DNA from: Marinobacterium aestuarii
GTDB lineage: Bacteria > Pseudomonadota > Gammaproteobacteria > Pseudomonadales > Balneatricaceae
Direction: 5' to 3'
Assembly (NCBI RefSeq): GCF_001651805.1
Contig: NZ_CP015839.1
Coordinates: 3,286,001-3,350,000, forward strand
DNA length: 64,000 nt
Shown here: in pieces, positions 1 through 64,000 of the stretch
How positions within the stretch are numbered: the first letter of the stretch is position 1
Layout of the letters: every line of letters begins with the position of its first letter
The notes under the pieces: model-generated
Told to the model about the DNA's origin: nothing
Database searches by the model: none
The model's input: the letters and a program-made list of their open reading frames with translations, nothing else
Translations under genes and position numbers: made by a program

Positions 1-645
1 GTTGGTCTCGTCATTGAAGGTGCCACTATCCAGCCAGATGACCTTTGAGATATTCAGGTATTCATCCAGCTGCGCTTCGATCTGGCCACGGCTCAGATGC
101 GGATTGCGGTTGGCATTGAGCAGGCATTCTTCGGTGGTCAGCAGCGTGCCCTCGCCATCCACATGGATGGCGCCGCCTTCCAGCACAAAGGGCGCCCGAA
201 AACGTCGGTCGCCGTTGATCTCGCATACCTTGCGGGCGACGCGATCATCCAGATCCCAGGGAAAGTAAAGGCCGCCATTGAGGCCGCCCCAGGCATTAAA
301 ATGCCAGTCGACACCGGCGCGCTCGCCGGCAGCGTTGATCACAAAGCTCGGGCCCATGTCCCGCATCCAGGCATCGTTGGAGCTGATCTCGACCACACGG
401 ATGTGCGGCGCCAGCATGGCACGGGCATTTTCGTACTGGCCATCGTTTACGCCCACAAACACCGTTTCGCTGCGGGAAATGGCCTCGGCCACGGCAGCAA
501 AAGCGCGCTGGGCGGGCTTGGCGCCCAGACGCCAGACATCACCGCGCTGGGGCCAGAGCATCCAGCAGGCATCATGGGGTTCAAACTCGCCCGGCATCCG
601 GAAACCCAGGGCTTTGGGGCTGGGGTTATTATTAGCGTCACTCAT
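1..645 (-). CDS. aguA: Agmatine deiminase, C-terminal part beyond left edge
   Basis: Hydrolyses agmatine to N-carbamoylputrescine and ammonia in the cytoplasm, a step of arginine-to-putrescine catabolism. The reading frame starts at the ATG at 645 and runs without a stop through base 1, so 215 residues are visible of the roughly 365 usual for the family. Family hallmarks are present: WMRDMGPSF at residues 93-101 with the substrate-binding acidic residues, the tryptophan/glycine-rich segment [11 protein letters not shown] at 115-125, and [13 protein letters not shown] at 155-167. The catalytic cysteine lies in the missing C-terminal part. It sits 132 bp downstream of the aminotransferase on the same strand, consistent with a polyamine-degradation operon. 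The family call is secure; activity cannot be judged from a partial gene. Confidence 0.93.
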
Positions 646-682
646 GGAAGGCAACCTGTTTTCTTTAACTATAGATGTAGGA

Positions 683-708
683 GCCTTTCGGACTTAACAC
701 TGATCTAC
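683..708. repeat. Interspersed intergenic motif, copy 1
   Basis: A 26-bp stretch ending in GGACTTAACACTGATCTAC lies between aguA and the aminotransferase. Closely related copies occur at 58987-59012 and 63263-63285, both in intergenic or degraded DNA. The shared core is TTAACAC-N3-TCTAC. Its role is unknown. Confidence 0.6.
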
Positions 709-777
709 GATCGGCTAAGCCCGACAGGCTCCGGCAAGCCGGGCGAACACGCGCCCAGCCGGCAAAGGACCAGGCTC

Positions 778-2169
778 TCAGGCCTGGTAGTGGCCGTCTT
801 CGATCAGGGACTCGACCGTGGCCAGAATGCTCTGACGCAAAATGCCCACCACCAGGTCTACCGTCTCGCGGCTCCAGATCAGCGGCGGCGACAGCACGTT
901 CAAGTGCGCGATGGGCCTTACGATCAGGCCGCGCTTCTGACATTGCTCGGCGATGCGCTTGCCAACATTGGCTTCCATCGGCAACAGCGCCTTGGTCGCC
1001 TTGTCGGCCACACTTTCAATGCACATCATGAAATGACTGCCACGCACATCGCCGACGATAGGCAGGTCCAGCAGGGTTTTCAGCTGCTGCTCCAGGTAGG
1101 GGCCGACATCGCGCACATTGCCGCAGATATTCTCGCGCTCCATGATCTCGATGTTTTTCAGCGCCGCAGCGCAGGCCACCGGGTGCCCGGAATAGGTAAA
1201 GCCGGTGCTGAACACCGCGCCTTCACGCTGCGGCTTGCTGATCACAGCGTAGATTTCATCGCTCAGCAGGGTCGCCCCCAGGGGAATATAGCCGGAGGTC
1301 AGACCCTTGGCGCAGTTGATAACGTCCGGCTGAATGCCAAACACGGCTTCAGAGGCGAAGAAGTGGCCCAGACGCCCAAAGGCCGTTACCACCTCATCGG
1401 CGATGTAGAGCATGCCGTGCTTCTTGCAGACGTCATACATGCGCCTGTGATACCCCTCAGGCGCCACCAGCACGCCACCGGCCCCCATAATCGGCTCGGC
1501 GATAAAGGCCGCCACCTTGTCGGCACCGCCAAGCTGACGGATGCTGCTCTCGAAATCCTCCACCAGATAATCGCAGTACTGCGCCTCTGTCATGCCGTCG
1601 GGGCGGCGATAGCAGTTGGCCTCGGCCACGTGGTGCACGAACTGATCGGCGGTATCAAAGCCCCAGTTATTGCTTTCGATACCGGTCAGGCTCGAAGACA
1701 CATAAGTAGTACCGTGGTATCCGTTTTTGCGCGAAATAATGATTTTCTTGTCTTTCTGACCCAGCTGATTGAAATAGTAATGCACGATACGGACGGTTGT
1801 ATCATTGGCCACCGAACCGCCGCAGCTGTAAAACACATGATTCAGATTGGATGGCGCCAGCTCCGCCAGTTTGGCGGACAATTCAATCGCCGGCACGTTG
1901 GACAGATTATTAAACGGCGAATAATACGCCATGCGCTCGGCCTGCTCGGCCATGGCCTGGCCCATTTCCCGGCGTCCATGGCCAATATTGACGCACCAGA
2001 GCCCGGCGATGCCGTCGAGGTATTTATTACCCTTGCCATCGAAAACATATTCGCCGCGGCTTTCGGTAATAATATCGCAGCCTTCTTTTTCGAAAACCGA
2101 GAAATCAGTAAAGGGATGGATAAAGTGCGCCTTATCCTGTTCCCACAATTTGTTAATATCATGTGCCAT
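778..2169 (-). CDS. Class III omega-aminotransferase, probably putrescine:pyruvate type
   Basis: A 463-residue PLP-dependent transaminase of fold type I, full length for the SpuC/omega-amine:pyruvate group. The PLP lysine is K288 in NCAKGLTSGYIPLGA and the cofactor aspartate is D258 in IADEV. The usual phosphate-binding GSEANDT motif reads GGSVANDT (117-123), a small departure at the Glu position. It would convert putrescine or a similar omega-amine to the aldehyde, using pyruvate as amino acceptor. The neighbouring aguA supports a polyamine substrate, and the PuuC-like dehydrogenase at 10290-11783 could take the aldehyde onward. It is read away from the divergent LuxR gene at 2264. Substrate assignment is inference; a beta-alanine or other omega-amino-acid aminotransferase is the alternative. 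Confidence 0.88.
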   Translation of the reverse strand: MAHDINKLWEQDKAHFIHPFTDFSVFEKEGCDIITESRGEYVFDGKGNKYLDGIAGLWCVNIGHGRREMGQAMAEQAERMAYYSPFNNLSNVPAIELSAKLAELAPSNLNHVFYSCGGSVANDTTVRIVHYYFNQLGQKDKKIIISRKNGYHGTTYVSSSLTGIESNNWGFDTADQFVHHVAEANCYRRPDGMTEAQYCDYLVEDFESSIRQLGGADKVAAFIAEPIMGAGGVLVAPEGYHRRMYDVCKKHGMLYIADEVVTAFGRLGHFFASEAVFGIQPDVINCAKGLTSGYIPLGATLLSDEIYAVISKPQREGAVFSTGFTYSGHPVACAAALKNIEIMERENICGNVRDVGPYLEQQLKTLLDLPIVGDVRGSHFMMCIESVADKATKALLPMEANVGKRIAEQCQKRGLIVRPIAHLNVLSPPLIWSRETVDLVVGILRQSILATVESLIEDGHYQA

Positions 2170-2229
2170 GCGAATTGCCTCGCGGTGTTCTGCGTTATAA
2201 AGTTAACCAACAGACCCTAAGGTACTACC

Positions 2230-2255
2230 GGAGTAAAAACTCCATCTATACCCCC
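2230..2255. promoter_or_regulatory. Candidate operator region between aminotransferase and LuxR gene
   Basis: The divergent intergenic region 2170-2263 holds an inverted repeat GGAGT-AAAA-ACTCC (2230-2243) and the half-site TATACCCCC (2247-2255). The reverse complement of that half-site, GGGGGTATA, occurs again at 11859-11867 upstream of the PuuC-like gene. Binding by the adjacent LuxR-type protein is inferred. Confidence 0.4.
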
Positions 2256-2263
2256 GAAGAGAT

Positions 2264-3085
2264 ATGCACAGCGCTATGAATAAAATCGGCCTTGGCGTTC
2301 CACCCTCACAAAGCTGGCACAAAGACCTGGCACGGCTGATCGATCATATTCGCATGCGCAATTTTCCCGAGGTGCTGAACGACTGCCTGCAGAGCCTGGT
2401 CAGCTTCGATACCCTGCTGATCGCCACCTACAAGCACACCTTCAAGCCCATAGTGGTGCTGAGCAATCACCCGCAGCGCATGGGGCCTGCACTGCATCGA
2501 TACGTCGATCAGCTCTACCTGCTGGACCCGCTGTTCAACGCCATGCAGCAGGGCCTTGCGGGGGGGGTCTACCGGTTGCAGGAAATCGCGCCTGATTGCT
2601 TCGAGAGCAGCGACTACTACCGCAACTGCTATCACGAGTTCGATCTGGTGGATGAAATTATTCTGGTGATACCACTGGAAAATGACGTCAGCTTTACGCT
2701 CTCACTCGGGCGCAAGTCCAGCCTGGGCTCCATTACCCGGGCCGAACGCAACACCCTGAGTCAGATTTTCCCGGTCATCAGCGCCCTGGTGCACCAGTTC
2801 TGGCTGGCCCAGTCATCGGACTATGTGCACAACGAGGAGTCCCGCGATGCGATGGAATACGCCCTCTCGACCTTCGGCAGCGGCGTGCTGACCCGGCGCG
2901 AGCAGGAAATCACCGGACTGATACTCAAGGGCCATTCATCCAAGGCCATCGCCGAGCTGCTGGAGATCAGCGCCGGCACCGTGAAAGTGCACCGCAAGAA
3001 CATCCACGCCAGGCTCAATACCGGCACCCAGTCCGAACTCTTCTCCATGTTTCTTGGCCATCTGTCCAGCCTGGCGTCGAACTGA
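2264..3085 (+). CDS. LuxR-family HTH transcriptional regulator
   Basis: A 273-residue regulator. The C-terminal LuxR/FixJ-type DNA-binding domain covers about residues 209-262, with LTRREQEI, the recognition-helix region AGTVKVHRKNIHARL, and typical spacing. The N-terminal 200 residues are not a recognisable receiver domain or acyl-homoserine-lactone pocket, so the signal is unknown. The ATG at 2264 has GAAGA close upstream; a second ATG at 2276 is an alternative start. It is divergent from the aminotransferase, which suggests control of polyamine catabolism. Four related GGGGTATA-type sites in the first 13 kb are candidate targets. Confidence 0.88.
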   Translation: MHSAMNKIGLGVPPSQSWHKDLARLIDHIRMRNFPEVLNDCLQSLVSFDTLLIATYKHTFKPIVVLSNHPQRMGPALHRYVDQLYLLDPLFNAMQQGLAGGVYRLQEIAPDCFESSDYYRNCYHEFDLVDEIILVIPLENDVSFTLSLGRKSSLGSITRAERNTLSQIFPVISALVHQFWLAQSSDYVHNEESRDAMEYALSTFGSGVLTRREQEITGLILKGHSSKAIAELLEISAGTVKVHRKNIHARLNTGTQSELFSMFLGHLSSLASN

Positions 3086-3114
3086 ATATCAGCAAAACGT
3101 CTGGCCGTACGATG

Positions 3115-3145
3115 AAAAAGGGGGCTGCCCGACGACAGCCCCCTT
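3115..3145 (-). terminator. Rho-independent terminator for the CoA-transferase operon
   Basis: Inverted repeat AAGGGGGCTG (3118-3127) and CAGCCCCCTT (3136-3145), followed on the minus strand by a T-run (the A-run at 3115-3119). It lies downstream of the leftward CoA-transferase gene; the luxR gene ends on the other side, where the T-run is poor. Confidence 0.75.
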
Positions 3146-3266
3146 GCTACCCTTTGCCCCTGTATCGGCTCCCGGGGCGCCGCAGACAAAAACCAGCAGA
3201 ATCCACAGCCTTGGCGCCAAGGCTGCCCGTGTTAACAGAGGTTCGCGGCATCGACAGCGAATACCT

Positions 3267-4544
3267 TCACACCTGGGCCGCAGTGGGCTTGGCAGGCTCG
3301 CGAGCAGCACTCGTTTGCCGAGGTGACGCCGGCCGCACAACCACACCGGCATCGATCAGTACCTGCAGCTGCGCATCATCATAGCCGGCCTGGCGCAGTA
3401 TCTCGTCACCCTGTTCACCCAGCCCCGGCACCCGTGCCATTTGCGCGCCCGGTATCGTATCGGCGAGACTGAACGGAAGCCCGGGCACCTGCACCTCGCC
3501 GCCCAGACCATCAGCAACCGACTGGAAGATACCGCAGGCACGAACATCCTCGCTGGCCTGCACCTGGGCATAGTCGCGCACCACGCCGACCACCACACCG
3601 AAGGCTTCCAGCTTTGCCCGCACCGCTTCACCGGCAAGGCTCCCGAAGGCGTCATGCAGGATGGTCATCAGCGCCGGACGGTGCTGTACCCGCTGGTTGC
3701 TGCTGGCAAAGCGCGCATCGGTCGCCAGTTCTGGCTGACCAATGGCCTCACAGAGGCGTTTCCAGTGATCCTCCATATAGGCGGACAGCACAATATAACC
3801 GTCTTTGACTTCGATCAGGTCGGCGGCGGGCGCCACCAGTGGCTGGGCGTTGCCCGCCCGCTGCGGCAGCTGATTGGAGCAACCATATTCCGCCCAGATT
3901 TGCGCCTGCAGCGCGATGGCAACCGTCAGCAGCGAGGTTTCAATCGTCTCCCCCTGCCCCGTACGCGCATGGCGAAAGAGCGCCGCCAGAATCGCATTGG
4001 CCGTTGCCGTCGCAGTCGCGGCATCCACCACGGCAAAACCGGTCTTGAGGGGCGCGCCGCCGGCCTCGCCAGTGAGTGACATCATGCCGCTTTCCGCCTG
4101 GGCGGCAATATCCAGCCCCGGCCGCTGGCGCGAAGGCCCGGCAGTGCCAAAACCCGAGATGGAGGCGTAGATCAGTGCCGGCTTTTCCTGTCGCAGGGTT
4201 GCAGCATCCAGCCCGATGGATGCCATCACACCGACACGGGTATTCTGCACCACCACGTCCGCCCCCAGCGCGAGTTTGCGCGCAACCGCAACACCCTGGG
4301 CGCACCGCAGATCCAGCGCGATAGAGCGCTTGCCACGGTTATAGGCGATAAACATGCCGCTGCGTCCCTTGCTGGCGGCATTCACCCCGAAACGACGACC
4401 GTTGTCGCCATTGGGGCTTTCGATCTTGATGACATCGGCACCCAGGTCAGCAAGGATCTGGGTCGCCCCGGGGCCGGCGATAAACTGGCCGAACTCCACC
4501 ACCTTAACACCGGCCAGCGGCCTGTTATCGTCTGTTGTCTGCAT
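3267..4544 (-). CDS. CaiB/BaiF family (family III) CoA transferase
   Basis: A 425-residue member of the formyl-CoA transferase family, which moves CoA between carboxylic acids by way of an enzyme-bound aspartyl thioester. The N-terminal LAGVKVVEFGQFIAGP segment and LADLGADVIKIESP (31-44) are typical, and D145 in RPGLDIAAQAESG aligns with the catalytic aspartate. AGAGG precedes the ATG at 4544. It is the last gene of a leftward run: IclR regulator, acyl-CoA dehydrogenase, TctC, TctB, TctA, CoA transferase. In that context it should activate an imported carboxylate to its CoA ester for the dehydrogenase. The substrate is not evident from the sequence. The last 20 or so residues are Pro/Ala-rich and probably unstructured. 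Confidence 0.92.
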   Translation of the reverse strand: MQTTDDNRPLAGVKVVEFGQFIAGPGATQILADLGADVIKIESPNGDNGRRFGVNAASKGRSGMFIAYNRGKRSIALDLRCAQGVAVARKLALGADVVVQNTRVGVMASIGLDAATLRQEKPALIYASISGFGTAGPSRQRPGLDIAAQAESGMMSLTGEAGGAPLKTGFAVVDAATATATANAILAALFRHARTGQGETIETSLLTVAIALQAQIWAEYGCSNQLPQRAGNAQPLVAPAADLIEVKDGYIVLSAYMEDHWKRLCEAIGQPELATDARFASSNQRVQHRPALMTILHDAFGSLAGEAVRAKLEAFGVVVGVVRDYAQVQASEDVRACGIFQSVADGLGGEVQVPGLPFSLADTIPGAQMARVPGLGEQGDEILRQAGYDDAQLQVLIDAGVVVRPASPRQTSAAREPAKPTAAQV

Positions 4545-4636
4545 GACTCACCTCTTGCAACGTTGCTATACCCCAGGCACGCAGGCAGCCGCCATCGCAG
4601 GCCGCCTCGTACAGGGTTAATTCAGGATTTTTCGGT

Positions 4637-4657
4637 CACTGGCCTTGTCGGCCAGTG
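4637..4657 (-). other. Intercistronic hairpin between tctA and CoA transferase genes
   Basis: Perfect inverted repeat CACTGGCC (4637-4644) and GGCCAGTG (4650-4657) with a 5-nt loop and no T-run in either direction. It sits in the 126-bp gap inside the operon, so it could be an mRNA-processing or stabilising hairpin rather than a full terminator. Confidence 0.5.
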
Positions 4658-4670
4658 CTTGTGACCGTCG

Positions 4671-6182
4671 TTAGTCGCCCGAGACCGGGTGGACACCGGT
4701 GCCACTGCGCTGGCGACCACGCCACCAGCCATACAAAGGCCAGAGCAGAAACAGACCCGTAAGCACAAACAGCACAGCCGCAATAGGACTGGCGCCAAAG
4801 GCCCAGATGTTATCTCCGGTCAGGATCATGCCCTGGCGCAGGCTGCCCTCTATCATCGGGCTCAGCACGAAGCCGATAACGACCGGTGCCAGCGGGAAGG
4901 CCAGCCAGCGCAGCACGAATCCAACCAGCCCTGCCAGCAGCACTATGCCCAGATCAAAGGCACTGCTGTTAACCGAATAGGTGCCCACGGTCACCAGCAC
5001 CACCACCGATGCCATCAGTAGCGGTTCGGGCAGCTTGAGCAGGCGACTAAAGGCCGGTGCCAGCAAGGCCCCCAGCACGAACATCGCCAGGTTGACGGCA
5101 ATCAGTGCCAGGAACAGGTAGGTCACCAGGTCGCCATTCTCACTGAACAGGCGTGGACCCGGGGTAATGTTCTGGATCGTCAGGGCCCCCAGCATCACCG
5201 CCGTCACCGGGTCGCCAGGCACGCCCAGGGACAGCGTTGGCACCAGAGCGCCGGCCGTGACCGCATTGTTGGCCGATTCTGACGCCACTATGCCGTCGGG
5301 CTCGCCGCGACCAAAGTTGTCGCGCCGCGGCGAGGTACGCTTGGCATCGGCATAGCTGACCAGAGAGGCCGCCGTGGCACCAATACCCGGCAGGGTGCCG
5401 ATGCCGGTGCCGATCAGGGCGGACTTGACCATGAGCCAGAATCGCAGCCGCAGTTCTGCAAGGCTCGGCAACTCAAAACCGGCCTTCATGATGCTGGCGC
5501 CACCCGGCTCAGCAGGCCCGGCAATGCGCCAGAGCACCTCCGACACTGCGAAGAGTCCCACCAGCAAGGGCACCAGGGATACACCTGCACTCAGCTCGAA
5601 AAATCCGTAATCAAAGCGCATGGCGCCTGTCACGGGATCCTGCCCCACGGTCGCCAGAAAAAGTCCGAACAAGCCGGCCAGCACGCCTTTGAGCAGGCTT
5701 TCCCGCGCCACCGAAACGATACAGCTCAGCGCAAAGAGGCCCAGGGCAAAATACTCGATCGGGCCAAACCGCAGGCCAAAACGCGCCAGCGCAGGCGCCG
5801 CAACAATCAGGACACCACAGGCCAGCAGGCCACCGAAGGTCGAGGACACCGTCGCCCAGCCCAACGCCAGGGCTGGGCGGCCGCTACGGGCCATGGGATA
5901 GCCATCCAGCACCGTTGCCGCGGACTGCGGTGTTCCCGGTGTATTGATCAGGATGGCGGAAATGCTGCCACCGTAAACAGAACCGCAATAAGTGCCCAGC
6001 AGCAGGGCGATACTGGTGGTCTGATCCAGCATGTAAGTAAAGGGCAGGATGACGGTGATGCCCAGTACCGAACCCAGACCAGGCAAGGCCCCGACCAGGA
6101 TTCCGAACAGGGTGCCCCCCATAACCGCCATCAGCGCCGCCGGCGCTGCCAGCATCATAAGCGCGGTCATTAAGCTATCCAT
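4671..6182 (-). CDS. tctA: Tripartite tricarboxylate transporter large permease (TctA family)
   Basis: The large membrane subunit of a TTT secondary importer, 503 residues with about 12 hydrophobic segments. Family signatures are clear: GALPGLGSVLGITVILPF near the N-terminus, then YGGSISAILINTPGTPQSAA with the following DGYPMARSGRPALALG. The start was set at the ATG at 6182, which has GGGAG 5 nt upstream; an in-frame GTG at 6194 overlaps that site and is less likely. With TctB and TctC it should import a carboxylate using a cation gradient, with TctC delivering substrate in the periplasm. The adjacent CoA transferase and acyl-CoA dehydrogenase presumably metabolise it. Confidence 0.93.
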   Translation of the reverse strand: MDSLMTALMMLAAPAALMAVMGGTLFGILVGALPGLGSVLGITVILPFTYMLDQTTSIALLLGTYCGSVYGGSISAILINTPGTPQSAATVLDGYPMARSGRPALALGWATVSSTFGGLLACGVLIVAAPALARFGLRFGPIEYFALGLFALSCIVSVARESLLKGVLAGLFGLFLATVGQDPVTGAMRFDYGFFELSAGVSLVPLLVGLFAVSEVLWRIAGPAEPGGASIMKAGFELPSLAELRLRFWLMVKSALIGTGIGTLPGIGATAASLVSYADAKRTSPRRDNFGRGEPDGIVASESANNAVTAGALVPTLSLGVPGDPVTAVMLGALTIQNITPGPRLFSENGDLVTYLFLALIAVNLAMFVLGALLAPAFSRLLKLPEPLLMASVVVLVTVGTYSVNSSAFDLGIVLLAGLVGFVLRWLAFPLAPVVIGFVLSPMIEGSLRQGMILTGDNIWAFGASPIAAVLFVLTGLFLLWPLYGWWRGRQRSGTGVHPVSGD

Positions 6183-6221
6183 AGGTACTCCCACAGGTAA
6201 TCAAGCTGATAGGTGCCAGCC

Positions 6222-6686
6222 TTAAAAAGGCCAGTCCCGCAGCGGAATGAGCAGCAGCTGGGTGAACACCAGCCAGACCAGCGATGTGACAATCAGCGTC
6301 ACCAGGGCCACTTCAGCGGGCTTGCGATGGCCCAGGCCCCAACTCAGCGCCGGGATAAACAGCAGCGTTGCCACCCAGTAGCCGACGAACCAGAAACCGG
6401 CCACATAGAGACAGATCGCCAGCAGGCCTGCGACCATGCGCCCCGGCCGGACTCCAGCTGATATGCCGGCCGCGCCCTCAGACGGGCCTGCGCGCCGCAA
6501 CAGGGCCGAAAGCATCAGCCCCAACCCGCAGAGCATCGCCAGCACCAGCAGTAACCAGGGGTACCAGGCCGGATTCATGGCGATGGAGGTCTCCATGGCA
6601 TCCGTTTTCGGCAAGCCCGTGACGTAGAGCAGTGCCGCTATTGGAAGCACCCCTGCGCCTATCCAGAGATCCGTTAATTTCTTCAT
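6222..6686 (-). CDS. tctB: Tripartite tricarboxylate transporter small permease (TctB family)
   Basis: A 154-residue hydrophobic protein with four predicted membrane segments, the normal size and topology for TctB. It lies 10 bp downstream of tctC and 39 bp upstream of tctA, the usual gene order tctC-tctB-tctA. TctB sequences are poorly conserved, so position between the other two subunits is the main evidence. A long GC-rich linker (about residues 62-80) separates helices 2 and 3. Confidence 0.87.
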   Translation of the reverse strand: MKKLTDLWIGAGVLPIAALLYVTGLPKTDAMETSIAMNPAWYPWLLLVLAMLCGLGLMLSALLRRAGPSEGAAGISAGVRPGRMVAGLLAICLYVAGFWFVGYWVATLLFIPALSWGLGHRKPAEVALVTLIVTSLVWLVFTQLLLIPLRDWPF

Positions 6687-6696
6687 GGACCCGCCC

Positions 6697-7659
6697 CTAC
6701 TGAGCCAGACCCAGCTTATCGATCAGCTTGGCGTTGGTTGCCGACACTTTGCTCACGTAGGCTTGAAAGGCCTCAGCGTCACGGTAGGCGACATCGGTTC
6801 CCAGCGATTTGAGCTGCACCCGGTAGGCGTCGCTGCCGGCCACTGTATGACAGGCCTCTGCCAGACGCGCCTTGTGTTCGTCCGCCAGCCCCTTGGGTGC
6901 AATCAGGCCACCCCAGAGAGCGGCATTGAGCGCATAGCCCTGCTCGGTGGCGGTCGCAAGTGCCGGCAGCCGATCGATACGGCTATCGGCAAAGGCGGCC
7001 ACCGCGGGCAGCTCCTTGTCCGACACCACGGTGCCGGTCGCCATGTAGAGATCGACATGCCCGCCCATCAGCGCCGTCACGCCCGGACCGTCGCCGGTAA
7101 AGGGCACATGGCGCAGCTGCAGATCGAGCACATCCAGTAACTGCTCCATCGCCAGATGCGGCAAAGTGCCAGGTCCGGGTGAACCATAGGACAGCGCACC
7201 TGGATTCTCACGGGCATAATCGACCACTTCGCCCAAGGTTTTGAACGGTGAATCCGGCTTGGTTGCCAGCACCATAGGGCTGCTGAACAACTGGCAGATG
7301 TAGTCAAACGAATCCGCATCATAGGGTAACCGGCGCAGGTTCGGCTGATTCACCAGCGGCGCCGCCGGTACCACCGCAACGGTGTAGCCATCGGGCCTGG
7401 ACTTGGCAATCTGCGCCATCCCTATGGTGCCGGCACCGCCCTGCTTGTTGGTCACCACTACATTGGTCCCCAGCGCCTCGCCCAGCTGCAAGGCGGTGGC
7501 CCGGCCCAGGGTGTCGGTCACACCGCCCGCCGGAAAGGGGATGACCATGGTCATCGGTCTGGAAGGATAGGTCTCGGCCTGCACCAGGGTCGCGGTGGCA
7601 CCCAGCACCCATCCGGCGATCAGCGTGCCTAGGGTCCGTTTGAAGGTTGTATTGATCAT
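6697..7659 (-). CDS. tctC: Periplasmic TctC/Bug-type solute-binding protein
   Basis: A 320-residue binding protein with a signal peptide (positively charged start, hydrophobic core, VQA before residue 29). The mature start ETYPSRPMTMVIPFPAGG is typical of Bug/TctC receptors, as is NKQGGAGTIG further on. Its job is to capture a carboxylate in the periplasm and pass it to TctAB. The single receptor gene next to the permease genes suggests a dedicated rather than promiscuous importer. The ligand cannot be read from the sequence. Confidence 0.93.
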   Translation of the reverse strand: MINTTFKRTLGTLIAGWVLGATATLVQAETYPSRPMTMVIPFPAGGVTDTLGRATALQLGEALGTNVVVTNKQGGAGTIGMAQIAKSRPDGYTVAVVPAAPLVNQPNLRRLPYDADSFDYICQLFSSPMVLATKPDSPFKTLGEVVDYARENPGALSYGSPGPGTLPHLAMEQLLDVLDLQLRHVPFTGDGPGVTALMGGHVDLYMATGTVVSDKELPAVAAFADSRIDRLPALATATEQGYALNAALWGGLIAPKGLADEHKARLAEACHTVAGSDAYRVQLKSLGTDVAYRDAEAFQAYVSKVSATNAKLIDKLGLAQ

Positions 7660-7761
7660 GGGATCACTCCGATATTGTTGTTATAGGATTGCTTGTCACA
7701 ACCGATAGCCTGACGGCTAGCGGTATTGCAGGACCCCTGCAAGCGCCGGGGTCCAGGATAC

Positions 7762-8931
7762 TCAGCCAACCTTGCTCGCCTCGGCGCTGCGCAAGACTTG
7801 CTTGGCAATATTGATCTGATGCATCTGGCTGGTGCCCTCGTAGAGACGAAACAGCCGCACATCACGGTACAGCCGCTCAATGCAACTGTAGTTGGCGACA
7901 TAACCGGAGCCGCCAAACACCTGCACCGCCCTATCCGCCACGCGCCCGCACATTTCCGAGGCAAAATATTTGCAGATCGATGCTTCCTTGGTTACATCCT
8001 CGCCGCAGTCACGCTTGCGCGCCGTTTCCAGGATCAGCGCCCGCGCCGCCTGAATTTCCGTTTCGCTGTCGGCGATCATGGCCTGCACCAGCTGAAAGTC
8101 TGCCAGGCGCTCACCGAACTGGCGCCTTTGCGTGGCGTGCGTGATCGCCTCATCCAGCATGCGGATGGCAGGCCCTGTGCACAGTGCCGCCAGGTGCAAT
8201 CGCTGCTTGTTAAGCACCTTCATGGCGGTACGAAAGCCCTGGCCTTCGACGCCGCCGATCAGGTTGGCCGCCGGCACCCGGCAGTTTTCAAAATAGACCT
8301 CTGAGACCGGCGAACCGGCCTGCCCCATCATCTGGTAGGGCTCGCCCGCACTCAGCCCGGGAGTGCCGCGCTCTACCAGGAAGGCACTGATGCCTCGGTA
8401 GCTCAGGTCATCCGGATCGGTACGCACCAGCACCGTAAACAGATCCGCTATGGGGGCATTGGTAATAAAGCACTTGGCGCCGTTGAGCACATAACTGTCG
8501 CCATCGCGCACAGCAGAGGTCTGCAGTGCCGTGGCATCGGACCCGGCTTCCTTTTCGGTCAGCGCAAAACAGCCGGTCCATTCGCCCGATGCCAGTTTCG
8601 GCAGATAGGCACGCTTCTGTTCTTCGGTACCATCGGCCACCAGCGCCTCGGAGCCGATGCCGGTATTGGTGCCGACCCGTGCCCGAAAGGCAACTGAACA
8701 CTGTGACAGCTCCAGCGCCGCCTGAATCAGCTCTTCGGTGGTCAGCCCGCGACCGCCATAGGCCGTCGGAATGCTCCAGCCAAAAAAGCCGCGCCGGCGC
8801 ATATCATCCACCAGCGCCCCAGGCACCTCCGCCGTGCGGGCCACCCGATCCTCATTGGGAATCGCCACAGTGCGCACCCAGTCGCGGACTTCTGCCAGCA
8901 ACTGCTGCTGACGCTGCTCATCACGAATCAT
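7762..8931 (-). CDS. Acyl-CoA dehydrogenase
   Basis: A 389-residue FAD-dependent dehydrogenase introducing an alpha-beta double bond into an acyl-CoA. It shows the flavin-binding CFALTEKEAGSDA segment, QRRQFGERLADFQLVQ, and the C-terminal YEGTSQMHQ whose glutamate occupies the catalytic-base position of short/medium-chain family members. Only 29 bp separate it from the IclR gene upstream. Because the operon also encodes a CoA transferase and an organic-acid importer, its substrate is probably the CoA ester of the imported acid. Glutaryl-CoA- or short-branched-chain-type substrates are possible; the sequence alone does not decide. Confidence 0.9.
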   Translation of the reverse strand: MIRDEQRQQQLLAEVRDWVRTVAIPNEDRVARTAEVPGALVDDMRRRGFFGWSIPTAYGGRGLTTEELIQAALELSQCSVAFRARVGTNTGIGSEALVADGTEEQKRAYLPKLASGEWTGCFALTEKEAGSDATALQTSAVRDGDSYVLNGAKCFITNAPIADLFTVLVRTDPDDLSYRGISAFLVERGTPGLSAGEPYQMMGQAGSPVSEVYFENCRVPAANLIGGVEGQGFRTAMKVLNKQRLHLAALCTGPAIRMLDEAITHATQRRQFGERLADFQLVQAMIADSETEIQAARALILETARKRDCGEDVTKEASICKYFASEMCGRVADRAVQVFGGSGYVANYSCIERLYRDVRLFRLYEGTSQMHQINIAKQVLRSAEASKVG

Positions 8932-8960
8932 GCTCTTCTCCTCTTGCTCTTGTTGTATTG

Positions 8961-9935
8961 CTAACTGCCGGCATCAATCCGGTAGCCGGCCTCGGCCAGG
9001 CTGCCACGCAACTGCGTTGCCATGGTTTCAAGCTGTGCACGGCTGGTACGAAACGCCGGCAGTACGATACTCATAACGGCCCGCAACTGCCCCTGGGCGC
9101 CACAAACGGGTACGGCTATACCCGCCGCGCCCTCGACGCGCTCTCCCAGACTGATGGCGTAACCATCGTGACGAATTCGACTGAGCCTCCGCTGGATATC
9201 GTCCGCCTCAGGCACATAGTCGGTATTGGGCACCAGCTCGGCCTGATCCAGATAACGGCGGGCATCGGTCGCCGGCATATAGGCCAGCGCAACCTTGCCG
9301 CCGGCACCCAGGTATAACGGGAAAGAACTGCCAACGCCCAACACGTAACGAATCGGCTGCGGGCTGGGCAGAGACACCACTACCGTCTGACGCTCGCCAC
9401 TGATGCGATAAAGCAGCACCGTCTCGCGGGTCTCGCGCCTCAGGGTTTCCATCATCGGTTGCAGGTCCGCGACCAGATCATCCTGCCCGATCAGCGGTGA
9501 TGCCAACGCCAGACAGCCATGGGCCAGGCGCCAGTACCCCTCGCGCACTTCCTCTATGACCCCCTCGCTGCGTAACGCCCGCAGCTGACCGGCCAGATCC
9601 GCGGCCTCGCAGGCAAGCAGCCTTGCCAGCTCAGTGACCGACAGATTCGCCGGATAGACATCCCCCAGGGCACGTACTGTGGTGATGGCCCTAAGCACAG
9701 TCGCCCCTTCATCCTGTGACTGCATAACAGCCCCATAGGCCTTGCCGGCGCCGTCCTGGCGGATCTGACCGCAGGCTTCCAGGGTTTTCAGTATGCGGAA
9801 AATCACCGTGGTCGGCTCGCCGAGCTGGCGCGACAAGGCCGACAAGGTCACAGGGGCAGCCGCGGCCTTGAGCAAGGCCAGAACTTCCAGTCCGCGGCCC
9901 AGTGTCTTGAGCTGATAGGTGTCTTTACTGTTCAT
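8961..9935 (-). CDS. IclR-family transcriptional regulator
   Basis: A 324-residue regulator with an N-terminal winged helix (LKTLGRGLEVLALL, then LSALSRQLGEPTTVIFRILKTLE) and a C-terminal IclR effector domain. The open frame extends upstream to 10205, but the ATG at 9935 gives the normal start of the family (MNSKDTYQLKTLGRG). It is the first gene of the acid-utilisation operon, so autoregulation is expected. A 17-bp perfect palindrome 77 bp upstream (10012-10028) is the candidate operator. At 324 residues it is longer than the usual 250-280, with extra sequence (about residues 85-130) between HTH and effector domain. Confidence 0.9.
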   Translation of the reverse strand: MNSKDTYQLKTLGRGLEVLALLKAAAAPVTLSALSRQLGEPTTVIFRILKTLEACGQIRQDGAGKAYGAVMQSQDEGATVLRAITTVRALGDVYPANLSVTELARLLACEAADLAGQLRALRSEGVIEEVREGYWRLAHGCLALASPLIGQDDLVADLQPMMETLRRETRETVLLYRISGERQTVVVSLPSPQPIRYVLGVGSSFPLYLGAGGKVALAYMPATDARRYLDQAELVPNTDYVPEADDIQRRLSRIRHDGYAISLGERVEGAAGIAVPVCGAQGQLRAVMSIVLPAFRTSRAQLETMATQLRGSLAEAGYRIDAGS

Positions 9936-10011
9936 GGTTGTCGTCCTCTGAACGGGATCTTCCCTCTGACGCAGAGCAGCGTCAAAGGCATTTTTTCGAT
10001 TTTTAACAATA

Positions 10012-10028
10012 TTTCCTATAATAGGAAA
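10012..10028. promoter_or_regulatory. Perfect 17-bp palindrome, candidate IclR operator
   Basis: TTTCCTAT-A-ATAGGAAA, with 8-bp arms around one central base, 77 bp upstream of the IclR start. It includes TATAAT-like sequence, so a repressor bound here would cover a promoter. Confidence 0.6.
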
Positions 10029-10133
10029 AACAACCTGTAATATGTAGAAATACATCATTATTGCTGCGAAAACGCCTGCTGCCGGGCGGCGACAAAGCCT
10101 GCTAACGGCGATATCTTTTCGCCGCCAGAGCAC

Positions 10134-10166
10134 AAAAAAGGGCGCCTCCGGATGGAAACGCCCTTT
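10134..10166 (-). terminator. Terminator downstream of the puuC-like gene
   Basis: Stem AAAGGGCG (10137-10144) with CGCCCTTT (10159-10166) and, on the minus strand, six T residues (10134-10139). It ends leftward transcription of the aldehyde dehydrogenase. Confidence 0.7.
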
Positions 10167-10289
10167 CGCATAAGGGGTTTGAAGCATTATTAATCTGACG
10201 GACAAACAGCGTCCCGGATCGTCTTTATCTTGCCCTTTCTCCTTTCCACTTGCCCCCTGCCCTGCTCTTCGCCCCTTTCTCCCTGACGA

Positions 10290-11783
10290 CTAAAGCCGGA
10301 TCCAGATGGTTTTAAGCTCGGTGTATTTCTCCAGCGCATGCAGCGACTTGTCGCGGCCATTACCCGAGCCCTTGACGCCGCCAAAGGCCACGCTCTGATC
10401 ACCATCGCCCCAGCCATTGACCCACACCATGCCGCTCTGAATTTTGCGGCTGACGCGGTGGGCGCGCTTCAGGTTCGAGGTCCAGACACAGGCACCCAGA
10501 CCATAAACGCTGTCGTTGGCCAGGCGCACGGCCTCCTCCTCGGTGTCAAACTCGCACAGTGCCAGTACCGGGCCAAAGATCTCCTCGCGCACAAAGGTCA
10601 TGCCATTGTGCGCATCGCTGATCAGCGTGGGCTGGGCATAAAAGCCCTCGCCGGCGCGGTGCTCGCGTACGCCGCCCAGCACCAGGGTGCCACCCTCGTC
10701 CAGCCCCGAGGCGATATAACGGTTTACGCTCTCCAGCTGGGCGGCATCCACCAGCGGTCCCATGGTGGTTGCCGGGTCCAGCGGGTCACCCGGCCGGTAG
10801 GCCTTGGCGGCCCCCTGCAGGGCTGCCAGGAATTCGTCCCGGATGCCTTTTTGAACATAAAGACGTGATGCTGCGATACAGACCTCGCCCTGGTTGGAAT
10901 AAATGGCCGCCGCGGCATTGGCGGCGGCTTCTGCTATGTCGTCGCAGTCATCGAAGATGATATTGGGCGACTTGCCACCGGCCTCCAGCCAGACGCGCTT
11001 GAGGTTGGACTGACCGGCGTACTCCATCAGCATGCCCGCCACCCGGGTGGAACCGGTGAACACCAGCACATCCACATCCATATGCAACGCCAGCGCCTTG
11101 CCAGCGGTATGGCCGTAGCCCGGCAGTACGTTAAGCACGCCATCGGGCAGGCCCGCGTCCTGGGCCAGCTGGGCCAGACGCAGTACGCTCAGGGGGGATT
11201 TCTCCGACGGCTTGAGTACCACCGAATTGCCCGCCGCCAGTGCCGGCGCCAGCTTCCAGGTCGCCATCATCAGCGGATAGTTCCAGGGCACTATGGCACC
11301 GACGACACCGATGGGCTCGCGGCTCATCAGCGCCAGGGCATCATTGCCGGTGGGCGCAATTTCGCCATAAATCTTGTCGACGGCCTCTGCGGTCCAGCGC
11401 CAGCAACCGATGCTGGAGGGCAGATCCAGACCCGTGGATTCAGCGATCGACTTGCCCATATCCAGGGTATCGAGCAACGCCAGTTCATCCTGATGCTGCT
11501 CAATCAGATCGGCGAGCTTGAGCAGCACCTGCTTGCGCTGCTCCGGCGAGCGCTCGGACCAGTCGCCGCGGGCAAAGGCGGCACGGGCACTGTGCACCGC
11601 CACATCGACATCGGCGCTGTCACAGGCGGCAACCTCGGCCAGAATCTGCTCAGTGGCAGGATTAACAGTGGCGAAAGTCTCACCGCTGATGGCCGGGACA
11701 AAACGTCCGTCGATCCAGGCCTGATTGCAGAACGCGAGATCCGCGGCCTGCGCCTTCCAGTCGTCATAGCTCTTGTTCGCCAT
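10290..11783 (-). CDS. puuC: PuuC-like gamma-glutamyl-gamma-aminobutyraldehyde / aldehyde dehydrogenase
   Basis: A 497-residue NAD(P)-dependent aldehyde dehydrogenase. Key residues are N168 (PWNYP), general base E267 (LEAGGKS) and nucleophile C302 (SNQGEVCIAA). The C-terminus SGNGRDKSLHALEKYTELK matches E. coli PuuC closely, as does the N-terminal pattern around YDDWKAQAADLA. It would oxidise aminobutyraldehyde-type products of putrescine degradation. The ATG at 11783 was chosen over the longer open frame to 11933 because homology begins there. It is transcribed alone, with its own terminator and palindromic operator candidates upstream (11850-11916). No other puu gene is adjacent, so the substrate may be free gamma-aminobutyraldehyde from the aminotransferase at 778. 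Confidence 0.88.
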   Translation of the reverse strand: MANKSYDDWKAQAADLAFCNQAWIDGRFVPAISGETFATVNPATEQILAEVAACDSADVDVAVHSARAAFARGDWSERSPEQRKQVLLKLADLIEQHQDELALLDTLDMGKSIAESTGLDLPSSIGCWRWTAEAVDKIYGEIAPTGNDALALMSREPIGVVGAIVPWNYPLMMATWKLAPALAAGNSVVLKPSEKSPLSVLRLAQLAQDAGLPDGVLNVLPGYGHTAGKALALHMDVDVLVFTGSTRVAGMLMEYAGQSNLKRVWLEAGGKSPNIIFDDCDDIAEAAANAAAAIYSNQGEVCIAASRLYVQKGIRDEFLAALQGAAKAYRPGDPLDPATTMGPLVDAAQLESVNRYIASGLDEGGTLVLGGVREHRAGEGFYAQPTLISDAHNGMTFVREEIFGPVLALCEFDTEEEAVRLANDSVYGLGACVWTSNLKRAHRVSRKIQSGMVWVNGWGDGDQSVAFGGVKGSGNGRDKSLHALEKYTELKTIWIRL

Positions 11784-11849
11784 TGTCTTATCCGTCGCTG
11801 TTCTGGCTAGTATTGCGTCCAGTCTACGCGGGACACCGCCACGGCTGAA

Positions 11850-11868
11850 TATCCCATGGGGGGTATAT
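11850..11868. promoter_or_regulatory. Operator candidate upstream of puuC-like gene, site 1
   Basis: Imperfect palindrome TATCCC-ATGGGG-GGTATAT, about 67 bp upstream of the puuC-like start. It shares the 9-mer GGGGGTATA with the region upstream of the LuxR gene (2247-2255, opposite strand). Confidence 0.45.
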
Positions 11869-11900
11869 CCCGCTGCACTGACCCAGGCCCTGGAGCGCCC

Positions 11901-11916
11901 TACCCCCACAGGGGTA
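11901..11916. promoter_or_regulatory. Operator candidate upstream of puuC-like gene, site 2
   Basis: Perfect palindrome TACCCC-CACA-GGGGTA. It lies about 118 bp upstream of the puuC-like start and 30 bp upstream of the small rightward ORF at 11946. Confidence 0.5.
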
Positions 11917-11945
11917 TGGCGCCCTTCCTGCACGACGGAGATACT

Positions 11946-12110
11946 GTGTCCACATCTGACAACGACAGGGCTCGACAGATTCTGGCTGCACGCCTGAGAC
12001 TGACGGACCCTTGGCTCATCCGCGTGTCAGCTGTGCTCATTACCCTGTTTGTAGCATTCCTTGTAAGCTTCTGGCCGCCATTTGGCGGTCATTTTTTTAT
12101 GCCGTATTGA
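11946..12110 (+). CDS. Possible 54-residue single-pass membrane protein
   Basis: A GTG-initiated frame with GGAG 5 nt upstream. It encodes a polar N-terminus with several arginines, followed by one hydrophobic segment (VSAVLITLFVAFLVSFW, about residues 28-44) and an aromatic tail. I recognise no family. Against it: a terminator-like hairpin with a T-run (12073-12098) lies inside its last codons, so a full-length mRNA would have to read through. The alternative is that this stretch is the body of a short untranslated RNA ending at that terminator. Confidence 0.3.
   Translation: MSTSDNDRARQILAARLRLTDPWLIRVSAVLITLFVAFLVSFWPPFGGHFFMPY
12073..12098 (+). terminator. Rightward Rho-independent terminator
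   Basis: Stem GGCCGCC/GGCGGTC (12073-12079 and 12084-12090) with a 4-nt loop and seven T residues at 12092-12098. No rightward gene other than the doubtful 54-residue ORF precedes it. Confidence 0.6.
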
Positions 12111-12135
12111 CTCTGAGTTCGGCGCGCGGTGCTTC

Positions 12136-12177
12136 GTGATTGGTGATTGGTGATTGGTGATTGGTGATTGGTGATTG
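12136..12177. repeat. Heptamer tandem repeat, six copies of GTGATTG
   Basis: Six perfect head-to-tail 7-bp units in the intergenic region. A related array (CGTGATT units) occurs at 58095-58117, and a longer one of different sequence (GCCGTAA) at 19293-19416. Confidence 0.9.
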
Positions 12178-12205
12178 GGCCAGGATGTCGGCCTGCGGTC
12201 GCGGC

Positions 12206-12223
12206 TATCCCCCAGTGGGTATA
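12206..12223. promoter_or_regulatory. Operator candidate upstream of the M20 amidohydrolase
   Basis: TATCCC-CCAGT-GGGTATA, related to the sites at 11850 and 11901. It lies about 94 bp upstream of the amidohydrolase start, so that gene may share a regulator with the puuC-like gene. Confidence 0.42.
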
Positions 12224-12316
12224 TCGACGCCGCCCCCTTGTTCATTACATTGCAGACCAGCAACCAGGCGTTAGCGTCATGCATCCATCCCGCAACAACA
12301 ACTCAGGAGGCCGTCG

Positions 12317-13555
12317 ATGCCCGAACCTACAATTAATGCCCAGCGACTCTGGGAAAGCCTGATGCAAATGGGCGAGATCGGTGCCACCGACGCCGGCGGC
12401 TGCTGCCGCCTTGCCCTCACTGAACTCGACCGCCAGGGCCGCGATCTGTTCGTGCACTGGTGCAGGGAAGCCGGCTGCGACATTCATGTCGATCGCATCG
12501 GCAACATCTATGCACGGCGTCCCGGTACCGACCCCGAAGCCCTGCCCATCAGCACCGGCAGCCACCTGGACACCCAGCCCACCGGCGGCAAGTTCGATGG
12601 CATCTACGGTTGCCTGGCCGGGCTCGAGGTCATCCGCAGCCTGAACGATCACAACATTCAGACCCGCCGCCCGGTGGAAGTGGTGATCTGGACCAACGAG
12701 GAAGGCTCGCGCTTCGCCCCGGCCATGGTGGCCTCGGGCGTCTACAGCGGAAAGTTCAGCCTCGACTACGCCCTCAACCAGACCGACGCCCAGGGCATTC
12801 GCCTGGGGGATGCCCTCAAGGCCATCGGCTACGACGGCGAGCTGGAGGTGGGCGCACGCAGGTTCGCCAAATTCTTCGAGCTGCACATCGAACAGGGGCC
12901 TGTGCTGGAACGGGAAAACGATCAAATCGGCGTGGTCACAGGCGTGCTCGGCATGCGCTGGTACGATGTCAGCGTCAAGGGTGTTTCGGCCCACGCCGGC
13001 CCCACCCCCATGAGCTACCGCCGCGATGCCCTGGGTGCGACGGCGAAAATGATCAGTGCACTGATCGATATGGCGGCCGAGCGGGTCGAGGAAGACGGCC
13101 GCTGCACCATCGGCGAGCTCAGCATTCCCAAAGGCTCACGCAACGTGATCCCAGGGGACCTGAACTTTACTCTGGATCTGCGTAATGCCAGCCTCGAGGG
13201 CCTGGAGGCCATGGAGCAGCAGGCCCGCCGCCTGATTGACAGCATCGCCACCCAGGCTCAGGTGGAAGTCACCCTTGAGTGCATCTGGGACTCGCCGCCT
13301 ACGGTGTTTGATGCCGACTGCATCAATGCGGTGGAGCACGCGGTCGCCGACAGTGGCTGCCGCTACCGCCGCATGACCAGCGGCGCCGGCCACGATGCCG
13401 TCAATATCAGCACAGTGGCACCCACCTCGATGATTTTCGTCCCCTCAGTGGGCGGCATCAGCCACAACGAGAGCGAATACTCGACCCCGGAGCAGATCGC
13501 CAGCGGCGCCCGCATCCTGTTCGAGGTCATGAAGAACGAAGCCCAGAGCGCCTGA
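12317..13555 (+). CDS. M20-family Zn-dependent amidohydrolase (N-carbamoyl-amino-acid hydrolase / allantoate amidohydrolase type)
   Basis: A 412-residue binuclear metallohydrolase. Metal ligands are visible: H83 and D85 in GSHLDTQ, D94 in GGKFDGIYG, the EE pair at 128-129 (TNEEGSRF), H190 in ELHIEQGPVLE, and a C-terminal histidine in GGISHNESEYS. The family cleaves N-carbamoyl groups from linear amides such as N-carbamoyl-L-amino acids, beta-ureidopropionate or allantoate. AGGAGG lies well placed before the ATG. It is likely followed by its own terminator (13604-13634). Because agmatine deiminase makes N-carbamoylputrescine, that compound is a tempting substrate, but no N-carbamoylputrescine amidase activity is known to me in this family; a ureide or carbamoyl amino acid is more usual. 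Confidence 0.9.
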   Translation: MPEPTINAQRLWESLMQMGEIGATDAGGCCRLALTELDRQGRDLFVHWCREAGCDIHVDRIGNIYARRPGTDPEALPISTGSHLDTQPTGGKFDGIYGCLAGLEVIRSLNDHNIQTRRPVEVVIWTNEEGSRFAPAMVASGVYSGKFSLDYALNQTDAQGIRLGDALKAIGYDGELEVGARRFAKFFELHIEQGPVLERENDQIGVVTGVLGMRWYDVSVKGVSAHAGPTPMSYRRDALGATAKMISALIDMAAERVEEDGRCTIGELSIPKGSRNVIPGDLNFTLDLRNASLEGLEAMEQQARRLIDSIATQAQVEVTLECIWDSPPTVFDADCINAVEHAVADSGCRYRRMTSGAGHDAVNISTVAPTSMIFVPSVGGISHNESEYSTPEQIASGARILFEVMKNEAQSA

Positions 13556-13587
13556 TAGCGGCGCCCCTGGATTAGAGTATGCTTCAA

Positions 13588-13611
13588 CCAGAGCCAGAGC
13601 CAGAGCCAGAG
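13588..13611. repeat. Hexamer repeat, four copies of CCAGAG
   Basis: Four perfect 6-bp units. The last unit is part of the left stem of the terminator that follows. Confidence 0.85.
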
Positions 13612-13634
13612 CCCGAAAGGGACTCTGGCTTTTT
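13604..13634 (+). terminator. Terminator of the M20 amidohydrolase gene
   Basis: AGAGC...CCCGAAAGGG...ACTCTGGCT followed by six T residues. The stem is built partly from the CCAGAG repeat, which gives several alternative left arms. Confidence 0.75.
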
Positions 13635-13654
13635 TATGCCTGCAGCTTTATTTA

Positions 13655-13669
13655 TGGAAATCATTTCCA
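13655..13669. promoter_or_regulatory. IclR-box-like palindrome upstream of tauE-type gene
   Basis: TGGAAATCATTTCCA, a perfect palindrome (7-bp arms, 1 central base) 88 bp before the permease start. As I remember it, the published E. coli IclR consensus is TGGAAATNATTTCCA, which this matches at every fixed position. Which regulator uses it here is unknown. Confidence 0.5.
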
Positions 13670-13756
13670 TTTTTAAGCGGCAGCACAATTGCGCTGCCAT
13701 GGCGCGACGGTTAGGCTATCGACCGCCCCACTGCTGCCGCACAGGATGCCCTGGTC

Positions 13757-14497
13757 ATGACGCCCCTCGATTATCTGCTGCTGATTCTGGCCGGCTACTT
13801 TGCCGGCGTGCTCAACACCATCGCCGGTGGCGGCAGTTTTCTCACCTTTCCGGCCCTGGTGTACGCCGGCATCCCGCCCATTGCCGCCAATGCCACCAGC
13901 GCTGTGGCCGTATTGCCGGGCTATCTGGGCGGCACCCTGGGTTTCAGGCGCGAACTCAAAACCCTGGATCGGGCCCTGCTGATACGTCTCAGCCTGATCG
14001 GCCTGGCAGGCGGCATCAGCGGCGCCCTGCTGCTGCTGATCACCCCGGCGGCGGTGTTTGATATAGCCGTACCCTTTTTGCTGCTCGGTGCCACCTTGCT
14101 GTTTGCCTTCGGTAATCGTCTGATGTCCCTGCTGCGCCGTTCAGGCAGGCCGCTGCCCATGGCACCGGGACTGCTGGTGGTGGCCATTTATGGCGGCTAC
14201 TTTAACGGCGGTCTTGGCATCATGCTGCTGGCACAGTTCGCCGCCGCCGGCATGCAGGAGCTCAACCTGATGAACGGCCTGAAGAACCTGCTGTCCTTCG
14301 TACTGTCGTCCATCTCGGTGGTCGCCTTCGCCGTTGCCGGCATCGTGGAATGGCCGCAAGCGCTGATCATGATGCTGGCGGCGACCCTGGGCGGGTACAG
14401 CGGTGCCGGTATAGCCCGCGCCCTGCCGGTGCGGGTGGTACGGGGCATCGTCATAGGCGTGGGCCTGGTGATGACGCTGGTATTTTTGCTGCGCTAA
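13757..14497 (+). CDS. TauE/SafE-family inner-membrane permease
   Basis: A 246-residue, very hydrophobic protein with about eight membrane segments. The N-terminal AGYFAGVLNTIAGGGSFLTFPAL is the family signature, and the internal YGGYFNGGLGIMLLAQF is the second half-repeat. Family members are proposed exporters or importers of sulfite, sulfoacetate or other small organic anions. It is a single gene between the amidohydrolase terminator and a convergent oxidoreductase. Substrate is unknown. Confidence 0.9.
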   Translation: MTPLDYLLLILAGYFAGVLNTIAGGGSFLTFPALVYAGIPPIAANATSAVAVLPGYLGGTLGFRRELKTLDRALLIRLSLIGLAGGISGALLLLITPAAVFDIAVPFLLLGATLLFAFGNRLMSLLRRSGRPLPMAPGLLVVAIYGGYFNGGLGIMLLAQFAAAGMQELNLMNGLKNLLSFVLSSISVVAFAVAGIVEWPQALIMMLAATLGGYSGAGIARALPVRVVRGIVIGVGLVMTLVFLLR

Positions 14498-14508
14498 AGG
14501 ATCATCGG

Positions 14509-14534
14509 CAGCCTGGCAGCACGCAGCCAGGCTG
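14509..14534. other. Hairpin between convergent genes
   Basis: Perfect arms CAGCCTGGC (14509-14517) and GCCAGGCTG (14526-14534) between the 3' ends of the permease and oxidoreductase genes. There is no T-run, so terminator strength is doubtful. Confidence 0.5.
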
Positions 14535-14536
14535 GC

Positions 14537-15709
14537 TCAGAAATTCACCCAGCGGGCGCCGTTATCGGCCGACTCCACGCAACACTCCAGCAGCCGAACA
14601 CCCTCAACGCCGGCCGCGATATCGGGATACCAGAGGGATTCCAGCGTCGCCTGATCGTCGCAATCCGCCGCCGCCATGGCCAGCCCGAAGCGATGGTACA
14701 GGTTGGCCCAGGACTCGAAGAAGCCCTCGGCATGACCACCACCGATACGGTTGGTGGCGATGCCCGGCACCTCGTTGTACAGATAGCCCATACCCCGATC
14801 CAGCAGTTGCGCGGGCTGCCCCTGAACCTCGTAGCGCAGCTGGTTGGGGTGTTCATCCCACCATTCGATACTGGCTTTTTCACCCACCACGCGGATCTTC
14901 TGCTGATGCATGGACCCGGCATTAACGGCGCTGGCCCAGAGTGTGCCGACAGCGCCGTTTTTGAACTGCAGCATGACATGGGCGTTATCTTCCAGTGGCG
15001 CGCGACTGTGCACGAAGCTCTGGCGCATGCAGCACAGCCGCTCCACTTCACAGCCGGTCAGCATGCCGGCCAGAAACCAGGTGTGGGTGCCCAGATCCCC
15101 CAGTACGAAGCTGGGGCCAGACACCGCCGGGTTCATGCGCCACTGGGCTCCGGGGCTGTGCTTTTCAATCTCGTCACTGTGAAACCCGTGGGCGAACTGC
15201 ATGTTGATCACGCGAATGTCCCCCAGGTCGCCACGCCTGATCATTTCCCTGGCCTGGTGCAGCATCGGAAAACCCGCATAGCCATACATCACGCCAAAGA
15301 CCCTTTTTGCCGCCTGCGCCCGTCGCTGCAGATCCCGCGCCTCGTCGGCGCTAAAGGTCACCGGTTTTTCACAGATCACATGCAGCCCGGCCTCCAGTGC
15401 CGCCTTGCTGATGGCGTAGTGCGTGGCGTTGGGCGTGGCGATGGACACCGCCTGAATGCCATCGAGGCGGGCCGCCTCAAGGCGAAACATGGACAGATAA
15501 TCGGCATAAGCGCGCGTCGGATCCAGCCCCAGTTTTGTACCAAAATCGCGGCACCGTGCGGGATCTATGTCGAAGGCCCCTGCCACCAGCTGAAACAGGC
15601 CATCACGCTGCGCACCGGCCCGATGGGCATGACCGATCTCGCTGCCACGCCCGCCACCGACCATGGCCCAGCGAATGGGTGACTCAAAACGCATCTCTTC
15701 ATTGAACAT
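14537..15709 (-). CDS. Gfo/Idh/MocA-family NAD(P)-dependent oxidoreductase
   Basis: A 390-residue sugar or cyclitol dehydrogenase. The nucleotide-binding loop is GGGRGSEIG (18-26), and the conserved catalytic-region motif EKP is at 114-116. The C-terminal two thirds form the substrate-binding beta-sheet domain typical of the family. It is divergent from a LacI-type regulator gene, which suggests a small sugar-inducible unit. It is only distantly like the two other Gfo/Idh/MocA proteins in the window (24970 and 32807). Substrate not identifiable. Confidence 0.9.
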   Translation of the reverse strand: MFNEEMRFESPIRWAMVGGGRGSEIGHAHRAGAQRDGLFQLVAGAFDIDPARCRDFGTKLGLDPTRAYADYLSMFRLEAARLDGIQAVSIATPNATHYAISKAALEAGLHVICEKPVTFSADEARDLQRRAQAAKRVFGVMYGYAGFPMLHQAREMIRRGDLGDIRVINMQFAHGFHSDEIEKHSPGAQWRMNPAVSGPSFVLGDLGTHTWFLAGMLTGCEVERLCCMRQSFVHSRAPLEDNAHVMLQFKNGAVGTLWASAVNAGSMHQQKIRVVGEKASIEWWDEHPNQLRYEVQGQPAQLLDRGMGYLYNEVPGIATNRIGGGHAEGFFESWANLYHRFGLAMAAADCDDQATLESLWYPDIAAGVEGVRLLECCVESADNGARWVNF

Positions 15710-15756
15710 AGCCTGCTCCTGTTTTTATCATTGGATGGGTGTTGCTTACTGACCGG

Positions 15757-15768
15757 AATGCTAGCATT
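15757..15768. promoter_or_regulatory. Palindrome AATGCTAGCATT, candidate LacI-family operator
   Basis: A perfect 12-bp palindrome in the 133-bp divergent region between the oxidoreductase (start 15709) and the LacI-type regulator (start 15843). The position suits joint control of both. Confidence 0.5.
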
Positions 15769-15842
15769 GAGGCTTGGGCCAAATAGCTCATAAACACCTC
15801 AAAAACACCTCAAGCAACGAAACAGGGGAATCCGATACGCCG

Positions 15843-16856
15843 ATGAAACCCGCCTTTGCCCTCAAGCAGATCGCCGCCCAGGCCGGGGTCAGCCTGGCCA
15901 CCGTTGACCGGGTGATCAACCAGCGCCCCGGCGTGCGTCTGCAAACCACGCAGCGGGTGCAGCAGGCATTGCAGGAACTGGAGCAGCAGGCGGGGCTGCT
16001 GGGCTTCAGGGGCAGAAGTTTCTATATAGACGTGATTATTCAGGCACCCGAGCGCTTCACCAGTGCCGTGCAGCAGGCTATCCACCGTGCCCTGCCGCTG
16101 CTGCAACCGCTGCGCATCCGGCCACGCTTTCATCTGCACGAAGACCTGGACGTGCAGCCTCTGGTCAGCATGATCCAGGGCTGTGCCCGGCGCGGCTCCC
16201 AGGGGCTGATCCTGAAAGGTCCGGATGAGCCTGCGGTCAACCAGGCAGTACAACAATTGACCGAGGCCGACATCCCGGTCGTCACCCTGGTGTCGGACCT
16301 GCCCCACAGCGGACGCTGCGCCTATATCGGCATGGACGACCGCGCCGCCGGGCGCACCGCCGCCCATCTGATGCAGCAGTGGCTGCAGGATCAGCACAGC
16401 ACCATCGCCGTGAATGTCAGCAATCAGCGCTTTCGCGGTGAGGAAGAACGCGAGATGGGATTTCGGCAGCTACTGCGCGAGCAGGCGCCGAACATGCGGA
16501 TTGCTGACATTGTTGGCGGCCTCGGCATTCATGGCACCACCTATGCCCGCACCCGCCAGTGCCTGCAACAGGACGCCAGCATCAGTGCCGTGTACAGTGC
16601 CGGCGGCGCCAATCGTGCCATTATTGATGCCTTCGCCGCCGAGCAACGGGACATCCGCCTGTTTATCGGCCACGACCTGGATAGGGACAACCGTGCCCTG
16701 CTGCTGGAACGGCGCATCGATGCCATCATCGATCATGATCTTGCGCAGGACGCCCACCGCGCCTTTGTGTATCTGCTGCAACAGCATGGCGTGGTACCGG
16801 TGGGCAGTCGCGAGACCCACTCGCGCATTAACATCGTCACAGCGTACAACCTTTAG
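15843..16856 (+). CDS. LacI-family transcriptional regulator
   Basis: A 337-residue repressor-type protein. The N-terminal HTH (ALKQIAAQAGVSLATVDRVIN) shows the DRVIN/DRVLN variant seen in regulators of cyclitol and rare-sugar loci. The periplasmic-binding-protein-like effector domain follows. The frame is open to 15774 but the ATG at 15843 starts the HTH correctly. It is similar in organisation to the second LacI protein at 27299, including GRxAAH-like and EQAP segments, so the two are probably paralogues. Confidence 0.9.
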   Translation: MKPAFALKQIAAQAGVSLATVDRVINQRPGVRLQTTQRVQQALQELEQQAGLLGFRGRSFYIDVIIQAPERFTSAVQQAIHRALPLLQPLRIRPRFHLHEDLDVQPLVSMIQGCARRGSQGLILKGPDEPAVNQAVQQLTEADIPVVTLVSDLPHSGRCAYIGMDDRAAGRTAAHLMQQWLQDQHSTIAVNVSNQRFRGEEEREMGFRQLLREQAPNMRIADIVGGLGIHGTTYARTRQCLQQDASISAVYSAGGANRAIIDAFAAEQRDIRLFIGHDLDRDNRALLLERRIDAIIDHDLAQDAHRAFVYLLQQHGVVPVGSRETHSRINIVTAYNL

Positions 16857-16861
16857 CGGCG

Positions 16862-17635
16862 CTACAGCATGATGTGATCACCGGCATCCACATAGTGCGT
16901 GCCGCCGGTGATATTCGCCGCCAGATCGCTGGCCAGAAACGCCGCCATGGCGCCGACATCCGCCGGTGTGCCGAGCCGGTGCAGCGGCGCACGGGCGATA
17001 CTGCTGTCCATCAGCTGGTCGAAGTGCGCAATACCAGACCCCGCCCGGGTGGGCATGGGGCCCGGCGAGAGCGCATGCACGCGGATATTTTTGCCGCCAA
17101 GCTCCGCCGCCAGGTAACGCACCGAGCTTTCCAGTGCGGCCTTGATAGGCCCCATCATGTTGTAGTGATCGACCACCTTTTCAGCGCCGTAATAACTCAT
17201 GCTCAGCAGGGTGCCACCCGCCGGCATCAGCGCTTCGGCCAGGCGGGCGGCACGAATAAACGAATGACAGGAAATATCCATGGCCCGGGCAAAGCCGCCG
17301 GCGGATGAATCCAGCAGCCTGCCGTGCAGCTCATCCAGCGGCGACCAGGCAATGGAGTGCACTACAAAATCGATGCTGCCCCAGCGCTCCCCGGCGGCCC
17401 TGAACAGCGCCTCCAGCTCGTCGGCTTTGGCAACATCACAGGCCTGAAATATTTTGGCCTCCAGCTTCTCTGCCAGGGGCGCAACATGGGGCCGCGCTTT
17501 TTCATTCTGATAACTGATACACAGCTGCGCGCCCGCCTGGCCCAGCGCCATGGCACAGCCAAATGCGATGCTCTGAGCGTTCGCCACCCCCAGAACAACG
17601 CCCTTCTTGCCACTCAGATCGATCGAAAGACTCAT
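16862..17635 (-). CDS. Enoyl-[acyl-carrier-protein] reductase-like SDR (FabI family)
   Basis: A 257-residue short-chain dehydrogenase with the divergent FabI-type features: GVANAQSIAFG (16-26) in place of the classical glycine motif, and active-site Y158 and K165 in the Y-X6-K spacing (HYNMMGPIK) characteristic of FabI. The C-terminal TGGTHYVDAG is also typical. FabI reduces the enoyl-ACP intermediate with NADH. It stands alone, ending only 5 bp from the convergent LacI gene, and not in a fatty-acid operon. It could be a secondary, possibly biocide-tolerant FabI, or an SDR recruited to another enoyl substrate. Confidence 0.82.
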   Translation of the reverse strand: MSLSIDLSGKKGVVLGVANAQSIAFGCAMALGQAGAQLCISYQNEKARPHVAPLAEKLEAKIFQACDVAKADELEALFRAAGERWGSIDFVVHSIAWSPLDELHGRLLDSSAGGFARAMDISCHSFIRAARLAEALMPAGGTLLSMSYYGAEKVVDHYNMMGPIKAALESSVRYLAAELGGKNIRVHALSPGPMPTRAGSGIAHFDQLMDSSIARAPLHRLGTPADVGAMAAFLASDLAANITGGTHYVDAGDHIML

Positions 17636-17822
17636 GCTTTGTCCCTTGGTGCTTTGCCGTTATACCCTGCCATCACCCGCGCGCCTCAGCTCGATAGAGG
17701 ATTTGAGGAATGCAGCCTGAAGGAATGTCAGAAGGTTAAATACAGGCAGGATGCCGCAGAACCCAAGCCGGCGTACTGATGCAGATCATGCCAGCTGCCG
17801 ATGACAGGCAAATATCGGGGGA

Positions 17823-19145
17823 TTAACTACAGGCCCCATCCAGCACCAGCAGCGTGCCGATGCGACGACCCCGCTGCACTATGGCTTGCCTCAACTGGGA
17901 TGCCAGCCAGGGTGGAGGGACGCCAGCACTTTGGCTGTCGTCATCCAGATCCAGCGCCCCAAGGCGCGTCTGGGGGCTGAGCTCGAACGCGCTATCCAGC
18001 GCCTTGAGCAGCGGGTGCGCCAGGCCATTGGCCCGCACCAGACGCCCGCGCCTGTCGAACGCCAGCAGACCCTGTTCCCTCCAGCGCCCAAAGAGTGTCC
18101 GGCTGCTCTGCAGCACCTGCTCCCGGGAGCTGAAATAGGCCGCGGCAAGGTTTGCCTCAATCAGCCTTGCGGCATTCATGGCAAACTCCAGCGCATTACG
18201 CTGATAGGTTTCCGTCAGACCCGACAGGTCTACCGCGCCTATAATACGGCCGTCATGAGGATCATGAATCACATCAGCAGAACAGGTGAAGCGCTTGATC
18301 CCGCTACAGAAATGCTCTGCGCCATAGAGCTGAACCGCCTCCCCTGCCGCCAGCGCCGTGCCTATGGCATTGGTGCCCACGGCCTCCTCGCTCCAGAGCC
18401 CGCCGGGCACCAGATTCACATCCTGGGCTACATGCCGGCTACGCTGTTCACCGGCTACATCCAGGATCAGGCCATTTTCATCCGTCAGCAGAATCACACT
18501 CTTTGTGCTGTTAAGAAGCTCCTGCGCCCGCTGCAACACTGGGTAGGCGGCATCGCGCAGATCCGCCTGGCGATAACGGCGGTACTCCATCTGATCAGGG
18601 TCGGCACCAAGGGGGGCATGGCCCAGCTGCGGATCAATGCAGGATGCATGGCAACGGAGCCAGGAGTCCTCCACCACCGGCCGAATGGCTTCATCGGCAT
18701 AATCCTGGCCCAGCATGAAGCGCTCCCACAGATCCAGCAGGCGATGATGATGCAGCGGGTTACTCAGTTTACGGGAGGCGCAGCGCAGATCCTTGCTGGC
18801 CTGGGCGGCCTGGGCACGGGTAAAAAACTGTCCCTGGCGCATAAAGCCCGCCACTATGCCGGATTTGACCGCCGTGACTCGACCACTGTCGAGCCTCGCC
18901 AGCACCAGCTCAGGCGGCAGTCCATCCAGCAAATGCATGGGAGCGGGCTGCCCGTTGGCGAAACAGGACGGGTGTACCGCGCCGGTTTCCATATCGTAAA
19001 ACGCCGGACTGAACCCCAGACTGCGGTTTTCATCGCTGACCCCGCCGCTGCCGCGAAAAACCTCGTTCTGCAGCCGCAGCGCAGCCGGTGTCAGTTCGAT
19101 CTTGGGAATAGTGGAACCTGCCGTATGCACGGCCTTGGCAACCAT
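17823..19145 (-). CDS. GAF-domain regulatory protein resembling the sensory half of AcoR-type activators
   Basis: A 440-residue protein. Residues about 30-115 form a conserved N-terminal segment (SCFANGQPAPMHLLDGLP). Residues 205-335 are a GAF sensor domain with the hallmark WSEEAVGTNAIGTAL (251-265). A short PAS-like tail follows. In AcoR-type activators this is followed by a sigma-54 AAA+ domain and a Fis-type HTH; here the frame simply stops, with no such domains in the 187 bp downstream. It is either a genuine stand-alone sensor or a truncated activator. Immediately upstream lies the GCCGTAA heptamer array. Confidence 0.72.
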   Translation of the reverse strand: MVAKAVHTAGSTIPKIELTPAALRLQNEVFRGSGGVSDENRSLGFSPAFYDMETGAVHPSCFANGQPAPMHLLDGLPPELVLARLDSGRVTAVKSGIVAGFMRQGQFFTRAQAAQASKDLRCASRKLSNPLHHHRLLDLWERFMLGQDYADEAIRPVVEDSWLRCHASCIDPQLGHAPLGADPDQMEYRRYRQADLRDAAYPVLQRAQELLNSTKSVILLTDENGLILDVAGEQRSRHVAQDVNLVPGGLWSEEAVGTNAIGTALAAGEAVQLYGAEHFCSGIKRFTCSADVIHDPHDGRIIGAVDLSGLTETYQRNALEFAMNAARLIEANLAAAYFSSREQVLQSSRTLFGRWREQGLLAFDRRGRLVRANGLAHPLLKALDSAFELSPQTRLGALDLDDDSQSAGVPPPWLASQLRQAIVQRGRRIGTLLVLDGACS

Positions 19146-19291
19146 GAAGTCTCCTGGCCCTGGGGCCCGGTAGCCGGGTTAGCGCGACCTGTACGTCCGT
19201 ATTGTGGCGTCGCCAGATGTCTGCGGGCGCGCACTGCGCAGCCCGAAATTCAGCCTGCCTTGAGTATAGCGCGCATCGGTTGGGGATTTGG

Positions 19292-19416
<125 letters not shown>

Positions 19417-19444
19417 GATTAGGGTAGAAGCTAATGCCCTGCAT

Positions 19445-19448
19445 ACAA
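19445..19448. repeat. Target-site duplication of IS5 copy 1 (ACAA)
   Basis: ACAA immediately left of the element is repeated immediately right of it (20737-20740), showing a transposition event rather than passive inclusion. Confidence 0.8.
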
Positions 19449-20736
19449 GGGCACCTCGAAAAACCTCGCCGACCAGCGGTACCCTTGGGTAAAATTCACA
19501 GCGTCTGATACAGCCATGGACTGATACCGATGAAGAAGCCACGCAGCGCCCTCAAGACCGATTTGTTTGCCGCCGATCAGCACCGGGAGAAGATCGACCG
19601 CCTGGGCGATCCGCTGGCGGAGATCAATCTGCACATCGACTTTTCTGCCCTGGCGGCGGCCGTTGATCAAGTTGCGCCGCGTCCGGTCAGCTCGCAGGGT
19701 GGCAGGCCTCCCTTCCCGACGGAGACGATGGTGCGAATTCTGGTACTCAAACGGCTATACAACCTGTCCGACGAGCAGATGGAATACCAACTGCTGGACC
19801 GCATGAGTTACCAGCGCTTTTGCGGACTCACGCAGATCAGTAATATTCCGGACCGCACCACGATCTGGACATTTGAGAACCGGATCGGTGAAGCCGGCGC
19901 CAGAGCCCTGTTTGACGGTGTAGCGGATCAACTGATGCGCCGGGGCTATATTGCGCGCGGCGGTCAAATTATCGATGCGACCCTGGTCCCTGCGCCCAAA
20001 CAGCGTATTCGCAGTCATGAAAAAGACATCATTGAGCAACAGGCTACGCCCGCCGACTGGAAGCCGGCCCAGCGCCGCCAGAAGGATGTGGATGCCACCT
20101 GGACCAAGAAGCATGGCAAGAGTCACTTCGGTTACAAGCTGTCGATCAATGTCGACAAGCGCTATAAGGTGATCCGCGCTATTGAGACCAGCACCGCCTC
20201 GGTGCATGACAGCCGCCACTTCGAGCAGGTACTTGACCCCTATAACACCAGCCAGAATGTCTACGCCGATCGTGGCTATGCCAGCCAGGCGCGGGAAGCG
20301 GATCTCAGGCAGCGTGGCAATCGCCCTGAAATTCAACGCAAAGGGGCGCGTAACCGCCCACTGTCCGACTGCCAGAAACGACGCAACCATCGCATCGCCA
20401 AGATCCGCGCCCGGGTAGAACATGTGTTCGGGGCAATCGACCAGATGGGAGGTATGCTGATTCGAACCATCGGCCAGGCCCGGGCGAACGTTAAGATGAC
20501 GCTGATGGCGACCTGCTACAACCTGAAGCGGTTGGTGTATTTACGCAGAGCCGGAATCGAAGCCTTCTGATGGCCACCGTAGGTCGAATCGCGCCCAGTA
20601 GGCCTGATTCGACCTAAGAGTAGGCATCAAACTGAGTAACTAAACTTTCACCTCGTCGAGAAATTGACCCTGCTTTTGTCGTCACCGTAGGGTCGTTACT
20701 AAATTTACCGAAAATCATCGGTTAATCGAGGTGCCC
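19449..20736 (+). mobile_element. IS5-family insertion sequence, copy 1
   Basis: A complete 1288-bp element. The left end begins GGGCACCTCGAAAAACC; the right end, read in reverse, begins GGGCACCTCGATTAACC, giving terminal inverted repeats of about 17 bp. It is flanked by 4-bp ACAA duplications and carries one transposase gene. It is nearly identical to the element at 61967-63253. Confidence 0.93.
19530..20570 (+). CDS. IS5-family transposase (copy 1)
   Basis: A 346-residue DDE transposase. The N-terminal DUF772-type domain contains GGRPPFPTETMVRILVLK and LSDEQMEYQL. Catalytic residues are in IIDATLVPAPKQ (first Asp), YADRGYAS (second Asp) and RVEHVFG (Glu). The frame is intact. It differs from copy 2 by only about ten residues, so both were acquired or duplicated recently. 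Confidence 0.95.
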   Translation: MKKPRSALKTDLFAADQHREKIDRLGDPLAEINLHIDFSALAAAVDQVAPRPVSSQGGRPPFPTETMVRILVLKRLYNLSDEQMEYQLLDRMSYQRFCGLTQISNIPDRTTIWTFENRIGEAGARALFDGVADQLMRRGYIARGGQIIDATLVPAPKQRIRSHEKDIIEQQATPADWKPAQRRQKDVDATWTKKHGKSHFGYKLSINVDKRYKVIRAIETSTASVHDSRHFEQVLDPYNTSQNVYADRGYASQAREADLRQRGNRPEIQRKGARNRPLSDCQKRRNHRIAKIRARVEHVFGAIDQMGGMLIRTIGQARANVKMTLMATCYNLKRLVYLRRAGIEAF

Positions 20737-20928
20737 ACAAGTCAATTCCTGCTGGCACGACTGACTCAAATGGGGCAATATCAGCTCACTAGGGATTACA
20801 GGCTGGCGGATACTACCGCTGCAAAACTCGAAAAAGCGCAAGATCATTTTCAACGGAGGAAGATGGCTGTGAATTCTAAAATATATATTATATTCAGTTA
20901 CTTAGCCTTTCTTCGCACTACCCTGATC

Positions 20929-20944
20929 TGCGCGTAAACGCGCA
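20929..20944. other. Hairpin TGCGCGT-AA-ACGCGCA
   Basis: Perfect 7-bp arms between the IS right end and the GIY-YIG gene. No T-run. The surrounding 253 bp hold no convincing gene. Confidence 0.4.
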
Positions 20945-20989
20945 TGCGCAGTATTAAAATATTGGGCACCAAAAACGGAACGTATATAA

Positions 20990-21838
20990 ATGCCGTCAGC
21001 TACGATAAAACTGTTCTTAATCTACGGCGATTCAAAGCGGCTGCGTACCGCTGAATTATCGAACTGGAGTGGAAAAGCGGTTGGTGCCCCGCGCACAGAA
21101 TTGGACGAATTGTTGGCCCGCGAAGAACTGCTCCAATCAGGCGTCTATATCCTTACTGGCTATAACCCCGCATCCGGCGCTCCACTTGCATATATCGGTG
21201 AAGCTGAGGTTTTGAAGGATCGGTTAAAGGCCCACAAGAGCAAAGAATTTTGGGTGCAGGCCACCGTATTTATCAGCAAAGATGAAAACCTCACCAAATC
21301 TCACATCCGCTACCTCGAGGGGCGGCTTATTGAAGAGGCGAAGTCAGCCGCGCGTTACGACCTAGACAACGGCCAGGCCAGTGGTTCTCGGTTGCCAGAG
21401 TCGGATCGTGAAGATATGGAGATTTTTCTCAGCAAGATTCAGCAGCTTCTGCCAGTGCTGGGGTCGGAATTATTAACGCCGGTTGTAAATCGCACAGCTG
21501 AACCGTCTGAAAATCACGAACAACTTGTCTGCGCCATCAAGGGTATCGAAGCGCACGGGGAACAGACATCTAGTGGTTTCGTCATCTTCAAAGGCTCTCG
21601 GGCAGTGCTGGCGGATCGCCCATCGGCTGCAATTCAGCACCCTTTTGTTGTAACACTTCGTCAAAAGTTGGTTGCGGAAGGCGTGCTAGTCGAAGATGGC
21701 AGCAGCTACTTATTTACCAAAGACACCGAATTTACAAGCCCAAGCTCCGCCGCCGCTGTGGTTCACGGTGGCGGTGCCAATGGCCTTATTGCATGGAAAA
21801 ACGCACAAGGGCAAACGCTGAAAGGCTTGGGAGCCTAG
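20990..21838 (+). CDS. GIY-YIG nuclease-domain protein with C-terminal DUF4357-like domain
   Basis: A 282-residue protein. The GIY-YIG fold spans residues about 50-125: GVY (51-53), YIG (68-70), R79 in the following helix and E110 (RYLEGRLIEEA) are the expected catalytic positions. The C-terminal region (about 225-280, SPSSAAAVVHGGGANGLIAWKN) matches the DUF4357 type found beside restriction-modification and other nuclease proteins. The likely activity is DNA cleavage or nicking. It follows an IS element and precedes an AT-rich gene of unknown function 55 bp downstream, so a defence or mobile-element role is plausible but unproven. Confidence 0.82.
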   Translation: MPSATIKLFLIYGDSKRLRTAELSNWSGKAVGAPRTELDELLAREELLQSGVYILTGYNPASGAPLAYIGEAEVLKDRLKAHKSKEFWVQATVFISKDENLTKSHIRYLEGRLIEEAKSAARYDLDNGQASGSRLPESDREDMEIFLSKIQQLLPVLGSELLTPVVNRTAEPSENHEQLVCAIKGIEAHGEQTSSGFVIFKGSRAVLADRPSAAIQHPFVVTLRQKLVAEGVLVEDGSSYLFTKDTEFTSPSSAAAVVHGGGANGLIAWKNAQGQTLKGLGA

Positions 21839-21893
21839 GCGCCCAACAGATCGTTTAAGCGGACGATATGCATAAAAAAGGATCACATAGAAG

Positions 21894-22850
21894 ATGGAAT
21901 CTCCAAGAAAAATTGAGCTTCATTATTATTTTTCTGACATGAGTCATTCAATGAATGCTTTAGTTAGAAATAAGTGCGAAGCCGAATTCATCGCTGTTGC
22001 TATTGAAGTAGCAGAAATTCTTGGAATTAATTTAGAGTTAGACTGTGAAGCTCTTCAAGAAGGTGGCATTCGTGAAGTATGGAAGGCCCTTGGAGATAAT
22101 AGCGTTCAAATAGCGTTATTAATATCTGCGCTAGCTTTAATTTTGTCAGTTATTCCACACACAGATCAAGAATTGATTGATTTGCAAAAGGAAGATTTAC
22201 GACTTTCCATCGAACAACGAAAACAAGCATTAGGAAAAATAAAAGAAGACATAGAAAACAAAAAAATCACATCGGAGACCATTGAAACTGCTGTAAGAGT
22301 TGCATCTAGAAGCTATAAGGTGGTTACTAGGAAATCCAATTTTTACAAAATACTCTCCAACTATGAGAAGGTAACCCAAGTAGGTTATAGTGAATTGAGC
22401 TCAGATGGAAGGCGTCTTTCAGATGAAAGGGTTGTTAATAGAGTTGATTTCCAAAAGTTTATACTTACATCACAAGATTTAAAACCGCGTAAAGACAGCT
22501 CAGCCTATATTGAAATAGTGGCTCCCGTCCTAACCGATGGAAAGGCAAAATGGAAAGGCATATATGATGACCAGTCTATAAATTTTTCTATGAATGACCA
22601 TGAATTTAAGCGCGCTGTAGTTTCAAAGCTATTGTCTTTTAAAAACGGTGATGGAATCATTTGTGTATTGCTGGTACATAAAAAGGTAGATGAGCTCGGT
22701 GAAATTGTAACATCTGGATATTCTGTAGAGGTTGTTTTGGAAAATATACACTCAGGCGTATCTGGTAAAACTGCTCAAGGAAAAAAATATAGCCAAGCCA
22801 AAAAAATGTCAGATGGTCAAGGAGATATGTTTGGACCAAACAATACCTAA
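21894..22850 (+). CDS. Unrecognised membrane-anchored protein in AT-rich DNA
   Basis: A 318-residue protein I cannot assign to a named family. An N-terminal alpha/beta segment (about 1-65, ending in EGGIREVWK) is followed by one hydrophobic helix (VQIALLISALALILSVI, about 72-88). Then comes a charged, probably coiled-coil stretch (about 95-125, rich in E, K and Q) and a C-terminal mixed domain. Base composition is visibly more AT-rich than all catabolic genes in the window, and codon use differs (many AAA, ATA, TTA), indicating recent transfer. It lies 55 bp after the GIY-YIG gene on the same strand, so the two may be co-transcribed. Sensor or effector of a defence system is one possibility. 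Confidence 0.75.
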   Translation: MESPRKIELHYYFSDMSHSMNALVRNKCEAEFIAVAIEVAEILGINLELDCEALQEGGIREVWKALGDNSVQIALLISALALILSVIPHTDQELIDLQKEDLRLSIEQRKQALGKIKEDIENKKITSETIETAVRVASRSYKVVTRKSNFYKILSNYEKVTQVGYSELSSDGRRLSDERVVNRVDFQKFILTSQDLKPRKDSSAYIEIVAPVLTDGKAKWKGIYDDQSINFSMNDHEFKRAVVSKLLSFKNGDGIICVLLVHKKVDELGEIVTSGYSVEVVLENIHSGVSGKTAQGKKYSQAKKMSDGQGDMFGPNNT

Positions 22851-22956
22851 CAAACGCATGTTGCTATCCTCTACGCAGCGGTACCTGGGGTAAGGGCTGG
22901 TATCATACCGAAGGGGCAAAAGCACGATTTGACCCTATTAACTCGCAGTGCAGCAC

Positions 22957-22987
22957 GTAGGTTGGGATGAGGAACGAATCCCAACAT
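22957..22987 (+). repeat. 31-bp inverted repeat, left copy
   Basis: Starts GTAGGTTGGGATGAGG and ends AACGAATCCCAACAT. Within itself it folds as GTTGGGAT...ATCCCAAC. It is exactly repeated, inverted, at 23236-23266, leaving 248 bp between. Its make-up resembles REP-type hairpin sequences. Confidence 0.88.
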
Positions 22988-23235
22988 TAAATAAAAAGCC
23001 GAGGTGACCGCGTATCATATGGAGGTAGTACGAACTATCGGCGCTCACTGCATGCTGGGGAACTTATTTTTCACCGTCAATATCGCTGAACGAAAGCAGG
23101 ACCTGTAGGATACACATATCGAAGTCTCTGTTCGGCGTTACGCATTGATAAGCAGCGACATCCGTTTAATATAGATGACATTATTAATCCAATTTATCGA
23201 TTTTTCTAGTGACAAAATTGTCAAGGGCGTCAAGC

Positions 23236-23266
23236 ATGTTGGGATTCGTTCCTCATCCCAACCTAC
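23236..23266 (-). repeat. 31-bp inverted repeat, right copy
   Basis: Exact reverse complement of 22957-22987 over all 31 bases. The pair could form a large cruciform or be the ends of a small non-autonomous element. Confidence 0.88.
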
Positions 23267-23933
23267 AGTTTTTTTTGGCTTAAGCCACTATTAAAATTCC
23301 TATTTTTCAGCCGTAACTCGCAAGGAAAGAGTTACAGAAAATATCGCCAATCACTTCCAGAGCGTTTACGCTACCACCCCTCTCCCGTTAGAAGCCGACG
23401 AGCACTGGGAGTATTTTCCGATCAGGCCCGGCAGGGGCGAGGCATGGATGCCGAGCCGCCGATGCGGCACAGGGAAGTGCCGTCAGCGGTGCCCGGAAAA
23501 TAATTCCAGCGCGCAGTGTCACGGCTTCTTCGGGCGTGCTTTCTTTTGCTTACTTTTATTTGCACGAGCAAAGAAAAGTGAGTCGCCGAAAGGCGAAATA
23601 AGGATTATCCGACAACAATAACACTTCATGAATCTGGCATTTTTAGAATAGCCCAGTGCAACCCCTCTGTTGGGTTACGCTCCTTCGGAGCTTCACGCAA
23701 CCTACCCGGCTGCGATTCTAGCCTGATGCAAGCGTTTGACAGCGCCATCGCTTCATAAGGCGCGCAATGAATCGTCGCAAGGAACAGCGTTCGCCCGGGG
23801 GCCGGGCTCCTACGGTTCGGGCAGCGCCCGAAGAATAACGGGGGCAGCATACCTATTTACCAGTTCATCTATGTCCGCTCCGTGCCGACAACAAACCACA
23901 GCCACCAACGCAGTCAATAAAAACCATAAAACC

Positions 23934-23972
23934 CCACCAAAAAAAGGGCGATGAGTGTACTCATCGCCCTTT
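23934..23972 (-). terminator. Terminator of the inositol-type leftward operon
   Basis: A perfect 14-bp stem (AAAGGGCGATGAGT at 23943-23956 with its complement at 23959-23972) and a 2-nt centre, followed on the minus strand by a seven-T run. It lies 80 bp beyond the stop of the isomerase gene at 24053. Confidence 0.85.
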
Positions 23973-24052
23973 CTATTTACCGGAATATTATTTACCGGCC
24001 TAGCCCGCTCTCACCCCCTTAACGGCAAGCGCATCACAGCCTCACTATTAAA

Positions 24053-24877
24053 TCAGGCCGCATCCAGCCGCTGGCTGATATAACGAATGCTCTGCTCCAG
24101 CGCGACCAAAGGCTCCGCCAGACCGGTGACTTCGCTTGAGAAGGGCTCAAACGAAATATAACCGCTGTAGCCGCCCGCGAGCAGCGCCCGGATCTGGCCA
24201 ACATTGCCCAGGCGATCTTTGGGCCCCACCAGAACACGGTGGCCATCCAGCATGTCATTGAAGGAAATGGCGACATCCTCCACACCGGAGATATGTACCA
24301 GCCCGGTATGCTGCGGGAAGAATTCGGTTTCAGCCGCGCCCTGGTGGTGGAAGGTATCATGCACCAGACCAAAGCGGTCTTCGGCATCCAGTGCCTTGAT
24401 CGCCGCCACGGCATCCTGTTTCAGGCGCAGTGAGGAGATTGGAAAGCCCAGCGGCTCAACAAAGCCCTTGAGGTTGTATTTTTCCAGGATCGGTTTGATC
24501 GCTGTCAGTGCTTCCAGCAGACCGGCCGCTTTCTGCGCGTCTGTGGCCTTATAGGCGCCATCGTTCAACGGGCACATTACCAGACCCTTGGCGCCGCAGG
24601 CGCTGGCCAGCTGAGCCAGGTTTTCGGCCGCTTCTGCCCGTTCCTCGTTCCAGATATTGAACGGATAGAGCGCATTGATGCTGAGAATCTCGATATCGAG
24701 TTCTTCTGCCCTGGCACCGATGGCGCGGGCGTTTTCCAGCTCAGTGACGCTGTTGTGCTGCACATCGTTGCGCAGTTCAACCGCCTTGAGACCCAGCGCC
24801 TTGGCGGCGTCGAGCAACTCGAACGCCGTCATGGACGGTGCGACCATATGGTTAAGGGAGAATTTCAGTGGCTGCAT
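24053..24877 (-). CDS. Sugar-phosphate isomerase/epimerase-like TIM-barrel protein (IolI/inosose isomerase type)
   Basis: A 274-residue AP-endonuclease-2/xylose-isomerase-like TIM barrel. Metal-binding positions of the family are apparent in GFVEPLGFP, LVHDTFHHQG, VHISGVED and the C-terminal FEPFSSEV. The start was set at the ATG at 24877, which has AGGA 9 nt upstream, instead of a TTG at 24895. It is 92 bp downstream of the IolG-like gene. In inositol catabolism such proteins isomerise inosose to its epimer, so an IolI-like role is the best guess. It is the last gene before a strong terminator. Confidence 0.85.
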   Translation of the reverse strand: MQPLKFSLNHMVAPSMTAFELLDAAKALGLKAVELRNDVQHNSVTELENARAIGARAEELDIEILSINALYPFNIWNEERAEAAENLAQLASACGAKGLVMCPLNDGAYKATDAQKAAGLLEALTAIKPILEKYNLKGFVEPLGFPISSLRLKQDAVAAIKALDAEDRFGLVHDTFHHQGAAETEFFPQHTGLVHISGVEDVAISFNDMLDGHRVLVGPKDRLGNVGQIRALLAGGYSGYISFEPFSSEVTGLAEPLVALEQSIRYISQRLDAA

Positions 24878-24969
24878 GGATTTTATCCTGGGCAAATGTA
24901 TCCGGCGCCCTCTTAAGTGCGAGGCTCAGCGCCGGATAACACAGATGAATGTAAGGGAAAGCCCGCGGC

Positions 24970-26001
<1,032 letters not shown>

Positions 26002-26072
26002 TTATTGGTATTTTTTTAAGCGTGCGGGCACCCTTTAGGGCGCCCATATGGAACGGATGCATGGTGGATCTG

Positions 26073-26969
26073 TTACTTGAAATACTTGTCGACGTAGCGC
26101 TGCATTTCATCACGCATGTAGCGCGATGAGGCTTCGGCCCGTTCTTCCCAGGCGAACACGCAGCTCGACAGCACGCCATCGAAGCCGATCTCGCTCAGGG
26201 TGCTGAAGAAGACATCCCAGTCGATCTCGCCCTCTCCCATGTCCAGATGCTGATGCACCCGTGCCTGGGAGCCCGGCGGATTGACGATGTAGCGCAGATT
26301 CGACGAGGCCTTGTGATTGAAGGTATCGGCGACGCGGGCATGCACCAGATTGCCCTGGGTGGCGCGGATCGTTTCGGCCAGGTCATCACCGTAATAAAAA
26401 GAGTGCGGCGCTATATAGGAGCACTTCAGCGCCTTGGAATTGATGGTCTTGACGATCTCCACGGCGGGATCCATGGTCTCGATCCAGTCTTCCGGGTGCG
26501 GTTCAACGCTGAGCGTAAGCCCTTCACGCTCCAGGATCGGCACCAGTACATCCATGGAGCGCCAGAAGGCATTCTCGCAGGCTTCAGCGCTATGCCGCCC
26601 TTCCCGGTCAGCGGCTGAACGCTCCGGCGAGGCGCCACGGCCGAACTCGGAAATCAGCAAGGGAGCGTCCATCTCGACGGCGATTTCGATGGTGCGCTTC
26701 CAGTTGTCCATCGCCATTTCCCACTCGTCCTGGTAGGGGCTGGACCAGCGATACATGGGCTGCAGGGTCGCCAGGCCCACACTGTGATCCTTCATGGCCT
26801 TCTTGAAAGCCTGGATGCGCTCTGGGTACACACGCGGGCGTGTCCACCATTGCAGAAAATCCGCCCGCGGCGACAGTTCGATGTGCTCGTAACCCAGCTC
26901 TGCCGTAAGGCGGCAGATGTCGGGCAACGACAGGTGACGGTGCATGTAAGGATCAAGGGCGATTTTCAT
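26073..26969 (-). CDS. Second TIM-barrel sugar isomerase/epimerase-like protein
   Basis: A 298-residue xylose-isomerase-like TIM barrel, first gene of the leftward operon that continues into iolG. Candidate metal ligands lie in SVEPHPEDW, ARVADTFNHK, HQHLDMGEGEIDW and the C-terminal SSCVFAWEERAEAS. The GEGEIDWDVFF motif is common to IolE/IolI- and sugar-phosphate-epimerase-type proteins. It is not close to the other isomerase at 24053, so the two probably act on successive intermediates. Confidence 0.82.
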   Translation of the reverse strand: MKIALDPYMHRHLSLPDICRLTAELGYEHIELSPRADFLQWWTRPRVYPERIQAFKKAMKDHSVGLATLQPMYRWSSPYQDEWEMAMDNWKRTIEIAVEMDAPLLISEFGRGASPERSAADREGRHSAEACENAFWRSMDVLVPILEREGLTLSVEPHPEDWIETMDPAVEIVKTINSKALKCSYIAPHSFYYGDDLAETIRATQGNLVHARVADTFNHKASSNLRYIVNPPGSQARVHQHLDMGEGEIDWDVFFSTLSEIGFDGVLSSCVFAWEERAEASSRYMRDEMQRYVDKYFK

Positions 26970-27298
26970 ATTATTTTACCTTCAGCTTTATGACCCGACC
27001 TGAAACCCGAACATCCTGCGCCTGGGTAACCTGGATCGCGCCAAACAGAACAAACATACCGACGACTATACTATTTAGAATAAATATTTCAATCATGGTG
27101 GAGTGAAAAAATGTCCTCATTTGACCCAGCGCAATGAAAGGCTTTCATTTAATGACAGTTTCATCTCGCCAAAAAACCACATCAGGACAGCAACAATATC
27201 GAAAAACTGCCGTATTATGCGGCATTAGTCGCTTTGACATAATCTTTCATTTGTTTCATCATGGCCTGTCAAATTAAAATAAACACGGTCAAACCGCC
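26970..27298. promoter_or_regulatory. Divergent promoter region of the inositol-type locus
   Basis: 329 bp, AT-rich, between the leftward isomerase operon and the rightward LacI gene. It contains the palindrome AATGAAAG-G-CTTTCATT (27133-27149, perfect 8-bp arms) and a nearby TTTCATTTGTTTCAT (27245-27259). These are candidate sites for the adjacent regulator. Confidence 0.5.
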
Positions 27299-28354
27299 AT
27301 GCCCAACCGCATCACCATCACCGCAGTGGCCCGGGCTGCGGGCTTAAGTGTCTCTACTGTAGACCGTGTGCTGAACAATCGCGCGCCGGTCAAAAGCCAA
27401 ACCGCCGAGCGCGTGCTGCAAGCCGCCAGGGCCACGGGCTACCCCATCGACAGCGACAGTGCCCCCACAGAGACCCAGGCCACAGCGGCATACCGGCTCG
27501 GCTTTCTGCTGCAAAGCGCAGAACAGCCATTCTATAAAGAGCTGCAGCAGGAACTCGAACAGACAGTGCGCAGCCGCAGCCGGCTCACCCCCGGCAGGCT
27601 CGAGAGCCCGGTGTTCGCTTTCATCGATGACACCAGCGCCAGCGTTATCACCCGCCAGATCGACCGCCTGGCAAGCCAGTGCGACGCCCTGGCGCTGGCC
27701 TGCTACGAGCACCCCGGCATTATCCAGGCCATCGAGAACGCCGAAGCCCGCGGCGTACTGATCATTGCCCTGCTGTCACCGCTGGGCACCGAGCCCAGGC
27801 GTCCCTATATAGGGCTGGATAACCGCCGCGTCGGCCGCAGCGTCGGCTGGGCCGTCGCACAACTGGGCCACAACAGCGGCAAGGTGGGCATCATGATCGG
27901 CCATCATCGCTTTGTCGGCCACGAGCTGCGCGACATGGGCTTTCGTTCCTACTGCCGCGAGCAGGCGCCGCAACTGACGGTGCTGGAACCCATGATCAGC
28001 CTGGATGATCCTGAGGTGGCCTACCGCAATACCCGCCAGCTGCTGGACGACCACAGCGACCTCTGTGCTCTCTATATAGCCGGCGGAGGCATGGAGGGGG
28101 TTATACGGGCACTGCGTGACAGCCCGCCCGCACAACCCCTGTGCGTTATAGTGCAGGAGCTCACCGCAGAATCACGCCAGGCCCTGATAGATGGCGTTAT
28201 CACCCTGGTACTGGCCACCCCGCTGCGCCAGCTCGCCGGCGACACCCTCAGCCAGATGCTGGCGACCTTGGAGCACAGGGATGAAAGCGCCCTGCCCGCG
28301 CCCATCACAACGCCGGCCTTGCCCTTTATTCTGTACCACGCAGAAAATTGCTGA
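27299..28354 (+). CDS. LacI-family regulator of the inositol-type locus
   Basis: A 351-residue regulator with an N-terminal HTH (ITAVARAAGLSVSTVDRVLNN) and a sugar-binding effector domain (GLDNRRVGRSVGWAVAQL is typical). It is the first rightward gene, 353 bp ahead of the binding-protein gene of the ABC importer, and divergent from the enzyme operon. That position suggests it controls both arms. It resembles the LacI protein at 15843. Confidence 0.9.
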   Translation: MPNRITITAVARAAGLSVSTVDRVLNNRAPVKSQTAERVLQAARATGYPIDSDSAPTETQATAAYRLGFLLQSAEQPFYKELQQELEQTVRSRSRLTPGRLESPVFAFIDDTSASVITRQIDRLASQCDALALACYEHPGIIQAIENAEARGVLIIALLSPLGTEPRRPYIGLDNRRVGRSVGWAVAQLGHNSGKVGIMIGHHRFVGHELRDMGFRSYCREQAPQLTVLEPMISLDDPEVAYRNTRQLLDDHSDLCALYIAGGGMEGVIRALRDSPPAQPLCVIVQELTAESRQALIDGVITLVLATPLRQLAGDTLSQMLATLEHRDESALPAPITTPALPFILYHAENC

Positions 28355-28707
28355 TGCCTGCAACCCCCGAAGAGGCGTCAGAATGCCCGTATTACGGGGC
28401 CTGCAGCGGCACAGGGCACATAAATGGAACACTTAAATCAACAAATACAGAATATTTATTCTATTATCACTACCATTCGGAATATAAATTTCATAGAATC
28501 AGGGTGTGTTTGAAGCGATGTACACCCAAGGACACTGCGCTGCTGCATCAGTAAAGCACCGGGCATGAGCACACCGCAGGCTCGTGACCCAGGCTTGGCC
28601 GGCAACGCAGACAGGGTGATACGGCTTTGACCGATAAAAAATATAAATAGCTGGCTGGAACGAATGTTCCAATTCGATCCAGACTGAAGTCCAATCAGGA
28701 GAAAGTC
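28355..28707. other. Non-coding leader before the ABC importer operon
   Basis: 353 bp without a gene. It contains the perfect palindrome AGAATA-TT-TATTCT (28449-28462) and the GGAA-N6-TTCC site at 28657-28670, and otherwise nothing recognisable. Confidence 0.6.
28656..28671. promoter_or_regulatory. Palindrome TGGAAC-GAAT-GTTCCA upstream of the importer genes
   Basis: Perfect 6-bp arms 37 bp before the binding-protein start. It contains GGAA-N6-TTCC, which from memory is the motif described for the myo-inositol regulon of Caulobacter. Confidence 0.6.
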
Positions 28708-29646
28708 ATGATCAGTACCAAAAAAGCTCTGCTCTGCGCCGCCCTCACCGCCATCATCGCCGCCCCAACAGCCATGGCAGACAGCCTTAAGATCGGCGTA
28801 TCCATGGCACTGTTTGACGACAACTTCCTCACCACGCTGCGTAACGGCATCGAGAAAAAATCAGCCGAAGAAGGTGTCGATGTTCAGATCGAAGATGCCA
28901 AGAACGAAGTCGGTACCCAGCTCAACCAGATTCAGAACTTCATCGCCTCAGGCGTAGACGCCATCATCGTCAACCCGGTGGATACCGATGCCACCGTGTC
29001 CATGAGTGACGACGCCGTTGCCGCCGGCATTCCGCTGATTTACGTCAACCGCCAGCCCATCAATATCGACATGCTGCCCGAGAACCAGGCCTTTGTAGCA
29101 TCCAACGAAGTGGAATCCGGCACCTACCAGACCCAGGAAGTCTGCCGCCTGATGAACGGCAAGGGCAAGGTACTGGTCATGATGGGTGAACTGTCCAACC
29201 AGGCCGCGATTCAGCGCACCAAGGACATTCACGATGTGATCGCCACGCCGGAATGCTCAGGCCTGGAAGTGGTCGCTGAACAGACCGCCGAATGGGATCG
29301 CACCAAAGGCAACAACCTGATGACCAACTGGATCGCTGCCGGCACCGAGTTTGACGCCGTCATCGCCAACAACGATGAAATGGCCATTGGTGCCATTCAG
29401 GCACTCAAAGCCTCGGGCCGCGCCATGGATACCGTCATCGTCGCCGGCATAGACGCCACCGCCGATGCACTGGCCGCCATGAAAGCCGGCGACCTGGATG
29501 TGACTGTTTACCAGAGCGCCACCGGCCAGGGTGCCGGCGCTGTGAGCACCGCCATCAGTCTGGCCAAGGGCGAAAAAATCGAGAAGAAAATATGGGTACC
29601 CTTTGAACTGGTTACGCCGGAAAACCTGAGCAACTACCTTAAATAA
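28708..29646 (+). CDS. ibpA: Periplasmic sugar-binding protein of an inositol-type ABC importer
   Basis: A 312-residue ribose-binding-protein-type receptor with a signal peptide (cleavage expected after AMA, residue 24). Ligand-binding segments follow the pattern IGVSMALFDDNF, VNPVDTDATV, VGxDxTADAL-like (AGIDATADAL) and TVYQSATGQG. It is closest in my recollection to the myo-inositol receptor IbpA. It is followed by the ATPase (43 bp) and permease genes. The symbol is given on overall resemblance and context, with ribose-like sugars as the alternative ligand. Confidence 0.8.
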   Translation: MISTKKALLCAALTAIIAAPTAMADSLKIGVSMALFDDNFLTTLRNGIEKKSAEEGVDVQIEDAKNEVGTQLNQIQNFIASGVDAIIVNPVDTDATVSMSDDAVAAGIPLIYVNRQPINIDMLPENQAFVASNEVESGTYQTQEVCRLMNGKGKVLVMMGELSNQAAIQRTKDIHDVIATPECSGLEVVAEQTAEWDRTKGNNLMTNWIAAGTEFDAVIANNDEMAIGAIQALKASGRAMDTVIVAGIDATADALAAMKAGDLDVTVYQSATGQGAGAVSTAISLAKGEKIEKKIWVPFELVTPENLSNYLK

Positions 29647-29689
29647 CAACAATCGTTTCACATATCTGGCACAAGGGAGAGGTTAGGTT

Positions 29690-31237
29690 ATGGTTAGCCC
29701 ATCACAGCTGGACGCGGTATCACCCAAGAGCGTAATACCGCACGCAAAACCCTATGAGTACGTGCTTGAAGTCGTTAACGCGCGCAAGGAATTCCCGGGT
29801 GTAGTCGCGCTGGATAACGTCTCTCTGCGCGTACGTCCGGGCACTGTACACGCTCTGATGGGCGAAAACGGTGCCGGCAAATCGACACTGATGAAGATCA
29901 TTGCCGGTATCTACCACCCCGACGCCGGCGAAATCCGGCTGCGCGGTGAAGCCGTACACCTGGCCACGCCGCTGGCGGCCCAGGAAGCCGGTATCGCCAT
30001 GATTCATCAGGAGCTGTTGCTGATGAATTCCATGACGGTGGCGGAGAACATCTGGATTCGCCGCGAACCGCGCAATGCCTTCGGGCTGGTGAATCACGCC
30101 CAGATGCGCCAGATGACGACCGAGCTGTTTGACCGGCTCAACATTACCCTGGATCCGGACGCCGAGGTGAGCGAACTCTCGGTGGCCAACCGCCAGATGG
30201 TGGAAATTGCCAAGGCGGTATCCTTCAACTCAGACGTGCTGATCATGGACGAGCCCACCTCGGCCATTACCGAGAAGGAAGTGGCGCACCTGTTCGAGAT
30301 CATCCGTGGCCTGCGCGAACAGGGCATCGGCATCGTTTATATCACCCACAAGATGAATGAGCTGTTTGAGATTGCCGACGAGTTTTCGGTGTTTCGCGAC
30401 GGCCATTACATCGCCACCCACCCCTCCGCTGATGTGACCCGCGACGACATCATCCAGATGATGGTCGGCCGCGAGATCACCCAGATGTTCCCCAAGGAAG
30501 AAGTGGAACTGGGCGATGTGGTGCTGTCGGTGAAGAACCTGACCCTCGAAGGGGTGTTCCACGATGTCTCCTTCGATGTGCGCGCCGGCGAAATCCTCGG
30601 CTTTGCAGGCCTGGTGGGCTCGGGCCGTTCCAACGTGGCGGAAACCCTCTTCGGGGTGACACCGGCCACCTCCGGCAGCATCGAGATCAATGGCAAGGCA
30701 GTGTCGATCAAGACCTCCCATGATGCCATCAAGCTGGGCATGGCCTTCCTCACCGAGGACCGCAAGGAAACCGGCTGCTTCCTGCCGCTGGATATCCAGG
30801 AAAACGCCCAGATGGCCGTTATCCACGATGACTTTGTGAAATATGGTTTCGTGCAGGAAGCCAAACTCGAAAAGGTCTGCCTGGAAATCAGCCAGAAATT
30901 GCGTGTAAAAACACCGAACATGCATGAATGCATCGAAAACCTGTCCGGCGGTAACCAGCAGAAAGTGCTGATTGGGCGCTGGCTGCTGACCAACCCCAAG
31001 ATTCTGATCCTGGATGAACCCACCCGCGGCATCGATGTCGGCGCCAAGGCTGAGATTCACAGTCTGATCACCCAGCTGGCCCATAACGGTGTGGCAGTGA
31101 TCATGATTTCATCCGAGATGCCCGAGGTACTGGGCATGAGTGACCGCGTTGTGGTCATGCACGAAGGCCACTGCACCGGCATTCTGGATCGCGCAGATGC
31201 TGACCAGGTCGCCGTCATGGATCTGGCTTCACAATAA
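29690..31237 (+). CDS. iatA: Sugar ABC importer ATPase, two nucleotide-binding domains (IatA type)
   Basis: A 515-residue fused ATPase of the ribose/inositol class. The first domain has Walker [10 protein letters not shown] (58-66), signature [14 protein letters not shown] and Walker [10 protein letters not shown]. The second has the degenerate Walker A typical of the class ([10 protein letters not shown]), signature [12 protein letters not shown] and [18 protein letters not shown] lies upstream of the ATG. It would power import with the permease at 31275. The second half of the gene overlaps no other real gene. Confidence 0.9.
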
Positions 31238-31274
31238 GAACGAATTACCGCATCAGGAATATGAGAGGTCGATT

Positions 31275-32312
31275 ATGACAACCCGAACTGCAACAGCGCC
31301 TAATGCCACTCTGGCAGCGCCCTCCAAGAAACGTCTGCCCCAGGAAGTCAGCATTCTGCTGGTGCTGTTTGGCATCGCCGCCTTCTTTGAAGTCCTCGGC
31401 TGGTTCCTCGTCGGCCAGAGCTTTCTGGGCAACATGAGCCGTCTGCAGATTATCATTCTGCAGGTCTCCGTGATCGGTATCATCGCCGTGGGCGTGACCC
31501 AGGTTATCATCACCGGCGGTATCGATCTGTCGTCCGGCTCCGTCGTCGCCATGAGCGCCATGGTGGCGGCAACCTTCGCCCAGGACGCCAACTGGCCGAA
31601 AATCATTCACCCGGCACTGGTGGATCTGCCCTGGTTCATCCCGCTGACCGTCGGCCTGGCCGTCGGTGCTGCCGCCGGTTTTGTCAACGGCTGGCTGATC
31701 ACCAAAACCAAAATCCCGCCCTTTATTGCCACCCTGGGCATGATGGTCTCGGCCCGCGGTATCGCCCGCTGGTACACCGATGGCAGCCCGGTGTCCGGTT
31801 TCACCGAAAGCTTCGCCATGCTGGGTAACGGCATGGGCCGCTGGGCCCCGGTGGTGATCTTCCTGGTCGTGGCCGCCGTCTTCCATATCGTTATGCGCTA
31901 CACCCGCTTTGGCAAATTCACCTACGCCATAGGTGCCAACCCCCAGGCGGCGCGCGTGTCGGGTATCAACATCGAATCCCACCTGATCAAGGTCTACATG
32001 ATTGCAGGCCTGCTGGCAGGCCTGGCCGCCATGGTCGCCATCGCCCGCATCAAGACCGCCCAGGCGGGCATGGGCATGATGTACGAGCTGGATGCCATTG
32101 CCGCGGCCGTTATCGGTGGTGTATCCCTGTCCGGTGGTCGCGGCCGCATCACCGGCACCGTCATTGGCGCCCTGATCCTTGGCGTAATGCTGTCGGGCTT
32201 CACCTTCCTGCGGGTCGATGCCTACTACCAGGACATCATCAAGGGCGCGATTATTATCGTCGCCGTAGTGGTGGACATGCACCGCCAGAACAAGCGCAGC
32301 AAGAAAACCTGA
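31275..32312 (+). CDS. iatP: Sugar ABC importer permease (IatP/RbsC type)
   Basis: A 345-residue membrane protein with about ten hydrophobic segments. Class signatures are ITGGIDLSSGSVVAMSAM, YAIGANPQAARVSGINI and AAAVIGGVSLSGGRGRITG. The frame is open further upstream inside iatA, but the ATG at 31275, preceded by GAGAGG, lies 37 bp after the iatA stop and gives the normal N-terminus. It is the last gene of the importer operon and is followed by two terminators. Confidence 0.9.
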   Translation: MTTRTATAPNATLAAPSKKRLPQEVSILLVLFGIAAFFEVLGWFLVGQSFLGNMSRLQIIILQVSVIGIIAVGVTQVIITGGIDLSSGSVVAMSAMVAATFAQDANWPKIIHPALVDLPWFIPLTVGLAVGAAAGFVNGWLITKTKIPPFIATLGMMVSARGIARWYTDGSPVSGFTESFAMLGNGMGRWAPVVIFLVVAAVFHIVMRYTRFGKFTYAIGANPQAARVSGINIESHLIKVYMIAGLLAGLAAMVAIARIKTAQAGMGMMYELDAIAAAVIGGVSLSGGRGRITGTVIGALILGVMLSGFTFLRVDAYYQDIIKGAIIIVAVVVDMHRQNKRSKKT

Positions 32313-32344
32313 CGCTCTGATGCGCTGAGACCCAGGCAGTAACA

Positions 32345-32377
32345 ACAAGGGGCCCCTTAACCAGGGCCTCTTTTTTT
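32345..32377 (+). terminator. Terminator 1 after the importer operon
   Basis: GGGGCCCCT-TAACC-AGGGCCTC stem (with wobble pairs) followed by seven T residues. Confidence 0.7.
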
Positions 32378-32422
32378 ATGACAAACTTCCCGTGAAATAA
32401 GTTGAGTACAGTTTTCGGACAC

Positions 32423-32451
32423 AAAAAAGCCGGTCAAAAAACCGGCTTTTT
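32423..32451. terminator. Bidirectional terminator 2
   Basis: Perfect stem AAAAGCCGGT (32425-32434) and ACCGGCTTTT (32441-32450), with A/T runs on both sides. It serves the rightward importer operon and the leftward small gene ending at 32477. Confidence 0.85.
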
Positions 32452-32476
32452 CATAACAACATATAATGATAAATCG

Positions 32477-32692
32477 TTAGCTCTTGTTCTGATCCTGTGC
32501 CTTATCGTCTGGCTTTGTTTCTTCAAAGGTATGAAAGAACATCCAGTAGCAATAAAAAATAAAACCCAGTGACACCATGCCCCAGAAAGGGCTCCCGGTC
32601 ACCCATTCAAAAACGGACCACAAAACACAGAATACCGTTACAGCGATACGGCGCCACAGCGGCTGAAAAAAAACCAGATCCGTTTCTCTCAT
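32477..32692 (-). CDS. Small two-helix membrane protein of unknown function
   Basis: A 71-residue protein with two aromatic-rich hydrophobic segments (about residues 15-32 and 37-53) and a charged tail (EETKPDDKAQDQNKS). I do not recognise a named family. It has its own terminator and sits between the inositol-type importer and an oxidoreductase gene. Size and topology resemble accessory subunits or stress peptides, but nothing decides. Confidence 0.6.
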   Translation of the reverse strand: MRETDLVFFQPLWRRIAVTVFCVLWSVFEWVTGSPFWGMVSLGFIFYCYWMFFHTFEETKPDDKAQDQNKS

Positions 32693-32806
32693 AAAGCCTA
32701 CCCTGCCCTAATTAACATCAGTCGCCATTATAAAGCCCATGGGGTTCAATTTCATGGTTTGGCGCTGGCCTTTTTACATAATACAGGCCGCGCCGACCCT
32801 CAGCCG

Positions 32807-33997
32807 CTACTCGCTGGCCGGAAAGTCCACCGGCAATGGCGCCGGGCGCTCGAACGTCGTTTTCAGTTCACAGAACTGACGCGCCCTGGCCGACCAGAGC
32901 AGCCCTTCCATCAGCTCCAGCGAATGCAGCGCCATGGCACCGCTGGCCCGCTCTTGCCGCTGCTGACGAATCGCATGGGCCATGTCCACCAGCCCGATGC
33001 CCCGGCTGTTTTCGGCATGACTGGTGGAGTTGAACGGATGCTCGCAGGGCAGCTCGATCCACTCGCTCGCCCTGGCCGCCGGGTCACGGGGCATGCCCTT
33101 CCAGCGATAGTTATCCCGCGTTCTAAACAACAGCTTGCCACCAAACAGATTAGGCCCATCCAGCGGGTCTATATCGCTCATGCAGAGGGTGCCTTTGGTG
33201 CCGTAAATTTCCATGCGTGGCAGCTCCGAATCCCACACATCGAAGCTGGTAATGAAGGTGCCGATGGCGCCGCTGGCAAACTCCATAGTTCCGGTAATAT
33301 GGGTGTCTACATCCACCTCAATCGTATCCCCGCGCAGCGGCCCGCCCTCCACCGCTCGGGTCTCGAAGGCACGGCTCGACATGGCGCTGCAATGCTGCAC
33401 CGGGCCGAGCAACGCCAGCAGCGCCACCATGTAGTAAGGGCCTATATCCAGCAGCGGCCCGGCACCGTCCTTGTAAATAAAGTCCGGATTGGGGTGAAAC
33501 CACTCCTGACCATGACTCACCACAAAGGCACTGGCGCCAACGATATCGCCGATCAGACCTTCATCCATGACCCGGCGGCAGCTTTGCAGCCGGCCACCCA
33601 TAAAGGTATCGGGTGCACTGCCGACATAGAGCCCCTTTTGTTTGGCCAGATCCATGATCAACTGACTGTCGGCAAAGGTGCCCGCCAGCGGCTTTTCGGT
33701 ATAGACATGCTTGCCGGCGTGCAGCGCCGCCAGATTCAGCGGCGCATGGACGCCTGGCACTGTGAGATTCAGCACTATGTCGATATCCGCATCCGCCAGC
33801 AGCGCATCGCTGTCGGCATAGGCTCTGGGAATACCATGCTGCGCCGCCTTGGCCTGCGCCTTTTCCAGGCTGCGCCCGGCACAGCCCAGCACATGCAGAA
33901 TATCGCCATACTTTTTCAGATTATTAATATAAACATCGCTGATATCACCGATACCCAGCACACCGACATTGAATATCCGTTTATTATCGTTATTCAT
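32807..33997 (-). CDS. Gfo/Idh/MocA-family oxidoreductase
   Basis: A 396-residue NAD(P)-dependent dehydrogenase. The nucleotide loop is GIGDISDVYINN (15-26) and the catalytic-region motif is EKPLAGT. The ILxIGPYY-like LLDIGPYYMVALLALLG holds the probable active-site aspartate region. It is the third member of this superfamily in the window and may act with the inositol-type enzymes, though it is separated from them by the importer and two terminators. It is read toward the importer operon. Confidence 0.88.
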   Translation of the reverse strand: MNNDNKRIFNVGVLGIGDISDVYINNLKKYGDILHVLGCAGRSLEKAQAKAAQHGIPRAYADSDALLADADIDIVLNLTVPGVHAPLNLAALHAGKHVYTEKPLAGTFADSQLIMDLAKQKGLYVGSAPDTFMGGRLQSCRRVMDEGLIGDIVGASAFVVSHGQEWFHPNPDFIYKDGAGPLLDIGPYYMVALLALLGPVQHCSAMSSRAFETRAVEGGPLRGDTIEVDVDTHITGTMEFASGAIGTFITSFDVWDSELPRMEIYGTKGTLCMSDIDPLDGPNLFGGKLLFRTRDNYRWKGMPRDPAARASEWIELPCEHPFNSTSHAENSRGIGLVDMAHAIRQQRQERASGAMALHSLELMEGLLWSARARQFCELKTTFERPAPLPVDFPASE

Positions 33998-34537
33998 AAT
34001 AATCCCTAATAATCTTATCGAAAAATAGTCACTCCATTATAAAGAGACAACAGGGGACTGATAACAAAAATATCATGTTAATTTTTGTCTTTTAACATCC
34101 TCCCGCCAGAAAAATCCCATGAATAAATCGATGGCGGAAAACCAAAAGCTGCCGCCTCCTGAGTAACACCCACATAATCCGCGGCAAGACGCCATACGCA
34201 TTGCAATACTCCCGGCCATCAGCACAAAAGTGGGCCGCGCAGCAACGGCATTCAGCTGACTCGCTGGCGATATGCCGACATGCGTTAGCGCGGTAATACC
34301 AACAAACATTAAATTTTATGAAACATAGTTTTGATTTTATTGATTTATCGTTCCATCTAAAGATACTATGTAGGCACTGCGACCGAAAATAGACCCCAGC
34401 AAAACCGTCATCTGCTGGTGCACTTCGAGCAGGCGATTATCTCGCCCAGCGGGTCGGTCGGCGAACACCAGGCTTGCAACGATATGGGCCAGGTCACCCG
34501 CTAACAAACACCCTTGCCGCCAACCGGAGACTTCAAG
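33998..34537. other. Non-coding region before kduD
   Basis: 540 bp. A 78-residue minus-strand frame (34073-34309) has no recognisable features and looks spurious. The region contains a KdgR-box-like site (34318-34335) and AT-rich promoter sequence; the rest is featureless. Confidence 0.6.
34318..34335. promoter_or_regulatory. KdgR-box-like site upstream of kduD
   Basis: ATGAAACATAGTTTTGAT resembles the enterobacterial KdgR box (core TGAAAC-N3-GTTTCA-like). It is 203 bp upstream of kduD and near an AT-rich promoter; kdgR itself is the next gene. Confidence 0.45.
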
Positions 34538-35299
34538 ATGATGCTATATGCTTTCGACCTGCAGGATAAGGTTGCCATTGTCACCGGTTGTAATACCGGC
34601 CTCGGCCAGGGCATGGCCGTCGGCCTGGCCCAGGCGGGCTGCCATATAGTCGGTATCAATCGCAGCGACGCAAGTGAAACCTGCAGCAAGGTGGAATCCC
34701 TGGACCGACGCTTTCTGAGCCTGCAGGCGGATCTTGACAACATAGACGAGATCCCCAGACTCATCGAACAGACGCTCAAGGCGTTTGGAAAAATCGATGT
34801 ACTGGTGAATAACGCCGGCATTATCCGACGCAACGACGCCATCGACTTTTCCCCCAAGGACTGGGATGACGTCATGAATGTGAATCTGCGCACCACCTTC
34901 TTTATGTCACAGGCGGTCGCGCGCCAGTTTATTGCCCAAAGCAGCGGCGGCAAGATTATCAATATCGCCTCCATGCTGTCCTACCAGGGCGGAATCCGGG
35001 TGCCCTCCTATACCGCCTCAAAGAGCGGCGTACTGGGCATCACCCGGTTGATGGCCAATGAGTGGGCGCAGGAAGGAATTAACGTGAATGCCATAGCCCC
35101 TGGCTACATGGAGACCAATAACACCGAAGCGCTGCGCGCCGATGATCAGCGCAATCAGGAAATACTCGAGCGCATACCGGCAGCGCGCTGGGGACAGCCC
35201 GAGGACATGATGGGGCCTGTGGTATTTCTGGCCTCAAACGCGTCCAATTATGTTAACGGCCATACCCTTGCCGTGGACGGTGGCTGGCTGGCGCGCTAA
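34538..35299 (+). CDS. kduD: 2-deoxy-D-gluconate 3-dehydrogenase / 2-dehydro-3-deoxy-D-gluconate 5-dehydrogenase
   Basis: A 253-residue short-chain dehydrogenase, exactly the KduD length. It has the cofactor loop TGCNTGLGQGM, the NNAG motif (LVNNAGIIRRND), the active-site serine (NIASMLSYQGG) and YxxxK in SYTASKSG. KduD reduces the diketo-uronate from pectin or alginate-type breakdown to KDG. The ATG at 34538 with GGAG upstream was chosen over a TTG at 34514. It is convergent with kdgR, the known regulator of this pathway. Confidence 0.9.
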   Translation: MMLYAFDLQDKVAIVTGCNTGLGQGMAVGLAQAGCHIVGINRSDASETCSKVESLDRRFLSLQADLDNIDEIPRLIEQTLKAFGKIDVLVNNAGIIRRNDAIDFSPKDWDDVMNVNLRTTFFMSQAVARQFIAQSSGGKIINIASMLSYQGGIRVPSYTASKSGVLGITRLMANEWAQEGINVNAIAPGYMETNNTEALRADDQRNQEILERIPAARWGQPEDMMGPVVFLASNASNYVNGHTLAVDGGWLAR

Positions 35300-35375
35300 A
35301 GAGCGCGCCACCTTTTACAGATATGCGGAAGTGCCACTGTCTTCCGCTATTCTATTCCTTGCCCCGCAATTGCTC

Positions 35376-36161
35376 TCAAAAGGGATAATCGGCGTATCCC
35401 AGCTGCTGCGAAATAACCCGGGCAGCACTGTGCAACATGGCAACATATTCAGCCTGCTTCGATTCGTCATAACGCATCATCGGCCACGAAATACTCAGCC
35501 CCGCGACCACAGTGCCAAAATGATCGAACACAGGCACCGCGATGCAAAGCAGCCCCTCTTCCATTTCCTGGCCGTCCTCGGCATAGCCCCGTTCGCGCAC
35601 CTGCGCCAGCACCGGTATCAGCTGATCGACGGACTCCAGCGTATTGGCGGTGAATTTCCTGAAGTCGACAGCGGCCAGAATATCCCGCACCTCGCGCTCG
35701 TCCAGCCAGGCCAGCAACACCTTGCCAATGGCGGTGCTGTACAAGGGATTGCGGCGCCCTATACGCGAATGCATTCGCAGGCTATAGGGCGAATCGATCT
35801 TGTGGATATAAATGATGCTGTCTTCTTCGAAGGCGCCCAGGTGCAGCGTCTCACGCGTCAGCGTCGACAACTCCCGCATCTGCACGTCAGCAATACGGAT
35901 CAGGTCGACATGCTGCAACGCCTTGGACCCCAGCTCAAACAGCTTCATGGTGAGTGCATACTTGTCGTTCTCACCCTCCTGCTTGACGTAGCCAAGGGTC
36001 TTCATTGTTTGCAAAAAGCGGTAGACGGTACTTTTGGACATCAGCACCCGTTGCGACAGCTCGGTCACACCGATCGCCTGCTCCTCGCCCAGCACCTGCA
36101 AAATGCCGAACACCTTAAGCACCGACGAAACCGAATCCGGAGTTTTGTCCAGAGTAGCCAT
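35376..36161 (-). CDS. kdgR: KdgR-type IclR-family repressor of hexuronate/KDG catabolism
   Basis: A 261-residue IclR-family repressor strongly resembling enterobacterial KdgR, e.g. SSVLKVFGILQVLGEE, LSQRVLMSKSTVYRFLQTMK, DSPYSLRMHSRIGRRNPLYS and the C-terminus LGYADYPF. It would release its operators when KDG accumulates. The ATG at 36161 has GAGG 7 nt upstream; an in-frame GTG at 36173 is less likely. Only kduD from the pathway is present here, so other targets must lie elsewhere. Confidence 0.92.
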   Translation of the reverse strand: MATLDKTPDSVSSVLKVFGILQVLGEEQAIGVTELSQRVLMSKSTVYRFLQTMKTLGYVKQEGENDKYALTMKLFELGSKALQHVDLIRIADVQMRELSTLTRETLHLGAFEEDSIIYIHKIDSPYSLRMHSRIGRRNPLYSTAIGKVLLAWLDEREVRDILAAVDFRKFTANTLESVDQLIPVLAQVRERGYAEDGQEMEEGLLCIAVPVFDHFGTVVAGLSISWPMMRYDESKQAEYVAMLHSAARVISQQLGYADYPF

Positions 36162-36170
36162 CAACAACCT

Positions 36171-36201
36171 CACGCTGTTTTAATTAAATCGGAACAGCGT
36201 G
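36171..36201. promoter_or_regulatory. 31-bp inverted repeat at the kdgR promoter
   Basis: Perfect 9-bp arms CACGCTGTT (36171-36179) and AACAGCGTG (36193-36201), separated by 13 bp of TTAATTAAA-type DNA, starting 10 bp upstream of the kdgR start. Candidate autoregulatory site or leader hairpin. Confidence 0.5.
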
Positions 36202-36344
36202 CCATTGTACGAGGCAATACATGGGAGGCGCAATCACCTGCACCTCCTTAAACCTGGACGCGATGCCCCCCCGAAAACGACCTGCCTCTGGTATACCGCC
36301 GCTCCAGCCGGGGCCCCGGGTCGCAGCAATCAAGAGCGCGACGC

Positions 36345-37871
36345 TCAGGCCCCTCGGGCTACTGTATTATCGAGTTCCTGCATTCTTTTCTTGAGCTGGC
36401 GCCGGCGATATCCCATCCAGATAGCACCCAGGATCAGCAGGACATTGACGACCACCAGGGTCGCTGCCACCGGACGGTCAAGGAATATCCAGAACCCTTC
36501 GCGCGATATAAGCAGCGACCGGCGCAGGCTATTCTCCAGCAGCGGCCCGAGGATGGCACCGATTACCAGTGGCGCCAGCGGATAGTTGCCCAGGCGCAGC
36601 AGGATGCCAAGCATGCCGAATCCAAGCATGACCCACAGGTCAAACACCGACGCCTGCAGCGCAAAGGTACCTATGGCGCAGAGCAACAACACGACCGGGA
36701 TAAGGTAGCTTTTCTTCAGCCGCAGCACCCAGACGAAAACAGGGGTCGCCAGAATCCCGACGAACAGCAAGGCGACATTTGAGAACAGATAAACCAGGAA
36801 AACACCGCCGACTATTTCGGGCTGTTGCTCAAACATTTGCGGCCCCGGATAAAAGCCGAGAATCAACAGGGCGCCGATCAGCACCGCTGAGCAGGCGTCG
36901 CCTGGCACACCCAGCGCGAGCGAGGGCACCAGCGAGCCCCCCACAGTGGCGTTATTGGCACTCTCGGTCGCCACCACCCCGCCCTCGGCTCCCTTGCCAT
37001 AGCCCTCTTCAGGTTTGGCCATCGCCGATGCGGCGGCATAGGCTGCGAAGGACGAGATGGTACCACCGGCCCCCGGCAAGGCGCCGAAGAAGCCACCAAT
37101 CGCCGACGAGCGGATCAGGTTAACCCAGTGTTTTAGTGTGAGGAAAAAGGTGCGAAAGCTCGGGCGCACCGCCCCCACAGTCGGACGATCATTGAGTCCC
37201 CCGGCTGCCACCTGAAAGGCCATTTCCGATATTGCAAAGACACCCACGACAATCGCCACTATATGAAAGCCATTGAGCATATCGTAGGAACCGAAGGTGA
37301 AGCGGTAGCCCGTCGAGAATTCATCGGTACCAATGGTCGCGATCAGCAGCCCCATGGCGCCGACAATCAGCCCCTTGAGCAGTGAGCCTTCAGACACCAC
37401 CGCTATGGCTATCAGCCCGGTCAGCGCGAGCATCGTGTACTCCGGCGGCGCAAATCGCGAGGCGAAAGACGCCAGCAGTGGTGAGAAAAAAATCAGCACT
37501 ACGCCGCCAAAGAGCCCACCCAGGGCTGATGCCGATATCGCTATTCCGGTTGCATCGGCAGCACGGCCATTTTGCGCCATCGGGTAGCCGTCCAGCAGGG
37601 TTGCCGCGGCTAGCGGTGTGCCGGGAATACGCAGCAGGATAGCCGAGATCGAACCGCCACAGGAGCCACCGACAGCGATGGCAATCAGAAAACCCATGGC
37701 CGCCACCGGCGGCAAGGTAATGGCAACCGGTAACATCAGCACTATCCCCATCAGGGGGCCCAGGCCCGGCAAGGCGCCGACGATGAGACCAAATACAACG
37801 CCCAACACCGTCAGGCCTAGCGTAAGCGGCGTCAACATGAGGTCGAGGCCAGACATCAGAGCTTGAATCAT
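36345..37871 (-). CDS. tctA: Tripartite tricarboxylate transporter large permease (TctA family), second system
   Basis: A 508-residue membrane protein with the TctA signatures GALPGLGPLMGIVLMLP, GGSCGGSISAILLRIPGTPLA and LDGYPMAQNGRAADATG. The ATG at 37871 was used; the longer frame starts with TTG and would overlap tctB. It ends the operon sulfatase-tctC-tctB-tctA. It is clearly paralogous to the permease at 4671 but not a recent duplicate. Confidence 0.93.
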   Translation of the reverse strand: MIQALMSGLDLMLTPLTLGLTVLGVVFGLIVGALPGLGPLMGIVLMLPVAITLPPVAAMGFLIAIAVGGSCGGSISAILLRIPGTPLAAATLLDGYPMAQNGRAADATGIAISASALGGLFGGVVLIFFSPLLASFASRFAPPEYTMLALTGLIAIAVVSEGSLLKGLIVGAMGLLIATIGTDEFSTGYRFTFGSYDMLNGFHIVAIVVGVFAISEMAFQVAAGGLNDRPTVGAVRPSFRTFFLTLKHWVNLIRSSAIGGFFGALPGAGGTISSFAAYAAASAMAKPEEGYGKGAEGGVVATESANNATVGGSLVPSLALGVPGDACSAVLIGALLILGFYPGPQMFEQQPEIVGGVFLVYLFSNVALLFVGILATPVFVWVLRLKKSYLIPVVLLLCAIGTFALQASVFDLWVMLGFGMLGILLRLGNYPLAPLVIGAILGPLLENSLRRSLLISREGFWIFLDRPVAATLVVVNVLLILGAIWMGYRRRQLKKRMQELDNTVARGA

Positions 37872-37875
37872 GGTA

Positions 37876-38370
37876 TTACCACGCAATATTCAGATGAAAG
37901 ATGCCGCCCGGCAGCACGATTTTGAGCCAGGCCTCGAAGATCCAGGCCAGGCCAAAAGAAACGCCCAGGGTCGGCAGAATGATCGCGACCGGCCGCCGCA
38001 GACCACAGAGCAACATCACCCCCGCCAGCATCAAGGGTGTCGCAATGTGATAGCCAAGCCAGCCAAGCAGTCCGAGATAGAGCGCAAAGAGTGCGATAAG
38101 AGCTGCGGGGCGAACTAGCGCTGCCCAGCTTGTCGCCTCACTTGCAGCCTTGCGGCCGGCAACAAGAAGTGCCATCTGTATCAACACCAGAACGCCCAGT
38201 ACGATAGCGACCCCTTGCGGATAGGCAGCTCCATTATTATAAGGGCCGCCCGAGGCGATCCCCTGGGCGGTCATGTTTGTCGCGATCTGCTGGAATACCA
38301 GCAGAATCAAACCCACGAACAGAGCGACGTTGCACCACTGTGCAAGTCTTGCAGTCGGTCGAATGGCCAT
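37876..38370 (-). CDS. tctB: Tripartite tricarboxylate transporter small permease (TctB family), second system
   Basis: A 164-residue protein with four hydrophobic segments, 4 bp before tctA and 27 bp after tctC. Position and topology identify it as TctB. Like other members it lacks strong sequence motifs. Confidence 0.87.
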   Translation of the reverse strand: MAIRPTARLAQWCNVALFVGLILLVFQQIATNMTAQGIASGGPYNNGAAYPQGVAIVLGVLVLIQMALLVAGRKAASEATSWAALVRPAALIALFALYLGLLGWLGYHIATPLMLAGVMLLCGLRRPVAIILPTLGVSFGLAWIFEAWLKIVLPGGIFHLNIAW

Positions 38371-38397
38371 CTTTATTGTCCTTCGCTAACCATCGGA

Positions 38398-39390
38398 TTA
38401 CTTAAGTTTGGAAAGCTGTTCCTCTTCCCACTTCAGGGCATTGCCCATCTCGCCGAGCTGGTCATGCACCTTAGAAACGATTTCGTCGTACTGATCCCAG
38501 TCCCACTGCAGCGGCACAAAGCCCAGCCGCTTGATCCCCTGCTGCACGTCGTCACGTGCCATTGCCGTGGCCATGGCCTTGCGCAACACTTCCACCCGCT
38601 CCGGCGGCGTATCCGAATGCACCAGCCACCAGTTCCAGCCCATGGGCGCCAAGCCGCTCAAGCCCAGGTCGATGCCCAGATCCGCTATGCTCGGCGCACC
38701 ATCAAAGCTTTGCTTGGCCCCTTCGAGGTCTGACAGGACGAGAATAACCTTGTAGGCGTCCGGCATCTTATGGTATTCGCCGACACCGAGGAATGCGAAA
38801 TCCAGCACGCCTGCGCGCAAATCAGACAGGGCGTCGGTGTCGGTGTTATACGGAATATTCTGCGCGACAGCGCCAAAGCCCTGCAGTGTCTTGGCAATTA
38901 CCATATGGGGCAAATTGTTGCGCGAACCGGATGAGTAACGCAGATCGCCGGGATGCTCCTTGGCATAGGCCATCATCTCCTCGAAGTTGGCCCAGCGGTC
39001 GTTGTCCTTGCGGATGGCGATGGAAAAGGCGTTTGAAAATGCCGAGTGCAAAGGCGTGAAATCCTTGAAGGTCCAGTCCGCGTTGCCCAGCAGCGGCTGC
39101 AGCACCAGTGGCGCCACATAACCATCAATCATTGTGTAGCCGTCGGCCGGGCGGTTCATCGCGGTCAGGAATGCCTTGGTGCCGGCGGCACCCGGGGTTG
39201 AGATGACCGGCATCGCGACACCCAGTTCGTCGGACATGGCCTCTGCCAGTATCTGGCTGATGGACATGGCAGCCCCTGAACTCCAGGGATATACCAGTTC
39301 GATCGTCCGCTCTGGGTACTCGGCTTTGGCCACCAGCGGACAAAGCGTGATGAGTGCCACGGCCGTCGCTTTTTTCAGTGATGTGAACAT
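38398..39390 (-). CDS. tctC: Periplasmic TctC-type solute-binding protein, second system
   Basis: A 330-residue receptor with a signal peptide (cleavage expected after AKA, residue 23) and the mature start EYPERTIELVYPWSSG. The usual PFPAGG is replaced by PWSSGAAMS, so its ligand pocket may differ from standard tricarboxylate receptors. It lies between a sulfatase gene (206 bp upstream) and tctB. This suggests that the imported compound carries a sulfate ester that the cytoplasmic sulfatase removes. Confidence 0.9.
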   Translation of the reverse strand: MFTSLKKATAVALITLCPLVAKAEYPERTIELVYPWSSGAAMSISQILAEAMSDELGVAMPVISTPGAAGTKAFLTAMNRPADGYTMIDGYVAPLVLQPLLGNADWTFKDFTPLHSAFSNAFSIAIRKDNDRWANFEEMMAYAKEHPGDLRYSSGSRNNLPHMVIAKTLQGFGAVAQNIPYNTDTDALSDLRAGVLDFAFLGVGEYHKMPDAYKVILVLSDLEGAKQSFDGAPSIADLGIDLGLSGLAPMGWNWWLVHSDTPPERVEVLRKAMATAMARDDVQQGIKRLGFVPLQWDWDQYDEIVSKVHDQLGEMGNALKWEEEQLSKLK

Positions 39391-39596
39391 CGGGTCTACT
39401 CCTGTTGTTTTTATCGATTTTGCTTTACGGGTGAATCGGTGGATTTACCTAGCTGTAGGGTCCAGCGACCCCGCCAGCTCCGTGATCTTGCGAGCACTGA
39501 GCCTTGGTTCCTGTTTCTGTCGAGGCTGAGCTCAATGCCGTCACTTCGGTCGATCTGGGCCAGAGCAGCCTCGGTGCAATGCCCGGCCCCGTCTTG

Positions 39597-41135
39597 TTAG
39601 GTTATTTTGGCGCCCCCGGGGGCTGTCAGATCAAAGCGGCGGTAAAGTTCAGCCGGAGCATCATGTTCGGCAAGAATTTTCACCAGGCTGCGTGTCAGCC
39701 GCTGGGTAATGGCGTTGTCGCCGTAATCGGGATTCAATTGCTGAGGGTCCTCCCGTACGTCGTAGAGGCGCGTACCCAAGTCGCCAAAGGCTGTGACGTC
39801 CGGATCCGGTGGACGCGCGGCGTTGCTGCGGGCGCGAATCTTGAGCAAGCGTACATCCTTGGTGAAATCAAAGGGCGCCACCAGCTCCATGTCGTCTAGC
39901 TCTTCCAGTGTGAAGGGGCTGTTCATATGGGTCGGCATCAGCGTGTATTCGAACAGGTTCTCGCTGGTGGCGATATTGTCCGGATAGCGATAATAGGTGT
40001 AGCGACCATCCGTGACACAAATAGGGCCACCGAACATGCCCAGGATAATGGCATCCCGCAGCTGCTGGTCTTTTTTCAGTAGCGGTAGAACAGATTTGGC
40101 CCGCGTTTCCGGCGGCGGCTCAATACCGAATGCATCCAGCAGGGTCGGCATCAGATCCGGCGTCTGGGTCAAGCCTTGGCGCCTCGTGCCTGCCTGCTCA
40201 CGAAACTGCGGATGGGCGATAATCATTGGAATATGAGCGATTTCCTCGTAGTAAGGCTGCCTGTTCTTGCCCCACCAGTCATGCTCAGACAGCAGGAATC
40301 CGTGGTCGGTCGACATCACCAGCATGGTGTCTTCCCACAGGTTGTGCTCATCGAAGTAATCCAGCAAACGGCCGAAATACTCGTCGCACATACTCACCAG
40401 TGCGGCATAGTTTGACTGAATTTCAGCGATTTCTTGCGGTGTGTTGTTTACCTTTTCGTAAATCGGCCAGTTCAACACCTTGCCCTGATAGCCCGTGCTG
40501 TATTGCTGGCGAAAACGCTCCGGCGCATGGAAGGGTTCGTGGGGGTCGAAGCACTCGAGCCAGAGCAGCCAGTCATCTGCTTCGCGGTTGGTATCGAGGA
40601 ACTCAAACGCGGAGGCAAAGCAGCGGGCCGTTGGAAAATCGCTCTCCTCTTTCATCCATTCGCGGTTAATGGCATGCTGCATACGTTTCTTTGATGTCGG
40701 TGGGTAATGGCGGGTATCGTAGGTTTCCTTGAAGCGCTCCAGCGGCGGTTGCACCATTGCTTTCCAGGGGTCGTTTTCCTGCCCACGAATAAAGTCCCAG
40801 GTGTCGAAAGCCTGCGGATAACGCCAGCCGCCTTCTTCAAAGTAATGCTGATGGTCGGTAACCAGGTGGCTGTAAATACCCTTGTCTTTCAACATCTGTA
40901 CAAAAGAGTTATCGAAAGGTTCCAGCGGCCCCCAGCTGCGATGCATGAAGTTGAGGCGCCCTGAGTGGATATCTCGCCGTGCAGGCATACAGGGGAGACT
41001 GCCGACATAATGCGTATCAAAGGTCACACCCTTTTTAGAAAAGCGGTCAAAATTCGGCGTCTTAATGCCGTGACTGCCATAACATCCAAGCGCCTTGCGC
41101 ACCAGCGAATCAAATAGAACAAATACGACTTTCAT
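39597..41135 (-). CDS. Type I sulfatase of the alkaline-phosphatase superfamily, cytoplasmic
   Basis: A 512-residue sulfatase. The formylglycine motif C-x-P-x-R is present as C49-M-P-A-R53 (SLPCMPARRDIHSGR); C49 would be oxidised by a formylglycine-generating enzyme. The first metal site is around D9 (FVLFDSL) and the second in MSTDHGFLLSEH. No signal peptide is seen, so it should act inside the cell, which fits uptake of an intact sulfate ester by the TctCBA genes that follow. Divergent LysR gene 115 bp away. No maturase gene is adjacent. Phosphonate monoester hydrolases share the fold and are an alternative. Confidence 0.88.
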   Translation of the reverse strand: MKVVFVLFDSLVRKALGCYGSHGIKTPNFDRFSKKGVTFDTHYVGSLPCMPARRDIHSGRLNFMHRSWGPLEPFDNSFVQMLKDKGIYSHLVTDHQHYFEEGGWRYPQAFDTWDFIRGQENDPWKAMVQPPLERFKETYDTRHYPPTSKKRMQHAINREWMKEESDFPTARCFASAFEFLDTNREADDWLLWLECFDPHEPFHAPERFRQQYSTGYQGKVLNWPIYEKVNNTPQEIAEIQSNYAALVSMCDEYFGRLLDYFDEHNLWEDTMLVMSTDHGFLLSEHDWWGKNRQPYYEEIAHIPMIIAHPQFREQAGTRRQGLTQTPDLMPTLLDAFGIEPPPETRAKSVLPLLKKDQQLRDAIILGMFGGPICVTDGRYTYYRYPDNIATSENLFEYTLMPTHMNSPFTLEELDDMELVAPFDFTKDVRLLKIRARSNAARPPDPDVTAFGDLGTRLYDVREDPQQLNPDYGDNAITQRLTRSLVKILAEHDAPAELYRRFDLTAPGGAKIT

Positions 41136-41201
41136 AGGATTTACTCATGTCGAATAGATGGTTCAACGTAGCCTTGAGACTGATGCTAGACGCAATGAGA
41201 C

Positions 41202-41219
41202 ATAGAATATAATATCTAT
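41202..41219. promoter_or_regulatory. LysR-type binding-site candidate in the sulfatase/lysR divergent region
   Basis: ATAGAATATAATATCTAT, a dyad with ATAGA/TCTAT ends, lies 32 bp before lysR and 67 bp before the sulfatase gene. AT-rich T-N11-A dyads are usual LysR targets. Confidence 0.4.
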
Positions 41220-41250
41220 TTAGCCAGAATCGATTCCATCAGGTTATGCC

Positions 41251-42162
41251 GTGAACAAATTTCTGCATCAATTCCGGGTCGTCGCGGAGCAAAAGAACCT
41301 GACCGCAGCCAGCCAGCTGCTGCACCTGAGCCAGCCGGCTTTGACCAAGAACATCAAGAAAGTGGAGGAAGAGTTCGGTGTACCCCTGTTCGAGCGACTC
41401 CCCAGAGGCATGCTTCTGACACCTTTTGGCGAGGCGCTGCTGCACCGGGTCAAACGGATGGAAATGGAGTATCGCTACGCTCATGAGGAGCTTTCAGCGC
41501 TGCAGAGCGGTGCCACCGCAAGTCTGAATATCGGATCAGGCCCGGTATGGGCACTGAACTACCTGCCAGATATTTTGACGCAGATGTACCAGCGCTTTCC
41601 CAGCCTCTCGGTCAGGCTGGAATCCGGCTCCATGTCGGTATTGATGCCCAAATTGATTGCCGGGGAACTGGATCTGGCACTGGGAACACAGGATATCGAC
41701 GAACGACTGACCGACGAGCTCGAATACATCCACATGCTTGATGTGGATTTGATTGTGGTTGCCAGGAGTAACCACCCGCTGGCACACCAAGCAACGGTTA
41801 GCGCAGAAGAGCTGTGCCGATATCGCTGGGTACTCTTTATGCAGTCGCAGGATCAAATCGGCCAGTACAATCACTTTTTGCGTCAGCATGGGTTGCCGTC
41901 ACTGGACGTCTGCCTGCAGTCCGATTACTGGACCACAGCCCAGGCAATGCTGCACCAGGGTGACTACCTCATGAGTATGCCAAAGCAGCTTTTGCATCAG
42001 GCAACGGATAACGACCTGGTACAAATAGCCTTCGTGCAGAAAATATGGGGATTCTCCAGCGGTATCTGGTATGCACCGGCTGCGCGCAGCCTGCCCGCGG
42101 TGAACGAATTTATAAATTTTATGATCAGGGATGTTCGCGATACGGATTCAGCCACAGGATAA
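41251..42162 (+). CDS. LysR-family transcriptional regulator of the sulfatase/transport operon
   Basis: A 303-residue LysR protein. Winged-helix HTH at residues 1-60 (FRVVAEQKNLTAASQLLHLSQPALTKNIKKVEEE), then the co-inducer-binding domain. The start is a GTG; no in-frame ATG is nearby. Divergent from the sulfatase gene, so probably its activator in response to the sulfated substrate or its product. Confidence 0.9.
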   Translation: MNKFLHQFRVVAEQKNLTAASQLLHLSQPALTKNIKKVEEEFGVPLFERLPRGMLLTPFGEALLHRVKRMEMEYRYAHEELSALQSGATASLNIGSGPVWALNYLPDILTQMYQRFPSLSVRLESGSMSVLMPKLIAGELDLALGTQDIDERLTDELEYIHMLDVDLIVVARSNHPLAHQATVSAEELCRYRWVLFMQSQDQIGQYNHFLRQHGLPSLDVCLQSDYWTTAQAMLHQGDYLMSMPKQLLHQATDNDLVQIAFVQKIWGFSSGIWYAPAARSLPAVNEFINFMIRDVRDTDSATG

Positions 42163-42248
42163 AAACCATGCTCTCCTTCTGCACCACACCAGAGCCCCAG
42201 ATTACAACGGTATAACCTAAAGCTATCGCCTCTTTTTTATCCTCTGTT

Positions 42249-43655
42249 TCATTCTTCTGCTCGCTCCGGGGGGACAGAACTTTCCCCTTCAATGAACTCC
42301 AGCCAGCGAGCGCGATATTCAGCCAGCCCAGCCAGGTTCACTGGACGCTCTACAGCGGCAGGCACTGCAGCGCACGGCCAGTCAGAGCCCGCTATCAACT
42401 GGGCGGCACCCTGAGTAGTGCCGGTACTGTCGTTACTGGCACGCACCCTCTGCTCTGGGCGCAGCGCCTGCAGCACACTCAGGTAGACGGCATTGCGGGC
42501 AAAGCTGCCCTCGACAAAAATATCACCGCCGCTTTGCAGCCGGCTCAGGCAGTAATCCGTCATCAGGGCGCAGTAGAGCGCGGCCAGTGCCGTGCGCTGC
42601 CGGGCACTGAGACTGTCGCTCGGGCCGATCACCCCGCCCTGGCGATGCCGGAACGGGCCACCCTGACTGGAAAAGGACGGCAGCGCAAAGACCCCCGCCT
42701 CCAGTACCCGCTGCAGATCCGTCAGCTCACAGTCGTCGGCATCGCGCAGCAGCTCCCACTCCCGCCCGCCCATAAAGCGGATACAGGGCACCGGATCACC
42801 AAAGGCACTGACATTGGCGAGCATATCGTCCTGCTCACTAATGCCGGTCAGGGGCGCGCCAATCCCCGCCATAAGGGTCCAGGTGCCGGTGGAAATGACC
42901 GTAAAGGGCAGGTCGAGCTGGCGCAGATAGGGCACCAGGGATGCATTACTGTCGTGGATGCCGTTGATCACCTGACAATCCGCTGGCAATCCGAGTTCGC
43001 CGGCCAGCTGCGGCAAAACCGGGCCCAGCACGGCACCGGCCTTTCGCAGCGCGGGAAACAGCCCCTGCCAGCCCATGCGTTCGACCAGCGACGAGTAGCA
43101 CTGCTGTTGCGGCTGCCACAAATCGGTATGACACCCCAGGGATGTCAGCTCGCTGGCCGCAACACCGCTCAGGCGCCAGCCCCAGTACTGCGGGTACATC
43201 AGAATACAGTCGACGCGGGCAAAATCATCGGGCCTGGCATGCGCCAGCCAGAACAGCTGTCGACCCAGATTGAGCCCGCAGCCCAGTGCCGGGCTCAGGG
43301 TCTGTGCGTAGTCCGGGCGCACCTGGTCATACTCGTTATTCGTCTGTTCACACAGATCCGATTCATAATCCAGTACCGGCAGCGCCGCTGTATCGCCGGC
43401 CAGGCAAACCGCCGTGGCACCGTGGGTGGTAAAGCTCAGAAAGCGAATCGCGTAACGCCGAGCCAGGGTGGCAACACCCTGGCAATACCAGTGCCAGATG
43501 CCCTCGATATCCGCCTGCGGATAGGGCTCGGCCAGGATCACCTCATTGCTGCGCTTGAGCGACTCAAGCAGAGCTCCGCTCACGGCATCCAGGGCGCAAA
43601 GTTTGACATTGGTCTTGCCAATATCCAGTACCAGAATAATCGACTGCATCTTCAC
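42249..43655 (-). CDS. rhaK: L-rhamnulose kinase, FGGY family (Rhizobium RhaK type)
   Basis: A 468-residue FGGY-type carbohydrate kinase with the phosphate loop DIGKTNVK (11-18), the sugar-binding GIHDSNASL, and the second phosphate motif ISTGTWTLMAG. It phosphorylates the 1-position of L-rhamnulose. Its start overlaps the stop of the mutarotase gene by 4 bp, so the two are translationally coupled. It is the last gene of rhaRSTPQ-mutarotase-kinase, the order known from Rhizobium leguminosarum. L-fuculose as substrate is less likely given the isomerase at 51772. Confidence 0.88.
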   Translation of the reverse strand: MKMQSIILVLDIGKTNVKLCALDAVSGALLESLKRSNEVILAEPYPQADIEGIWHWYCQGVATLARRYAIRFLSFTTHGATAVCLAGDTAALPVLDYESDLCEQTNNEYDQVRPDYAQTLSPALGCGLNLGRQLFWLAHARPDDFARVDCILMYPQYWGWRLSGVAASELTSLGCHTDLWQPQQQCYSSLVERMGWQGLFPALRKAGAVLGPVLPQLAGELGLPADCQVINGIHDSNASLVPYLRQLDLPFTVISTGTWTLMAGIGAPLTGISEQDDMLANVSAFGDPVPCIRFMGGREWELLRDADDCELTDLQRVLEAGVFALPSFSSQGGPFRHRQGGVIGPSDSLSARQRTALAALYCALMTDYCLSRLQSGGDIFVEGSFARNAVYLSVLQALRPEQRVRASNDSTGTTQGAAQLIAGSDWPCAAVPAAVERPVNLAGLAEYRARWLEFIEGESSVPPERAEE

Positions 43656-43966
43656 TCCAGGCAGAACATAGGCTGTAGCGGGATGGACAGAGGCTCATGG
43701 CTGCCCGGCAGGGTGGCCATCAGCGGGCTCATGCTGTGCCACCAGCGCTGCATCACCGCTTCCTGCTTAAGCGCGGCGCCATCAAAGTTATCTGGCACAG
43801 AGCAATGGGCGAACAGCTGCAGCGTCTGCGGCTGCAGGTAGATATGGTAATCGGCGATGCCGTAGTCTTTGAGCAGCACCACCAGGTCGGGCCAGATTTC
43901 ATCGTGGCGCTGGCGATACTGCGCCTCGCAGCCGGGCTTGAGTTGCATGACAAAGGCCTGTTTCAT
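43652..43966 (-). CDS. rhaM: L-rhamnose mutarotase
   Basis: A 104-residue protein interconverting alpha and beta L-rhamnose. The family pattern is clear: R-H-D-E-I-W-P (20-26) with the catalytic H21, DYHIYL, and RWWHSMSPLM. It overlaps both neighbours by 4 bp. In Rhizobium the same position is called rhaU. Confidence 0.92.
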   Translation of the reverse strand: MKQAFVMQLKPGCEAQYRQRHDEIWPDLVVLLKDYGIADYHIYLQPQTLQLFAHCSVPDNFDGAALKQEAVMQRWWHSMSPLMATLPGSHEPLSIPLQPMFCLE

Positions 43967-44970
43967 GGGGCGGATTTCCTGCCTTTGAATTTTTTCAGCA
44001 ACACCGGTGTGGCAATCACGCCAATCAGCATGGCGCCGATAATAATGGACATCACTATGCCCGGCACATTGAGCAGTCCCAGACCGAAGGTCACCAGCCC
44101 CATCAGGAAGACCGCGATCACCACCCCCAGGATGGTGCCTGCGCCCCCCATGATGCTGACGCCGCCCAGCACCACCATGGTGATAATGCTCAGCTCCCAG
44201 CCCAGCGCAATGGTGGGTCTGGTACTGCCCAGGCGGGAGGTCAGCAGCACCGAGGCCAGACCCGATACCAGCCCGACCAGCACAAACAGAATCAGCCGGT
44301 GGCGCGCCACGTTAATGCCCGAATAGAAGGCCGCGGTGGGATTGTTGCCAATGGCATAGGTGCGCCGGCCGAAATTGGTTCGGTGCAGCAGGCCATAGAA
44401 CAGCAGCGCCAGCACGCCAAAGAGCACAAACTCGAAGCTGAACACCCAGTACACGTAGCCCTGGCCCAGGTAGGCAAAGCTCTCTGGATAGTCTTTGAGC
44501 ACCGTATCGCCCAGCAGAATATAGGTCAGCCCGCGGAACAGGCTCATGGTGCCGATGGTGACGACGATGGATGGAATCTCAAAACGCGTTACCAGCAGGC
44601 CGTTCACCAGCCCGCACAGCAGCCCCACGCCGAGGCCCGCCAGCACGATCAGCTCGGTACCGGCGCCCGCCTGGGCCGCAAACCCCATGGCGGCCGAGGC
44701 CAGGGCGATAATCGAGGCCACCGACAGGTCGATTTCGCGGCAGATAATCAGCATCGCCAGCGGCAGGGCCACCACCGCTTTCTCGACAAAGTTGAAGGTG
44801 GCATCCGACAAGTTCCAGGGATCCAGAAAGTACGGCGATGCCAGACTGTTAAGGCCAAAAACCACCGCCGTCATCAGCAGCAGAAAGAATTCCCAGGACA
44901 GCAGCCGACGCGACCAGCCAATCGCGGGCAAGCCTGTGGTAGCCATAGGTTTATGCATTATTTTTTCCAT
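43963..44970 (-). CDS. rhaQ: L-rhamnose ABC importer permease (RhaQ type)
   Basis: A 335-residue permease of the ribose/rhamnose class, with about nine hydrophobic segments and the signatures CREIDLSVASIIALAS, YAIGNNPTAAFYSGI and VVLGGVSIMGGAGT. The ATG at 44970 with AGG 8 nt upstream was preferred to a GTG at 44979. It is a paralogue of the adjacent rhaP gene; two different permeases probably form a heterodimer. Confidence 0.88.
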   Translation of the reverse strand: MEKIMHKPMATTGLPAIGWSRRLLSWEFFLLLMTAVVFGLNSLASPYFLDPWNLSDATFNFVEKAVVALPLAMLIICREIDLSVASIIALASAAMGFAAQAGAGTELIVLAGLGVGLLCGLVNGLLVTRFEIPSIVVTIGTMSLFRGLTYILLGDTVLKDYPESFAYLGQGYVYWVFSFEFVLFGVLALLFYGLLHRTNFGRRTYAIGNNPTAAFYSGINVARHRLILFVLVGLVSGLASVLLTSRLGSTRPTIALGWELSIITMVVLGGVSIMGGAGTILGVVIAVFLMGLVTFGLGLLNVPGIVMSIIIGAMLIGVIATPVLLKKFKGRKSAP

Positions 44971-44993
44971 GGGGCGCACCTGTCATTGTCAGA

Positions 44994-45977
44994 TTAGCCG
45001 GCGTGCAGCGCCGCTTTTTTCAGGATGATACGTCCGACCTTGCGCTCGGCGCGGGAGTTGGCAATAACGGCGATAACGATTACCGCACCGGAAATAGCCA
45101 TTTGCCAGAACGGCGACACACCCAGCACCGGCAGCGCATTGTTGATAACACCCAGGAACAGAGCCCCGAGTACGCATCCCTGCACCGTACCTATACCGCC
45201 CATGATGCTGACACCGCCGATCACGCAGGCCGCGATCACCTGCAGCTCAAAGCCCGCCGCAACATCGACATAGGCCACGGCATAGCGCGACACCCAAAGG
45301 TAACCGCACAGGCCCGCCAGCAGCCCGGATATGCTGAAGGCAACAAACTGCAACCGCCCCACCTGAATACCGGTATAAAAGGCCGCCGTGGGATTATTGC
45401 CCGCGGCATAGATCTCGCGCCCCAGCCTGCGCTGGCGCGTGAAATGCACCATGATCACGATCACCAGCACCGAAACCCAGGCCAGCACCGGCAGACCCAG
45501 CACAGTGGCGCGGGGAATACTGACAAAGCTGGCACTCATTTCATGGGCATTCACCCAGGCGCCATCACTGAGCAGAAACACCAGGCCGCGATAGATGCTC
45601 ATGGTCCCCAGCGTCACCACTATGGCGGGGATTCCCAGCTTCCACACCAGGGCACCGTTCACTATGCCCAGCAGCAGTCCCAGCAATGCGCCAGCAGCCA
45701 TCAGCAGCGGCACCGGCAGTGCCGGATAGGCACTGTTGAGCATCGCCACCACCATGCCGGTCAGGGCCAGATTGGCCGCCACCGACAGATCGATACAGCG
45801 GGTCAGGATCACCAGCATCTGGCCCAGCGCCAGGATAATCAGAATGGAGGTGTCGTTGTAAACCGCCAGCAGATTGGATGGCAGCAGGAAGTCCGGTGTA
45901 ATCATGCCCACCAGCAGGATCATGGCCAGGATCAGTACGGCCAGCAGGATCTCTCGATTTTGCAGCATTTTTTTCAT
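44994..45977 (-). CDS. rhaP: L-rhamnose ABC importer permease (RhaP type)
   Basis: A 327-residue permease with the class motifs TRCIDLSVAANLALTG, YAAGNNPTAAFYTGI and CVIGGVSIMGGIGTVQG. It begins 11 bp after the ATPase gene and ends 23 bp before rhaQ, so the importer genes are tightly packed. Confidence 0.88.
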   Translation of the reverse strand: MKKMLQNREILLAVLILAMILLVGMITPDFLLPSNLLAVYNDTSILIILALGQMLVILTRCIDLSVAANLALTGMVVAMLNSAYPALPVPLLMAAGALLGLLLGIVNGALVWKLGIPAIVVTLGTMSIYRGLVFLLSDGAWVNAHEMSASFVSIPRATVLGLPVLAWVSVLVIVIMVHFTRQRRLGREIYAAGNNPTAAFYTGIQVGRLQFVAFSISGLLAGLCGYLWVSRYAVAYVDVAAGFELQVIAACVIGGVSIMGGIGTVQGCVLGALFLGVINNALPVLGVSPFWQMAISGAVIVIAVIANSRAERKVGRIILKKAALHAG

Positions 45978-45988
45978 CTGTATTCCCC

Positions 45989-47485
45989 TCAGCCGCCGCT
46001 CGCCGCGCTAACGATGCGCTCGGCACTGAATTCATGGCGCGCCACTTCGCTCACCGCCTGACCTTCGTGCATGATGATAATCCGGTCGGCCATGCCCATC
46101 ACCTCGGGCAATTCGCTCGACACCATGATCACCGCCAGCCCCTCCTGTACCAGCTCGGACATAAAGGCGTGCACCGCCGCCTTGGAGCCGATATCGATCC
46201 CCTTGGTCGGCTCGTCCAGAATGATCACCCGGGGCTGGGTCGCCAGCCACTTGCCGATCACCACCTTTTGCTGATTGCCGCCGGACAGGTTGCCGACCTT
46301 CTCGCGCCAGTCCGGCGCTTTCACCTGCAGGCGGCTGGCGTAGGTGTCGGCCAGAGCGTATTCAGCCTCCTCGTTTAGCCAGCCCGAGCGGTTGATCTGG
46401 CTCAGCTGCGGCAAACTGATGTTCTGGAAAATAGACATTTCCTGCACCGTACCCTGGGCCTGGCGCTCTTCGGGCACATAGACAATACCGGCCTTGATGG
46501 CATCCGCCGGCGAGCGAATATCCACCCTCTGCTGGCCGACTTCAACCCTGCCCTGCACCCCCTTGGAAACCCCAAAGAGCGCCTGCATCAGCTCGGTGCG
46601 CCCGGCCCCCACCAGGCCATAGAAGCCCAGAATTTCGCCCTGCCTGAGTTCGAAGCTGATATCGTCAAATTCGGTCGGGTGACTCAGCTGCTTGACCTGC
46701 AGCACTGTGTCACCGATCTCGGCGCTGGCCTTGGGATAGACCTGCTCCACGGTGCGCCCCACCATCAGGGTTACCAGACCTGCTTCATCGATCTCGTCAA
46801 TGCGGCCATCCCCCACGTAGCAGCCATCGCGAAAGACGGTGTAGCGATCGGCGATGGCAAAAATTTCGTCAAACTTGTGGCTGATAAACATGATGGCGCA
46901 ACCGGCCTGCTTCAGCCGCCGCACAATGGCGTAAAGCTCTTCGATTTCATGATGGGACAGGGCCGCGGTGGGCTCGTCCAGAATCACAACCTGAGCATCA
47001 AAGGACAGCGCCCGGGCAATGGCCACCATGTGGCGCTGACCAATACTGAGGTATTTGAGGCGGGTTTGAGGGTCTACAGGAGCTTCAATATCCTGCAGTA
47101 TCTGGCCCGCACGTGCATGCATGGCGTCCCAGTCGAGCTGCTTGAAGCGCCCCTTGGTGAGGTAGTGGCCGGCGAAGATATTTTCGGTGACGCTGAGCTC
47201 GTCAAACAGCACCGTTTCCTGATGAATGGCGGTAATGCCGAGCTGGCGCGCCGCGTCCGGCGTATCCAGGCATATGGCTTCGCCGCGAAAGCGCAACTCG
47301 CCGGCGTCGGGCTGATAGATACCGGTCATGGTCTTGACCAGGGTGGACTTGCCGGCACCGTTCTCGCCGATAAGCGCCGTTACCTGGCCGGGATAGAGGT
47401 CCAGCTGTACCTGATCGAGCGCCTTGACACCCGGAAAGGACTTGCTGACGCCCCGCAAGGAAAACAAGGGGTTGGAATCAGACAT
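45989..47485 (-). CDS. rhaT: L-rhamnose ABC importer ATPase (RhaT type, fused double domain)
   Basis: A 498-residue ATPase with two domains: Walker [10 protein letters not shown] (40-48), signature LSIGQRHMVAIARA, LDEPTAAL; then the degenerate [22 protein letters not shown] and LDEPTKGID. The Rhizobium RhaT name is used; it is not the E. coli rhamnose-proton symporter RhaT. An 84-bp gap with a hairpin separates it from rhaS. Confidence 0.88.
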   Translation of the reverse strand: MSDSNPLFSLRGVSKSFPGVKALDQVQLDLYPGQVTALIGENGAGKSTLVKTMTGIYQPDAGELRFRGEAICLDTPDAARQLGITAIHQETVLFDELSVTENIFAGHYLTKGRFKQLDWDAMHARAGQILQDIEAPVDPQTRLKYLSIGQRHMVAIARALSFDAQVVILDEPTAALSHHEIEELYAIVRRLKQAGCAIMFISHKFDEIFAIADRYTVFRDGCYVGDGRIDEIDEAGLVTLMVGRTVEQVYPKASAEIGDTVLQVKQLSHPTEFDDISFELRQGEILGFYGLVGAGRTELMQALFGVSKGVQGRVEVGQQRVDIRSPADAIKAGIVYVPEERQAQGTVQEMSIFQNISLPQLSQINRSGWLNEEAEYALADTYASRLQVKAPDWREKVGNLSGGNQQKVVIGKWLATQPRVIILDEPTKGIDIGSKAAVHAFMSELVQEGLAVIMVSSELPEVMGMADRIIIMHEGQAVSEVARHEFSAERIVSAASGG

Positions 47486-47529
47486 GGTGATTTCTTCTTA
47501 TAGGTAACACGGGACAAGAAACGTGCAGG

Positions 47530-47561
47530 GTGCAGCAGGCCCCCTGAGGGCCCTGCTGCAC
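47530..47561 (-). other. mRNA hairpin between rhaS and rhaT
   Basis: Perfect 10-bp arms GTGCAGCAGG (47530-47539) and CCTGCTGCAC (47552-47561), no T-run. This is the usual place for a 3' stabiliser that raises binding-protein mRNA above the rest of the operon. Confidence 0.6.
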
Positions 47562-47569
47562 GCCAGGAC

Positions 47570-48565
47570 TTAAAAAATATCCGCGAACGCATGCACGTTG
47601 GAGGCGTTGTAAATGAAGGGCTCGGCCATGGCGGCACTGCCGTCTGCATCAAGGCTCGCAGTACCAATTCGGCCCATGCCAACGCTGGAATCGGTCGCGG
47701 AACCCTTGACCAGATTGTAGGAAATCATGGTGGCGGCGTAGCCCAGATCGATGGGGTTCCAGATGGCAAAGCTTTTCACTACACCGGAATCCACATGCCC
47801 GGCCAGCTCAGAGGGCAGACCCAGACCGGTAACAAAGACCTCTCCGGCCCGGCCCTGGTCATGCACTGCCTGCGCAGCGGCCACGATGCCCACCGACGTC
47901 GGTGATACTATGGCTTTCAGGTTGGGGTAGGATTTGAGCAAACCCACGGTTTCGCGGTAACTCTTGTCCGCCAGGTCATCGCCATAGACGGTGGTGACCA
48001 GATTCAGGTTCGGGTACTGCGGCAGCACCTTCTTCATTTCGTCGATCCAGATATTCTGATTGGTCGAGGTCGGCGTGGCACTGAGGATGGCGATATCGCC
48101 CTGCTCGGCACCCGAGGCGAGCACAGCTTCAGCCGCCAGTTTGACGTTCATTTCGCCGATGAGTGCATTGCTGGAAGGATTAAGATGCACCTGACGACCG
48201 TCTGGCGCGACACCCGAATCCCAGGACACCACCTTGATACCCCGCTGCTGCGCCTTTTTCAGAATAGGTACCAGGGCATCGGTATCATTGGCGGATACGG
48301 CAATGGCATCCACCTTCTGCGCGATCAAGGAATTGATCACCTCGATCTGGCCTTCCGCGGTGGTGGAGGTGGGGCCTGTATAGATGACTTCCACATCGCC
48401 CAATTCCTTGGCGGCCTCCTGAGCCCCCTCGTTGGCGGCCTCGAAAAAGCCGATCCCCAGCGCTTTGACCACCAGGCCAATGCGCACCGAATCAGCCTGT
48501 ACCAGGCCACTGCTTGCCATTGCTGCTGCCACCAGGGCGCTGGCCACTAATTTTTTAAAAGGCAT
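47570..48565 (-). CDS. rhaS: L-rhamnose periplasmic binding protein (RhaS type)
   Basis: A 331-residue receptor with a signal peptide (VQA at 22-24). Binding-protein segments include VSANDTDALVPIL, WDSGVAPDGRQ and SPTSVGIVAAAQAV. It is the first structural gene after the regulator, as in Rhizobium rhaRSTPQ. It is not the AraC-type RhaS of E. coli. Confidence 0.87.
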   Translation of the reverse strand: MPFKKLVASALVAAAMASSGLVQADSVRIGLVVKALGIGFFEAANEGAQEAAKELGDVEVIYTGPTSTTAEGQIEVINSLIAQKVDAIAVSANDTDALVPILKKAQQRGIKVVSWDSGVAPDGRQVHLNPSSNALIGEMNVKLAAEAVLASGAEQGDIAILSATPTSTNQNIWIDEMKKVLPQYPNLNLVTTVYGDDLADKSYRETVGLLKSYPNLKAIVSPTSVGIVAAAQAVHDQGRAGEVFVTGLGLPSELAGHVDSGVVKSFAIWNPIDLGYAATMISYNLVKGSATDSSVGMGRIGTASLDADGSAAMAEPFIYNASNVHAFADIF

Positions 48566-48622
48566 ATCAGGTCTCCGTCTCGCTTGTTGTTGTTATCACG
48601 ACAGTCGCCCGTGGGGCGATTC

Positions 48623-49411
48623 TTATCCGCTGGCTGCATCGGCCCGGGCTATCACGAGCCGGCAACCGGTATCCTCAATCAGCTTCTGTGTTTTGGCATC
48701 CACTCCTGCATCCGTAATGACGATATCCAGCTGTGTCAGCGGGCATACAATCAGACTGCTGCGCTGGGCAAACTTGCTGCTATCTACCAGCAGAACCCGT
48801 TGTTCGGCCTGGCGCAGCAGACGTGTGGTGCCCTGCACTATCTGCGGGTCTGTTTCCATTACCCCCAGGGCACCCACGCCCTGGGCACCGAAAAACATCT
48901 TGGCGGCATAAAAACTGGCCGAGCCATCTTCCGGAAACGGACTCAGAATCAGATTCTGCTCCCGATACACCTTGCCGCCCGGCAAGGTCACGCTGCACTT
49001 GCTGTGCTTGAGCAGGTAGTCGGCGATGACAAACGAATTGGTCATCACATGCAGCTGCCGGTTCTTGAGGTACTCGGCCATCATGTACGCGGTGGAACCA
49101 CCACCGATAATGATCGACTCCCCCTCTTCACAGAGTGCCGCGGCCTCCCTGGCCACCAGGCGCTTGGCCTTGGCGTTGATCGTCTGGCTGATGGCGAAGG
49201 GCCTTCCCGCCAGGCTGGTGGTGGTGGGCGGGTGCAAAGACTCAGCCCCGCCGCGCACCTTCTTCAACTTGCCGACCTTGTGCAAAAAGCTTATATCCCG
49301 CCGGATGGTCGCCTCCGAAGCACCGAGCAGCTCCACCAGGTGGCTGACCGTTGCCACCGGCTTCTCTGCAACCTCGGCCAGGATGATTCTATGTCGTTCA
49401 CGTTCGTGCAT
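48623..49411 (-). CDS. rhaR: DeoR-family regulator of L-rhamnose catabolism
   Basis: A 262-residue DeoR-type repressor: N-terminal winged HTH (VATVSHLVELLGASEATIRRDISFLH, then KKVRGGAES) and a C-terminal sugar-phosphate-sensing domain (IIGGGSTAYMM). The ATG at 49411 has AAGGA 6 nt upstream; the longer TTG start adds a non-homologous extension. It is divergent from rhaD, with inverted GATTGATA/TATCAATC sites between, and 57 bp ahead of rhaS. Confidence 0.9.
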   Translation of the reverse strand: MHERERHRIILAEVAEKPVATVSHLVELLGASEATIRRDISFLHKVGKLKKVRGGAESLHPPTTTSLAGRPFAISQTINAKAKRLVAREAAALCEEGESIIIGGGSTAYMMAEYLKNRQLHVMTNSFVIADYLLKHSKCSVTLPGGKVYREQNLILSPFPEDGSASFYAAKMFFGAQGVGALGVMETDPQIVQGTTRLLRQAEQRVLLVDSSKFAQRSSLIVCPLTQLDIVITDAGVDAKTQKLIEDTGCRLVIARADAASG

Positions 49412-49467
49412 AATCAGTCCTTGTCGATCAATATGGCGTATCAAAAAGGCTATTGCAAGCAAATTAT

Positions 49468-49534
49468 GATTGATAATGATCGCTATTGACTAGAAATGTG
49501 TACTGGTATAAATTCAAAACCGTCAATATCAATC
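49468..49534. promoter_or_regulatory. Paired sites in the rhaR-rhaD divergent promoter
   Basis: GATTGATA (49468-49475) and its inverse TATCAATC (49527-49534), 51 bp apart, flanked by AT-rich DNA. DeoR proteins often bind such separated repeats. Confidence 0.45.
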
Positions 49535-49622
49535 AAATAACTCCAATAACGCAAAACCCGTCACGATTGTGACAAGTTTTGCTTGCTTCAGCTAATAATT
49601 AATAGAAAAGAGGTTGTCCGCC

Positions 49623-51728
49623 ATGCCCGCACTTGAAAGCCCCCTTCGCCAGATCCCCAATCAGTGGGATGATCAGAAAGCCGCCAGCCTGACGGAACCG
49701 GAGCTGCTGCAATACCGCTCCAATCTGCTGGGGTCCGACATGCGCGTGACCAATTACGGCGGGGGCAATACCTCGGCCAAGATAGCGTGCACCGACCCAC
49801 TCAGCGGCCAGGCCACTGAGGTTCTCTGGGTCAAAGGCTCGGGCGGCGATATCGGCAGCATGGATCTGGCGGGCTTTGCGACCCTTTATATGGACAAACT
49901 GCAGGCCCTGAAGAATCTCTACCAGGGCGAGCAGCACGAAGATGACATGGTGGCCTATCTGGCACACTGCACCTTCAACCTCAACAGCCGTGCCGCCAGC
50001 ATCGACACGCCGCTGCATGCCTATGTACCTTACAAGCACGTCGATCACCTGCACCCCGATGCCGTGATTGCCATCGCCGCCAGCAAGAACAGCCGCGAAC
50101 TGACCGAAACCATTTATGGCGCCGATATCGGCTGGCTCAGCTGGCGCCGGCCCGGCTTTCAGCTGGGACTGGAACTGGAAAAGATCGCCCGTGAAAACCC
50201 GCACCTCAAGGGCGTGGTACTGGAAGCCCACGGCCTCTTTACCTGGGCCGACAGCGCCAGGGAATGCTATGAAGTATCACTGGAGATGATCAACCGCGCC
50301 CAGTCCTGGCTGGATGACCGCCTGCAGGGTCGCGCCTCCTTCGGCGGTGCCAGCCACCCGTCTCTGAGCGAGATTGAGCGCCAGCGTATCGCCAGCCAGC
50401 TGATGCCGATCATTCGCGGCAAAAGCAGCGAAAAGCAGCGCCAGATCGGCCACTTCAACGACAGTGCCGAGGTGCTGGAGTTCGTCAACAGCGCCCAGCT
50501 TGAACCCCTGGCAGAGCTGGGAACCTCCTGCCCGGATCACTTTCTGCGCACCAAGATCAAGCCGCTGGTACTGGCCTATAATCCGGCACAGGACAATCTG
50601 GACGCCGTCATCGAAGGCCTGGATAACCAGCTCGCCGATTACCGTGCCGACTATGCCGCCTATTATGAGCGCTGCAAGCACGACAACAGCCCGGCGCTGC
50701 GCGACGCCAACCCGGTGGTCTACCTGATTCCCGGTGTCGGCATGCTGACCTTCGCCAAGGACAAGGCCACCGCCCGCATCGCCGGCGAGTTTTACGTCAA
50801 TGCCATCAATGTGATGCGCGGCGCATCCGGCGTCAGCCAGTACATGGGGCTGCCGGAACAGGACGCCTTCGATATAGAATACTGGCTGCTCGAAGAAGCC
50901 AAGCTGCAGCGCATGCCCAAGCCCAAGGCTCTGGCCGGGCGCGTTGCCCTGATCACCGGCGGCGCCGGTGGCATAGGCCGGGCCACGGCACAGCGCATGC
51001 TGAATGAAGGCGCCTGCGTGATGCTGACCGATATTGATCAGAACAGCCTGAACGAAACCCTGGAAGCCTTTCAGCAGCAATACGGCGCCGACCAGGTTGA
51101 CGCCGTGCGCATGGATGTCACCGACGAGCAGCAGGTACAGCAGGCCTTCAGCAGCAGCTGTCTGCGCTTTGGCGGCGTTGATATCCTGGTGTCCAACGCC
51201 GGTATCGCCTCGTCGTCGCCGCTGGATGAAACCACCCTGGAGAACTGGAACTTCAATCAGAATATTCTTTCTACCGGTTACTTCCTGGTCTCCCGCGAAG
51301 CCTTTGCACTGATGAAGCGACAGAAAATGGGCGGCTCCATTGTATTTGTCGCCAGCAAGAATGGTCTGGTAGCCTCGGCCAACGCCGCGGCCTACTGCAC
51401 CGCCAAGGCGGCTGAAATTCAGCTGGCGCGCTGCGTTGCCCTCGAAGGCGCCCCCCACGGCATCCGTGCCAATGTGGTCAACCCGGATGCGGTACTGCGC
51501 GGCTCCAAGATCTGGACCGGAAAATGGAAGGAAGAACGTGCCAGCGCCTACCAGATGAACACCGATGAGCTGGAGGAGCACTACCGCCAGCGCAGCCTGC
51601 TCAAGCGCAACGTCTTCCCGGAAGATATTGCCGAAGGCGTGTACTTCTTCGTGGCCGACCTGTCGTCCAAGTCGACCGGCAACGTGCTCAATGTTGATGC
51701 CGGCCACGCACCCTCCTTTACCCGCTAA
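49623..51728 (+). CDS. rhaD: Bifunctional rhamnulose-1-phosphate aldolase / lactaldehyde dehydrogenase
   Basis: A 701-residue fusion. Residues about 1-430 are a class II aldolase/adducin domain (NYGGGNTSAKI, the metal-binding His cluster in PLHAYVPYKHVDHLHP). Residues about 435-701 are a short-chain dehydrogenase (ITGGAGGIGRA, LVSNAGIASS, YCTAKAA). Together they split L-rhamnulose 1-phosphate to dihydroxyacetone phosphate and L-lactaldehyde and oxidise the aldehyde to lactate. The ATG at 49623 has AGAGG 9 nt upstream. It is followed after 43 bp by the isomerase gene. Confidence 0.93.
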   Translation: MPALESPLRQIPNQWDDQKAASLTEPELLQYRSNLLGSDMRVTNYGGGNTSAKIACTDPLSGQATEVLWVKGSGGDIGSMDLAGFATLYMDKLQALKNLYQGEQHEDDMVAYLAHCTFNLNSRAASIDTPLHAYVPYKHVDHLHPDAVIAIAASKNSRELTETIYGADIGWLSWRRPGFQLGLELEKIARENPHLKGVVLEAHGLFTWADSARECYEVSLEMINRAQSWLDDRLQGRASFGGASHPSLSEIERQRIASQLMPIIRGKSSEKQRQIGHFNDSAEVLEFVNSAQLEPLAELGTSCPDHFLRTKIKPLVLAYNPAQDNLDAVIEGLDNQLADYRADYAAYYERCKHDNSPALRDANPVVYLIPGVGMLTFAKDKATARIAGEFYVNAINVMRGASGVSQYMGLPEQDAFDIEYWLLEEAKLQRMPKPKALAGRVALITGGAGGIGRATAQRMLNEGACVMLTDIDQNSLNETLEAFQQQYGADQVDAVRMDVTDEQQVQQAFSSSCLRFGGVDILVSNAGIASSSPLDETTLENWNFNQNILSTGYFLVSREAFALMKRQKMGGSIVFVASKNGLVASANAAAYCTAKAAEIQLARCVALEGAPHGIRANVVNPDAVLRGSKIWTGKWKEERASAYQMNTDELEEHYRQRSLLKRNVFPEDIAEGVYFFVADLSSKSTGNVLNVDAGHAPSFTR

Positions 51729-51771
51729 GCCATGGGGCCCTGCGGGGCCCGAACTGCCCGAGGTTTACACC

Positions 51772-53085
51772 ATGACAACAAAAACAATGACCACAAAATT
51801 CATGATCGACACCCAGCTCATTGCCGAACAGAATGCCCGCCAGCAGAGCGCCCTGGACAGCGATTACGCCGCACTCGGTGAACGCCTGGCCCGTGCCGGC
51901 GGCGATATCGAGACCCTGACCGAACAGGCACGCCAGTTCGCCGTCGCCCTGCCCTCCTGGGGCCTTGGCACCGGCGGCACCCGCTTTGCACGCTTCCCCG
52001 GCATGGGTGAGCCGCGCAACATCTTTGAGAAAATAGATGACTGTGCCGTGGTGCATCAGCTCGGCCAGGCCACACCCGCCGTATCGCTGCATATCCCCTG
52101 GGATACCCCCTCGGATCCGTCTGAGCTGCTGCAAATTGCCAACGATCGCGGCCTGCATTTCGATGCGATGAACTCCAACACCTTCCAGGATCAGAAAGCT
52201 CAGCCAGAATCCTACAAGTACGGCAGCCTGAGCCACAGCTCCAAAGCCGTGCGGGACCAGGCGGTAGAGCACAATATCGAGGTTATCGAACTGGGCCGCA
52301 AACTTGGCTCCAACGCCCTCACCGTCTGGGTGGGCGATGGCTCCAACTTCCCGGGTCAGCAGAATTTCAACCGTGCCTTCTCGCGCTATCTCGACAGCAC
52401 CAGCGCCATTTACAACGCGCTGCCGGATGACTGGAGCATGCAGCTGGAACACAAGATGTTCGAGCCGGCGTTCTACTCCACCGTGATTCAGGACTGGGGC
52501 AGCAGCTACCTGGCCGCCACCCAGATCGGCGAGCGCTGCAAGTGCCTGGTGGATCTTGGCCACCACGCACCCAACGTCAATATCGAAATGATCGTGTCCC
52601 GCCTGGCCCAGTTCGGCAAGCTCGGCGGCTTCCACTTCAACGACAGCAAGTACGGCGACGACGATCTGGACAGCGGTTCGATCAACCCCTACCAGCTGTT
52701 CCTGGTGTTCAATGAACTGGTGGATATCACACAGCGCCAGCCAAACTTTGCGCCCTTCTACATGCTGGATCAGTCACATAATGTCACAGACCCGATCGAA
52801 AGCCTGATCTACAGCGCGGCTGAAGTGCAGCGGGCCTACGTCAAGGCGCTGCTGATTGATCGCAGCACCCTGGAAGGCTACCAGGACGGCAACGATGCCC
52901 TTATGGCCCAGGCCACCCTGAAGGCGGCCTATAACCTGGATATTGAACCCATTCTGCAGATGGCACGCCTGCGCAGCAACGGCGCCATAGATCCGATCAG
53001 CGCCTACCGCGCCAGCGGCTACCGGGCGCAGTGCGGCAAGGATCGCCCGGCGAGCAAGAACAGCAGCGGCTCCGGTATCGTCTGA
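51772..53085 (+). CDS. rhaI: L-rhamnose isomerase (Rhizobium RhaI type)
   Basis: A 437-residue TIM-barrel isomerase converting L-rhamnose to L-rhamnulose. Metal-binding segments are LEHKMFEPAFYSTV, LVDLGHHAPNVNIE and HFNDSKYGDDDLDSG. GAGG precedes the ATG at 51772; the open frame extends into rhaD but that part is out of the family. Together with rhaD it forms the divergent catabolic operon, closed by a terminator at 53140. Confidence 0.92.
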   Translation: MTTKTMTTKFMIDTQLIAEQNARQQSALDSDYAALGERLARAGGDIETLTEQARQFAVALPSWGLGTGGTRFARFPGMGEPRNIFEKIDDCAVVHQLGQATPAVSLHIPWDTPSDPSELLQIANDRGLHFDAMNSNTFQDQKAQPESYKYGSLSHSSKAVRDQAVEHNIEVIELGRKLGSNALTVWVGDGSNFPGQQNFNRAFSRYLDSTSAIYNALPDDWSMQLEHKMFEPAFYSTVIQDWGSSYLAATQIGERCKCLVDLGHHAPNVNIEMIVSRLAQFGKLGGFHFNDSKYGDDDLDSGSINPYQLFLVFNELVDITQRQPNFAPFYMLDQSHNVTDPIESLIYSAAEVQRAYVKALLIDRSTLEGYQDGNDALMAQATLKAAYNLDIEPILQMARLRSNGAIDPISAYRASGYRAQCGKDRPASKNSSGSGIV

Positions 53086-53139
53086 TTGGCTGAGCACCTG
53101 GGCTGGCGCTGCCGGCCCAAGTCGCGCGGTGAAACACCC

Positions 53140-53166
53140 AAAATCGGCTCATCTGAGCCGATTTTT
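53140..53166 (+). terminator. Terminator of rhaDI
   Basis: AAAATCGGCTC-ATCT-GAGCCGATTTTT, a perfect stem with a T-run 55 bp after the rhaI stop. Confidence 0.88.
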
Positions 53167-53247
53167 CATTTCCCCCTGACAATACCCCTAGGCACCGACC
53201 TTTCCGGCACCTGCCCCCCACCGTACCGGGCAGGCCTCGGGTGCCGC

Positions 53248-53271
53248 AACACCGAAACACCGAAACACCGA
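53248..53271. repeat. Octamer repeat, three copies of AACACCGA
   Basis: Three perfect 8-bp units followed by AACA. A fourth short tandem array in intergenic DNA of this window. Confidence 0.85.
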
Positions 53272-53416
53272 AACAAATAGAATATTCATTCTTATTGTGT
53301 ATTATATAGAACGTACATTCCTTGTCGAACAATGCACGATGTTCGGATCCGCAGCGCCAGCAAGCCCTGAAGGTCGTTCATGTCGGGCAGCCCACAGGCT
53401 AACAGAGGTCACTCCC

Positions 53417-53602
53417 ATGCATAACACAGCCGCGAAAAGCACAGCACAGCAGGATGCCGAGCCCCAAAACCGCACACAGGCGTGGCCCAACGATTTCAAC
53501 CTGCGGGCAGAAGCCGCGGAACAGCAGGAAGTGGTGCGAGCCGCCAAAACCTGGCACCCGCGCCAGACCCCAGCCCTGACCTGCTCCGAATACGATTTTT
53601 AA
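53417..53602 (+). CDS. Possible 61-residue polar protein, unknown
   Basis: An ATG with AGAGG 8 nt upstream opens a 61-residue frame rich in Ala, Gln and Glu, with no hydrophobic segment and no family I recognise. It lies between the rhaI terminator and eno. Support is limited to the ribosome site. Confidence 0.35.
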   Translation: MHNTAAKSTAQQDAEPQNRTQAWPNDFNLRAEAAEQQEVVRAAKTWHPRQTPALTCSEYDF

Positions 53603-53751
53603 GCGCCTGGTTCAGAGCCGCAAGCAGTAAGCCCCAGCACCAGCACCAAAAAACAACGTCAGCAAGACCCGACCGCAAGACGAGGCCGAACACGAAACAA
53701 AGATTAATTAACCAAAAATAGCTGTCATAAAAATATAATTTGGCAAATATA

Positions 53752-53767
53752 TTGGTAAACAAACCAA
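53752..53767. promoter_or_regulatory. Dyad TTGGT-AAACAA-ACCAA upstream of eno
   Basis: Inverted repeat with 5-bp arms in an AT-rich region 155 bp before the eno start. A regulator is not known. Confidence 0.35.
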
Positions 53768-53799
53768 AATTTCTCGACCAGACGCCCTATTGCGGTTAG

Positions 53800-55218
<1,419 letters not shown>

Positions 55219-55253
55219 GCCGCCCCTTCTCCGCCAAAGGAAACGAGACGAAC

Positions 55254-56015
55254 ATGATGCAATCACTGGTTATCGGCAACTGGAAGATGAACGGCAGCCT
55301 GTCGGCCAACGAAGTACTGCTCGATCAGCTGCTGCCGGCACTGATCGATCTCAAGGGCGTTCAGATTGTATTGTGTCCGCCGTTTCCCTATATCTCCCAG
55401 GCTGACTCGCGCCTGCTGGGCAGCCAGATTCTGCTGGGGGCCCAAAACCTCAATGCCCAGGAATCTGGCGCCCATACGGGCGAGGTCAGCGCACGCATGC
55501 TCAAGGACCTGAACTGCCGCTATGTGCTGATTGGCCATTCGGAACGGCGCAGCCTCTATGGCGAAACCGACACCGACACGGCACAGAAGTTGATCGCCGC
55601 CAAGCTTGCCGGCCTTATACCGGTGCTCTGCGTGGGGGAAAGCCTGCAGGAACGCCAGAGCGGCAGCACCGAAACCGTGGTTGCCCGCCAGCTGCAGGCC
55701 GTCATAGACAGCCTTGGCATCGAGACCCTCAAAGGTTGCGTCATTGCCTATGAACCGGTCTGGGCCATCGGTACTGGCGAAACGGCAACACCGGAACAGG
55801 CTCAGGCGGTACACGGCTTTATCCGCCGCTTGCTTGCCCGCCAGTCTGCGGCCATTGCCGAGCGCTTGCCGCTGCTCTATGGCGGCAGTGTGAAAGCCGA
55901 CAACGCCGCCGCCCTGCTCGCCCAGGCCGATATCAACGGCGCTCTGGTCGGCGGTGCATCCCTGGATGCCGCCGCCTTTGCAGCCATCTGCCAGGCCGCT
56001 GCGCTGCACAACTAA
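55254..56015 (+). CDS. tpiA: Triose-phosphate isomerase
   Basis: A 253-residue TIM: GNWKMNG near the N-terminus (K11), active-site His in LIGHSERR, catalytic Glu in IAYEPVWAIGTG, and the phosphate-binding LLYGGSVKADN. It converts dihydroxyacetone phosphate, the product of RhaD, to glyceraldehyde 3-phosphate. It starts 36 bp after eno and is presumably co-transcribed. An extra copy beside the housekeeping one is likely. Confidence 0.95.
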   Translation: MMQSLVIGNWKMNGSLSANEVLLDQLLPALIDLKGVQIVLCPPFPYISQADSRLLGSQILLGAQNLNAQESGAHTGEVSARMLKDLNCRYVLIGHSERRSLYGETDTDTAQKLIAAKLAGLIPVLCVGESLQERQSGSTETVVARQLQAVIDSLGIETLKGCVIAYEPVWAIGTGETATPEQAQAVHGFIRRLLARQSAAIAERLPLLYGGSVKADNAAALLAQADINGALVGGASLDAAAFAAICQAAALHN

Positions 56016-56367
56016 GAGGGCAGCTAAGAGCTAGCGTGATTAAGCAGCTCGACTGCTCTTTCAGGACTCCTGTCTGTCAGAAGAATGCTCAACCTGCACC
56101 CGGCACAGGCACAGGCACAAGCCCTGCGCCGGGTCAGCTCCACACCCTTGCGGGCGTAGCTTCCAACTACAAGCGGTCGATTAAAGCGGGCGATGTTTAC
56201 CCGCCAGCAGCTGCACCTCAAGACCTTCATGCGTTGGTTCTAAAAATAATTATTTACGTAAATATACGTAAATAATATCGACCGCACGGCAAAATACGGT
56301 TACATTCCAACCAGCAGACGGCACGCGCCTGCGGTTTAACTCACCTATTTTATGGAGGGCAATGATC
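56016..56367. other. Non-coding region between tpiA and gapN
   Basis: 352 bp. It contains a GC-rich hairpin-capable stretch (ACCCGGC...GCCGGGT around 56098-56138) and the 28-bp palindrome at 56249-56276. No gene seen. Confidence 0.6.
56249..56276. promoter_or_regulatory. 28-bp perfect palindrome upstream of gapN
   Basis: Arms ATTATTTACGTA and TACGTAAATAAT around AATA, i.e. 12-bp perfect arms with two TACGTA half-palindromes. It lies 91 bp upstream of the gapN start, so a strong operator candidate. Confidence 0.65.
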
Positions 56368-57990
56368 ATGACCACGGACCTGTCTCAACTCTTTCCCGCC
56401 GCAGCGGATATACCTGCAGAGTTTCAAGCCGAAGGCCCGATCACCCAGCGCGAATACCTGGTCAATGGCGAACTTGTCCAGTGGGACGGGGATCTTGCAC
56501 CGGTCAAGAGCCCGATTTTCCTGCGCCAGCCCGACGGCACCCTGCAGCAGGCGATCCTCGGTAGCACCCCTTTGCTGAATGCTGATGCCGCCCTGCAGGC
56601 ACTGGACAGCGCCGTTAGCGCTTACGACCTGGGTCAGGGTGCCTGGCCTACCATGACGGTTGCGCAGCGCATCGGACACGTTGAAAATTTCCTAAATAAA
56701 ATGAAACCACAACGCGACGCCGTCGTGCGTCTGCTGATGTGGGAAATTGGCAAGAACCGGGCCGATTCCGAAAAGGAATTTGACCGTACCTGTGATTACA
56801 TCGTTGATACCATTAATGCCCTCAAGGCACTGGATCGACGCTCAAGCCGCTTCGAAAACGAACAGGGCACCCTCGGCCAGATTCGCCGGGTGCCGCTGGG
56901 CGTGGCGCTGTGTATGGGTCCTTATAACTACCCGCTGAATGAAACCTTCACCACCCTGATTCCGGCCCTGATCATGGGCAACACAGTAGTGTTCAAGCCG
57001 GCCAAGTTCGGTGTGCTGCTGATACGCCCGCTGCTCGAAGCCTTCCGCGACAGCTTCCCGCCCGGCGTGATCAACATCATCTACGGCCGTGGCCGTGAAA
57101 CCGTGGGTGCGCTGATGGAATCCGGCAAGGTGGATGTATTCGCCTTTATCGGTACCAACAAGGGCGCCAGCGATCTGAAAAAGCTGCACCCCAAACCCCA
57201 CCGCCTGCGTGCAGCCCTGGGGCTGGATGCCAAGAACCCCGGCATAGTGCTGCCCGATGTCGATCTGGATAACGCCGTCAATGAATGCGTGACCGGCTCG
57301 CTGTCCTTTAACGGCCAGCGCTGCACCGCCCTGAAAATCCTCTTCGTACACCGCAGCATCGTCGATGACTTCGTCAGCCGCTTCGTCGCCAGGATGGCAA
57401 CGCTCAAGGCCGGCATGCCCTGGGAGGCTGGCGTGACTCTGACACCGCTGCCTGAACCCGGCAAGACCGAGTTCCTCACCAACCTGCTGGCGGATGCCTG
57501 CAGCAAGGGTGCCCAAATCATGAACGAACAGGGTGGAACAACCCTGGAAACCTTCTTCTGCCCGGCACTGCTGTACCCGGTGTCGGCCGAAATGCGCGTC
57601 TACAACGAAGAGCAGTTCGGCCCCATAGTGCCGGTCGTGCCCTACGATGACCTGAGCGAAGTAGTCGAGTATGTGCGCAGCTCCAATTTCGGCCAGCAGC
57701 TCAGCCTGTTCGGCCGCGATGCCAAACAGATGGCGCGCATGATCGATGCCTGCGTCAATCAGGTGGGGCGCATCAACCTCAACGCCCAGTGCCAGCGCGG
57801 GCCCGATTCCTTCCCGTTCAACGGCCGCAAGGACTCGGCCGAAGGCACCCTGTCGGTCTCCGACGCCCTGCGGGTCTTCTCCATCCGCACCCTGGTGGCG
57901 GCAAAAGATACTGCGGACAGCAAGGCACTGATCGGCAGCATTATCCGCGACCGCGAATCCAGCTTCCTGTCGACCGACTATATCTTCTGA
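56368..57990 (+). CDS. gapN: GapN-type NADP-dependent glyceraldehyde-3-phosphate dehydrogenase
   Basis: A 540-residue aldehyde-dehydrogenase-superfamily enzyme, non-phosphorylating. It takes glyceraldehyde 3-phosphate directly to 3-phosphoglycerate. Nucleophile C319 is in SFNGQRCTALK; the substrate-entry motif PYNYPLNETFT is present. The canonical ELGGK general-base motif reads GLDAK (285-289), with Asp instead of Glu nearby. The ATG at 56368 lies 8 nt after GGAGGG and is preferred to the ATG at 56362. With tpiA and eno it forms a short-cut from dihydroxyacetone phosphate to phosphoenolpyruvate that skips ATP-yielding steps but makes NADPH. Confidence 0.87.
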   Translation: MTTDLSQLFPAAADIPAEFQAEGPITQREYLVNGELVQWDGDLAPVKSPIFLRQPDGTLQQAILGSTPLLNADAALQALDSAVSAYDLGQGAWPTMTVAQRIGHVENFLNKMKPQRDAVVRLLMWEIGKNRADSEKEFDRTCDYIVDTINALKALDRRSSRFENEQGTLGQIRRVPLGVALCMGPYNYPLNETFTTLIPALIMGNTVVFKPAKFGVLLIRPLLEAFRDSFPPGVINIIYGRGRETVGALMESGKVDVFAFIGTNKGASDLKKLHPKPHRLRAALGLDAKNPGIVLPDVDLDNAVNECVTGSLSFNGQRCTALKILFVHRSIVDDFVSRFVARMATLKAGMPWEAGVTLTPLPEPGKTEFLTNLLADACSKGAQIMNEQGGTTLETFFCPALLYPVSAEMRVYNEEQFGPIVPVVPYDDLSEVVEYVRSSNFGQQLSLFGRDAKQMARMIDACVNQVGRINLNAQCQRGPDSFPFNGRKDSAEGTLSVSDALRVFSIRTLVAAKDTADSKALIGSIIRDRESSFLSTDYIF

Positions 57991-58050
57991 TGGCTTAACC
58001 CTTCGGCGTCAGCCTCTGAGCGCCGCGACGGTACAGTCGGAATGATGCAA

Positions 58051-58091
58051 AAAAGGCCCCGCCCTGGTGTTCAGCTACGGCGGGGCCTTTT
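58051..58091 (+). terminator. Terminator after gapN
   Basis: Perfect 13-bp stem AAAAGGCCCCGCC (58051-58063) with GGCGGGGCCTTTT (58079-58091). It works in both directions and also faces the leftward gene ending at 58161. Confidence 0.85.
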
Positions 58092-58094
58092 GGC

Positions 58095-58117
58095 ATTCGT
58101 GATTCGTGATTCGTGAT
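58095..58117. repeat. Heptamer repeat, about three copies of CGTGATT
   Basis: ATT plus two full units and a partial unit just past the gapN terminator. Related in sequence to the GTGATTG array at 12136. Confidence 0.8.
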
Positions 58118-58160
58118 CAGCGTGCAGGGGTAAGGAGAAAGTTGTCTTTTTTGCTGGGCA

Positions 58161-58901
58161 TCAATTCCCCAGGCAACGCTTAATGATCGATTCGGTGTAG
58201 GCAATACGACTCAGCAGTGACTGATCCGCCCCTTGCCTGAAGGCCGTCAGCATCTTGAACACAGGCTCCGCCATAGACGTATCGGCGACACCTTTATCGA
58301 ACAGGCGACCTATGGCCATCACGATACGGTATTTAACATGCAGTCGGGTGACTTGATCGACAACTCGCATCAACAGCTCCAAATCACCGGCCTCTGGCAG
58401 CGTGTGGGATGCGGCGGCCAGCGCCAGAATCAGCCCTTCATTCTGCTGCTGAATTAGCAGCTCTCGCGCCACGTCTTTCGTAACCACGATATCCGCCATC
58501 TTCAGAGCAGCGGTATCTTTCAGATTCACCCGCTGCGACCAGTCCTTGTGCTCGATCATCAGGTACTCATTCGCCAACCTTAACAGCTCGGCATCAAGCT
58601 GCTGACTCTGCGCCTTTGATGCCCTGAAACCAGGCTCTTGCGACACCCCCAGCGCTTGCAGCGTCAGCGATTTCGTCTGTTCCTGATCGACCTCCAGCGA
58701 TTCAATCCGGGATCTGAACTCCAGACCTTCCTTGCTGATAGAGACATCGGTACCAGGATCTCCGATGCGGGACGACAAAGCATCCAGCAACCGACCCACC
58801 GGCTCGCGCAGGTAATAGAGCACAACAAGCACTGCCGCCGGCCACACCAGCGCCGCAGCAAGATGCACACACTGCTCCACAAATCGAATAAAGGCATCCA
58901 T
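58161..58901 (-). CDS. Membrane-anchored protein of unknown function
   Basis: A 246-residue protein. One N-terminal membrane helix (about residues 11-31) is followed by a charged helical region and a C-terminal all-alpha domain. I recognise no family. The ATG at 58901 has GGAGG 10 nt upstream, deciding the start over longer frames. It lies between the glycolytic cluster and the accessory region. Confidence 0.72.
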   Translation of the reverse strand: MDAFIRFVEQCVHLAAALVWPAAVLVVLYYLREPVGRLLDALSSRIGDPGTDVSISKEGLEFRSRIESLEVDQEQTKSLTLQALGVSQEPGFRASKAQSQQLDAELLRLANEYLMIEHKDWSQRVNLKDTAALKMADIVVTKDVARELLIQQQNEGLILALAAASHTLPEAGDLELLMRVVDQVTRLHVKYRIVMAIGRLFDKGVADTSMAEPVFKMLTAFRQGADQSLLSRIAYTESIIKRCLGN

Positions 58902-59357
58902 CGTTGCAAAACCTCCGCCTCGACAGCCGACCCGCCGCATTGAACACACACCCGACACAGTCATCCACTATATCTGCAGCCTAGCAGCCTGTCAGACTTA
59001 ACACTGATCTACTGCAGCAGAAAAGGATCTATTGGCAGATAGATCCTATGTGCAGAAAGTACGTGCCGGGAACTTGATGCATCGATTAGCAGACAAGCAC
59101 TAACAGCACCGAGCCGACAGTAGCACTATCGTCCTGATTCGATTCGTTTCAAACTAAAGCTCGGAAAGCCATGCAGAAATACAACCGCACAGCCAACAAC
59201 GCCCCTGACAAACACCGGGAGTCCGGCGCCCTTATTATCGAAAAAACGATAATCAGGAACCCACTGCCCGGCTCGTACTACGCTGCTATCAGACTACACT
59301 GGGCCTTGGCCAACCGATTTTTTAGCAGGATTTCAGATTCCGCAAACGGCGGTCGAC
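58902..59357. other. Non-coding region before the interrupted nuclease gene
   Basis: About 456 bp. It contains the second copy of the interspersed motif (58987-59012) and a perfect hairpin GGATCTAT-TGGCAG-ATAGATCC (59025-59046). A 115-residue frame at 59171-59518 overlaps the IS end and looks spurious. Confidence 0.6.
58987..59012. repeat. Interspersed intergenic motif, copy 2
   Basis: Differs from copy 1 (683-708) at only two positions and ends in the same GACTTAACACTGATCTAC. Confidence 0.75.
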
Positions 59358-59453
59358 ATGCCCTTTCGCTCGCAATTGAAGTTCTGGAAAACCGCAGATC
59401 GAAGCCGGACGATCGACAATATACTAGCGCTGCAGGACTGTTTGAAAAGCAGT

Positions 59454-59462
59454 GTTCCTCGA
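59454..59462. repeat. Target-site duplication of IS256 element (GTTCCTCGA)
   Basis: The same nine bases occur directly after the element at 60842-60850. Confidence 0.9.
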
Positions 59463-60841
59463 GAGTTATGGTGATTTCTGGTGTACGGGGAGATAGGAGG
59501 GATGGCGTATCCTGTTGATTGATCACGACCAAGATCTCAATCAACAGAGGTGATACGCCATGACCGATTTTACCCTGAGGGCTCTTTCACAACCAGAGGC
59601 ACAGGCAGTAGATCCGCTGACCGAGCTATTGCGTGCAGGGGCACGTGAACTGATCGCACAAGCCGTCGAAGCCGAGCTTCAGGGGCTTCTGAATCAGCAC
59701 GCCGAATCCCGGCTCCCAGATGGCCGCCAGGCCGTGGTTCGCAATGGCTATTTGCCTGAACGTACCGTCCAGACCGGCCTCGGTGATGTCGAGATCAAGG
59801 TGCCCAAGGTGCGGGACCGAAGCGGCTCCGGGATTCGATTCAACAGCGCGCTACTGCCGCCGTACCTGAAGCGGGCCCGGAGTGTCGAGGAGTTGTTGCC
59901 CTGGCTGTACTTGAAGGGCATCTCCACCGGAGATTTTCAGGACTCACTGGCCGCGCTGTTGGGTGATCAGGCCAAGGGGCTATCGGCCAATACGATCTCC
60001 CGACTCAAGAGCCAATGGCTCGAAGAGCACCAGCAATGGCGGCAACGGGACCTGGCGAGCTCGCGCTATGTGTACTGGTGGGCCGACGGCGTGCACAGCA
60101 ACGTCCGGATGGATGATCGCCTCTGCCTGCTGGTGATCATTGGCGTCACCGAGCACGGCCGCAAGGAATTGGTTGCGGTAGAAGACGGCTACCGGGAGTC
60201 GACGGCAAGCTGGGAGGAGTTACTGCAGGGTCTGCGCGAGCGTGGCTTGGAAACCGCGCCGAAGCTGGCGATTGGCGATGGCGCACTGGGGTTCTGGAAA
60301 GCACTGACCAAAACGTATCCTGCCAGCCGGCACCAGCGCTGCTGGGTCCACAAGACGGCGAATGTACTGAACAAGCTGCCCAAATCCATGCAACCCAAAG
60401 TGAAAGAAGCGCTTCACGATATCTGGATGGCCGAGACGCGTGACGCGGCCAAGGTGGCATTTGATCGGGCGCTGACCCGGTTCAGTAGCAAGTACCCCAA
60501 AGCCATGGATTGCCTGGCCAAGGACCGGGAAGAGCTGCTGGCGTTCTACGACTTCCCGGCGGAGCACTGGGTGCATATCCGGACCACTAACCCGATCGAA
60601 TCGACTTTCGCCACGGTAAGGTTGCGCACCAAGCGGACGCGTAACTGCGGCTCAAGGGACACGACGCTGGCGATGGTCTACAAGCTGTTGGAGTCGGCAC
60701 AGAAAAACTGGAAACGGATCAAGGGATTTAATCTGCTGACCCTCGTGGTCAACAACGTGAAGTTCAAGGATGGTGAGCAAGTAAAGGATCAGTCAGACAG
60801 GAACGCCGCCTGACGCCGTACACCAGATTTGACAATAACTC
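59463..60841 (+). mobile_element. IS256-family insertion sequence
   Basis: A 1379-bp element. Terminal inverted repeats of 25 bp start GAGTTAT at both ends and share TCTGGTGTACG at their inner ends (59463-59487 and 60817-60841). It is bounded by 9-bp GTTCCTCGA duplications and carries one intact transposase gene. Confidence 0.93.
59560..60813 (+). CDS. IS256-family transposase
   Basis: A 417-residue mutator-type DDE transposase: first Asp in [10 protein letters not shown], second in [13 protein letters not shown], Glu in [13 protein letters not shown], with the Cx2H-like [15 protein letters not shown]. The frame is intact, so the element may still move. Confidence 0.95.
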
Positions 60842-60990
60842 GTTCCTCGACGAACACTGGTCGAAACCCTGCTGTTGGCGATCTGGCACCAGCGCGATTT
60901 CGATGCCAATAAATTCAAGCAGGGGCCGCGTATCCCGGAGTCATATTTTATATCGCCGAAGTTATCTCCGCCTTCGACTTGGTTGCGCTA

Positions 60991-61581
60991 CGTTCCAGCC
61001 CGCGATAACCGGGCAGTGGCGTACTCAAGAACTGCCATGACTCAAGGGGAAGCTAGCTTGAGCCCAGCCCCCTGAGCCATCTCAATACTTTATCTCAGGC
61101 CGAGAAACGACAAGATGACTAGGATAATTACGACTGCGCCGACGAGGTAGACGATGCTGTTCATGGAATTTACCTTCTTTTAGGTCAAAAGATTGCAATA
61201 AGTGCTAAGAACGAACCATTACGCTCTAGCCCTTACTCTACCCTTCCAATTTCAACCGTACGGTACGCTGGCGCACACAGTACCCGACAATCTGTGGGCC
61301 GGGATCGCCCCCCACCACCACAGACCTGACCCTGCCCCCAAACAAGCAGAAAAATTCAACCTACAGAAAAGGAGACTAATAATCACAACCTGTGATTGGC
61401 AGAAGGTCACCGTGGCTGGTTGTAATGTACGGCTTTTCGAAGAAAATACCCCACTCCCGCCAATGACGAAAAATATAAAGTTCCACCCATGTCATTGAAC
61501 TACCCTGCTACCCATCTACTTGATACACACGGGGAACCTACTTGCCCGCCAGATTAATAACAGAACATTTAGGGTATAACA
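60991..61581. other. Mostly non-coding stretch with one micro-gene
   Basis: Apart from the 24-residue gene at 61090-61164, the only frame (61202-61498, 98 residues) has no family resemblance and atypical composition. No other signal seen. Confidence 0.55.
61090..61164 (-). CDS. 24-residue hydrophobic micro-protein
   Basis: ATG at 61164 with GAAGG 8 nt upstream, stop TAA at 61090-61092. The product is one membrane helix (IVYLVGAVVIILVILSFLG) with a short basic end. Similar one-helix proteins ending in SFLGLR occur in my memory as conserved small proteins in proteobacteria, but no function is known to me. Confidence 0.6.
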   Translation of the reverse strand: MNSIVYLVGAVVIILVILSFLGLR

Positions 61582-61863
61582 TCAAAGAACTGAGGTGCCT
61601 GCAATTTCCATTACCGAATTAGCATTAGCGCGCTCAATAATTTTGAGCAAGGCAGATTGAATAACCTCATTTTCTCTGGCGTCAGTTTCACTCACAAACC
61701 GTTCCTCTTGAACTTCAGCACCTTCTTCCAAAGTAAATTGAATAACTACCTCGGTAGCACAATCAGAACTCTTTCCAAAGTACTTCAATGTAATTTGAGG
61801 ATAACCTTTAAAACCTTTATTTACCTGTTTCGCAATTCGTTTTTTAGCTTTATCCACATTCAT
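61582..61863 (-). CDS. Small conserved-looking protein of unknown function
   Basis: A 93-residue soluble protein with a basic N-terminus (DKAKKRIAKQVNKGFKGYP) and a beta-rich middle (ATEVVIQFTLEEGAEVQEERF) followed by a helix (VIQSALLKIIERAN). It reads like a real, folded protein. Its codon use is more AT-rich than the catabolic genes. No family assigned. Confidence 0.62.
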   Translation of the reverse strand: MNVDKAKKRIAKQVNKGFKGYPQITLKYFGKSSDCATEVVIQFTLEEGAEVQEERFVSETDARENEVIQSALLKIIERANANSVMEIAGTSVL

Positions 61864-61962
61864 ACAGAATCCTTGAAACCACTTAAACAGTAAAAATATA
61901 GCGTATCAAACTCCGGCCAGATGAAGTTGGCGGCTTTCTGGAACAGAAATGTACCACTTTAC

Positions 61963-61966
61963 TTGG
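61963..61966. repeat. Target-site duplication of IS5 copy 2 (TTGG)
   Basis: TTGG directly left of the element is repeated at 63254-63257, different from the ACAA of copy 1. So each copy inserted on its own. Confidence 0.8.
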
Positions 61967-63253
61967 GGGCGCCTCGAAAAACCTCGCCGACCAGCTGTAC
62001 CCTTGGGTAAAATTCACAGCGTCTGATACAGCCACGGACTGACACCGATGAAGAAGCTACGCAGCGCCCTCAAGACCGATTTGTTTGCCGCCGATCAGCA
62101 CCGGGAGAAGATCGACCGCCTGGGCGATCCGCTGGCGGAGATCAATCTGCACATCGACTTTTCTGCCCTGGCGGCGGCCGTTGATCAAGTTGCGCCGCGT
62201 CCGGTCAGCTCGCAGGGTGGCAGGCCTCCCTTCCCGACGGAGACGATGGTGCGAATTCTGGTACTCAAACGGCTATACAACCTGTCCGACGAGCAGATGG
62301 AATACCAACTGCTGGACCGCATGAGTTACCAGCGCTTTTGCGGACTCACGCAGATCAGTAATATTCCGGACCGCACCACGATCTGGACATTTGAGAACCG
62401 GATCGGTGAAGCCGGCGCCAGAGCCCTGTTTGACGGTGTAGCGGATCAACTGATGCGCCGGGGCTATATTGCGCGCGGCGGTCAAATTATCGATGCGACC
62501 CTGGTCCCTGCGCCCAAACAGCGTATTCGCAGTCATGAAAAAGACATCATCGAGCAGCAGGCCACGCCCGCCGACTGGAAGCCGGCCCAGCGCCGTCAGA
62601 AGGACCTGGATGCCACCTGGACCAAGAAACATGGCAAGAGCCACTTCGGCTATAAGCTGTCGATCAATGTAGACAAGCGCTATAAGGTGATCCGCGAAAT
62701 TGAGACCAGCACCGCCTCGGTGCATGACAGCCGTCACTTCGAGCAAGTACTGGATCCCTATAACACCAGCCGGAATGTCTACGCCGATCGCGGCTATGCC
62801 AGCCAGGCGCGGGAGGCGGATCTCAGGCAGCGTGGCAATCGCCCTGAAATTCAACGCAAAGGGGCGCGTAACCGTCCACTGTCCGACTGCCAGAAACGGC
62901 GCAACCACCGCATCGCCAAGATCCGCGCCCGGGTAGAGCATGTGTTCGGGGCCATCGAGCAGATGGGAGGCATGCTGATACGCACCATCGGTCAGGCACG
63001 GGCGAACATAAAAATGACGATGATGGCGACCTGCTACAACCTGAAGCGGTTGGTGTATTTACGCCGAGCCCGAATCGAGGCTTTCTGATGGCCGCCGTGG
63101 GTCGAATGGCGCCCAGCAGGCGTGATTCGAACCACGGATAGGCATCAAACTGATGAAATAAACCTTCATTTGCCGGGGAAATTACCCTGTTTTTGTCGTC
63201 GCCGTAGAGCTGTTGCTCAATTCAGCGAAAATCATCGGTTAATCGAGGTGCCC
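61967..63253 (+). mobile_element. IS5-family insertion sequence, copy 2
   Basis: A 1287-bp element nearly identical to 19449-20736 and in the same orientation. Left end GGGCGCCTCGAAAAACC carries one change against copy 1 (A to G at its fifth base); the right end is identical for its last 20 or so bases. The 3' non-coding part differs more than the transposase gene. Confidence 0.93.
62048..63088 (+). CDS. IS5-family transposase (copy 2)
   Basis: 346 residues, intact, with the same DDE motifs as copy 1. The first 500 or so bases of the gene are almost identical between copies, while silent differences cluster after about 62550. That suggests a partial gene conversion or two related but separate sources. 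Confidence 0.95.
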   Translation: MKKLRSALKTDLFAADQHREKIDRLGDPLAEINLHIDFSALAAAVDQVAPRPVSSQGGRPPFPTETMVRILVLKRLYNLSDEQMEYQLLDRMSYQRFCGLTQISNIPDRTTIWTFENRIGEAGARALFDGVADQLMRRGYIARGGQIIDATLVPAPKQRIRSHEKDIIEQQATPADWKPAQRRQKDLDATWTKKHGKSHFGYKLSINVDKRYKVIREIETSTASVHDSRHFEQVLDPYNTSRNVYADRGYASQAREADLRQRGNRPEIQRKGARNRPLSDCQKRRNHRIAKIRARVEHVFGAIEQMGGMLIRTIGQARANIKMTMMATCYNLKRLVYLRRARIEAF

Positions 63254-63262
63254 TTGGCTGAC

Positions 63263-63285
63263 TGTCGGATTTAACACAGGTCTAC
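63263..63285. repeat. Interspersed intergenic motif, copy 3
   Basis: TGTCGGATTTAACACAGG followed by TCTAC, six bases past the right duplication of IS5 copy 2. It is more diverged than copies 1 and 2. Confidence 0.5.
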
Positions 63286-63290
63286 TCGGC

Positions 63291-63620
63291 TCAGGCATCC
63301 AGCTTAGTCCTAGCCCCTGCATCCATGCAGTCGTGCGGGTAAGCCCGACAGACGGCTCGAGGCGCGCGGTCTGCCCCCTCAAGGTCGTGCGCCCTGACAG
63401 ACAGCAAACGCCATACCCACCAGGCGGCGATGGCCATGAGGGCATAAAGAGCCGTCCACACAGGGCCAAATACCCCTGGCGGCGGTGCCCAGTCCGGCTG
63501 GGCAAGCTGGCTGTAAAAAGGCTTGGCCTGAATCGAAGCCACGGCTCCAACGGCAGCCGCCGCAAAGCTCACAACCAGCCAGCCGACAAGCCCCAGCATC
63601 TGCTTTAACAGTGACCGCAT
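63291..63620 (-). pseudogene. tspO: Truncated TspO/MBR-family gene
   Basis: The first about 71 residues are a good TspO start: membrane helix, PFYSQLAQPDWAPPPGVFGPVW and TALYALMAIAAWWVWR. A full protein has about 150-160 residues and five helices. Here the frame then runs into unrelated sequence (Arg/Ala/Asp-rich) and stops after 109 residues. The lost part lies toward the interspersed motif and IS5 copy 2, so a deletion linked to that insertion is likely. Confidence 0.75.
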
Positions 63621-63777
63621 CAGAATCTCCGCTGACGATTTTATTTATTGACGCTCAATATGGAACACCTACTCCGTCGGAGCCTGAAGCATCGTACTCC
63701 ACAGCCTCACTGCGGACGTCGGAATTCGCTGCGCTCATTACCTACGAGTTGCAGCCTGTAGCCAGACCATATATGAA

Positions 63778-64000
63778 ATGAGCCTGCGAATTCCGGGAAG
63801 TGAGCCCCGGTCTAATTTCGAGGATGAGTCTGCGAATTCCGGGACACGGGGCAAAACCTCTGAGTTCGAGCAGACGGTTTATGTACCTGTCCACTTCGAC
63901 GAGGCCATATTAACCGTTCGCAGCGGGAATATCAGAACGGTTTCGACTCCCCTTATGAGCAGAGAATTGCTCCTGCATTCTCTGGCTACCGACCATCCAT
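63778..64000 (+). other. Open frame running off the right edge, doubtful
   Basis: An ATG at 63778 opens a frame to the window end (74 codons). No ribosome site is evident and no family is recognised. Its first part covers a direct repeat, CTGCGAATTCCGGGA at 63783-63797 and again near 63829-63843, which looks like repeat DNA rather than coding sequence. Region 63621-63777 shows nothing. Confidence 0.25.

Follow-up and report, generated by a model that had tools for sequence, protein, structure and literature searches.

What does a sulfatase without an export leader do in a gene run with a tripartite tricarboxylate transporter (TTT)? This question is raised by a cassette within the window, the whole 64,000-nucleotide stretch of DNA that was analysed. 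Marine and gut environments are rich in sulfated sugars and sugar acids, and in many of the degraders that have been studied well, removal of the sulfate from these compounds takes place outside the cytosol. The original prediction was that a sulfate ester bearing a carboxylate group is imported intact and desulfated inside the cell. Our analysis suggests that the cassette probably does take up a small sulfate ester intact and remove the sulfate in the cytosol; the likeliest ligand is a monosaccharide-sized sulfated sugar acid or sugar. At the genome level, import followed by desulfation appears well supported, and the reading builds on gene content, a missing leader, conserved catalytic residues, conserved linkage and the swapping of importers, all of which were observed directly.

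The cassette comprises a run of four genes on the minus strand and a divergent regulator. The run begins with a leaderless S1 formylglycine-type sulfatase of 512 aa (39597..41135; PF00884, 119.5 bits against a cut-off of 25), followed by the solute-binding protein TctC (38398..39390; PF03401, 55.9 bits, cut-off 27), the small membrane subunit TctB (37876..38370; PF07331, 51.1 bits, cut-off 29.1) and the large membrane subunit TctA (36345..37886; PF01970, 449 bits, cut-off 28.9), so that all three Tct proteins exceed their Pfam cut-offs and make up a full TTT subunit set. The LysR regulator (41251..42162, plus strand), with PF00126 (HTH) and PF03466 (substrate domain), lies beyond a divergent control region of 115 bp (41136..41250, its length taken from the ORF positions); its predicted place beside the run was borne out by ORFs and Pfam domains, and a divergent LysR gene accompanies all 12 operons of this type. 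The tctC and tctB genes are 27 bp apart, tctB and tctA overlap by 11 bases, and the sulfatase and tctC are separated by 206 bp, compared to 9–32 bp in eight of the ten other operons of that order. A scan of the 206 bp gap revealed no promoter-like or terminator-like site, and co-transcription of the sulfatase with tctCBA in the window genome is therefore likely from the sequence, though the gap is wider than usual. In the divergent region, a search for a LysR palindrome found nothing and a promoter scan returned no more than chance. A TTTTACAGAAT-like box is common to the lysR–sulfatase intergenic regions of nine alphaproteobacterial loci (L017-L020, L026, L033, L041, L078 and L079); this candidate LysR site is not kept letter for letter in the window's 115 bp region.

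A single scan of genome contigs yielded 80 sulfatase-family loci, mostly from alpha- and betaproteobacteria. The order divergent LysR, sulfatase, TctC, TctB, TctA was found in ten of these (L017-L020, L026, L033, L041, L078, L079 and L081) and, with the window and a sister species, in 12 operons of the window type, which upholds the claim that TctCBA and the sulfatase form one gene unit. In the sister genome (G001, region L103), the DNA match starts with tctA and stops with lysR, amid other surroundings than those of the window; the limits of this match set the transferable cassette at 36364..42140. The sulfatase gene was found only in the window's own genome and G001 among 96 sampled relatives, and only in the window's own genome and one other in a 369-genome sample of the class. 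Among 87 genomes of the family around the genome that carries L018, the window type of TctC was present in seven and the sulfatase in 13. All seven genomes with this TctC type carried the sulfatase on the same contig within ~5 kb (six adjacent, one rearranged), giving a Fisher p of 2.9e-7 that is uncorrected for relatedness, and six of the 13 sulfatase-bearing genomes had no TctC of this type. Thus, every occurrence of this TctC type in the family came with the sulfatase, whereas the sulfatase also occurs without this TctC type. Judged from gene arrangement, the coupling of sulfatase and TctCBA is more than chance; no description of this pairing was found in the open-access literature, as far as its text was available.

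The predicted C-x-P-x-R formylglycine motif is present as CMPAR at codons 49–53 of the sulfatase (40977..40991, minus strand, read from the sequence; C49 codon 40989-40991), in a protein above the PF00884 cut-off. In an 82-row alignment of the family, C49 and R53 were unchanged in 81 of the 81 covering rows, D94, H95 and H97 were invariant wherever covered (H97 in 81/81), and D9, H97, H199, D277, H278 and K290 were unchanged in 80, 81, 82, 82, 82 and 82 covering rows, respectively. Every NCBIfam equivalog fell far below its own cut-off against the window sulfatase, including choline sulfatase (TIGR03417, 89 bits against 433), arylsulfatase (PRK13759, 120 against 481) and PehA (NF045661, 139 against 900). 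Among the closest known systems is BetC, the choline sulfatase of S. meliloti, also a Cys-type S1 enzyme acting on a small sulfate ester, whose Asp14, Cys54, His104, His201, Asp296, His297 and Lys309 probably correspond to D9, C49, H97, H199, D277, H278 and K290 of the window enzyme (PMC5870055; a pairing by motif that is partly inferred). The two differ in the low TIGR03417 score given above and in that the window cassette has no betaine genes. The window enzyme also has His at position 95, where GKWH-type sulfatases have Lys.

The absence of a signal peptide from the sulfatase was confirmed. The frame measures 515 codons from stop to stop and 512 from the ATG, with a stop three codons before the ATG, and so leaves no room for a leader. 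Similarly, in 58 of 81 family sequences ten residues at most could be added before the M1 position, and the others appeared leaderless by eye. The original prediction that this differs from the usual periplasmic sulfatases was overstated: Cys-type bacterial sulfatases are described as typically cytosolic in the available text of PMC3920027, which would make this location ordinary for the type, and seven of the 11 PF00884 matches in the window genome are Cys-type, all seven leaderless by eye.

Formylglycine in this sulfatase family is supported by FGE and anSME genes in the operons of relatives. In L203, an FGE gene lies between two different-family sulfatases in one run with sugar ABC permeases (10662-14896) and adjoins the family sulfatase; the operons of L206 and L209 include PF03781 proteins, and an anSME gene (TIGR03942, 488 bits, cut-off 349) lies two genes from the family sulfatase in L207. 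Across seven genomes of the window's genus, G001 alone yielded an FGE with the Cys pair and G003 alone an anSME over the cut-off; in the window genome (G000), neither an FGE with this pair nor an anSME above the cut-off was recognised, so conversion of C49 there would need another route. E. coli is said to modify such a cysteine through an unidentified enzyme (PMC6189696, citing Benjdia 2007). Cys-type motifs were counted in 7/11 sulfatase matches of G000, 4/9 of G006, 0/4 of G002, 13 of 20 fetched (from 23 rows) of G005 and eight of 15 fetched (from 17) of G004, counts in which short stretches may hide some. G004, G005 and G006 resemble G000 in having Cys-type sulfatases and no recognised FGE or anSME. 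The window genome, rich in Cys-type sulfatases, may be a native setting for the proposed third maturation route. Two candidates from L096 and L097 were rejected as sulfatase maturases, as they score 113 and 112 bits against the cut-off of 349 and are two similar radical-SAM genes, each next to a gene that we take to encode a quinohemoprotein amine dehydrogenase subunit. A candidate FGE in L012 was likewise rejected, its PF03781 domain having no Cys pair.

TctC begins with an ordinary-looking export signal (by eye), and its nearest solved chain is 4x9t_A (E 4e-20). The claim that it departs from the usual PFPAGG held, and proved general: YPWSSGAAMSISQ (39253..39291, minus strand) stands in place of PFxAGGxxD, and GGxxD is missing from all 12 sulfatase-linked TctC proteins of the window type, which read P-[WF]-x-x-G-x-x-M, one residue shorter, then [SA]-x-SQ. 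This count is based upon an alignment of 42 TctC sequences, a regular expression having missed five true cases. The canonical loop is retained in most of the orphan TctC proteins found at sulfatase loci of betaproteobacteria. In TTT binding proteins, the proximal carboxylate of the ligand is reached from the PFxAGGxxD loop through two bridging waters held there (PMC5812351; see also PMC8556258); the motif is described as almost ubiquitous in TctC but sometimes substituted, and hence not strictly defining (PMC5812351). The altered loop argues against a standard carboxylate at that site, as far as can be read from an alignment. The same source reports that hydroxyl side chains replace these residues in some binding proteins and may keep the same hydrogen bonds, and TctC may therefore still bind a carboxylate. 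The carboxylate originally assigned to the ligand is not supported as stated, given that the loop that changed is the proximal-carboxylate site and that the relatives L204 and L205 use sugar-type ABC importers.

The sulfatase family as a whole is found with more than one class of importer. After setting aside six of the 80 loci with no resolved sulfatase ORF and four scoring <300 bits, 70 were classified with HMMs built from clusters of neighbouring genes. An importer gene lay ≤3 genes from the sulfatase in 57 of the 70, which divided into 17 loci with TctA, 29 with TctC and no TctA, seven with sugar ABC systems, four with TRAP systems and 13 with none. Importer genes made up 103/386 genes at distances 1–3 from the sulfatase compared to 24/306 at distances 6–8, a contrast that is an upper estimate because the HMM seeds were themselves drawn from genes up to six away from the sulfatase, and many of the loci are relatives of one another. 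In a family tree of 78 rows, with four truncated rows excluded, the 12 window-type operons sit in a clade of 17 rows (support 98/92). Its remaining members are two sugar-ABC loci, L016 and L075, and a further three loci with TctA: L062, whose TctC loop is canonical, L021, whose loop is divergent, and L063, in which no TctC was found. Two further loci, L204 and L205, whose sulfatases are 60% identical to that of the window, have a divergent LysR, the sulfatase, SBP_bac_1 and two ABC permeases, and no TctCBA; from gene order, this is the window plan with another importer. The family extends to Verrucomicrobiota and Lokiarchaea (L085-L089 and L091), where no importer of the defined classes lies nearby. 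Copies of betaproteobacterial type occur in L035 (labelled Akkermansia) and L046 (labelled Planctomycetota), and these contigs are probably mis-binned on account of that type.

Taken together, loop and family raise a broader idea, about which we are somewhat more doubtful than confident: this TctC subfamily may have swapped the proximal-carboxylate loop for one that holds a sulfate ester, yielding an importer of the TTT class devoted to organosulfates. The DHxHY sulfatases may be a modular import-then-desulfate family that retains the sulfatase while the class of importer (TTT, ABC, TRAP or orphan binding protein) is exchanged. Such a family would offer an ordered list of importers to screen for organosulfate uptake, a step about which little is known, and the loop change a clean test of the role of the most conserved TTT motif.

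The evidence on substrate comes from neighbouring genes in relatives. Four loci with TctA and the sulfatase (L061, L080, L084 and L090) have varying sets of sugar-acid enzymes, among them MR_MLE enolase-superfamily enzymes in all four (assigned by cluster), galactarate-dehydratase-like proteins (TIGR03248 below cut-off in L061, L084 and L090; GD_AH_C in L080) and, in L061, UxuA. A group 22 nickel-pincer isomerase is present in L061 (11533-12849; NF052515, 457 bits, cut-off 400) and, by cluster, in L080 and L090; its position next to the sulfatase amid sugar-acid enzymes is in itself a clue to the substrate of the isomerase. In rhizobial and Geminicoccus relatives, DUF4432 and sugar ABC systems accompany the sulfatase. 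Published predictions assign galactarate/glucarate and galactonate to TTT systems of Halomonas and another mat bacterium (PMC5507952). By analogy, these neighbours and predictions point to sulfated sugar acids or sugars, a clue that is indirect because the window cassette itself holds no sugar-catabolic enzyme.

In the scheme that we infer, in which ligand class, transport, desulfation, regulation and conversion of C49 are all predicted from genomes, exported TctC would capture the sulfate ester, its altered loop probably contacting not the usual proximal carboxylate but a different group, which may be the sulfate. TctAB would carry the ester across the inner membrane, C49 would be oxidised to formylglycine and the leaderless sulfatase would strip the sulfate; the ester or its product is probably the signal by which LysR activates the unit. 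The core of the original prediction, intact import followed by internal desulfation, is backed by conserved synteny, co-occurrence and importer swaps.

A different enzyme activity would change the cargo. Phosphonate monoester hydrolases (PMHs; S1_0) are formylglycine enzymes of the same fold (PMC5066984), and if the window enzyme were a PMH or phosphodiesterase, TctCBA would import a phosphonate or phosphodiester. An AlphaFold2 model of the sulfatase, built with 34 family sequences (pLDDT 87.8), has PMH structures among its best VIA-align matches (2w8s, Z 34.9, rmsd 3.0, 391 aligned; 4uph, Z 34.3), and choline sulfatase, with a D-H metal pair like D277-H278 here, shares 9/11 active-site residues with PMH (PMC5870055). 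The first VIA-align row is, however, ulvan sulfatase 6hhm (Z 35.7, rmsd 3.2, 394 aligned), in effect a tie, and the Foldseek and VIA-align 2 rows listed are all S1 sulfatases or PMHs; as judged with a model as query, the fold matches are many tied S1 enzymes that single out no substrate. What may separate the two is the active site, where H97 falls on the GKWH histidine of sulfatase 5g2v in the alignment, whereas PMH 4upk has Tyr at position 95 and a non-His residue at 97 (alignment confidence middling); H95 and H97 are invariant in the family. Other S1 sulfatases also occur in the same operons. We have taken the enzyme for a sulfatase on this sequence evidence and kept PMH activity as a rival, albeit a decidedly improbable one.

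If the enzyme is a sulfatase, the importer could still serve another compound: TctCBA might take up an unsulfated carboxylate, with the ester arriving otherwise and the two merely co-regulated. This would suit the 206 bp gap in the window and the report that characterised TTT binding proteins bind almost only carboxylates (PMC8556258). We consider it unlikely, as the proximal-carboxylate loop is altered in 12/12 linked TctC proteins, this TctC type turned up only near the sulfatase (7/7) and other importer types occupy the same place. Alternatively, the ester could be used for its sulfur only. PAS and AtsRBC represent the scavenging of aryl and alkyl sulfates, and a unit of that kind would discard the carbon skeleton, in keeping with the lack of a catabolic enzyme in the window cassette and with some Comamonadaceae loci, in which the sulfatase also has NMT1-type (SsuA-like) binding proteins and permeases close by. 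Against this, the arylsulfatase and choline-sulfatase models score far below cut-off, the genes nearby at other loci are those of sugar ABC systems, DUF4432 and sugar-acid dehydratases, and CysB is absent from the best model matches of the LysR protein, so that scavenging also seems distinctly unlikely. The preferred reading, import of a whole sulfated sugar acid or sugar and its desulfation in the cytosol, has partial likenesses among known importers. SlcHFG of Roseovarius and Chromohalobacter is a TTT system for an organosulfur acid, sulfolactate, but its ligand is a sulfonate, its gene order is different and no sulfatase is mentioned in the available text (PMC5812351). Halomonas TctABC, predicted by genomic context to import galactarate/glucarate, is likewise a TTT importer, and differs in being described there without a sulfatase and in having GntR, compared to LysR in the window (PMC5507952).

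The genes for KduD, KdgR, an FGGY kinase and a rhamnose mutarotase that neighbour the cassette were considered as members of the unit and rejected, since the cassette of the sister genome lies elsewhere. There, the interval between KdgR and the kinase is occupied by TRAP-like genes, a PfkB kinase and a GH88-type gene in place of the cassette. The KdgR–FGGY kinase interval of the window (35376-43655) is a swap site, with these three kinds of gene standing where the window has the cassette in the relatives L104, L105 and L107. The window also contains a second TctCBA-like set at 4671-7659 (TctA and TctC tested, TctB by position), which has a canonical TctC loop and adjoins an acyl-CoA dehydrogenase and an IclR gene.
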